Shown: in pieces, positions 1-34,231 of the stretch
Layout: the number at the start of each line of letters is the position of its first letter
Position numbering within the stretch: the stretch's first letter is position 1
DNA from: a virus
Reading direction: 5' to 3' (one strand)
DNA length: 34,231 nucleotides
Virus record (IMG/VR): IMGVR_UViG_3300031840_000845
Location: 1-34,231 of that record
Made by a program: the position numbers and the translations under genes
Notes under the pieces: generated by a model
What the model saw: the letters and a program-made list of their open reading frames with translations, nothing else
Told to the model about the DNA's origin: nothing
Database searches by the model: none

Positions 1-1563
1 CACGCGGAGCCGGCTTGATGGCCACTCAATTGAGGCAGTAAGTTGGTGTCCTCTGAAAATTAGGCGCGAGGCTGTGTGGCCCGTTGTTATAACTTCGTCT
101 GGCACAGACCCTGTGGTTACTGCGTAGTTTAGAGAGGCTGTGGTCGACAGCAACAACTGTGTTTTTGGAACAACCGGACCCTTGACGCCGTAAGGATTTA
201 GGCCTTCGCCGCCGCCATTTTTGACCTTTTCAGTGACCTCAACGCGTAGAATCTTTGAGCGATTCGGGTTATCGCCATGTTCCCTAATTCTCTTATTCGT
301 CTCATCATACGTGTAATGCACGTCACCAATTAATCTTGCGATATAATTTGGCGATGTTGGATCTAAATTGCAATTTGAGTATTGCTCAAGGATCGTTGGC
401 GAGCTATCGCGATCATAAGCGCTGCGCACTTGAACCGTGAAGCTGCCATACTTGTTGTAGTTGTCAGTGGGCTCTTTAATATCGACAATCGAGATTTTGT
501 AGTCTCTGTTGGCCTGCTCGCCACTATCAAGTGCATGAAACTTGAATAGATCTTGTGTGTGCGCAGTAGGATCAAACGACGCAGAAACTGAGCCGCGAGT
601 ATCCTGTGAAATAAAATATCCAGTTTGCGCAGCGCGTGAAGAGATTTGGTGGTTTGCCCACACTACATTGCCACCGCCGTCGCCGAGGCCCACAATAACA
701 CCGTAGAGTGGAGCCGTGTTTGCTACAACTGCAGCACCTAAACCATCTCCAGTCTTGAGCTTGGAGTTTTCTCCACTTCTCAGATTAGATTCGAAAGTCT
801 CGCCTAACCAGTATTTTTCAGCGGTTCCGACAATATCATCATTTGTTGATGTCGGGTCAGTGTTGAATACTTTTCGGATAAATGTTTCTGAATCTCTGTT
901 GAAATCAAAAGTAGCTGTTTTGTTAATCGTTCCGTCTCCGTTCAAGACGTTTGCGGTGAATTTTTGCCCTGTCGCGCTCTCTACCAAAATGCCGGCTCCT
1001 GAAAGCTTAACTAAATTTGCGCCAGAGCCAGTTGCGGTGGAGCCCGTTAGTGTCATCGCACCTTCCTGCAGATACCAAATAGCAGCTAACGTACCTGTCA
1101 CCGATGTTGCAGAGGCAGTGGTAGCAGAAGCGGAAGGAAATACTAAAAGACCGTAGGCTCCGCCGGCTGACGATAGTGTGGTGCCAAGATCTTCATCCGT
1201 AATCCAACCGGCTTTAGCAGCGTCGGTGTTTGCAGCGTTGCTAGCTTGTTCACCAAGGACGCGGTATACGGTGCACGGTGAATTATTACGAAGCCAAGCC
1301 TTTACAGCATATGCGGCGTATGTAGGAGCAGTCATTTCGCCAGAGCGCCAAATGTCACCGGAAGCATTTCCTGGCGCAGGCTCGCCAAATAGATTAGCGA
1401 ATTCCTTAAAAGATTCTACCTTGACAGGTCTCAGGCCCGGGCCTTTTTGGAACCTACCAATAACTAGAGGCCCCATTCTCTCTGGCAAACTGGGAATTCC
1501 AGACTCATCAATTTCATCAATGAAAACCCCAGGTGATACAAACTTAAACTTATCGACTGACAT
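1..1563 (-). CDS. Contractile tail sheath protein (T4 gp18-like), 3' part cut by the left edge
   Basis: This frame starts with ATG at 1563 and stays open for 521 codons to the first base of the window, so the C-terminus is missing. The N-terminus, KFVSPGVFIDEIDESGIPS (residues 5-23), followed by PLVIGRFQKGP, is the typical opening of phage tail sheath proteins. There a conserved SPGV..E.D segment precedes the first sheath domain. The family polymerises around the tail tube and contracts to drive DNA injection. The start has a good ribosome site (AAGGAG) and an ACTA-N-TTAT motif about 53 bases upstream, so it probably opens its own late transcript. It follows the gp13/14/15-like neck genes. 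The middle of the protein is rich in Ser, Thr and Gly, as in the variable sheath insert domain. The identification rests mainly on the N-terminal motif and context. Confidence 0.88.
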   Translation of the reverse strand, partial: MSVDKFKFVSPGVFIDEIDESGIPSLPERMGPLVIGRFQKGPGLRPVKVESFKEFANLFGEPAPGNASGDIWRSGEMTAPTYAAYAVKAWLRNNSPCTVYRVLGEQASNAANTDAAKAGWITDEDLGTTLSSAGGAYGLLVFPSASATTASATSVTGTLAAIWYLQEGAMTLTGSTATGSGANLVKLSGAGILVESATGQKFTANVLNGDGTINKTATFDFNRDSETFIRKVFNTDPTSTNDDIVGTAEKYWLGETFESNLRSGENSKLKTGDGLGAAVVANTAPLYGVIVGLGDGGGNVVWANHQISSRAAQTGYFISQDTRGSVSASFDPTAHTQDLFKFHALDSGEQANRDYKISIVDIKEPTDNYNKYGSFTVQVRSAYDRDSSPTILEQYSNCNLDPTSPNYIARLIGDVHYTYDETNKRIREHGDNPNRSKILRVEVTEKVKNGGGEGLNPYGVKGPVVPKTQLLLSTTASLNYAVTTGSVPDEVITTGHTASRLIFRGHQLTASIEWPSSRLRV

Positions 1564-1615
1564 GCTTCTACGCTCCTTAAATATAAGCTAGCTCAAAAAT
1601 TATGAACTTTTTCTC

Positions 1616-1626
1616 TAATAAATAGT
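1616..1626 (-). promoter_or_regulatory. ACTA-N-TTAT motif, probable late promoter for the tail sheath gene
   Basis: The sense strand reads ACTATTTATTA, about 53 bases before the sheath ATG, in an 84-base non-coding gap. The same core precedes seven other structural or late units in this window. On the opposite strand it reads AATAAATAGT, close to the T4 late promoter TATAAATA, but it points away from the gene. Its role as a promoter is inferred from position and recurrence. Confidence 0.5.
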
Positions 1627-1647
1627 GTTCGTTAACTACAAACTCCT

Positions 1648-2487
1648 TTAAAATCTAAATTCTCCGTCCTCATCTTGTACAACAATTCTCTCTCTTGCAA
1701 AACGTATCTCCACTGCGTTCTCTCTCCTGACAACTCTCGGTCTTTTTTCGTTCTTTTCGTCGCCGATCAAATAGCCAAAAACATCCATTGATATAGTAGT
1801 CTCATACGTTCTTTCATTAGTTTGATAATCAACTACAGTATTAGTGGGATTGTAGTCTTCGCCAATGAAGGCTTCATACTGATTGGAGTTGTGCTCTATG
1901 ATAACTCTTCTGTGAGCGTTCGAAACTCTAACAAACGGGGTCAGGACGTCATTCATCTGCTCTTGGTACTCTGTCTTAATCACAAAGTTGTAACTAACCG
2001 TCACATAAATTGGAATCGGTATGGTTATTGTTTCGTATACAATTTTACCGTTTTTATCTTTTTTGTATAAAGGGAAGTTTTTGTCGCCGGCGCGGCGGTG
2101 GGCGTCAGCATTAGCAAAATTTCTAGTTTTGTCCTGTTTTATTACCTTATTAACTGTTAAAAATCCACCCTTGACATCGTTTACGGGGTCTAGCTTTGAA
2201 AAAGGTATGACACGGCTACTTTCATCTTTTTTTACGCCTGTTCTTTCGACCGACACGACGGGTAAAACTACCATGCCTGTTAAATCTCTTGGAATATTGT
2301 CATTCTTAATGTTGTGCGCTCTTTCGGCGGCTGACCAAATAACTGGAACTTTTTTGAAGCCTTTGTTGGTTTTGGCTTGGATATCCATTGTGTCATTTAA
2401 AAAGTTATATACAGCAAAATCTATGTCTTCTAGGCTAGATTTAAACCGAGGGACATCGCGTGATGTTTCTTCCTCATTTTTAGACAT
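1648..2487 (-). CDS. Probable tail sheath stabiliser / tail completion protein (T4 gp15-like)
   Basis: This protein has 279 residues and no membrane segment. In T4, gp15 caps the tail tube and sheath and docks the tail to the head neck. The assignment comes from size (T4 gp15 is of similar length), from position directly after gp13- and gp14-like genes and just before the sheath, and from a composition typical of tail terminators: a charged N-terminus, a central segment with TITIPIPIYVTVSYNFVIKT around residue 150, and a highly charged C-terminus. The start overlaps the end of the preceding gp14-like gene by 8 bases, which suggests translational coupling. No catalytic motif is seen. It could be another neck component, but the 13-14-15-18 order supports this call. 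Confidence 0.6.
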   Translation of the reverse strand: MSKNEEETSRDVPRFKSSLEDIDFAVYNFLNDTMDIQAKTNKGFKKVPVIWSAAERAHNIKNDNIPRDLTGMVVLPVVSVERTGVKKDESSRVIPFSKLDPVNDVKGGFLTVNKVIKQDKTRNFANADAHRRAGDKNFPLYKKDKNGKIVYETITIPIPIYVTVSYNFVIKTEYQEQMNDVLTPFVRVSNAHRRVIIEHNSNQYEAFIGEDYNPTNTVVDYQTNERTYETTISMDVFGYLIGDEKNEKRPRVVRRENAVEIRFARERIVVQDEDGEFRF

Positions 2488-2971
2488 CGAATAGCCCCTC
2501 CCTGCTTCTTATGCACTCTGCAGTTATTTCCATTCTGCGATCTTGCTGGCCAAAGAGTTCCCTAGGCTCTTTAAGGCTAACAATCTCGTAAAATCCCCCA
2601 CCATATGCTACAAAATCACCCTCACGAACGAAAAGATCTTGGTCTTCCGTTAGTCTTCTTTTGTGAAAGTGTATTGTTAATTTTGTTTGTTTATCAACAC
2701 CATATTTATCTGTTCTAGTTTCCTCGCCGGCGAAGTCGATCAGAGCATAGACTCTGACGGGAGGCAAAAACGACTTGACAATCGCTTCATTATATAAAGG
2801 GTGGAAATTAGTATGCTCTAGATCCACTGGATAATACGCAACGACCTGTCCAATCACTCTTTCGATTAGCTCGTCATTAACCTGTTTTACAAGATCGCGC
2901 TCTTTCTCGCCCAAGAACAAGGGGGGCGGCGGGCTATCTGGTTGTTTCCATTTATCTTTCTCGCTCGCCAT
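2480..2971 (-). CDS. Probable neck / head-closure protein (T4 gp14-like)
   Basis: This protein has 163 residues. The N-terminal segment PPLFLGEKERDLVKQVND (residues 17-34) and the following V.YYPVDLEHTNFHPLYNEA region look like the neck proteins found after gp13 in marine T4-like phages. In T4, gp13 and gp14 form the neck that closes the filled head and receives the tail. A second half rich in beta-strands contains a GDFVAYGGGFYEIV turn, a pattern also seen in head-closure proteins that sit under the portal. It is shorter than T4 gp14, so the equivalence is inferred. It lies 5 bases after the gp13-like gene and overlaps the gp15-like gene by 8 bases. Confidence 0.57.
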   Translation of the reverse strand: MASEKDKWKQPDSPPPPLFLGEKERDLVKQVNDELIERVIGQVVAYYPVDLEHTNFHPLYNEAIVKSFLPPVRVYALIDFAGEETRTDKYGVDKQTKLTIHFHKRRLTEDQDLFVREGDFVAYGGGFYEIVSLKEPRELFGQQDRRMEITAECIRSREGLFDV

Positions 2972-2976
2972 TTATT

Positions 2977-4275
2977 TTATCCTTGATATATGAAGTATGG
3001 GTATGTTTGTGCGGTCTCTAGAGCGTTCTTACTAATATTTTTCTGAAGTTCTGAAATCTTTTCGTACGTCATTTCATCAAGCACCTTTTGTAGCTCTTCG
3101 CGCAATGTCTTTTGCTCTTCCCTGGCTTCTGATATTAGTTTGTCTCCATTTAGGCTGACGTTATTGCCGGGGATAGGTATTTGACCAAATTTAGACCTTA
3201 CCTGCCCCAAGGTCTCTTTGGCTAACGACAGTGCGAATCTGCGAATCCACTGCTTGCCAATTGAATTTATGTTTTTGTACGGAATGTTGGCCAATGGTAA
3301 AGTGTTCATGTTATTAACACCCTCAACTCCAGATTTCCTATCCTCTTGGTCCTCCCAAATTTCCTCAAAAGTTGTGAACTCTACCCACATGCTCTTTGGA
3401 GACATGCTAGTAGGTATTGGGTATACTCTCAATTTATTATTCTTAATTTCGTAAGAGTAGTGTGAATTTCTAGTATATATCGCGTCTTCATATGCCATAG
3501 CCTGGAGCTTGTTGTGCCACGGTGGTATCACTTCAAAAGTAGAGTCGTCTGCGTACATTCCATAAGTTGATAAGTTGCCAACTGCGTTCATGCCGCCATA
3601 ATAACCATAGAATCTCCACATTGCATGTGGAGTTTTATAATATACTCTACGAATATTAACTCTGTTTTTGTCAACAGAGCCGGAGAATTCTGCTCCCTCA
3701 TCAGACCCGTCGATCGAGGCGGAATAAATAATAGCTTGTAAATCATAATCTTGCTGATCTTCGACCAGCGTAAAAGAAGCAGAATAGATAGGCTGTGTGC
3801 CTCCGATTCCAACTTCGGTACTAACCTGATCCATAACTTGTCTAGAGTACCCAAGTTTAAATTTTGGATATTTTGTTTCGACGTTACTGCCGCTTAGTGC
3901 ATCTGTTCTTTGCCCGTCGTGATCAAAAGTGCCAGTTGTTGCGCCAAGCGAGCTATGAAGAATATTTTTTGATTGGTGTACATTAACAATGTAAGAATAT
4001 TCTAAAGTCGCTTCTTCGTAAGAGGCATAAATGTTGCCTACTTTGAGTTCGATATCAAGTATGTCGCCGCCTAACTTTTTGAAAGCATATGATACTTGAT
4101 CGGCAGCGCCCGTAATAAAATTTGAATCAAACAGTTCCGAGCTTGTGTTTACGTAGAGGCCTAGTGGATAATGTGCTGTGCTGCCAGCGCCGTCGACACC
4201 AGTGCCTAAAGTGCCGGTCGAGGGCAGTATTACCGCTGAAGTTTGTGAGCTTGGTGTTAAGGTTGGTGTTGCCAT
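2977..4275 (-). CDS. Probable neck protein (T4 gp13-like) with a Ser/Thr/Gly-rich N-terminus
   Basis: This protein has 432 residues, longer than T4 gp13 (about 310). The last third resembles gp13 neck proteins: a mostly helical region with RRFALSLAKETLGQVRSKFG, then IPIPGNNVSLNGDKLISEA, then a charged helix. The N-terminal ~60 residues are low-complexity (STGTLGTGVDGAGSTAHYP) and may be a surface extension. A central region rich in Tyr and Asp includes MWRFYGYYGGM. In the family the protein joins the portal vertex to the tail. The start follows a strong AGGAGG ribosome site and an ACTA-N-TTAT motif 19 bases upstream. It opens the neck gene group 13-14-15. Confidence 0.55.
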   Translation of the reverse strand: MATPTLTPSSQTSAVILPSTGTLGTGVDGAGSTAHYPLGLYVNTSSELFDSNFITGAADQVSYAFKKLGGDILDIELKVGNIYASYEEATLEYSYIVNVHQSKNILHSSLGATTGTFDHDGQRTDALSGSNVETKYPKFKLGYSRQVMDQVSTEVGIGGTQPIYSASFTLVEDQQDYDLQAIIYSASIDGSDEGAEFSGSVDKNRVNIRRVYYKTPHAMWRFYGYYGGMNAVGNLSTYGMYADDSTFEVIPPWHNKLQAMAYEDAIYTRNSHYSYEIKNNKLRVYPIPTSMSPKSMWVEFTTFEEIWEDQEDRKSGVEGVNNMNTLPLANIPYKNINSIGKQWIRRFALSLAKETLGQVRSKFGQIPIPGNNVSLNGDKLISEAREEQKTLREELQKVLDEMTYEKISELQKNISKNALETAQTYPYFIYQG

Positions 4276-4293
4276 TCATGAGGCCTCCTATCA

Positions 4294-4304
4294 TTATAAT
4301 TAGT
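4294..4304 (-). promoter_or_regulatory. ACTA-N-TTAT motif, probable late promoter for the neck genes
   Basis: The sense strand reads ACTAATTATAA, 19 bases before the ATG at 4275, and is followed by GATAGGAGG. If it acts as a -10-type element, the leader is only about ten bases and begins close to the ribosome site. It is one of eight near-identical sites. Confidence 0.5.
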
Positions 4305-4317
4305 AAGGAGAGTGCCT

Positions 4318-4677
4318 TTAATCCTTGGCCTTTACCTTAGTTGTTTTAGAGCTGGCTCTTTTTGTTTTTGTTTTGCTTGAAGATTGCACTTTTGTCTTCT
4401 CTGGCGTGGGGTTAGTGACCATTTCGTGAAAAGTTTCGCGCGACGTGCTAGTTGGCTTTTTCACTGTCTTTTTTGTAGTCTTCTTTTGTTTTATAGTTTT
4501 TGCCTTCGTCTCCGCCTCTAGTTTAACCGGCTCCACAGTTTCAGTTGGCAGCACAATTTCTTCAGGCGCCTCTACAGTCTTTTCGACACGTCCCTTAAGC
4601 TTCTCCATGTTTGCTCTAATCGATGCATATTTTTTAGCATATTTTGCCATTGTCAGTCTTTTTGTACGCTTACCCAT
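4318..4677 (-). CDS. Lys-rich basic protein, possibly a DNA-binding or head-internal protein
   Basis: This protein has 119 residues. It starts MGKRTKRLTMAKYAKKYASI and continues as a low-complexity chain dominated by Lys, Thr, Ser, Val and Glu, with runs such as KQKKTTKKTVKKPTSTSR. The composition recalls histone H1-like and other DNA-condensing tails. No folded domain or signal peptide is visible. It lies between the decoration-like gene and the neck genes and has its own strong AGGAGG site and ACTA-N-TTAT motif, so it is probably made late and in quantity. A role packaged with the DNA or in prohead maturation is plausible but is inference from charge and position only. Confidence 0.7.
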   Translation of the reverse strand: MGKRTKRLTMAKYAKKYASIRANMEKLKGRVEKTVEAPEEIVLPTETVEPVKLEAETKAKTIKQKKTTKKTVKKPTSTSRETFHEMVTNPTPEKTKVQSSSKTKTKRASSKTTKVKAKD

Positions 4678-4698
4678 AAGGGCCTCCTATTTTTACTT

Positions 4699-4709
4699 AT
4701 ATAAGTAGT
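4699..4709 (-). promoter_or_regulatory. ACTA-N-TTAT motif, probable late promoter for the basic protein gene
   Basis: The sense strand reads ACTACTTATAT, 22 bases before the ATG at 4677 and just downstream of the 4722-4745 terminator, so one unit ends and the next begins here. TAGGAGG follows as the ribosome site. Confidence 0.5.
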
Positions 4710-4721
4710 CTAGCAAATAAA

Positions 4722-4745
4722 AAGCCCTCTGTTAACAGAGGGCTT
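4722..4745 (-). terminator. Strong intrinsic terminator after the decoration-like gene
   Basis: The sequence forms a perfect 10-base-pair stem (AAGCCCTCTG / CAGAGGGCTT) with a TTAA loop. On the minus strand it is followed by TTTATTT. It lies 33 bases after the stop codon of the 4778-5236 gene. Confidence 0.88.
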
Positions 4746-4777
4746 GATATTGATAAGGCTTAAAGTTGAATTACTTA

Positions 4778-5236
4778 TTAGGTACCTTCGACTACGGCAG
4801 CGGACCCAGAAGCAAGGACCTGGCCATAAAAATTAGTACCGTCGCAGACTAGCTCTAGAGCGTCGCCCTTCTTACATGCGGAAAGGTCAAACCGAAGACC
4901 ACCAGCAGCTGCATAGTGCTGAACGTTTCCATCACCAGTCGCGTTTTCGCCAACCTGGACAGCCGCAATATTCTGCGAGTCTGCGTCACCAGCAGATGAT
5001 GTAATTGTAACGTCACCACCAGTGATTTCTCTAACTATGAACTTAGCCCACCAGCCAGAGCCTGCGTCGGCAGCGCTTGGTAGCGTCATAGTAAAACTAG
5101 CCGAGTGGTTTCCAGCAGTAGCTGTTCCCGAGCTAATAGTAAAAATTGTGCCGCAATCTGCAACATCAATTGTTTTTGCCGCCGTTACATTTTCAACCTT
5201 TTTTCTATCGGCGCTGTATCTTCCTAACTTACTCAT
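4778..5236 (-). CDS. Small virion protein, possibly capsid decoration (unassigned)
   Basis: This protein has 152 residues and is rich in Ala, Gly, Ser and Thr, with many short predicted beta-strands (TIFTISSGTATAGNHSASFT, DVTITSSAGDADS). There is no signal or membrane segment. It forms a one-gene unit: an ACTA-N-TTAT motif and a leader hairpin lie upstream, and a strong terminator lies downstream. That isolation, immediately after the major capsid gene, fits a highly expressed head decoration or head-fiber protein. The central GWWAKFIVREITGG segment recalls lipocalin- or jelly-roll-like strands, but I cannot assign a family. Confidence 0.7.
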   Translation of the reverse strand: MSKLGRYSADRKKVENVTAAKTIDVADCGTIFTISSGTATAGNHSASFTMTLPSAADAGSGWWAKFIVREITGGDVTITSSAGDADSQNIAAVQVGENATGDGNVQHYAAAGGLRFDLSACKKGDALELVCDGTNFYGQVLASGSAAVVEGT

Positions 5237-5256
5237 GTTCGTTTTCTCCTTTTTAA

Positions 5257-5271
5257 AAGGCTAGTAGCCTT
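5257..5271 (-). promoter_or_regulatory. Leader hairpin before the decoration-like gene
   Basis: AAGGCT-ACT-AGCCTT forms a perfect 6-base-pair hairpin inside the putative leader, between the ACTA-N-TTAT motif and the AAAAGGAG ribosome site. It is followed by TTTT. It could protect the 5' end, act as a weak attenuator or expose the ribosome site. Its function is unknown. Confidence 0.45.
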
Positions 5272-5280
5272 ATCAATCAT

Positions 5281-5291
5281 AATAAATAGTA
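5281..5291 (-). promoter_or_regulatory. ACTA-N-TTAT motif, probable late promoter for the decoration-like gene
   Basis: The sense strand reads ACTATTTATT then ATGATTG. It sits 45 bases before the ATG at 5236, between the major capsid terminator and the leader hairpin. Confidence 0.5.
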
Positions 5292-5320
5292 AACTCTTCT
5301 TTTAAATTCCAAAATAAAAA

Positions 5321-5348
5321 CCCCGCCAAGAGAAAACTCAAGGCGGGG
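5321..5348 (-). terminator. Intrinsic terminator after the major capsid gene
   Basis: CCCCGCC pairs with GGCGGGG across a 14-base loop that contains a smaller GAG/CTC pairing. On the minus strand it is followed by TTTTTATTTT. It lies about 36 bases past the capsid gene stop. Confidence 0.88.
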
Positions 5349-5384
5349 CTTATTTTAGTCACCTAGATGGTCGCCTAGGACTTC

Positions 5385-7088
5385 TTAGCTAGCACCTGCT
5401 TCGCCAAGGAGACCGCGAACAACGACTAATCCGTACATATCAGGACGGACCATCTTCTTAGCGTAACGGGTCATGACGCCCTTACGTGGCACGAAGTCTT
5501 CCGTACCGAAGATGGTAGGAGTAACCTGTAGTGGCACATATGGAGCGTAAACGTATCCGCTTTCTAGGAAGCTTCCACCCTTACGGCCGACGAGAACGAG
5601 GTTTCTTGGGAAGTAAGGATCGACGTGGACGTCGAACTTACGTGAAAGAGAACCAACATTCACAGCACCAACGGAGCCGCTGTCGGAGTCATGGGTAACG
5701 TTAGCGCGGAATCCAGCAGTGAACTCCATGATGTTAGCAACTTCTGGTGATGTTACCAGGAAGTTAGCTCCACCGCGGAGAGTCTTTCTGTGGATCTGAG
5801 CCGACATGTCGTTAATGGTCTCAACAAGAGTCTCGTACCACTCGCTAACTGTACCAGTGAAGTCTGGGGCAGCAGCAGTGGCGCCAAGCTCAAGACCGGT
5901 CTCTCTGTCAACAAAGAGGCCAGGTGAACGCGACCAGTAATAAGTACCAGCGGTTGCATCTTGGATAAGATCATTGAGAATCTCACGATCGATTTCAAGG
6001 GCGACCTGCTCAGAAAGAATCTGAGTAAGCTCAACTTCAGCATCAAGATTGTGATATGCGTTGAGATCTTGACCAAGCTCTGGGGACCACTTGGCCTTGA
6101 GCTTCTTGGTCATCGCGGTAACAGCGATGCTGTCAACCTTGATGTCGATCTCGGCAATCTCATTCTTGTTGGTCGTTGAACCAGCGTTGCCAGTGCCTGG
6201 AGTTGGCTCTTCAAGAGGCCAGTTGTCAGCACCAACAACGGATCCGATAGCGACGCCGGCGTTGAAGTTGTCCTCAACAGCATAGCTAACGCCAAATCCG
6301 CCGGCTTCGGTGTTGTCGGAGCCATCGGGCGCAAGAACTGTAATTGTAACTGTATCGCCATCAACACTAGTGAGTCGACGAACAATTTCGTCATCACCAA
6401 CAGAAGAAGTAAAGTTTAGAGTTCCAAGAGCCTCGCGGTTGAGGTCCGTAGGAGCGGTAAACGTAAACTGCGCGACTGTAGCAGTGGCCTTGTCAGTTCT
6501 GTTAAGAAGATCCGGATCGAATCGAACCAACTTCTTTTGAGCTTCAGAAAGGCTGCTGATCACAGTCTGCGGAAGGGCAGCAACCGCTGCTAGCGTAACA
6601 GTGCTAGAAGCAGTGGCATGCGAGTATCCATTCGCAAGGTTGTAGAAACCACCACCAGTTTCCTTGATGTCACTGACACCGCCGGTGATCTGCGATGCAA
6701 CAACTCCACCACCATACACGGATCCGCCAGCAACGGAGCCAGCGCGAGCGAGGTTAGTAGTAAAATCGAGGAAGAAGATGAGTCCAGAAGGAAGGCTCAT
6801 TGGCTGAACCGACACAAGGTCGTTTGCCAGGAGTCCACCAAAGACTCGGCGAACGATTGGGAACGCTACGGAAGCGAAACCTTCAACGTCGCCTGCGGCC
6901 ATCGACGAGGCCTCTTTAAGAAGCTGCGCGGCCTGGTTTTCGAGAAGACGGGCCATTCCGTTCTTCTGCTGATCGCTATCAAGTCCTTCAAGAAGTCCAG
7001 TAGCTTCCCACTTATCCATTAGGGCAGCACCTTCTCTCTGGAGGGATCTATCAACGATACCTTCAGTTAATTTTTCTAAAACAGACAT
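5385..7088 (-). CDS. Major capsid protein (T4 gp23-like)
   Basis: This protein has 567 residues, close to T4 gp23 in size. The strongest signature is FPIVRRVFGGLLANDLVSVQ followed by PMSLPSGLIFFLDF (residues 76-109), the conserved N-arm/HK97-fold entry of gp23 proteins. A likely prohead-protease site, LLKE|A at residues 56-60, matches the T4 gp21 rule (L/I-x-E before a small residue). This would remove a ~59-residue N-terminal piece and leave a mature chain of about 508. The C-terminal part has the usual gp23 features (FVPRKGVMTRYAKKMVRPD). It lies directly after the scaffold gene and ends at a strong terminator, as expected for the most abundant late protein. It has an AGGAG ribosome site. 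Confidence 0.95.
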   Translation of the reverse strand: MSVLEKLTEGIVDRSLQREGAALMDKWEATGLLEGLDSDQQKNGMARLLENQAAQLLKEASSMAAGDVEGFASVAFPIVRRVFGGLLANDLVSVQPMSLPSGLIFFLDFTTNLARAGSVAGGSVYGGGVVASQITGGVSDIKETGGGFYNLANGYSHATASSTVTLAAVAALPQTVISSLSEAQKKLVRFDPDLLNRTDKATATVAQFTFTAPTDLNREALGTLNFTSSVGDDEIVRRLTSVDGDTVTITVLAPDGSDNTEAGGFGVSYAVEDNFNAGVAIGSVVGADNWPLEEPTPGTGNAGSTTNKNEIAEIDIKVDSIAVTAMTKKLKAKWSPELGQDLNAYHNLDAEVELTQILSEQVALEIDREILNDLIQDATAGTYYWSRSPGLFVDRETGLELGATAAAPDFTGTVSEWYETLVETINDMSAQIHRKTLRGGANFLVTSPEVANIMEFTAGFRANVTHDSDSGSVGAVNVGSLSRKFDVHVDPYFPRNLVLVGRKGGSFLESGYVYAPYVPLQVTPTIFGTEDFVPRKGVMTRYAKKMVRPDMYGLVVVRGLLGEAGAS

Positions 7089-7101
7089 TATTTTAATCTC
7101 C

Positions 7102-7111
7102 TATAATTTAT
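7102..7111 (-). promoter_or_regulatory. Degenerate late-promoter-like motif before the capsid gene
   Basis: The sense strand reads ATAAATTATA, 14 bases before the capsid ATG. It matches the ACTA-N-TTATA pattern at 8 of 10 positions. It overlaps the last base of the scaffold stop codon. This is a weak candidate. Confidence 0.25.
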
Positions 7112-8208
7112 TAATCTTTGTCTATTCCGGCTAGGAATTTCCAACGGTTTAACGTTGGGTTTGAAGTTTCTCTGCTTTGTTGTTGTTTTCTAGCAGATAA
7201 AATTACCGAAGACGACTTTTGTACTGCCTCACTCAGTGAATTTGGCTGCGTTTTACTTGAGGTGCTGCCCACTGTGTTTTGAAGTGTCTCAAAAATTACT
7301 TTTGCCTCTTCGATGGTTTCGGCGTTTGAAATAGCTTCGGCAAGCTTCTGCTTTTGCCGCTCATTTAAGGAGTCGCTGTCCAATGCCTTATTTTGATAAA
7401 GCAACTTTGCATTTGTTATATTTGCTTTGTCAAGTTTTTCTTCTAAAACTGCAACTGCTTTTTGAAGTTTTAGAGCAATGTTTCTTGTTTTTTCTAGTGT
7501 TTCGTGAAGCGCTTGAGCTTCCTGTTCTTTTGATTCGTTTATATCTGTTAGTTTTTTGACAGCTGCGCGTAGGGCTGCTTTCTCTTCTCTAACTTTAGAA
7601 TCTTGTTCCAGCGCCAGAAGCTCTTCTTCGGCTAATTCAATTTCACCTTCGCTTATACATGCCCAGCCACGCTTCTTTGGCTGGATATCAACCTCCAGGC
7701 CTTCTAGCTGTAGTTCATCTAGATCTTCGTCGAGATCTTCGTCGAGATCCTCAAATAAGTCTAGATCTTCGTCCAGGTCCTCATCGAGATCTTCATATAA
7801 GTCTAGGTCTTCGTCTAGATCTTCAGCAATATCTTCGGGTCCGAGATCTTTTTCGTCCAGGGACTCCTCATTTAAAAGGTCGACTTCTTCTAGCAGTCTG
7901 TCTAGTGGAATTTCAATTTGGTCGTCGTCACTAGCAGTGGCCGCAAATGGAATATGTTCCATAACAGAAGAGACAGTATCTTGTGCTTCACCTGGGGCCA
8001 TGTCCATGGTGTCTGCCTCTGCTGCCTCTGGTGTTAGCCCTAGTTCAGAGTCTAAATTCAGGTCACCCTCTTCTTGCTCTAGAAGAGTCTCGATCGACTC
8101 TTTGATCTGGCTAGAGTATTTTTCTAAAATTAAAGTTTCTGCGTTTTTAGTCGCTGCCTCGCGAAGGGCTTCAGCATCGATGATCGCTTGTTCTAACATA
8201 TCTGACAT
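7111..8208 (-). CDS. Prohead scaffold / core protein (T4 gp22-like) with acidic EDLD repeats
   Basis: This protein has 365 residues, is very acidic and mostly helical. It sits immediately before the major capsid gene, the position of gp22 in T4-type phages. The N-terminus is helical (IIDAEALREAATKNAETLIL). Residues 129-165 are a chain of EDLDEDLD units, and the C-terminal half is a long coiled coil (KLTDINESKEQEAQALHETL onward). The end, LNRWKFLAGI, resembles the conserved C-terminal tail of marine T4-like scaffold proteins. In the family the scaffold fills the prohead, directs shell assembly and is then degraded by the prohead protease. It has an ACTA-N-TTAT motif 30 bases upstream. Confidence 0.82.
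   Translation of the reverse strand: MSDMLEQAIIDAEALREAATKNAETLILEKYSSQIKESIETLLEQEEGDLNLDSELGLTPEAAEADTMDMAPGEAQDTVSSVMEHIPFAATASDDDQIEIPLDRLLEEVDLLNEESLDEKDLGPEDIAEDLDEDLDLYEDLDEDLDEDLDLFEDLDEDLDEDLDELQLEGLEVDIQPKKRGWACISEGEIELAEEELLALEQDSKVREEKAALRAAVKKLTDINESKEQEAQALHETLEKTRNIALKLQKAVAVLEEKLDKANITNAKLLYQNKALDSDSLNERQKQKLAEAISNAETIEEAKVIFETLQNTVGSTSSKTQPNSLSEAVQKSSSVILSARKQQQSRETSNPTLNRWKFLAGIDKD
7714..7824 (-). repeat. Tandem repeats encoding EDLD units in the scaffold gene
   Basis: On the sense strand, short GAAGATCTCGACGA-type units repeat. They encode a 14-residue period (LYEDLDEDLDEDLD, then LFEDLDEDLDEDLD) built from 4-residue EDLD subunits. The stretch is in frame and uninterrupted, with synonymous variation between copies. 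Confidence 0.85.
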
Positions 8209-8237
8209 TTATATTGCTCCTAGAAGGCTATTTGTCA

Positions 8238-8248
8238 TAATAACTAGT
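8238..8248 (-). promoter_or_regulatory. ACTA-N-TTAT motif, probable late promoter for scaffold and capsid genes
   Basis: The sense strand reads ACTAGTTATTA, 30 bases before the scaffold ATG at 8208, in the 70-base gap after the fiber gene. It would drive scaffold plus major capsid up to the 5321-5348 terminator. Confidence 0.5.
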
Positions 8249-8278
8249 CACAAACTAATGAAAAATCCTGTTTTATGA

Positions 8279-11200
8279 TTACGGGTTAGCGGCGCCGAGT
8301 GGTGACGGGTTGAAATACACCAATACATCGCCGCCATCGTCATCGATCGCATGGCCGACAGCGCGGACAAACTCGCCACTTGAACTAGGTGGCGTAAAGT
8401 CAAAATGGCCGGCTGTGGTGGAAACATAAACGGGCAGTCCGTCGACAGCACCTGAGCCTGGCACATTAAGTATTTCTGTCGAAGGAATGCGCACAAAGCC
8501 GCGCAATAAGACGCCAACTTGTTGCGAACTACCTGCGAAACCTACTGCCAAAAGCTGGTTTCCGCCAGTAGACATCGCGCTGCCGTCAGCCTGATCCCAC
8601 GTGCCATCTGTGTGGAGAAAGTAAATTTGCCCTGCTGTTAAAGTGTCATTCGCTCCCGGGGAGTAAATTAGTCTTTCGCCGCCGCCTTCGCCGTCTGAAA
8701 GTTGATTTTCAAAAGTGACCAATTGATAATTGCTGGTCGTAGAGAACACAACTTTAGGATCAAAATCGTTTACACCAACCCTGCCGTTAAGTTTTGTGAT
8801 TGTCGACCCATTTCCAAAACCGCCAATATCAATAGTCGAGCCAGACAGGACCATTCCAGCTGAAGACCCTGAAATTACTAGCAGGTTATCGCCATTTTCA
8901 TTATATTCTATGTGCGATTCTTCGCTGTCTCCAAAATATAGCTTCTGGTCGTCTGGAATCAAACCCCCTACGGAAGATGTAAAGTTTGTGTTAAGTGTTA
9001 ACCCAGTGGTTGTTGTTAAAACGAAAGGATCTGTGTCTGCAAAACTCCCGAAACCAGATTTTATATGGAAAGTTTCATTCGAGCCCATGTTTCCGACTGA
9101 CCACTTTGAACTACCGTTGCTCATGAAAGTAAACTGTGTGTCGCCGTTGGCCGTGGTGTTGTCAATGTTGACTCTGCAATAGTCTGAATCGCCTGATTTA
9201 AATGTCGCAATCAGGCCATTCGTTGTGTTTGCCGCGGAGGCGTTTACAACAAGGATGCCAGAGGCTTTCGAGGCTGAATTGTCCTCGCCGATACCCAACT
9301 TTTCAGGTATGCGGACAAAATTGCCGGAAAGCACAGTGCCATTTGGCGAAGAACCGGAAATAACCAAAAATCCATCGCCTTCTTCGTTGTGGAATATTCT
9401 TGCTTTCGCTGAGCCCGATGTGGCGAAGCCTAGGCCTGAATTCCCGCCGCCGACAGCGTTAATTGCTGGGCCGCGAGTTACTCCTGACGGAACTAGATAT
9501 AAAAATTGATTACCAGACTGATCGCTAAACTGGCCAGTGTTGTTGTGCTTCATATTAATCTTGAATTCAACACTGCCGCTAAGCTGGCCTGAAAGCGAGC
9601 CGGTAATATCTAAATCGTCGTGCACATTAAAAGTTGTGCCGTCATAAGTCAAGCTAGCTTCTGCTGTAGCGGTACCGTCTCCGTCTGACGTCAAAAGCCT
9701 GTTGTTGCCATCACTAGCTATAACTTCTGAAAGGTTGACTTTCAGCTGACTGCTGGCGACATCGAGTCCATCTCCAGATATTGCAGTTAGCAAGTCTCCT
9801 ATTGCATCTTGCTTTGTACTGCCATCGGAATCTAAAAATATAAATGAATCTAATTTGTCAACTGCGCCGACAGGAATGTCAGTACCAGTTATGGGCGTCA
9901 AAATTACTTTGCCCGTGTAGTCAACAGCCAACAAGCTTCCAGGGCCGGCCATAGAGCCACTTCCCACTGTAGTCGAATCTAATACAATCTTTGAACCAGA
10001 TAGCACCATGCCTGTTTTGGACCCTGAAATAACAAGCAGGTTGTCAGCAGTTTCTCTATATTTTATGAAAGCGTCGTTTTGAGTTCCAAAGTAAAGAGGG
10101 AGATCATCATTTATTCTTGCGTCATCATTAATAACAAATGTTGTGCCGTTGTATGTTAAATTGGCTTCCCCATCTAAATCAGTTGTTGTTGAACCTAAAG
10201 TTACCAGACGACTTTCAGCTTGGTTGTTAATCGCAGTTACTGTACCCACAGAAGAAGTTAAAACAACTTGTCCAGTAGAGTTAACTGCCAAGAAGCTTCC
10301 TAAGCCCGCGATAGAACCAGACGCGACGGTGCCAGAATCTAACACTAATTTTGATCCAGACAAAACCATGCCGGTAGCGGAGCCAGAAATAATCAAAAGA
10401 TTGTCACCATTTTCATTATATTCTATGTGTGCATCTGGCAATTGTCCAAAATAAAGCTTTTTGTCATCGTCCAGTTTAATATTTCCACTAAACTGCAGAT
10501 CGTTTGCGTCAATTGTCGCAATGTCTGACCCGCCAACTTCTATTTTAAGGATGTTGTCGGCTGACGCGCGTATGGAAGTCGTGGCAGCACCATCAAAATC
10601 GATACGGCCCTGGCCGTTGAGATCTATGTCATCGACATAAAGCTTTCGCCACGCATGTGTTCCATTGCGCCCGAGATCATGGGCGCTGTCAGCAGCTGGC
10701 AACACTCCGTTTAAAGAAGAGCTTAAGACAATATATTGACCAGCAGTCCCAATTGTCAGGCCGGAAGTGTTGTTTGCTGTTATTGTAGATACATCATTGG
10801 CGTCATCGCCCTGGTCAGCGTTCATGGTTATGACTACCGCGCCAGCCTCTCCGCCTGTTAATGTTATGCCAGAACCGCTCGCTTGTAGTGTGCCGGTAAG
10901 CAACAAGTTGTTATTATTGTAGTCAAATGTGAGATTTTCGCTTCCGCTCAAAACAGAGCCGGAAGAAAATACTAGATGTTTGTTGTTGGCAGATCCCATG
11001 TGGAAAGACGAAGAGCTAAGGTCGCCGACCACTATCGAAGCAATTGTGTCTTCAAAAGCCAGCCTTTGCCAAGTACCAGATCCACCGCCGGCAGATGCGG
11101 AATAAATGCACCAGTCATTTACACTCCAGCTAGAGTGTCCGTCGATATTGATTGACCCAGCGCCGGTGACCTGCCAGTAATCACCTGCAGATGCCGTAAG

Positions 11201-11362
11201 ATTTGTTGGTGTTCCGTGGGCGCCGCTAACGAGCAGACCTGTATATGCACCTGCTGGGGCGCCAGGGAGGCCTGATCCGGAACCAGCGTTTGTGCTAGCA
11301 TTCCAGTACCCCTGAAATCTTGCGGCGCCTAAATACGCTATGCTCCCCGATGCTGTTGGCAT
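8279..11362 (-). CDS. Large repeat-containing virion fiber / adhesin-like protein
   Basis: This protein has 1027 residues, is rich in Ser, Gly and Thr, and has no signal peptide. The first ~110 residues (FQGYWNASTNAGSGSG, SAGDYWQVTGAGSINIDG, WSVNDWCIYSASAG, WQRL) look like the N-terminal module of many phage fibers, which places a small beta domain before the shaft. At least three imperfect repeats of about 45-75 residues follow, with core LYFG..(D/E)(A/S)xI.Y.E..DNLL(I/V)ISGS..GMVLSGS, plus a degenerate copy. The last ~120 residues form another beta-rich module ending in VLVYFNPS. Its place among head-assembly genes, not tail genes, suggests a head-attached fiber or decoration. A tail fiber is also possible. 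It lies 15 bases after the preceding gene, with an AGGAG ribosome site. Confidence 0.75.
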   Translation of the reverse strand: MPTASGSIAYLGAARFQGYWNASTNAGSGSGLPGAPAGAYTGLLVSGAHGTPTNLTASAGDYWQVTGAGSINIDGHSSWSVNDWCIYSASAGGGSGTWQRLAFEDTIASIVVGDLSSSSFHMGSANNKHLVFSSGSVLSGSENLTFDYNNNNLLLTGTLQASGSGITLTGGEAGAVVITMNADQGDDANDVSTITANNTSGLTIGTAGQYIVLSSSLNGVLPAADSAHDLGRNGTHAWRKLYVDDIDLNGQGRIDFDGAATTSIRASADNILKIEVGGSDIATIDANDLQFSGNIKLDDDKKLYFGQLPDAHIEYNENGDNLLIISGSATGMVLSGSKLVLDSGTVASGSIAGLGSFLAVNSTGQVVLTSSVGTVTAINNQAESRLVTLGSTTTDLDGEANLTYNGTTFVINDDARINDDLPLYFGTQNDAFIKYRETADNLLVISGSKTGMVLSGSKIVLDSTTVGSGSMAGPGSLLAVDYTGKVILTPITGTDIPVGAVDKLDSFIFLDSDGSTKQDAIGDLLTAISGDGLDVASSQLKVNLSEVIASDGNNRLLTSDGDGTATAEASLTYDGTTFNVHDDLDITGSLSGQLSGSVEFKINMKHNNTGQFSDQSGNQFLYLVPSGVTRGPAINAVGGGNSGLGFATSGSAKARIFHNEEGDGFLVISGSSPNGTVLSGNFVRIPEKLGIGEDNSASKASGILVVNASAANTTNGLIATFKSGDSDYCRVNIDNTTANGDTQFTFMSNGSSKWSVGNMGSNETFHIKSGFGSFADTDPFVLTTTTGLTLNTNFTSSVGGLIPDDQKLYFGDSEESHIEYNENGDNLLVISGSSAGMVLSGSTIDIGGFGNGSTITKLNGRVGVNDFDPKVVFSTTSNYQLVTFENQLSDGEGGGERLIYSPGANDTLTAGQIYFLHTDGTWDQADGSAMSTGGNQLLAVGFAGSSQQVGVLLRGFVRIPSTEILNVPGSGAVDGLPVYVSTTAGHFDFTPPSSSGEFVRAVGHAIDDDGGDVLVYFNPSPLGAANP
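8820..8960 (-). repeat. Fiber repeat, copy C (truncated)
   Basis: This copy encodes the LYFGDSEESHIEYNENGD to GMVLSGS unit. It lacks the second half (LAV..TG.V.LT) found in copies A and B. Boundaries are approximate. Confidence 0.7.
9884..10111 (-). repeat. Fiber repeat, copy B
   Basis: This copy encodes LYFGTQNDAFIKYRETADN through GMVLSGSKIVLDS and LLAVDYTGKVILT. It aligns with copy A over about 75 residues without large gaps. Boundaries are approximate. Confidence 0.75.
10250..10471 (-). repeat. Fiber repeat, copy A
   Basis: This copy encodes LYFGQLPDAHIEYNENGDN through GMVLSGSKLVLDS and FLAVNSTGQVVLT. It is closest to copy B in the second half and to copy C in the first half (both have HIEYNENGDNLL). 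Boundaries are approximate. Confidence 0.75.
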
Positions 11363-11377
11363 TCATAAACTCCTGTG

Positions 11378-11836
11378 TTAAAAAGTGCTACACGCCGCAT
11401 AAACATTAGATTCATCATCATCGCCAACAAAAGCGACCCGGTCGACGCCAGCAATTTCATAAACTCTATATTCACGATCGCTTGGCACCTGGGCCGACTC
11501 GGCGCGACCCGAGTTAGCGGCGGAGACGGCCGTCGCGGTTGGGGCCGAATTTGCACCTACAGGATCAAAACTTTGTGGAATTTCAAACCACTTTTCAAAA
11601 GCATGACAATAACCAAAAACGTTTATGTTTCCAGGAGTGCCAGACCCGTTTGCGTCCGTCACAAGAAGATGCAAAAACCTTTGATTTTCTGTGGCGTATC
11701 CTACTAGTTTGTAACCAGCGTTGCTTGAACGTAAGTTGTCGGTGTTTGCCTCTAGGGTCACCACGGTGCCGGGATCGCCAGCTATGTTTTTGGGGCTTCT
11801 TGTTCGTCCCCAACTATTATGCCTGTGTACAGCCAT
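11378..11836 (-). CDS. Small virion-type protein of unknown function
   Basis: This protein has 152 residues, is mostly beta by composition, and has no signal or membrane segment. The N-terminus is basic (MAVHRHNSWGRTRSPKN). The middle has RFLHLLVTDANGSGTPGNIN and a GYCHAFEKWFEI segment, and the C-terminus is acidic with VAFVGDDDES. I do not recognise a family. It is translated directly after the bS21-like gene (no gap) and just before the large fiber gene, inside the head-assembly cluster. A minor capsid or fiber-attachment role is a guess from position only. Confidence 0.65.
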   Translation of the reverse strand: MAVHRHNSWGRTRSPKNIAGDPGTVVTLEANTDNLRSSNAGYKLVGYATENQRFLHLLVTDANGSGTPGNINVFGYCHAFEKWFEIPQSFDPVGANSAPTATAVSAANSGRAESAQVPSDREYRVYEIAGVDRVAFVGDDDESNVYAACSTF

Positions 11837-12091
11837 TTATCTTCTCCTGCTTTTTTTGTTTTTGGTATCTAAAGCCTTATTCCTGTTCGCCTCGGCTTTT
11901 TGTGCATTCTTTAGCTTCTTTATTTTTTCTCTTCTTCTTTTTGTAGAGGCTTTTGTAAAGAATCTTTTATCTAAATAGTCTTCTATAATTCTTTCTTTTT
12001 TGCATTTTTTAGTGAACTTTCGTATTAGTTTGTTGACGTCACCTTTGGTTTGTTTTATATGAACCTCGACGTTATAAGCTTTAGACATCAT
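11837..12091 (-). CDS. rpsU-like: Ribosomal protein bS21 homolog encoded by the phage
   Basis: This protein has 84 residues and is strongly basic. After a short beta start (YNVEVHIKQ), the core follows the bS21 pattern: a helix with LIRKFTKKCKKERII (bS21 has RRFKRxCEKxGxL), then Y..KRFFTKASTKRRREK (bS21 has RxFYEKPxxxRKRxK), then a Lys/Arg-rich tail. In bacteria bS21 sits near the anti-Shine-Dalgarno end of 16S rRNA and helps initiation. bS21 genes are known in some marine phages. A phage copy may enter host ribosomes and favour phage mRNAs. The gene overlaps the preceding one by 11 bases, has a GAGGGG ribosome site, and lies in the late head-gene unit. Confidence 0.82.
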   Translation of the reverse strand: MMSKAYNVEVHIKQTKGDVNKLIRKFTKKCKKERIIEDYLDKRFFTKASTKRRREKIKKLKNAQKAEANRNKALDTKNKKSRRR

Positions 12092-12473
12092 CCCCTCCAG
12101 CTAGCTTTTTCCATTTTCCCTTGGCGATCGCCTGAATTGCTGTTATGTCAACGCCAGCATCAGTGGGGGCAACCCCAGCCAAAGGGCCAGCCTGATTTGT
12201 TTCTGGTATATGCTGTACACCCTCAAAAACATTGACATTTTTTAATTTAGTCGACTCGTTCAGCTTTTTAATTCTCTGCTGCCTTTGGCGCTCATATTGC
12301 TCTTCTGATAAGCGCGCGTCATTCGGCTGTGTCTTGTTCTCTACTAGGGGTGCTTGCAAGCCGGTTGCGACTTCAGAAACAATTTTTGATAGCACGCCTT
12401 CTTGTAGTAGGACCTCTTTTACAGTCTGCTCTATTAAAGGCTTTAGTATCTTTTTAAATTCACTAACTTTCAT
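12081..12473 (-). CDS. Small prohead-core-like protein (unassigned)
   Basis: This protein has 130 residues. The N-terminal ~40 residues form an amphipathic helix (MKVSEFKKILKPLIEQTVKE), the middle is charged and Gln/Arg-rich (LSEEQYERQRQQRIKKL), and the C-terminus is Gly/Ala-rich. It directly follows the prohead protease (1-base gap). T4 encodes the small core proteins gp67 and gp68 near the protease, and a similar role is plausible. LLQE|G at about residues 22-26 fits the T4 protease cleavage rule, which would support it being processed inside the prohead. No database family is recognised, so the function is inferred from position. Confidence 0.6.
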   Translation of the reverse strand: MKVSEFKKILKPLIEQTVKEVLLQEGVLSKIVSEVATGLQAPLVENKTQPNDARLSEEQYERQRQQRIKKLNESTKLKNVNVFEGVQHIPETNQAGPLAGVAPTDAGVDITAIQAIAKGKWKKLAGGDDV

Positions 12474-12474
12474 T

Positions 12475-13122
12475 TTAATCTCTCAGTATTGAATCAATTA
12501 AAGAATCAATTTTATTATCTTTTCCTTCGGAAATATATTTGTTAATCGTCTCGCCTACACCGACAGAGACTCCGACAGACACTCCGGCTCCTCGCTGGGG
12601 CGACAAAAAGGCATTCGGCGTTGAAGGTTCTGAAACCATGTCAAAACAAATCAGCTGGAAGTCGTCTTCAACAATAGTATTACCTTTTTCTTGTTTTACA
12701 GAACCCATCCCACGAGAAGAAATGCCAAGCTTAATCCCAGATTTGACCAGTTCTTTAAGAATTTTGCCCGAGGGTGTGTCTAAAACTTCTATTTTACCCA
12801 TAACGTTATCTCCGTCCCACCACATTTTTGTTACTAAATGCGACGCGTTCTTAAGATTTATTACACTATCGTCTGGATGGTCTAGCTCACCAAGAGAGCG
12901 GCGCTCTTTAATTGCTTTCTGGTAGTTTTCGACTTCCCTTTGTAGGGTTTCCTTGCGATATATCCTGCCGTTGCCGTTTTTTGTGCCGGCTTTTTGACAA
13001 ATACCAACGAGATAAACAGCGCCGTTAGAAATGTTTCTCTTTTCGGCTTCAGTTAATCGCTCCACAGGACAACGACCCTCTGGACAAAGCTCAAAATATT
13101 CTCTAAGAAGGTCTTTTGACAT
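12475..13122 (-). CDS. Prohead core protease (T4 gp21-like, peptidase S80 type)
   Basis: This protein has 215 residues, similar to T4 gp21. The family hallmarks are NGNGRIYRKETL (residues 49-60), GELDHPDD with the candidate catalytic His82, and LGISSRGMGS with the candidate nucleophile Ser135 or Ser136, followed by F.LICFDMVSEPSTPNA around Asp161. In the family the protease sits in the scaffold core, activates itself, trims the major capsid and core proteins after E in (L/I)-x-E sites, and clears the prohead for DNA. It is followed by a short VSVGVSVGVG stretch near residue 181. It overlaps the end of a 41-residue gene by 20 bases. Matching cleavage sites are visible in the capsid protein here. 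Confidence 0.9.
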   Translation of the reverse strand: MSKDLLREYFELCPEGRCPVERLTEAEKRNISNGAVYLVGICQKAGTKNGNGRIYRKETLQREVENYQKAIKERRSLGELDHPDDSVINLKNASHLVTKMWWDGDNVMGKIEVLDTPSGKILKELVKSGIKLGISSRGMGSVKQEKGNTIVEDDFQLICFDMVSEPSTPNAFLSPQRGAGVSVGVSVGVGETINKYISEGKDNKIDSLIDSILRD

Positions 13123-13228
13123 TTTTCTTCCTCACAACTCCATAGCCGTTATATTGGTTCGCTGCTCTTTTAGGATTTTTCATTCCCCAAACATACGAAG
13201 ACGGACTATTTTTAGTTTTTGGTTTCAT
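13103..13228 (-). CDS. 41-residue basic microprotein, unknown function
   Basis: This is a short frame from ATG at 13228 to TAG at 13103. The product begins MKPKTKNSPSSYVWGMKNPK and ends in a KKNVKRPS tail. It is basic, with no membrane segment. A good ribosome site (TTTTGGAG, about 8 bases before ATG) and the 20-base overlap with the protease start support real, coupled translation. It fills the only sizeable gap (183 bases) between the DUF1360-like gene and the protease. The peptide is too short to assign. It could be a small core protein or only a translational leader for the protease. Confidence 0.5.
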   Translation of the reverse strand: MKPKTKNSPSSYVWGMKNPKRAANQYNGYGVVRKKNVKRPS

Positions 13229-13244
13229 GTTTTCTCCAAAACTT

Positions 13245-13265
13245 AAGCGAGGCTCACCCTCGCTT
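13245..13265 (-). terminator. Hairpin between the DUF1360-like gene and the protease unit, possibly bidirectional
   Basis: AAGCGAGG and CCTCGCTT form a perfect 8-base-pair stem with a 5-base loop. On the minus strand it is followed by AAGTTTTGG, where the GTTTT can extend pairing with AAAAC on the other side across two unpaired A residues. On the plus strand it is followed by GTTTTTG, so it looks at least as good in that direction. The short T run makes full termination of the head operon uncertain. Confidence 0.55.
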
Positions 13266-13305
13266 GTTTTTGCTACCATTACAGCAACGTCTTACTTCTG
13301 GAATG

Positions 13306-13632
13306 TTACAGCGTCTCATTTTTCATCACCTCCTCGTGAGTTTTTTTAATTTTTAAGCCAAAGTCGTCCAAAACAGAGCTTATAAAGTAACTAGTCCCAG
13401 CCGACAGGCTGCCCAAAAGCAAACCATTTATTAAATTGTAGCTAAATGTAAATAGTTCCGTTTGTGAGTTGATACTCCACAAAAATACGCCGACCCAAAA
13501 CCCCGTGCAAAGGGGGCACTTAAATAGTTCGCCCAGCTTGCCTTTTTTAGGGCGCACAGAATTGAATATAGAGCCATATATCAAGATATATGTCATTCCA
13601 TAGGCACATAAGATAAAATATAATAAGCCCAC
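13306..13632 (-). CDS. Small membrane protein with DUF1360-like CPLC motif
   Basis: This protein has 108 residues with an N-terminal membrane helix (LLYFILCAYGMTYILIYGSI), a loop with KCPLCTGFWVGVFLW, and one or two further hydrophobic segments (LINGLLLGSLSAGTSYFISS). The CPxCxGFWxG signature followed by a membrane helix is what I associate with the DUF1360 family of small bacterial and phage membrane proteins, whose function is unknown. It lies inside the head-gene cluster between two unknown genes and a hairpin. The Cys pair could bind metal or form a disulfide. A link to the membrane stage of infection or to superinfection exclusion is speculation. Confidence 0.65.
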   Translation of the reverse strand: MGLLYFILCAYGMTYILIYGSIFNSVRPKKGKLGELFKCPLCTGFWVGVFLWSINSQTELFTFSYNLINGLLLGSLSAGTSYFISSVLDDFGLKIKKTHEEVMKNETL

Positions 13633-13639
13633 ATATCAC

Positions 13640-14170
13640 CTATAATCTGTAAATGCTGTGAATGCCGTACTTAACCATTCTCGGCGGAAGAGTGCCCTTG
13701 ACCGCAGCGTGGCGTGTTGGATCAAATTCTGTATACTCGTCAATTTCTGGTTCAAGCAGGTGCTCTTCCATGTCTTTCTTGTATTGCTCCATATTTTCAT
13801 AGTATGGAATTTCGTCTTCAATAAATTTTGACAAGACATAAAGACAGTATTGTATCTTATCTCCATCGCCGGTAGGCTCGGGGATTGTTGCCTCTTTCGT
13901 CATAAATAAATTTCCGTCTTGCACAGATTCGTAATCAACTACGCCTTTATTAACCAAAAAGTTAAACAATCTTTTTTGTGTATCGTATAGCTCATCATCT
14001 ATTTCATTTTTTGGAAGAGATACAATCTTGCTCTTTGTTGGGTTGATCATGATGTTTGTGTCTGGGTGGTCAAAAATTAAAATGTTGCCATCAATTGTTT
14101 TTCTGGCGTTCATCAAGATTTTTTCGATGTTCTCGCCAGTTTCTGAAACGATGTTAATTTTAATTGCCAT
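13640..14170 (-). CDS. Conserved-looking protein of unknown function next to the portal region
   Basis: This protein has 176 residues, is acidic and soluble. It has an N-terminal beta-strand segment (MAIKINIVSETGENIEKI), a central helical part and the C-terminal motif PPRMVKYGIHSIYRL. No known domain is recognised. It overlaps the preceding 269-residue gene by 11 bases, so the two are probably made together. Between portal and protease, T4 carries gp67/gp68 and cyanophages carry small unknown genes, so this may be an accessory head-assembly factor. That is position-based inference only. Confidence 0.65.
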   Translation of the reverse strand: MAIKINIVSETGENIEKILMNARKTIDGNILIFDHPDTNIMINPTKSKIVSLPKNEIDDELYDTQKRLFNFLVNKGVVDYESVQDGNLFMTKEATIPEPTGDGDKIQYCLYVLSKFIEDEIPYYENMEQYKKDMEEHLLEPEIDEYTEFDPTRHAAVKGTLPPRMVKYGIHSIYRL

Positions 14171-14969
14171 TATCTAATTCATCCACCAAAGACTGTATCT
14201 TAATTATCTCTGAGATGGCCTTTCTATCAATTTTTTTGTTTTGGTACTGCTCAACCTTTTCCAAAACTAGTTCTAATTTTGCTGGATGTTCAGCCGATTC
14301 TAGCTTTTCGGCTAATTTATCTTTTAGACGTGATAGCTCTTCGTACAGAAACGCTGAAAATTCCAAGCCTTCGTCTTTATAAGATGTTATATATTCTTTC
14401 AACAGCCTTTTTTGAGATTCGTTTAGGGACTCGGAATACTTTTCGTTAAATTTGCCAAGAAAAGTTTTTAATGCTAGCTTATTAACTGATGGGAATGGCT
14501 GCTTTTCTATTTTTTCCGGCTGCGTAAGCATAGAGATTAGCCTTTGCTCCACAAAAACTTGCTTTTTTGGGTTGTGCTTACCACTAACAACTTGGTTAAC
14601 TGTAGCTAGCTTTTTGTAGTTAGAAACAAAATTATTCCAGACCTGAAGGCCCAGTGTTTTATTGATTTCGTTGATAATCTTTGTCTGCTCACTATACAGA
14701 GAGGCTTCGTCTTGTTGCTGTATCTGTCTTTTGGATTCATTGATTATTTTTTCCACCAATTCAGCAGGGGAGCCCTCCAAGGCATCAAATGACTTATAAA
14801 CCTCAAGCTCTTCTTTTAGAGGGCAGCCCTTGTGAAAATATTTTCTTAAAATATTCATCGCTGCTTGTTTTCGATCAGGCTGGTCGTGCATGCTGGCTTT
14901 TGAAACCTCGCTAACCAGCACTTCAAATATAAATGCAGTGTTTCTCTTCTTATTATGCTTCAGCTTCAT
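14160..14969 (-). CDS. Mostly helical protein of unknown function after the portal gene
   Basis: This protein has 269 residues and starts MKLKHNKKRNTAFIFEVLV, a basic start followed by helices. Most of the chain is predicted helical and charged, with coiled-coil stretches (RLKDKLAEKLESAEHPAKLE). No catalytic motif, signal or membrane segment is visible. It overlaps the portal gene by 17 bases and the next gene by 11, so it is part of one translationally linked set. A prohead core or portal-associated role would fit its place, but I cannot support it from the sequence. Confidence 0.65.
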   Translation of the reverse strand: MKLKHNKKRNTAFIFEVLVSEVSKASMHDQPDRKQAAMNILRKYFHKGCPLKEELEVYKSFDALEGSPAELVEKIINESKRQIQQQDEASLYSEQTKIINEINKTLGLQVWNNFVSNYKKLATVNQVVSGKHNPKKQVFVEQRLISMLTQPEKIEKQPFPSVNKLALKTFLGKFNEKYSESLNESQKRLLKEYITSYKDEGLEFSAFLYEELSRLKDKLAEKLESAEHPAKLELVLEKVEQYQNKKIDRKAISEIIKIQSLVDELDNGN

Positions 14970-16944
14970 CTTTTGTGGTCTCCAATTTATTTAATGAATC
15001 AATCAAATCCTTTACTTCTTTGCGCTCTCTTAACAACTCTTGTTCCTGCTCGTCATAGTAATTAGATGTTTGCTGTTCAGACATTCTGTATATAGATGAA
15101 ACATCGTCTTTGCCAGGAAAAATAGACTTTGTAGAAGTTCCGATATATCTCTGGCCTCCTTGTGACAAGAAGGCCTGACTTGCGCCTTGACGACGATCAG
15201 ATTGAACCTTTCTATAATACTTGTCCTTTGACCTGGCCGTGGTTGTTAACTTGTTGCCTAGGCTATCTCTCTTCTTGTCATCTTTCTTACCGGGTGGTGG
15301 TGGAGGCGTTTCTGCGGCGCCAGCATCAGGAGCCGGGGCCCCGGGGGTTGCTAAAAGTGGCCCGGTATCCTCCGGCGTCGGTTCCGGAGTCGGCTCTGGT
15401 GTTGGGGTGTCTGGGGTTGGTGCCGCAGCGTCGGTCGCGTCAGGCGTAAGTCCCGCTGCACCGCCGGCTCCGCCGGCAAGGGCCTCGCCGACTTGTTCGA
15501 GCAAGAAGGCATGTTTCCTGTCGTAGAACATCTCTGACTGCATTCTCTGGAATTCTTCCTCGTTAACATTTAAGATGTTCTTGGAAACCCATCTTCTACT
15601 GAAGTAGTTGCTGTTCGTGGCTGCATCAGCAGCATCAAATCTAGACTTCCAATGTTCTAGCTCTTGTAGTTCTGCCAACCTAGACGGGTTATTTAAGGAC
15701 AGCTTGAATGAAAGAAGGTCATTGCCCCTATAGCCTAGTGTAAACAGGTGAATAATTGTTATCTTCTCAAGCTCTGAAACAACAGACCGCTGAAGCCTCT
15801 GAATTGTTCGCGCAAATCTAATATCCTTTTGCGCCAATGTCGACTTGTCTTCGTCGTTACCGTCTCCACGAGATAGGTACGACATTGGGATCTTAAGCGC
15901 GCTGAACAGCTTGTCTCTTAAATACTTAACATCGTCAATATCACCAGTATACTGGCCTGATTTTACAGTATCAATTTTTGTACCGCTTGTTCCGCCGCGC
16001 ACCGGTATGTAATAGTCTTCTTCAACGCTAAATGGATTATAGCGGAGATCGACGCGTCCTGAATCGACATCAACAATTTGGTTTCTCTTCATTTGTGTCA
16101 TGACTCTCTGCATATATTGTTCAACGTCTTCTGGAGGAATTCCGCCAACATCAATATAAAACACGCGGCGATCTGGAGATCTAACAATGCGATATGCCAT
16201 CACAGCGTCTTCAAGCAATGTCAGCTGCCGCCAAATTCTTCGGGCTCCGTCTAACACCGATGTACCATATGGGGCAAATTTGTCGTTGCCTAGTATTCTA
16301 AAGTGGCCCATTTGCCAATTTTCTAATGTCAAACCGGCTGTGTTCCATTGATATTGAATATAATTTGGGTTGTTTTTGTCTTCGCCCTCTAATCTTTCTA
16401 TCTCGTTGGCGGGCAGGCCAATTGTATTCTTGATACCTTCGTCTTGCTCGATATCAAGATATAAAAAGAAATCACCATATTTGCACATTGAGCGGCACCA
16501 GCCATATAAATTAAACTGGATATTTAACACATTATAAAGCAACGTTTCGATTACGGATTTTATTTCCTGGTTTGTGCAAACGATATCTACGATAGGCCTA
16601 TAGACTGAAAAAGTCGTCATCTCGTCTGCGTAGATGTCAAGTGCCGATGAGATTTCTGGCGTGTACTCCATTTGATCGAAATCAGCGTACCTATCCATTC
16701 TATTTTGGTTCTGGTAGTAGTCGGATCTTAACGAGCTGTATACGTCCTCATAAGCCGACATCTTGAATTCTTGGCCACTCGCTGATCTAAAGCGCGACTT
16801 GTACTTGTCGAGCTGTCTTTTTTTGAGTTGCCTCGTGTCTTGTCTTCTGTACTTTACAAGAGGGCCAGACAGAAGCTTTGTTAGTTGTTTGAACAGCCCA
16901 CTATCTGGGTTTCTTACGTTCTTTCTATTTTTTGGTGGCGCCAT
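14953..16944 (-). CDS. Portal protein (T4 gp20-like) with a Pro/Thr/Ala-rich insertion
   Basis: This protein has 663 residues; T4 gp20 is about 520. Family features include EYTPEISSALDIYADEMTTF (around residue 91), the YGDFFLYLDI segment, ILGNDKFAPYGTSVLDGAR and SPDRRVFYIDVGGIPPEDV, and a stem-like helical region with DEDKSTLAQKDIRFARTIQR. Twelve copies form the vertex through which DNA enters and leaves, and the terminase docks there. Residues ~491-552 are a low-complexity Pro/Thr/Ala/Glu linker (TPEPTPEPTPE, TPPPPPG) before a charged, partly helical C-terminal domain of ~100 residues. That makes this portal longer than usual. It lies 3 bases after the terminase gene. Confidence 0.92.
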   Translation of the reverse strand: MAPPKNRKNVRNPDSGLFKQLTKLLSGPLVKYRRQDTRQLKKRQLDKYKSRFRSASGQEFKMSAYEDVYSSLRSDYYQNQNRMDRYADFDQMEYTPEISSALDIYADEMTTFSVYRPIVDIVCTNQEIKSVIETLLYNVLNIQFNLYGWCRSMCKYGDFFLYLDIEQDEGIKNTIGLPANEIERLEGEDKNNPNYIQYQWNTAGLTLENWQMGHFRILGNDKFAPYGTSVLDGARRIWRQLTLLEDAVMAYRIVRSPDRRVFYIDVGGIPPEDVEQYMQRVMTQMKRNQIVDVDSGRVDLRYNPFSVEEDYYIPVRGGTSGTKIDTVKSGQYTGDIDDVKYLRDKLFSALKIPMSYLSRGDGNDEDKSTLAQKDIRFARTIQRLQRSVVSELEKITIIHLFTLGYRGNDLLSFKLSLNNPSRLAELQELEHWKSRFDAADAATNSNYFSRRWVSKNILNVNEEEFQRMQSEMFYDRKHAFLLEQVGEALAGGAGGAAGLTPDATDAAAPTPDTPTPEPTPEPTPEDTGPLLATPGAPAPDAGAAETPPPPPGKKDDKKRDSLGNKLTTTARSKDKYYRKVQSDRRQGASQAFLSQGGQRYIGTSTKSIFPGKDDVSSIYRMSEQQTSNYYDEQEQELLRERKEVKDLIDSLNKLETTKDEAEA
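15289..15474 (-). repeat. GC-rich low-complexity tract encoding the portal linker
   Basis: The tract is built from repeated CCxACxCC/GCx codons that encode PTP, EPTPEPTPE, AAAP and PPPPP. Base composition is clearly richer in G+C than the flanking AT-rich coding sequence. It is in frame and uninterrupted. Confidence 0.8.
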
Positions 16945-16947
16945 GTT

Positions 16948-18519
16948 TTATCCCTTAATCAACCAAACGAAATCTTTATAGTTTTTTTCGTTTTGTTTTT
17001 TTTGTTTTTCCTTATATGCTAACATACCAGGTATGCTTGTGTTAAGCTCTGAATTGGTTGAGCGCATTGCTCCAAGAAATGCTTTCTTATATTCAACCGC
17101 TCTTTGATTTGAACTGTAAACTGTCTCCTTCACCCAACAACCTATAGCGCAAGCCATAATTAAGTCGTCATTATGCTTTTTCATAGCTTGTGGACGACCA
17201 TTTTCCCAGACAAATGTCTTCATCTCATTGAAAAGGCGTTTTGATTTTATAGTAATTAGTTTATTTCTTATCAATTCCTCTAACTTGGAGATAGTTAGCG
17301 GTCGTGTTTTTGACGAGGTTGTAAAACCAGGAATTACGCCAGCGTTTTCTGACAGGTAGGCCTCGACATGCTCATGAGAAGATTTTCTAGAATAGTATAA
17401 ATTTCCATATCCTAAATCTTCCAATCTAGTAAGCACTCCCCAGCCAACAGAATTGTTTTCTACAACCAACATACACTCACCGTATTCTTTGCCGGTTTGG
17501 TGTAGGATCTCCGCAAAAACGTCTGGCGTAGGCTTGCCTTGGTATTCAGCAACTATTTCAGAATTTTGTATATTAAAGATATGAAAAGTAGAGTAGTCTT
17601 TCCCATCGCCCCTTGCAACGTCAGCTGATATCATATAATCTGCGCCTGGCTTGTACTCTTCCCAAATCCACAAATTTCTATCGAAGCCGGTCTTATATTT
17701 TGGTTCACATAAATTTTGTTCAATGATTTCCATATCTTCTGGATGAAAAACTGTTTCTCCAGACATGTTGAAATTGCATTCAAGCTCCTGGGCTATTTGG
17801 CGCCTCGACATGTTTCTTGTTTCTTTTTCAAACCATTCCCTGTCGCGGTCTGGATGTACATCCCATGGTAAAGTCACCAAATAAAAATCGTTTTTTTCGA
17901 TCTCGGCGTCAACACAAGTTTGGTGAAACCAATTGCCAACACCGTTTGGCGTGGAAAGAGCGATGCATCGGCCACCAGTTGATAGTGTTGGATACAGGCC
18001 GGTCCATAATTCTTCTAGGCCGTCAACGTGGGCAGCCTCGTCAATAACCAGCAATGAAAGTGCTTCTGAACGACCAGCGTCTGAACTGGTCGACGACGCT
18101 TTGATTTGCGAGCCATTTGTTAATTCAAAGCTGGTTCTATTGTCGATCGATATGTTGGCTATCTTCATCCACTCCGGCAAATGTTTGTGGATTGCTTTAA
18201 CTTTTTTAACCAAGTTGGCGGCTGTGCCGAATTTGGTAGCAATGACCAGAACATTTTTATCACGATGGAACATCATCATCCAAGCAACATACGCTGCCGT
18301 AATGGTGGAAATACCAAGCTGGCGGGCTTTTAGTATTATGTTAAAGCGGTGATCGTTAAAATTCTCAATAAGATCAGTTTGAAAATCATAAGTGCTAAAA
18401 GGAATCAAACCTTTTAAAGGGTGTGAAATTTTTGCATAGTTATTTATAAAGTACACCGGGTCCTTGCCAGACCTCACTACTTCTTTTAATATTTCCTCTT
18501 TAGATAAAGAGTAAGACAT
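16948..18519 (-). CDS. Terminase large subunit (T4 gp17-like)
   Basis: This protein has 523 residues. The ATPase half shows a Walker A-like motif KARQLGIST (residues 64-72), Walker B LLVIDE (156-161) and the coupling motif STPNG (189-193). The nuclease half has the RNase H-type acidic residues: ISADVARGDGKDYS with Asp300, LVVENNSVG with Glu354, and HNDDLIMACAIG with Asp451/452. In the family it pumps phage DNA into the prohead through the portal and cuts concatemers. It is slightly shorter than T4 gp17 (610) but has all core motifs. It follows a 190-residue unknown gene by 2 bases and directly precedes the portal gene. Confidence 0.95.
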   Translation of the reverse strand: MSYSLSKEEILKEVVRSGKDPVYFINNYAKISHPLKGLIPFSTYDFQTDLIENFNDHRFNIILKARQLGISTITAAYVAWMMMFHRDKNVLVIATKFGTAANLVKKVKAIHKHLPEWMKIANISIDNRTSFELTNGSQIKASSTSSDAGRSEALSLLVIDEAAHVDGLEELWTGLYPTLSTGGRCIALSTPNGVGNWFHQTCVDAEIEKNDFYLVTLPWDVHPDRDREWFEKETRNMSRRQIAQELECNFNMSGETVFHPEDMEIIEQNLCEPKYKTGFDRNLWIWEEYKPGADYMISADVARGDGKDYSTFHIFNIQNSEIVAEYQGKPTPDVFAEILHQTGKEYGECMLVVENNSVGWGVLTRLEDLGYGNLYYSRKSSHEHVEAYLSENAGVIPGFTTSSKTRPLTISKLEELIRNKLITIKSKRLFNEMKTFVWENGRPQAMKKHNDDLIMACAIGCWVKETVYSSNQRAVEYKKAFLGAMRSTNSELNTSIPGMLAYKEKQKKQNEKNYKDFVWLIKG

Positions 18520-18521
18520 TA

Positions 18522-19058
18522 CTACGCTTCGGCTTTGCGCGTATCATTTGGGGCTTTCTTGTCTGAAGACTGCTCTAGAAAGCTTTTGAACGTAGCTTCT
18601 AATTTGTCTTCCGACGGCCCCTTGACGTCTTCAGCATCGCCCATGTTACCGATTTCATAGTCTTTTCTGGCTGTGACAAAAACTCGGACACGGCTAGTTG
18701 ATTCGACTCTTGCGTCGCACTCGCCCTTTTCTTTTAATGATAGAGTATTACCAGTTATCTTTTTGTATTCTTTCTTCAGATAACTGACTATATCCGACAT
18801 GGTTTGTTCCAATTCGCTTTCTAGATTACCACTGTAAACATCCTTCAAAAGAAGTTCAGAATGATAAGAAAGGTGCAAAGTCTTTCCACTGCAACGTACG
18901 GAACAACCGTCAATTGTTCTCTTATCTAGGAGAGGATTGCCCTCCTCTCTTTTAAGCCCAATCTTAATTGGCTCGCCGTTCTCATCAATGGCGCCATCGT
19001 ACATATTCCCAGCAGCTTGAGAAATTCCTTTAAGTATATCAACTACTTTTTGTGACAT
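18522..19058 (-). CDS. Unknown protein immediately before the terminase (candidate small subunit position)
   Basis: With ATG at 19058 the protein has 178 residues. I chose this start because GGAG lies about 8 bases upstream. An in-frame GTG at 19094 would add 12 residues and a longer overlap with the preceding gene. The N-terminus is helical (MSQKVVDILKGISQAAGNMY). A middle segment has GCSVRCSGKTLHLSYHSELL, and further on is a helix plus a STSRVRVFVTARKDYEIG strand. The C-terminus is charged and disordered-looking. Small terminase subunits usually lie just upstream of the large one, but I see no helix-turn-helix and no clear coiled-coil oligomerisation core. The function is therefore open. 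Confidence 0.65.
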   Translation of the reverse strand: MSQKVVDILKGISQAAGNMYDGAIDENGEPIKIGLKREEGNPLLDKRTIDGCSVRCSGKTLHLSYHSELLLKDVYSGNLESELEQTMSDIVSYLKKEYKKITGNTLSLKEKGECDARVESTSRVRVFVTARKDYEIGNMGDAEDVKGPSEDKLEATFKSFLEQSSDKKAPNDTRKAEA

Positions 19059-19434
19059 TTTTTGGTCTCCAGCCGTCGAGCCATCTTTTTTCACGACCCT
19101 CGACGTATTTTATAAAACATTTTTCGCAACAATGAAATTTTGTATGATAAATGTCATCATTTATCGTTTTTAGTTTACTTTTGCAAGTAGAACAATTTAA
19201 AATTCCTTCTTTATTAAGTAGTTTACGACTAACTAAAACACCGTCAACATTCTCTACATCGTGAGACTGTTCAAATTTTTTTTGTTTTTCTACAAATTCT
19301 TCAAGTTGCTGTATGTAATCTTTCTCTTTTTCTTTGTCCCAGTGTTTGGCTGGATTTTCTATGGCTTCATCACCGTATTTTTTCTTTATAGCCTTCTCTA
19401 GGCCGGCTATATAATTTATATCTTTTTCTTTCAT
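19039..19434 (-). CDS. Small zinc-ribbon-like protein, unknown function
   Basis: This protein has 131 residues. The N-terminal part is helical and charged (INYIAGLEKAIKKKYGDEAI, then DYIQQLEEFVEKQKKFEQ). The C-terminal part has NCSTCKSKL and FHCCEKCFIKYVEGRE, that is CxxC separated by about 20 residues from CCxxC, a likely single zinc-binding site. Proteins of this layout lie near the terminase in other marine T4-like phages, to my knowledge without assigned function. It overlaps the preceding gene by 4 bases (ATGA-type) and the next by 20. A nucleic-acid or protein-binding adaptor is plausible. Confidence 0.7.
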   Translation of the reverse strand: MKEKDINYIAGLEKAIKKKYGDEAIENPAKHWDKEKEKDYIQQLEEFVEKQKKFEQSHDVENVDGVLVSRKLLNKEGILNCSTCKSKLKTINDDIYHTKFHCCEKCFIKYVEGREKRWLDGWRPKNVTKSS

Positions 19435-19889
19435 TTTGCGATTTCCACGCTAGCGTAAAATACTGCCACAGATAATATGATTCCAACTGTCATGCCTCCA
19501 ATAACCTTCCAGTTACTATTATTATTAGACATCTCTTCTTTCAAAAGTAAATTTAAATCTTTTATTTGCTCGTTTTTTAAGGCTAGCGTTTCTTCGTGTA
19601 TAGTTTTTAAAGAATCGTAATTTACCTTGAGAAGATCAAAGGCTAGCCTCTTGTCTGCTAGATCTTGCTGAAAAGACTTTGTCAATTCTAGTTCTATTTC
19701 TGCTCTCAAATATTTTTGGTCTACGATCATCTTTGAGGCTGCGATTGAATCCAAAAGCACACCGGCATATGGTGCGGACTCGCCAATTGAAAGTGACGTA
19801 ACTTTTCCTTGCAACTCGTCTGCTGAAGCTTGCACTGGTAGCATCACAAGCACTAGTGCAAGAGTGCATGCTAAAATCTGTTTTATCAT
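19431..19889 (-). CDS. Exported membrane-anchored coiled-coil protein, possibly lysis-related
   Basis: This protein has 152 residues. The N-terminus is a Sec-type signal peptide (IKQILACTLALVLVMLPVQA, likely cut near ASA|DE at residues 22-25). A charged helical region (about residues 55-120) follows, and then a C-terminal membrane helix (VIGGMTVGIILSVAVFYASV). The central part would lie outside the cytoplasmic membrane. It follows two other small membrane proteins, so the three may form a lysis or envelope group. A C-terminal anchor is not the classic spanin layout, and Cys8 is too close to the start for a convincing lipobox. It could instead be a superinfection or envelope-modifying factor. 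Confidence 0.65.
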   Translation of the reverse strand: MIKQILACTLALVLVMLPVQASADELQGKVTSLSIGESAPYAGVLLDSIAASKMIVDQKYLRAEIELELTKSFQQDLADKRLAFDLLKVNYDSLKTIHEETLALKNEQIKDLNLLLKEEMSNNNSNWKVIGGMTVGIILSVAVFYASVEIAK

Positions 19890-19892
19890 GAT

Positions 19893-20297
19893 TTACCTAT
19901 TTTTTCTGTAATATTCTGCGCTTAAGATGCGCGCTAGCTCTGCAGCTAATTTATCTGGCTTGTCTTTATTTTCTTTTACCATTTCAATTAGCTCGTCTTG
20001 CTTTTTCTTCTCTAATTCGTTGACTTTTATTTTATGTTCTTCTTCAATAATTTTTAACTCTTCTGTGTGGTTTTCTACCACTTCCTGCACCTTCTCTTCT
20101 TTTTCTTTTGCAGTGCGTCGAAGAGTTTCTATTTCTTTGTCGTAATTTTCTCTTTGTTTGAACAAAAGATCAAAGAACTTACTTCGAAGTCTTGATCCGC
20201 CAAGCAAAGTTACCAAAAAAAGCGTGGCTATTACTGGCCAATACCAGTAATTTTTAAGCCACACCCAGACTTCTTTCCAAAAAAGAGCCGTAAACAT
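19893..20297 (-). CDS. Membrane protein with long coiled coil (inner-membrane spanin-like layout)
   Basis: This protein has 134 residues. One membrane helix (YWPVIATLFLVTLLGG, about residues 19-34) follows an aromatic N-terminus (LFWKEVWVWLKNYWYW). The remaining ~95 residues are a highly charged continuous helix (EIETLRRTAKEKEEKVQEVV onward) with clear heptad character. Such an N-terminal anchor plus coiled coil matches inner-membrane spanins, which link to the outer membrane in lysis, but many phage membrane proteins share it. It lies 3 bases after a holin-sized gene and 3 bases before an exported protein. No endolysin is seen in the window, so a lysis function is not proven. Confidence 0.65.
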   Translation of the reverse strand: MFTALFWKEVWVWLKNYWYWPVIATLFLVTLLGGSRLRSKFFDLLFKQRENYDKEIETLRRTAKEKEEKVQEVVENHTEELKIIEEEHKIKVNELEKKKQDELIEMVKENKDKPDKLAAELARILSAEYYRKNR

Positions 20298-20300
20298 TTA

Positions 20301-20495
20301 TCATGCTCCATGCTTCCAACGAGAGGCGATGTCCACAAGGGCCTCGGATCCGATATAAGCAAGAGTTACAGCAACCCAATCTTCGCTAGTTAGCGAGTGT
20401 GTCGCGGCAAGCCATGTCGCTGTGCCCCAAGCTAAAAACTTGCGGGAAATAAATCTATTTACGTGTTTGTCCAACCATGCTGTTACTTTCTGCAT
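20301..20495 (-). CDS. Small holin-like membrane protein
   Basis: This protein has 64 residues. A basic amphipathic N-terminus (KHVNRFISRKFLAWG) is followed by two short hydrophobic stretches, LAWGTATWLAA and WVAVTLAYIGSEALVDIA, separated by a THSLTSED turn, and then a WKHGA end. The layout and the S(E)xW.xV.LAYIG segment resemble small holin-type proteins in phages, which form membrane lesions at lysis time. It opens the late unit that also carries the other membrane proteins, the terminase and the portal. It has an AGGAGG ribosome site and the ACTA-N-TTAT motif 19 bases upstream. The holin call is tentative. Confidence 0.6.
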   Translation of the reverse strand: MQKVTAWLDKHVNRFISRKFLAWGTATWLAATHSLTSEDWVAVTLAYIGSEALVDIASRWKHGA

Positions 20496-20513
20496 TGTAT
20501 GGTCCTCCTATAG

Positions 20514-20524
20514 ATGTAAATAGT
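20514..20524 (-). promoter_or_regulatory. ACTA-N-TTAT motif, probable late promoter for the membrane-terminase-portal unit
   Basis: The sense strand reads ACTATTTACAT, abutting the stop codon of the SbcDC fusion gene and 19 bases before the ATG at 20495. TAGGAGG follows. One base departs from the TTAT core (TTAC). Confidence 0.45.
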
Positions 20525-23500
20525 TTATTGGTTCACATATGCTCTATTGTTCTGCTTCTCAATGGAGATTTCTTGATCCACAATGTCTTTTAAGGAATCC
20601 AGGTGTGATATCAAAAGCACCGTTTTGAACTGGCTTTTAATCATCTCCAGTATTCGAATAAATCCTTCCATATTTTCTGCGTCTAGAGCCGTTCCTGGCT
20701 CGTCTAGAATAAATACGTCACCCTTTGGAAGAGTTGACACATTTAGCAGTGCGAGACGGATGGCCATGGCAGCAATTGTTTTCTCTGCTCCAGACCCCAT
20801 CTCAATAGGTCGCGGGTCATGTCTGGGGTGCTTAATTGATATATCAAGCTTTGACTCGTCATTTTCAAAGAAAATTTCAAAATCAACAATATTTGTTAAG
20901 ATCTTAGAAATCTCTGTGTTGATTAGAGGCAGCCTCTTCTTGATAATGTCGTATGAAATACCGTTTGGATGCATGCACCTTAAAAACAGGTCAGCTGTCG
21001 TAAACTCGTCTTCTAAAGACAGAAATTCTTCTTTCTGCTCGTTCATTTGTGCATGCTTTTGCTCTAAACTACCCACAGACTTGTAAAGATCTAGGATTTC
21101 TTTTCTGTAGTTGTTAAGATTGCTGTCCGATACATTTTTCAGATTCTGAACCTCTGCCTTCTTTTCCAGCAAGACCTCTAGATTTTCGATTGCCTTCTTG
21201 TTCTCCAGGAAAGTATCTTGTTTTTCACGCAAATCTTTTAGAACACTTTGAGTCTTTAAAGTATCGAGCTTGTCTTTCTGCATCTCCAGCTCTAAACTAG
21301 AAATTGTGCTCTCCAAGTTGGCCTTCTTGTCCAGAACTCCGTAATATTTTGTAATATAACTTGTTACCTTTTCAGGATTCAGATCGGCTATTTTTTTAGA
21401 TATTGTATCTCTGTTTAGCTTAAGCTGGTTTAGTTCTATTCTGACGCGTGTATTGTCATTATAGGCGCTCTTGGCATCAGAGACAAAATGACATCTTTGT
21501 TTTAGGCTAATGCTACACGGAGCAGCTTTTAAGAGATCAATTTTTTCAGCAATAACCTTTTGCTTTTTCTCAAATTCCTCGATCCCCTCTAATATTTGCT
21601 GTAGCCTTGTTTGTTTCTCATTAATAACATCTTTCTGGTCATTGAAAAAATCAATATTAAAGCTCTTAAGAAAGTTGTTAATTTTTTCTAGCAAAGAGCC
21701 ATGCTCTTCAAGAGTTTTTTCTTTTTTCTGTGCATTTAATTGCAGCTGCTGGAGATGTGCTTGAAATTTTTGTATTTTTTCTCTACAATCTCTATACTCC
21801 GCTATTTCTTGTGGTACAGATGAGATCTCTTGCTCCAGAGCATCAAGCTTTTTCGAAAGTGCGGTAGAGTCTTCCTCGAAAGAGGCTATTTCGCGCTCCT
21901 TAACAGAAAGTAACGTCTGTTCACGGGCCAGCTCAGTTCGAGACTCCTTGATTTCTGAATCGTAGTCAGTGCCTCTTAGCCGTTTAAGCGCACCCTTGAG
22001 GTCAACAGAGTCTTCATTACACATTTTGAACTTCTTGTCAAAAAGCTCAAGATCCAAAAACTTGCCTAGGATTTCTTTTCGTCGAGTCGACCCCTCGTTT
22101 AGATAAGAAAGCGAATCAAGCTGGCTAGCCATAGAAGTTAAGAGGAAATCTTCAACAGTCCCAAACATTTTCTTGATGTTGTAATCTGTTTCCATCCTAG
22201 TAGTGCCGTTTAGTGAATGCTCTTCTTGAGTAACGTTATCGTAAACATCGAAGTCTACGTCAGTTTTGGCTTCTACGGTCTTCTTCCCCTTAAGAGTTCG
22301 GTTATACTTCTTGCTTTTTCTTTCAATCTTGTATGTTTTTGTGCCAATAGCGATCTCAACGTACCCACGGCACTCTTCCTCATTTTGATTGATTAAATTA
22401 AGGTTCTTTCGATTGTTTTTTGAGGTAGTGTTGTAGACGGTATAAAGCAGACTATCGATGATACTAGATTTGCCCGAGAAGTTTTTACCAAGAATGCCCA
22501 CAACTCCGTTGAGATTTTCAAAATTAATTGAATTGCCTTCGCCATAATTGAAGAGGTTGTCCCACTCTACTTTCTTTAGGCGCCAGTTAACATTGCGAAT
22601 GACGTCTTCTTGTTTTTCTGCAGAATTATTATACTTTTTGTTCATCTCATACACTTTCTTTAGTGTATCGTTCTCCGCGCAGTAGTCCTTGAGGTACTCG
22701 TCAATCAGTTCTTCTTGTACAGCAATATCGCGCAGGTCCTCCTGGAAGACAGAACCGGCAATATTTTCAACGCTTCCGCGTTCGCCTGCTGCGCGGCTTA
22801 AATAAGTTACTGCTTCAGGCTTAAACCTAGCCTTTGCGACATCTATCGCCTTTCTCACCACATCTAGGGGCAGATTGTTTTCTGAAACCAGCCGCAAACG
22901 AGCGCCTGTTACGACTTCCAACTTGTTTGGCAGTCTGCCCTTTGGTGTTAGATTAATTGTTATAAAAGGTTTCGGATTTTTTAGCTCGACATGTTCGCAT
23001 GTGTAGGTATCTTTATCTGTGATATCCCAAACTAGAAAACCTTTGTCGTTACTTTCCCCGTGGTTTTGTTGTACCGTCGAACCCGGATAGCGTATTTTTC
23101 CCGCTTTGTCAAGGGTTTGATTGGTCTTGTGTATATCGCCAAGAAAACCATAATCGAAATTATTAAAAATATTAACATCATCTTCCCCACTTTCCATTTT
23201 CCATCCGGTATCTGTCGTTACACCGCTAACAGCGCCGTGGTACAGAGCAATATTAACTCTATTTGTGTCGGACGGAGTACACCAGTTGTCTCTGTCAAAC
23301 ACCGACAAAACATTAATCGTAAATTTTTCATCTAAATGCGTTTCTCCGGAGTCTTTTAATAAATATAAATTTTTGTGCCCTAATGCCTTGGCAATTGGTG
23401 TTAAGGCATCCTGGCGGCTAGAGTTTCTTAAGTTGCCGTCGTGATTACCCAAAATAATATAAGTCGGGGCAATGTCGGCGAGGTTCTTAAAGAAGTCACT

Positions 23501-23680
23501 ACACATCTCAACAAACTCTGGGCTAATTTGTGTCTTTGTATGTGCGATGTCTCCACAGTGGATAATATAATCCACCTTGTGGCTTTTCAATTTTTTATAG
23601 AGGTGCTTGAATACCTCTCTATATTCTTTGTGATATTTTAAGTTTCTAATATGCGTGTCTGCAATATGAGCAAATTTCAT
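20525..23680 (-). CDS. Single-chain SbcD-SbcC (Mre11-Rad50, gp47-gp46) nuclease-ATPase fusion
   Basis: This protein has 1051 residues. Residues 1-~300 form a metallophosphatase of the Mre11/SbcD/gp47 type: IADTH (Asp8, His10), HCGD (Asp44), LGNHD (Asn79-Asp81), YHG (His148) and GDIHK (His184). After a linker, residues ~365-1051 form a Rad50/SbcC/gp46 ATPase: Walker A GKNFSGKSS (398-406), a long coiled coil (~580-890), signature GSGAEK (963-968), Walker B DVFILDE (988-994) and H-loop His1026. In T4 these are two proteins that process recombination ends and degrade host DNA. Here one frame encodes both, with no internal stop. The hinge has C722-x7-C730, not the usual CxxC zinc hook. A sigma70-like promoter and an AAGGTG ribosome site precede it. 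Confidence 0.93.
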   Translation of the reverse strand: MKFAHIADTHIRNLKYHKEYREVFKHLYKKLKSHKVDYIIHCGDIAHTKTQISPEFVEMCSDFFKNLADIAPTYIILGNHDGNLRNSSRQDALTPIAKALGHKNLYLLKDSGETHLDEKFTINVLSVFDRDNWCTPSDTNRVNIALYHGAVSGVTTDTGWKMESGEDDVNIFNNFDYGFLGDIHKTNQTLDKAGKIRYPGSTVQQNHGESNDKGFLVWDITDKDTYTCEHVELKNPKPFITINLTPKGRLPNKLEVVTGARLRLVSENNLPLDVVRKAIDVAKARFKPEAVTYLSRAAGERGSVENIAGSVFQEDLRDIAVQEELIDEYLKDYCAENDTLKKVYEMNKKYNNSAEKQEDVIRNVNWRLKKVEWDNLFNYGEGNSINFENLNGVVGILGKNFSGKSSIIDSLLYTVYNTTSKNNRKNLNLINQNEEECRGYVEIAIGTKTYKIERKSKKYNRTLKGKKTVEAKTDVDFDVYDNVTQEEHSLNGTTRMETDYNIKKMFGTVEDFLLTSMASQLDSLSYLNEGSTRRKEILGKFLDLELFDKKFKMCNEDSVDLKGALKRLRGTDYDSEIKESRTELAREQTLLSVKEREIASFEEDSTALSKKLDALEQEISSVPQEIAEYRDCREKIQKFQAHLQQLQLNAQKKEKTLEEHGSLLEKINNFLKSFNIDFFNDQKDVINEKQTRLQQILEGIEEFEKKQKVIAEKIDLLKAAPCSISLKQRCHFVSDAKSAYNDNTRVRIELNQLKLNRDTISKKIADLNPEKVTSYITKYYGVLDKKANLESTISSLELEMQKDKLDTLKTQSVLKDLREKQDTFLENKKAIENLEVLLEKKAEVQNLKNVSDSNLNNYRKEILDLYKSVGSLEQKHAQMNEQKEEFLSLEDEFTTADLFLRCMHPNGISYDIIKKRLPLINTEISKILTNIVDFEIFFENDESKLDISIKHPRHDPRPIEMGSGAEKTIAAMAIRLALLNVSTLPKGDVFILDEPGTALDAENMEGFIRILEMIKSQFKTVLLISHLDSLKDIVDQEISIEKQNNRAYVNQ

Positions 23681-23701
23681 GTTACACCTTTCGTAATATA
23701 A

Positions 23702-23729
23702 AATATACGAACGTATTTTACTATGTAAA
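23702..23729 (-). promoter_or_regulatory. Sigma70-like promoter candidate for the SbcDC fusion gene
   Basis: On the minus strand, TTTACA at 23724-23729 is followed after 16 bases by TATATT at 23702-23707. Transcription would start about 15 bases before the ATG at 23680 and include the AAGGTG ribosome site. The late-type ACTA-N-TTAT motif is absent here. This would be an early or middle promoter read by host polymerase. Confidence 0.45.
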
Positions 23730-24719
23730 CTACATTCCTGATATTCTTTTCATTAAGTATCCATCCAGATTGATGAACTTGGCAGAGCTTTTTCTTTCTT
23801 CAAATTGTTTTTTTGTCATCTCGCCAACATCGTTGAATGGCTTTACATCTACTAAATATAACTCTATGTCATAGTTTAGAAAAAGTCTTATCAGCTTGTT
23901 TGTTTTTTTGTCTGCGTCTGGGTCTAAAGCAAGGTAAACAGGCGTGTCATTTTTGATAATCTGGTCGAACAAGCTTGACGTCTCCGTTAGCGTCGAGCCC
24001 AGAAGAGGTACTGAATTGTCGCCTGCCTTAATAGCATCAAACACGCCCTCTACAATTGTAATGGGCTCGTCAAAGTCTATGTAGGGGTGGTTAAATATAA
24101 TGTCTTTTGAAGCCTCTGGATTTAGATACTTTCTCCAATCGCGGTCATATGAGCGAGAGATAAAGAAATTGACATCGCCATCTTCGTCAAAAGAGGGTAT
24201 CACAATGCGGCCTCCGTATTTACCTTTAGGACAGTAACCTATTTTCCATTTTATGATGTCTTTTTTGCCAATTCTGCGGCTTTTTAAGTAGTTGATTGGA
24301 TACATTGATGTGGTGGGTAGTTCTTTGTTGGCCAGTGAAATAAAGTCTTTTGGTAGGGAAATTTTATCCCTTGTATCCTCTTCTACCTGACCAAACAACT
24401 TGTCAGCAAATTTTTCAACTTCGATCTGCTGGGTCAGGCTTTTCCATTCATACTTTTGATCTGTTGTACCAAACTGCCTTACAATCCTATAAATGTTCCT
24501 GCCAGACCAATCGCAGACCCAGCACTTAAACGCGCCCTTTGTAAGATTAACGGAGAGCTTGCGCTTGTGGTGATCGCATTTTGGACAGTGAAAGAGATAC
24601 TCTGCGCCTTTATTATAGAAGCCGCCTAGTACGTTTTTTAATAGCTTTACTTTTCTCTCTTCTGACAATCTAACCAGCCCGCACGTGCGATCACCCAACT
24701 GTCTGCCTTGTCGAAACAA
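23730..24719 (-). CDS. DNA primase with zinc finger and TOPRIM domain (DnaG-like)
   Basis: With ATG at 24719 the protein has 329 residues. A zinc finger is seen as CPKC (45, 48) and CWVC (66, 69). A TOPRIM core follows with TIVEGVFDAI (Glu224) and VYLALDPDAD (Asp266, Asp268), the acidic residues that hold metal in DnaG-type primases. The family makes short RNA primers for lagging-strand synthesis. No helicase domain is attached, so a separate helicase is expected elsewhere. The ATG start overlaps the resolvase gene by 73 bases, which is unusual. A TTG at 24668 would cut the overlap to about 22 bases and remove 17 residues that carry no motif. Neither has a strong ribosome site. Confidence 0.88.
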   Translation of the reverse strand: MFRQGRQLGDRTCGLVRLSEERKVKLLKNVLGGFYNKGAEYLFHCPKCDHHKRKLSVNLTKGAFKCWVCDWSGRNIYRIVRQFGTTDQKYEWKSLTQQIEVEKFADKLFGQVEEDTRDKISLPKDFISLANKELPTTSMYPINYLKSRRIGKKDIIKWKIGYCPKGKYGGRIVIPSFDEDGDVNFFISRSYDRDWRKYLNPEASKDIIFNHPYIDFDEPITIVEGVFDAIKAGDNSVPLLGSTLTETSSLFDQIIKNDTPVYLALDPDADKKTNKLIRLFLNYDIELYLVDVKPFNDVGEMTKKQFEERKSSAKFINLDGYLMKRISGM

Positions 24720-25165
24720 TGTGGCTTTGGATTTCCGTGCCTAGTATATTCTATAAGAACATCTGGTACGTTGTCAAGTACGTATTTTATAACGACCTCT
24801 TTGGCCTTGGTTCCTCTTGGCACAACAATACCGCACGATTTCCTAGCGGACACCGCTGCTAAATACGTCGGCTCAACGCCATACTGTCGAAAACAGATCC
24901 AAGAAACAATACCATTGAATCTAGAAAGTGTAGAAAGAGTTTTAGCTGACGAGAACCCGCTCCTAAATGATTGCAAAGACTGCTCAATATAAATTCTATC
25001 AGGCTTGATAGGAAGATTACAAATTCTTTCATTTACAAATTCCGCTTTTTCAAAAATGCTTTTAAATTTTCTGGTATCCCATGCATCATTATAGATAACC
25101 TTGCCGTTATCATCAATAATTGTGGCACCGGTAATGCTGGTGCTAACATCTAACCCTAAAATCAT
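24647..25165 (-). CDS. RuvC-like Holliday-junction resolvase (RNase H fold)
   Basis: This protein has 172 residues. The fold signature is complete: ILGLDVSTSITG with Asp6 on the first strand, IYIEQSL with Glu61, and the C-terminal pair CFDKADSWVIARAG with Asp152 and Asp155. These match the four acidic residues of RuvC/YqgF-type nucleases. The family cuts branched DNA to resolve recombination intermediates or clear junctions before packaging, a job done by gp49 (a different fold) in T4. It opens the resolvase-primase-SbcDC block. The ATG sits only 6 bases after a perfect TATAAT and has no ribosome site, so it may be read from a leaderless transcript. Confidence 0.85.
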   Translation of the reverse strand: MILGLDVSTSITGATIIDDNGKVIYNDAWDTRKFKSIFEKAEFVNERICNLPIKPDRIYIEQSLQSFRSGFSSAKTLSTLSRFNGIVSWICFRQYGVEPTYLAAVSARKSCGIVVPRGTKAKEVVIKYVLDNVPDVLIEYTRHGNPKPHCFDKADSWVIARAGWLDCQKREK

Positions 25166-25171
25166 AACAAC

Positions 25172-25201
25172 ATTATACTATATGTCTAGCTTGAGTTTAA
25201 A
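25172..25201 (-). promoter_or_regulatory. Sigma70-like promoter candidate for the resolvase-primase block
   Basis: A perfect TATAAT lies at 25172-25177 on the minus strand, 18 bases after TTTAAA (25196-25201, 4 of 6 matches to the -35 consensus). The expected start site falls on or next to the resolvase ATG at 25165. The sequence is AT-rich, so chance is possible. Confidence 0.4.
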
Positions 25202-26344
25202 CGTATAACTTCTGCCTTCGATTTTTCTTACGGGATTTGCGAGAGAGGCGACTGCAATTAAATTTTTATTTTCGTCGTATATGCCAACCTTCGAGATATA
25301 GGTCACAGGCTGGAAAGACGCAGTATAATTGTCATAACTACTGGTAACTATGTTTTTAATTTCTGTTTGGGCGTCTTCATAATATATATTCGAGCTTGAA
25401 ACAGCGGAGACAGCACCAGACAAAAAAGTTGGATTATTAGAAAAATTGAGGCTATTCTCATCCGCATGTGCAAACATCGTGAGCGTTTGTACATAATTAA
25501 CGCTATTGAAATCTATAGAAAAGCTTGATGAGGGCGCGCCCGATTGTGCATCGGTAGTAGCAAAATAGTGCCAAGATGCGCTGTAGCTGGTACCTCCGGA
25601 TGTGTATTCTTCTGTGTGTGTGTCTAAGTTGGTGCTTGAAGTTAAGAGCACGAAACCTTCGTTGTATAGGACTACGCCCACCGAATCTCCTGTAGTAGAG
25701 CCAGTTGTTTGGTATAAAACGCCGTTCCTTTTTGTGTCGGAGGCCTCGGCGATCAAAGTGCCCGTAACATAATATTTTAATACAACTGAACCTTTTTCTA
25801 TGCTGGAGCCATAAAAAATAGATGGTACCTGGATAATGTTTATTTTTTGTGATTCTTTTTGACCAAATGACGACGAATATGCATAATGTGGGCTTAAAGT
25901 TGTATAAAAGTCTAGCGTATTTCGAAGAGCATACAAAACGTCTTTTTTCCTGCCAGTAAAAGAGGTATCAAACCTTTCAACTTTTATGCTGGCTGTTAAA
26001 GGATAAGAGCCGGTGATCTGGTCTCCATAATTAAAATCTAAATTAAAATTACTGTCGGATATTGTTGAGAAGCTAGAAAAAGATCCGTTCTTGGTAACAA
26101 AAGGGTATATTAGCTGACTGTCACCGCTAGATGATACATTCTGCCTATTAACATTAAGTTCATAGAGATTAATGTGGCCGTCCGGTGTGTGAAAATTTGT
26201 TGAGTCCCTGTTTTCGTTATTATAGTACACAGAATTGTTGTACACATACAAACTAACTTGAGGGTGCGCTTCTAGCGTGTTGTGGAATACGTCTTCTTTC
26301 TTAAAGCGAAAGAGAGTCCCATACTTTGTGACGTGTGAGGCCAT
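25178..26344 (-). CDS. Virion/baseplate-type protein, paralog of the preceding gene product
   Basis: This protein has 388 residues, is rich in Ser, Thr, Tyr and Asn, and appears beta-structured, with no signal. Its last third matches the 347-residue product encoded just upstream: VGVVLYNEGFVLLTSS, SLNFSNNPTFLSGAVS and VTYISKVGIYDENKNLIAVASLANPVRK appear in the same order as related segments there. The N-terminal halves differ. This suggests duplication of a shared C-terminal domain, as in baseplate or fiber-connector proteins that sit at equivalent positions. It lies 12 bases after its paralog and has a GAGGT ribosome site. The tail/baseplate location is inferred from composition and neighbours. 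Confidence 0.7.
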   Translation of the reverse strand: MASHVTKYGTLFRFKKEDVFHNTLEAHPQVSLYVYNNSVYYNNENRDSTNFHTPDGHINLYELNVNRQNVSSSGDSQLIYPFVTKNGSFSSFSTISDSNFNLDFNYGDQITGSYPLTASIKVERFDTSFTGRKKDVLYALRNTLDFYTTLSPHYAYSSSFGQKESQKINIIQVPSIFYGSSIEKGSVVLKYYVTGTLIAEASDTKRNGVLYQTTGSTTGDSVGVVLYNEGFVLLTSSTNLDTHTEEYTSGGTSYSASWHYFATTDAQSGAPSSSFSIDFNSVNYVQTLTMFAHADENSLNFSNNPTFLSGAVSAVSSSNIYYEDAQTEIKNIVTSSYDNYTASFQPVTYISKVGIYDENKNLIAVASLANPVRKIEGRSYTFKLKLDI

Positions 26345-26356
26345 ACATTTACCTCA

Positions 26357-27400
26357 CTAGTAGTCTAGTCTAACTCGCAACGTCAGCTCAGTATTTGGAT
26401 CCTTTCTAATTGGCTCTGACAGCTTAGCAACTGCCAACAGCTCATTGTCTGGCGAGTACAAACCAACACTGGTTATATAGCTTACTGGAAGGTCGTTCAC
26501 ATTGTTTTTAACAACTAATTTACTGCCCGTTATATACGTTGGGTTTGCGCTGTAATTAAACTCGTTATGATTAATTCTACAGAAATAAACAGCAGAATTA
26601 AGCTCGATAGTGTTATTGAAGTCGACATCATCTATCATGTGTCTGAAGCTATCAGCTAGTGTGTCAATTGTCGAGCCAGTTTGAGCCGCGTTAATTGCTG
26701 CGCCAGAAGACAAAGCGTGTGTGTTGTCTGCCGGAGTGCCGAACTGTTCTGTAAATATTGAAGAAGTTAAAACTAGTACACCGGCTTGGTAAAATATCAA
26801 CCCTACTGAACTTTCGTTGTCAGCTGTCGAAGACGTAACTACAAGACCATAATCGCCAGCTGGCGATGTCCTAAATTCGTTAGCGGAAAGAAAATCACCA
26901 AACGTTTTTCTAGTCTCTCGGCCGGCACCAGTATTCGATATGACGCCTGAAGTGTGGAGTGATAGTCTAAAAGAATTCTTTTTAATTTCGTCCTTAGTCA
27001 ACAGCCTCGTAAAATTCATGAAGAAGCAATGATTCATTATGTTGGTGCTGTCGTCTAGTGTGCCGTCAGAATCAAACTTTCTGATATTTCCACTAACATC
27101 ATAACCCATAAGAACCTGGGCCATTTGATTATAAATATTTAACTTTTTAGCGTTTTGTGTGTTAGCGGCGCCGCTAACATTTGAGCTGCATCCGTAGGTA
27201 ATATCAAAAATATGATTTGCAGACGAGCTTAAATATGGATAGTCGTAGACTGACTCAAACATGCCATGAGAGAACTTCTTAATATTGTTGTCCGAATAGG
27301 TGCCAGAGACGATCGTCCCAGTAATTGGAATCGCCTCGTGCAATAAAGTCCTTGTATTTGTAACGTCGTCTCCGAGTAGTGATTTAAATGTCTTTGCCAT
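26357..27400 (-). CDS. Virion/baseplate-type protein, first member of a paralogous pair
   Basis: This protein has 347 residues and starts MAKTFKSLLGDDVTNTRTLL. It is Ser/Thr/Asn-rich with no catalytic motif. C-terminal segments VGLIFYQAGVLVLTSSI, EFNYSANPTYITGSKL and VSYITSVGLYSPDNELLAVA align with the next gene product, and both end in a Leu-Asp motif (RLDY, KLDI). It follows the 375-residue gene by 12 bases, and the same 12-base spacing separates it from its paralog, so all three are probably co-translated from one transcript. Proteins of this appearance are abundant in particles of large marine phages. A specific role such as baseplate wedge or fiber base cannot be fixed. Confidence 0.7.
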   Translation of the reverse strand: MAKTFKSLLGDDVTNTRTLLHEAIPITGTIVSGTYSDNNIKKFSHGMFESVYDYPYLSSSANHIFDITYGCSSNVSGAANTQNAKKLNIYNQMAQVLMGYDVSGNIRKFDSDGTLDDSTNIMNHCFFMNFTRLLTKDEIKKNSFRLSLHTSGVISNTGAGRETRKTFGDFLSANEFRTSPAGDYGLVVTSSTADNESSVGLIFYQAGVLVLTSSIFTEQFGTPADNTHALSSGAAINAAQTGSTIDTLADSFRHMIDDVDFNNTIELNSAVYFCRINHNEFNYSANPTYITGSKLVVKNNVNDLPVSYITSVGLYSPDNELLAVAKLSEPIRKDPNTELTLRVRLDY

Positions 27401-27412
27401 GTTTTTTACCTT

Positions 27413-28540
27413 TTATGCAATCTTTACATAACGCACTGGAATGTCTAGCCTGTAACCTGTGTTTGCCCCAACTACTCTAACGATACTATCAATATAGTGT
27501 ATTGTTAAGCTGCTAGCACTTTGGCCATTGTAAAGCTGGTTGGCGTCAGCATCAAGCCCCAAAATATTGCCATCTGTGTTGGCAGCTTGTGAGCTTCCTA
27601 GCTGAGTGAACAAATATGTAGAGTTTTGCAAGTCTTGCGAAGCATGCAGCCTAAAATGCAGTGACTTACCTCTTGGGCCCTCGAACACCTGCGGGTTCAA
27701 ACTGGTAAGATCGTTCTTTATCTTACTGCCGTTTCCATCCACAGCATCGGCTGGGGATGAATTTCCCTTGGGATTGATGTAGGTGTCGCTTGTTAAGTAA
27801 TACTGCGCAACGTTATCATCGTCAATAAAGTTAACGGCTTCTGCTACGTGATTTTCAGGGCCTTTTACCCTGCCTAGGCGGTAGTCCATCTCAACGATAA
27901 ACGCGCTTTCTAAAAGGTCGGAGTCTAGACCAACAGAAGCAGCGATTTCGTTCGTGTCAAGGCCTTGGTCAACTCTTACAAGTTGTTTTTGATCATCTTG
28001 GTTATCGGCAACTGTGTAACCCTGTAGCATGCCTGTCAAAGTTTTAGCTGCCTCGTCAGTAGTGCCAGAGCCTCTATAGTGGCTAACTATATCCCAAGTG
28101 TCTTTATCGACTGCAACATAGAATTTAGTATCTGCTACAGTGCTAGTTGTTGATGAACCACTAAGCGCTCTAGAAAAAAGCCCAGATGTGCCGGCCTGAA
28201 TGTTGCCTCCAATACCGCTGATGTTTTGGTCGACAATGTTGTTTAGCTTAAGAACAGGCATATATAAGATGTTAGTTCTAGAAATAGATATTAGCTTTGT
28301 TTTTTGGTTTGAAGTGTTGTTTGTAAAAGCCTCTAGCACCGGAGTTTGTAAAACCTCCAAATCATAGTAAGCACTGCCTGAAGAGTGGTTTTTGTTGTAG
28401 AGTGAATAGTTAATCTCGTCGTCTCCAAGAGCAAACTTGGAGATCTTGAAACTACCATCTCCCTGCGCCAACCTTAATCTTCCGGTGTCGGTTAATACTG
28501 CATCCAGTATGATGTCGCCTGAATTATCTAGGAATCCCAT
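27413..28540 (-). CDS. Virion structural protein of the tail/baseplate type
   Basis: This protein has 375 residues and starts GFLDNSGDIILDAVLTDTG, followed by RLRLAQGDGSFKISKFALGD. This N-terminus is, to my recollection, common among uncharacterised structural proteins of large marine myophages. The remainder is rich in Asn, Ser, Asp and Thr, with many short beta segments, and ends with SIVRVVGANTGYRLDIPV. No signal or enzyme motif is visible. It opens a three-gene set with uniform 12-base spacing. An ACTA-N-TTATAA motif lies only 15 bases upstream of the ATG. A role in the baseplate or tail periphery is inferred. Confidence 0.7.
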   Translation of the reverse strand: MGFLDNSGDIILDAVLTDTGRLRLAQGDGSFKISKFALGDDEINYSLYNKNHSSGSAYYDLEVLQTPVLEAFTNNTSNQKTKLISISRTNILYMPVLKLNNIVDQNISGIGGNIQAGTSGLFSRALSGSSTTSTVADTKFYVAVDKDTWDIVSHYRGSGTTDEAAKTLTGMLQGYTVADNQDDQKQLVRVDQGLDTNEIAASVGLDSDLLESAFIVEMDYRLGRVKGPENHVAEAVNFIDDDNVAQYYLTSDTYINPKGNSSPADAVDGNGSKIKNDLTSLNPQVFEGPRGKSLHFRLHASQDLQNSTYLFTQLGSSQAANTDGNILGLDADANQLYNGQSASSLTIHYIDSIVRVVGANTGYRLDIPVRYVKIA

Positions 28541-28554
28541 TTTTAGTCCTCGCC

Positions 28555-28565
28555 TTATAAATAGT
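28555..28565 (-). promoter_or_regulatory. ACTA-N-TTAT motif, probable late promoter for the three baseplate-type genes
   Basis: The sense strand reads ACTATTTATAA, 15 bases before the ATG at 28540. On the plus strand this copy contains the exact T4 late motif TATAAATA, but oriented away from the genes. It sits in the 46-base gap after the 941-residue gene. Confidence 0.5.
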
Positions 28566-28586
28566 CTTTAATTAATTAATGTTTCA

Positions 28587-31412
28587 TCAGTTTTTAATTT
28601 CTTTTTTGAATGAAAAATTGATGTCAATCTTTTTTCCGCTTCCCTTTGAAGTTAGTCGTAACTTGTATTTCTTCTTTGTTGTAGCATCTGAAAAAATGCT
28701 GTCTACGTTTTCGTCATCAGCAAAATATAGCTGCTGGATCGACGGTTTTAAATAAATATACTTTTGACAAGCTTTTGTATTTATTTTATTTTTTGGTGGA
28801 GTCATGTCAAAAAGACGTATAATTGGCTTAACAGCACCTTTTTCGTCTATTAGCTCAACCTCGTACACTGGACTGGGATTTGATATGTGGCCATGGCTGT
28901 CAATCGCCCTGAACGTGTAATAATATTTAGTATTTGGCAATATAGCTTCTTCAAACACCTCGCCATTAACTTCTTCATATAAAGAAAAATCTCTGTATGT
29001 GCTTGGCTTTTCTGCAATTCTAAATATCTGGAATCTCTTGACCGGGTCGTCTGAACCAAACTCGACTTTGCCATCTTCTAGTGGATTGCCAAAATCGTCA
29101 ACGACCAATTGGGCTCTCTTGATTCTATCAAATGCTTCCACATCGCTGTCTAAAATTATTGTAGGAACCTGTCTGTACCTATCGGATGCGCCAGTCATTA
29201 ATATTTTTAATCTATTGTTAACAGCACGGTAGGGCAAAATGTTGATGTCTGGTACGACAGGGGGCTTGTCTAATATAAGAATTTCCGGTGTGGAGAATAT
29301 CTTGTCCTCCAATAATACTATCGAAGGCTCAACAATTGTGTTGAACAAAGCAGTGTACTGTATTAGGTTTTCTTCTAAATTTTCGTGTATACCGTTTTGA
29401 TTTCCGATTGGGCCGTCCAGATCGACATATTCTACGGTTTGGACGCCCTCACTTGAAAGGGGTGGCACTACAACAGAACTTAAAGTTCTAGCTGCAGGCG
29501 TGTCTTCCGGTTGGCCCTGAGAGTCTAGCCACTGGTAGCGATATTTACTTCCAAACACAGCACGGTGAGCGTAAACGTGATACCGATATGTTGAATACGT
29601 TGCGTATTTTAGCTGTGTATCGACATATTTTACAATATCTAGCTCGGAAGTATTTGGAATTAATATGTTTTGTACAATGTCTTCTTGTCCGTTTGGCAGA
29701 ATTCGTATTTTTTCAATTCTATAAAACAAATCTTCTGTATAGGCAGGGACGCCCTCTAAAATGTCGCTGTATGACCTTGCATTGTCTATATAAGTTTGCA
29801 AAATTTTTGCTTTGAAAGCAGAGCCGAAAAGCTTTTTAAATATAACGTTTTCATCGCTGTCTAGATTTATGGGTTCTGTTGATCCGTCTCTAAACATTGA
29901 CATGTAGTTTCTTAAGTCACCATCAGAAAAATCTGCCGTTGCAAATGGCTGCTGCTCACCGTTGTAGACGCCGTTTTCTTCTGTTTGCCATCTGTCTAGC
30001 GTCTGTGCAATGCCAACAAACTTAAGCTCCTTTGTGGATAGATTAGAGTTAGCAATTGAATCGTCTTCCGAAGTTGACAAGTCTCCTAAATCAGTATCTT
30101 GAGAAAAAATAACGAAATCTTGTGCATCTAAAATTTTCCAAGCGTCCGAGTAACTTCCAATTGAACTTGGCGGTGTCACTGTATTTAGAATAACCTCGGA
30201 CATAAATTTTGTCAAGAACATCTTCTTCATTGTGTCCCCGAGTTCAGTATCTAGCTTTGCAGTGAATTCTAGTTCTGCATAGAAAGGAAAGTGCTTTTTG
30301 TACTGATCTACTTTGTTCAAAAGTTTTAATACTCTTGGCGAAAAGACCAGATTAGTCATAGACTTTTCCAACACAACTTGGTCGATAGAGGGCCCGCTTG
30401 GGGGCATCTGCGCCACATATTCATTGAAATAATCAGCGAATAAAGAGTCCGCATCAAACTTGTCAAAGCTTAAAGAAATAATTTTCTCCAAAATCTTACT
30501 ATGCTGTTGCGGCTTGTTCGGTGGCCAGTTGCCCATATAGCCAAACAGCGTAACTAGGGCTTCAAGCGGGTACTTTTTTAACAAATTTGTATAAACACTT
30601 TGTTGCTCCGCTGAACCGGGGGTTGCATTAAACCCAGAGTATTTTTGCATTTCTTCTACAATAGGAAATAACGAAAATAGACCTTCTTGATTTAGTTTGT
30701 TGTTTGTAAACAGCTTTAAAAATCCATACATGCTAGGTAAAGAGTTTTGGACTGGGTTGGGCCCACCAGATAGAACTCCAGTTGCTTTTTCAAAATTGCT
30801 ACTGTCTAGTCTTTCGTTGTAGTATGTTTTATAGTTTGCAAAAAAAGCTTTTCCAGTAGGCTGCTTGCTGTTTAGCTGTGCCGGGGTAAACGGGTTGATC
30901 GACTCGTGGTAATGGTCTGTAAAATCTTGATTTACTTTGACAATAGGGCTGTAAGTTGCGTCAGTTTGCTGGTCGACAACTCCGGTTTTTGTATAGTAAA
31001 TCCACCTTTTTAGTCTTTCTGCCGGGTAGTTATCGTCGATATTGTCGGTGGTAGCAGAAAATACAATTTTATATTTTTCTCGAACACTCTGGTCTTCCAG
31101 AGACATCTCGTCATTAGGCTGCGTGTCCGGAGGGCAGATCTCATAGTTTAGTGAGCGATCTCTGAAAACTTTTGGTGCAGTCCAATTATTAGAAAAAGCC
31201 AACTTTCCATTCTCGGATTCTCTAAAATCCCAATTTTTTCCTAAAACAACGCGCACTTTATCGCCAACGTGGTTAAAATAAACTGCATCATTTATTGTCT
31301 CTTGTGTGATTATAGACAACTTATCATTTTCGTCTCTAGGCGCAGCAAAATAAGCGTCAGAGTCGACGACAAATTTTTTCTTTCCTACTAATTCTGGTTG
31401 TTTTTCTGCCAT
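28587..31412 (-). CDS. Large virion structural protein with a fibronectin-like segment
   Basis: This protein has 941 residues, is soluble and charged. Much of it is helical (residues ~200-430), with a beta-rich later part. Around residues 770-860 a segment with VKRFQIFRIAEKPSTYRDFS, then LPNTKYYYTFRAIDSHGHIS and SPVYEVELID looks like a fibronectin type III or related Ig-like fold (paired strands, Y.Y.FRA.D..G..S). The C-terminus is Lys-rich (TSKGSGKKIDINFSFKKEI). Size, context and composition suggest a tail or baseplate protein. I cannot match it to a named T4 protein. It has the ACTA-N-TTAT motif 12 bases before ATG, and its neighbours are other structural genes. Confidence 0.72.
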   Translation of the reverse strand: MAEKQPELVGKKKFVVDSDAYFAAPRDENDKLSIITQETINDAVYFNHVGDKVRVVLGKNWDFRESENGKLAFSNNWTAPKVFRDRSLNYEICPPDTQPNDEMSLEDQSVREKYKIVFSATTDNIDDNYPAERLKRWIYYTKTGVVDQQTDATYSPIVKVNQDFTDHYHESINPFTPAQLNSKQPTGKAFFANYKTYYNERLDSSNFEKATGVLSGGPNPVQNSLPSMYGFLKLFTNNKLNQEGLFSLFPIVEEMQKYSGFNATPGSAEQQSVYTNLLKKYPLEALVTLFGYMGNWPPNKPQQHSKILEKIISLSFDKFDADSLFADYFNEYVAQMPPSGPSIDQVVLEKSMTNLVFSPRVLKLLNKVDQYKKHFPFYAELEFTAKLDTELGDTMKKMFLTKFMSEVILNTVTPPSSIGSYSDAWKILDAQDFVIFSQDTDLGDLSTSEDDSIANSNLSTKELKFVGIAQTLDRWQTEENGVYNGEQQPFATADFSDGDLRNYMSMFRDGSTEPINLDSDENVIFKKLFGSAFKAKILQTYIDNARSYSDILEGVPAYTEDLFYRIEKIRILPNGQEDIVQNILIPNTSELDIVKYVDTQLKYATYSTYRYHVYAHRAVFGSKYRYQWLDSQGQPEDTPAARTLSSVVVPPLSSEGVQTVEYVDLDGPIGNQNGIHENLEENLIQYTALFNTIVEPSIVLLEDKIFSTPEILILDKPPVVPDINILPYRAVNNRLKILMTGASDRYRQVPTIILDSDVEAFDRIKRAQLVVDDFGNPLEDGKVEFGSDDPVKRFQIFRIAEKPSTYRDFSLYEEVNGEVFEEAILPNTKYYYTFRAIDSHGHISNPSPVYEVELIDEKGAVKPIIRLFDMTPPKNKINTKACQKYIYLKPSIQQLYFADDENVDSIFSDATTKKKYKLRLTSKGSGKKIDINFSFKKEIKN

Positions 31413-31423
31413 TTTAATCTCTT

Positions 31424-31434
31424 CTATAACTAGT
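31424..31434 (-). promoter_or_regulatory. ACTA-N-TTAT motif, probable late promoter for the 941-residue protein gene
   Basis: The sense strand reads ACTAGTTATAG, 12 bases before the ATG at 31412. If transcription starts several bases after it, the leader is almost absent. AGAAGAGA overlaps the expected ribosome-site position. Confidence 0.45.
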
Positions 31435-31443
31435 ATTTAGCTG

Positions 31444-34230
31444 TTAATAGCCTCCACCACTGGATCCTCCACCACTGGACCCTCCTCCGGCGCCGCCTGT
31501 TGGCGTAGAAACTGGAAAGGTTGGGCCTGCGGGCTCTGATTCTGATTCTGACGTTTGCGTATTCGTGCTTTGCATGTTTTCTGCGCCAGCCCCCTGGAAG
31601 CCGCCACCAAAGTCAAAAGTCTGCCCAGTTGATTTTGCATACTCGTCCATTTTTTGTTCATTCTTTTCAGCCCAGAACGTGTTCTGTGCCACGTCATCTT
31701 GACTTGCAAATAAAGTCATCTGGTTTATCTGTTCAACTGCTGCAACGCCTGATATGGCTGCGCCGGGGGCCATCAAAAAATAGCTATCTAATATTGGAAG
31801 CCTTAAGTCTTTTGTAAGTCTTTCATCAAAATATGACATACGACAAAGCAACATTCCGTTTATATTATCTATGTCTTCTTTTGTTAGCAGCGACCAAGAC
31901 TCTTGATCATACTTGGCGTTGCCAGAGCTTCCTCTAAACACCTCTATTTTCATAGTTAAGTTTAGATTAAAGAAAAGATAGGTGTTATATGGCTCTGGAT
32001 TATTAGAGATGGCACGCCATGGTAGTGTCGCTATTTCTTCATCGACAAAATTTTTATGATTATTTCTGATAAACGGAAGCTTAAAATTATTCGGTAGATT
32101 TGGAATAAATTTTATACCGGCGGCATCAAAAACGTCACCCTGCGTTATTAGATTTATGTTATAAGCTTTTAATTTTTTAGTTGCTAGCTTGTCGTTGTTA
32201 CTAAAATTTTTGAAAAAAGTATTTGGCGCCACGTCGCCGTCGCTAAAATCTTGTATTTTATATTGGAACTGATAAAGACTTCCGATAGCTCCGAAAGGCG
32301 TGCTTACGATCGTTGCGCCAGCTTCTGGTATGTCAACAGAGACTGCTCCTGCCTCGCGTTCATTGCCCTCAGAGTCTTGAAAAAAACTGTCGTGTAAATC
32401 CACATCATGTGTCGTGATACCCAGTTTTTCGAAAAGTTCTTTGTATGTTTCTCTCAAGGTGTAGTCGCGACCGAGTTGCTCATAAGAGAACGGTGCGTCA
32501 AGTAAATCAGCGTTTTTTTCGTCCTCTTTGTTAAAGCTATAATTTAACAAAGCAACCAAAAGATTTTCAGCGCTCTCTGTATTAAAATCGTCTTGCATTG
32601 GCCGGTAAGAAAAATTATTACCTTGGACTCCGCTAGACAGTTCTATGACGGAAGGAGCAAGATAAGAATATCCAGTATCTGAAAGATATCTACTATCACT
32701 TTGTGCAGGTGGCTGGGCATTGTCTCCTTGGCCGGCTGATCCGATTTGAGAGTATGCGTCTATATTGTACTCTGACCCCTCTCCTTCTTGTGGCACAAGT
32801 GGCTTCAAAGAATACTTTGCTACTTCTGCTCTGCATCTTTCCACAAAATCTCCGGCGTTGACAACTTTTAAGGCCTGCCCTGCTGCGGCAGAGGAAGGGC
32901 TGCCGTCTAAAGAAAGATAATCTGAATATATTCTTTTGTTGCTTATCGCCTCATAAAGCTCTGCAGGGTGATCAAAAGTGTGCTCCTCGTATATTGTATG
33001 GTTTGCTTGAGAGATGAAGTTTTGAAGAAGCGACGTGCTATTGTGTCCTCCAGAATATGCAGAACTTGTAAACCCACCAGAAGTTTTTTTAAGCTTGTTG
33101 ATCTCCAATATAGCCTCTAGTTTTTTTACAAACAAAGAAATCAAGCCTAAAACGTTTTGTATGCCTTTTGGTGAGCCAGTTATGGGATCTAAAGAATTAG
33201 TTAAAGACAGTGAGTTTTCAAGCGCTATCATAAAATCAAGCTGTCCCTGAAAGATCTTCTGCACTTGTGAAACTAGCACAGGAACCGAAGTCCACGGTGT
33301 GGTTTCAGAAAACAGTTCGTAAGCTTTCAAAGCAAACTGTTGATCGTAGCTGTTATTTTTGTAGTATCTTTTAAATCTGGCTTTTGTAAATTCTTTTGCT
33401 TGATTGCTAGAAGTATGGGTAAAGCCGGCACTTGCAGGGTCTGTATACGAAGAAACCGCTAAATCATAGTATTTTTCCAACAATATTTTTGAATTTGACA
33501 GCTCTTTATACACTTCATATAAGAATTGATACGAGCCATCTTTAAAATTAACTTCTAGTCGGTATTGGTACATGCCCGCAGCTTTGCTGGCTACTTCATA
33601 ATCAGCGAACATAAAATATCTAATTTTGTTGTCATCGTCCGCAGATATGTTAATCGCTGTAAAAATAGAATCTTCTGTAATTTTTGCTGCAGCTGTTGAG
33701 CCATGCGGGCTAAGTGTTGCAACTAATTTAGACGGCTCTTCATAGGCCTCATCGTTTGCATAAACTTCTCTTGATTTACCAATGACGTATTCTTTGACCC
33801 TGTCTCTGTAGATCTTTAGTTCTAGAAAACTAGATCTAGACAAAATTTCTATCAGGTATTCAGAAAGCCCGGGCGTATCTGGATACAGTTGCGAATTATT
33901 TTTTAGGAGTTCTTCCATGTTGATAAAAAATATGCCACGAGCGATGCCGTCGATGTCACGAGTTAGATAAAGTTTTGAATACTCCGAATCATTGTCTATT
34001 ATAAACTCTCTTCTTTTTTCTTTTTGAAAGTGAAGTAATTGGGTATTTAATGGCGTGCTTTCCGGAATGAAATAGGGGCTTCTGCAAGCTTGAAGAAGTA
34101 GAGCTTTGTTTGGCTCGGGACTGTGCAGCACTCGGGACATATTTCTGAGGTGGAGAATGCCTATTATGTTATTGATGTCGGATTTGTATACGGGAAGTCG
34201 AGTGTGTTGCGATGCTTTGATGTACTGAAT
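31444..34230 (-). CDS. Large virion structural protein, 5' end missing and fused in frame to a foreign fragment
   Basis: The frame is open from the right edge (first full codon at 34230) to a stop at 31444. The nearest ATG gives 898 residues, but that Met (34140) lies inside a bacterial CNNM/CorC-like segment that runs to about 34009. The phage part begins near YLTRDIDGIARGIFFINMEE (first phage Met at 33918) and extends about 850 residues. It is soluble and mixed helical/beta, with no enzyme motif. Its end is Gly/Ser-rich (TGGAGGGSSGGGSSGGGY). Context suggests a tail or baseplate protein encoded directly before the 941-residue gene. Its true N-terminus is not in the window. Confidence 0.7.
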   Translation of the reverse strand: MQYIKASQHTRLPVYKSDINNIIGILHLRNMSRVLHSPEPNKALLLQACRSPYFIPESTPLNTQLLHFQKEKRREFIIDNDSEYSKLYLTRDIDGIARGIFFINMEELLKNNSQLYPDTPGLSEYLIEILSRSSFLELKIYRDRVKEYVIGKSREVYANDEAYEEPSKLVATLSPHGSTAAAKITEDSIFTAINISADDDNKIRYFMFADYEVASKAAGMYQYRLEVNFKDGSYQFLYEVYKELSNSKILLEKYYDLAVSSYTDPASAGFTHTSSNQAKEFTKARFKRYYKNNSYDQQFALKAYELFSETTPWTSVPVLVSQVQKIFQGQLDFMIALENSLSLTNSLDPITGSPKGIQNVLGLISLFVKKLEAILEINKLKKTSGGFTSSAYSGGHNSTSLLQNFISQANHTIYEEHTFDHPAELYEAISNKRIYSDYLSLDGSPSSAAAGQALKVVNAGDFVERCRAEVAKYSLKPLVPQEGEGSEYNIDAYSQIGSAGQGDNAQPPAQSDSRYLSDTGYSYLAPSVIELSSGVQGNNFSYRPMQDDFNTESAENLLVALLNYSFNKEDEKNADLLDAPFSYEQLGRDYTLRETYKELFEKLGITTHDVDLHDSFFQDSEGNEREAGAVSVDIPEAGATIVSTPFGAIGSLYQFQYKIQDFSDGDVAPNTFFKNFSNNDKLATKKLKAYNINLITQGDVFDAAGIKFIPNLPNNFKLPFIRNNHKNFVDEEIATLPWRAISNNPEPYNTYLFFNLNLTMKIEVFRGSSGNAKYDQESWSLLTKEDIDNINGMLLCRMSYFDERLTKDLRLPILDSYFLMAPGAAISGVAAVEQINQMTLFASQDDVAQNTFWAEKNEQKMDEYAKSTGQTFDFGGGFQGAGAENMQSTNTQTSESESEPAGPTFPVSTPTGGAGGGSSGGGSSGGGY
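31447..31497 (-). repeat. Gly/Ser-rich C-terminal tract of the large virion protein
   Basis: Short repeated GGN-GGN-TCC-AGT type codons encode GGAGGGSSGGGSSGGGY at the very end of the gene. It looks like a flexible tail. Confidence 0.7.
34009..34230 (-). pseudogene. Fragment of a CNNM/CorC-type (YfjD-like) CBS-domain protein at the right edge
   Basis: About 74 codons in the frame of the following virion gene encode SQHTRLPVYKSDINNIIGIL, HLRNMSRVL, SPYFIPESTPLNTQLLHFQK and EKRR. This is the order found in the CBS-pair region of bacterial CNNM/CorC/HlyC transporter-like proteins (H(S/T)RxPVY...NIIGILH, then YF(V/I)PE.TPL.TQL..FQK.KRR). The family normally continues with hydrophobic residues and VDEYG..GLVTLEDILEE. 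Here it stops after KRR and phage-like sequence follows. The closest remembered relatives are from gammaproteobacteria. Only the middle of the gene is present, and both ends are missing. Confidence 0.8.
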
Positions 34231-34231
34231 T

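Follow-up and report, generated by a model that had tools for sequence, protein, structure and literature searches.

A copy of the small ribosomal protein bS21 is encoded within the capsid-building gene cluster of a T4-like phage, probably a marine one. The DNA analysed, called the window below, is 34,231 nt long and spans positions 1 to 34,231 of IMG/VR virus record IMGVR_UViG_3300031840_000845. That the window encodes a genuine phage bS21 within a head operon, probably a late one, is well supported, as are three differences from the Bacteroidetes phage group described earlier: the gene lies on the same strand as the head genes, its product has no aromatic residue at the position of Tyr54, and the genes around it use Shine-Dalgarno (SD) sequences.

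Among ribosomal proteins encoded by viruses, bS21 is the most common. Its presence beside head genes and its late expression were already known, since Chen et al. 2022 (PMC9723584) report both. The coupling to the head operon, which a preliminary description of this DNA had singled out for attention, had been published: 47 genomes of Bacteroidetes phages have bS21 in the terminase-portal-protease-capsid region, and among 900 published genomes surveyed there the prohead protease (310) and capsid (154) were common neighbours of bS21, generally two to four genes off. The new element here is the constancy and tight linkage of bS21 within one phage group.

Identity and start of the bS21 gene

The preliminary description, made from the letters alone, had read an 84-residue product at 11837-12091 on the minus strand as bS21. 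The open reading frame and the quoted motifs are present there, and the profile search and structure prediction that it had suggested as checks found the bS21 family and the bS21 helices, respectively. The match to the curated Pfam profile Ribosomal_S21 (PF01165) scores 33 bits, above its cut-off of 27, and that to the curated NCBIfam profile S21p (TIGR00030) 31.3 bits, above 28.95. Together with the helices and the purifying selection seen in relatives, these matches confirm the window gene as a true, selected phage bS21. The protein also matches phrog_21469, ‘ribosomal protein S21’ (E 6e-4), and the best PDB chains by sequence are bS21 of bacteria, mitochondria and plastids. All 51 of the 51 relatives in a broad alignment match both PF01165 (E <= 0.01) and phrog_21469 (E <= 0.1). 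A tblastn search of 50,697 phage records with the window bS21 returned no match at E <= 0.01.

The AlphaFold2 model of bS21 has a pLDDT of 90.3 and helices at residues 18-31, 34-42 and 47-82; the sequence of Microcystis phage Mel-JY01 was left out of an alignment used for structure prediction. When the model was submitted to Foldseek, 10 of the 11 matches were ribosome chains, one from a chloroplast and the others mitochondrial. The top nine are mitochondrial small-subunit chains with TM scores of about 0.5-0.6, several of them chains named bS21m by sequence; the E-values are weak (0.2 or worse), as expected with a small helical protein. Relatives of the gene are under strong purifying selection, with a median dN/dS (NG86) of 0.098 and all 140 of 140 pairs below 0.5. 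The window protein, which is strongly basic (pI 10.7), shares with bacterial bS21 (rpsU) the two curated families, the three-helix layout and the basic C-terminal helix; it differs in having a KERII-type loop instead of K-x-G, a longer basic tail and a place in the phage-side group of a coarse tree.

The start region reads ctGGAGGggATGATG, with GGAGG located 5 nt 5' of the second ATG (12088), and most homologues begin at the residue equivalent to that ATG. For both reasons the second ATG is the likely start, giving a product of 83 residues. The first 8 nt of the gene then overlap the end of its upstream partner, gp130.

The head module in the window and in relatives

Placement in a head operon, also claimed in the preliminary description, is borne out by head proteins that score above cut-off (PF03420, PF07230, PF07068 and PF03237), all encoded on the minus strand. 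The order on that strand is TerL, portal, a 269-aa protein, a 176-aa protein, a DUF1360-like protein, protease, gp130, bS21, a 152-aa protein, a fibre-like protein, scaffold and major capsid protein (MCP); coordinates are listed in Table 1. The terminator-like site that is strongest on the minus strand within 4200-20600 lies at 4745-4722, past the capsid gene. This pattern and the layout fit one late operon, a pattern match being no proof of function.

Table 1. Features of the head module, with coordinates in the window
Feature	Coordinates	Strand	Basis or remark
Terminase large subunit (TerL)	16948..18519	-	PF03237 N-terminal domain over cut-off; phrog_2
Portal (T4 gp20-like)	14953..16944	-	PF07230, 269 bits
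Conserved head-module gene, 269 aa, no assigned function	14160..14969	-	Synteny with relatives
Conserved head-module gene, 176 aa, no assigned function	13640..14170	-	Synteny with relatives
DUF1360-like small protein	13306..13632	-	PF07098, 21.1 bits against 21; synteny
Prohead core protease (T4 gp21-like)	12475..13122	-	PF03420, 112.3 bits; phrog_207
gp130, upstream partner of bS21	12081..12473	-	Survey, alignment
SD GGAGG and first ATG (ctGGAGGgg ATG ATG)	12089..12100	-	Sequence, upstream scan
bS21 (rpsU-like)	11837..12088	-	83 aa from second ATG; ORF possibly from 12091
152-aa gene, no assigned function	11378..11836	-	ORF; 0 nt gap after bS21
Repetitive fibre-like protein, 1027 aa	8279..11362	-	Repeated motifs; partial homologues in relatives
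Probable scaffold / prohead core (T4 gp22-like, by position)	7111..8208	-	Before MCP; synteny
Major capsid protein MCP (T4 gp23-like)	5385..7088	-	PF07068, 238 bits

Several other features of the window were recorded. The DUF1360-like protein has a CPLCTGFWVG motif and is kept between portal and protease in relatives, and homologues of the 152-aa gene follow bS21 in three loci (L001, L010 and L011). The fibre-like protein contains repeated blocks, for example KLYFG..AHIEYNENGDNLLVISGS..GMVLSGS. Outside the head module, a single 1051-aa reading frame (20525-23680, minus strand) joins an Mre11/gp47-like metallophosphatase (PF00149 at residues 1-184) to a Rad50/gp46-like SMC ATPase part (PF02463 at 368-1045, below cut-off); these parts are two genes in T4.

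The first relatives were recruited through bS21 itself and were therefore biased for questions of gene order. For this reason, IMG/VR was searched a second time with the prohead protease, blind to bS21. The protease-seeded survey yielded 157 loci. In 132 of them bS21 was detected or the sequence continued for at least 1.2 kb downstream; selected for their resemblance to the query and including near-duplicates, they do not stand for 132 independent phages. The gene order, which the preliminary description had proposed to compare, is kept: bS21 occupies the same slot in 126 of the 132 loci and the same strand in all 126, always after the protease and, where a capsid gene is present, before it. 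Over both searches, 131 different phage bS21 sequences were collected. Among the six loci with no detected bS21, one has a divergent bS21-like reading frame in the slot, judged by eye (L075), another has no bS21 in about 1 kb of slot sequence (L096), and the others have little room or no gp130.

The partner gene is equally constant. All 126 loci with bS21 also have gp130, which in 113 of 120 measurable loci ends no more than 30 nt before the bS21 ATG or overlaps the start of bS21. In the T4-like marine phages Melnitz-3 and S-B64, the scaffold gene directly follows the protease, and thus gp130 and bS21 are a group-specific pair at this site. In Flavobacterium phage immuto the slot is without an annotated bS21, and the two small reading frames between its protease and scaffold are unlike bS21. 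Pfam and PHROG profile searches gave no clear family for gp130, and its predicted structure (pLDDT 63, pTM 0.24) was too weak to suggest a function. The gp130 family has a conserved N-terminal helix (LKPLIK..KEVLLEEGVLS) and a C-terminal GVDIS...WK motif. A limited literature search found no description of the tight coupling between gp130 and bS21.

Some loci show local variation. In two of them bS21 is extended at its N terminus by a basic stretch of about 30 aa (L026 at 5122-5499 and L030 at 6594-6983), and both have a gap of about 500 nt between gp130 and bS21. A third has an in-frame TGA in the protease gene, which may reflect a sequencing error or disruption of the gene (L029 at 4298-4834).

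The arrangement can be compared with three known systems. In the freshwater Bacteroidetes huge phages of Chen et al. 2022, as in the window, bS21 is found with TerL, portal, protease and MCP and adjoins a conserved hypothetical gene. However, bS21 and the head genes lie on opposite strands there and are not co-transcribed as one operon (PMC9723584), whereas the window gene is on the same strand and is coupled to the gp130 reading frame. In the isolated Microcystis phage Mel-JY01 (PP395634), whose host is known, a gene annotated as RpsU occupies the same slot and strand, in the order protease, 154-aa gene, bS21, probable scaffold and MCP, with only 21% identity to the window in bS21 and 43% in TerL. 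Pelagibacter phages HTVC008M and Mosig also encode bS21, of weak sequence similarity (a close relative of the window bS21, used as the query, gave E 3 and 0.8), but there its neighbours are cobS, hsp20, sliding clamp, clamp loader and regA.

Loop sequence, Shine-Dalgarno use and host

Most bS21 sequences of the group have KERII or KERIL in the loop, as against the bacterial K-x-G form. In the first 39 loci KCKKERII appeared to be invariant because this peptide had been the search seed; the survey blind to bS21 shows KVKKERIL, KFKKSGIL, KCKKLGII and others, so KCKKERII is not an invariant phage signature. A scan of 84,980 bacterial and archaeal species for [KR]KCKKERI found no bS21 and a single locus (L041), which was discarded as a candidate cellular donor since the match is an out-of-frame chance occurrence in a bacterial gene. 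In the tree, phage bS21 is split from the sampled bacteria with support of 99/100. The tree has few columns, and its bacteria come from a narrow set (20 genomes of the phylum Bacteroidota, E. coli and two partial PDB sequences); for these two reasons it cannot name a donor.

The late mRNAs of the phage have clear SD sequences, strongest at MCP. A core SD precedes 16 of 24 genes in the window, compared with 0 of 30 in immuto, and the mean pairing energy is -6.8 kcal/mol against -4.2 kcal/mol in shuffles. Across the group, 62 of 63 MCP genes have a core SD, with a mean of -9.8 kcal/mol. Strong capsid SDs are not tied to bS21, however, because Melnitz, whose head module lacks bS21, has one of -8.3 kcal/mol. 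A very strong SD (-13.3 kcal/mol) was seen before the TTG start of bS21 itself in Mosig (L223, 4998), within the range described for autoregulated Bacteroidota rpsU (PMC9976891).

Ribosomes of Bacteroidia block SD pairing, and Tyr54 of bS21 is important for this (PMC9976891). The corresponding residue is Lys in the window protein, whereas the phages of Chen et al. 2022, which have Bacteroidetes hosts and SD-less genes, keep an aromatic. In our alignment the column is aromatic, with one Tyr, in 1 of about 167 rows; as a control, 5 of 20 fetched bS21s of the phylum Bacteroidota have Tyr or His there. Given the SD-using genes and the lack of an aromatic at this position, a Bacteroidia host is unlikely. 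The gene psbA was considered as a sign of a cyanobacterial host and was found in 0 of 30 long contigs, which is weak negative evidence against such a host.

Possible roles of the phage protein

From the observed family, fold, selection, slot, reading-frame coupling, SD use and absence of an aromatic at Tyr54, we consider it probable that bS21 is produced along with the head proteins and takes over from host bS21 on the ribosomes of late infection, which would tune translation at that stage. Being on the same strand and overlapping the upstream reading frame, bS21 would be co-produced with the head-assembly proteins from a late operon. It would then probably occupy the 30S site of host bS21, close to the 16S rRNA 3' end, and the ribosome pool of late infection would initiate well on SD-bearing late mRNAs. 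Late expression in the window phage is a fair inference from the strand shared with the head genes, the overlapping reading frames and RNA data on other phages, whose bS21 is transcribed late, with late structural genes (PMC9723584). The preliminary description had taken a position beside capsid genes to imply late timing. This does not hold as a general rule, since HTVC008M and Mosig have bS21 among replication genes; head-operon placement, and by inference late timing, is limited to some lineages. Two observations count against the favoured reading: the strong MCP SD of Melnitz, and the near inactivity of E. coli ribosomes with a pelagiphage bS21 (PMC6375957). A literature search found no report of preference for phage mRNA by any phage bS21.

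The main rival is that the phage protein simply keeps 30S subunits replete while host rpsU is shut off, with no selectivity. Consistent with this, the core helices match cellular bS21, bS21 joins 30S biogenesis late and can leave mature ribosomes (PMC9976891), and ribosomes must stay active for a long time to make the late phage proteins. Pure supply does not, however, call for the change from K-x-G to KERII or KERIL, which drift could also have produced, nor for a [KR]KCKKERI pattern found in no bS21 of the species scanned, and we regard supply alone as rather unlikely. Doubtful, too, is a stronger form of the favoured reading, in which bS21 is a fixed late ribosome-specificity factor acting with gp130, the altered loop (KERII) and an ASD-permissive C-terminal part of bS21 favouring capsid mRNAs with strong SDs in SD-using hosts.

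A role in the virion or prohead core, with bS21 packaged or used in head assembly as a structural RNA- or DNA-binding protein or as cargo for the next host, is less likely. The high pI, the coupling to gp130 and the near-constant neighbourhood of protease, gp130 and scaffold would suit it, and delivery in the virion has been proposed as a possibility (PMC9723584), but ribosome-type conservation is kept in all relatives matched to PF01165, pelagiphage bS21 genes lie outside the head module, and no capsid-targeting sequence was recognised by eye. It is very improbable that phage bS21 poisons host translation instead of redirecting it: HTVC008M bS21 enters E. coli ribosomes and leaves about 5% activity in vitro (Mizuno et al. 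2019, PMC6375957, which also reports purifying selection), but this severe loss may be cross-species incompatibility, according to those authors, and bS21 would be produced alongside the most abundant late proteins, whose synthesis depends on active ribosomes.

A group of phages with near-universal bS21, one partner gene, one late operon and an SD background offers a clean test of specialised ribosomes outside Bacteroidia, and gp130 is a concrete new lead for pursuing it. If bS21 did act as a ribosome-specificity factor of this kind, its effect would run opposite to the blocking of the ASD known from Bacteroidia.
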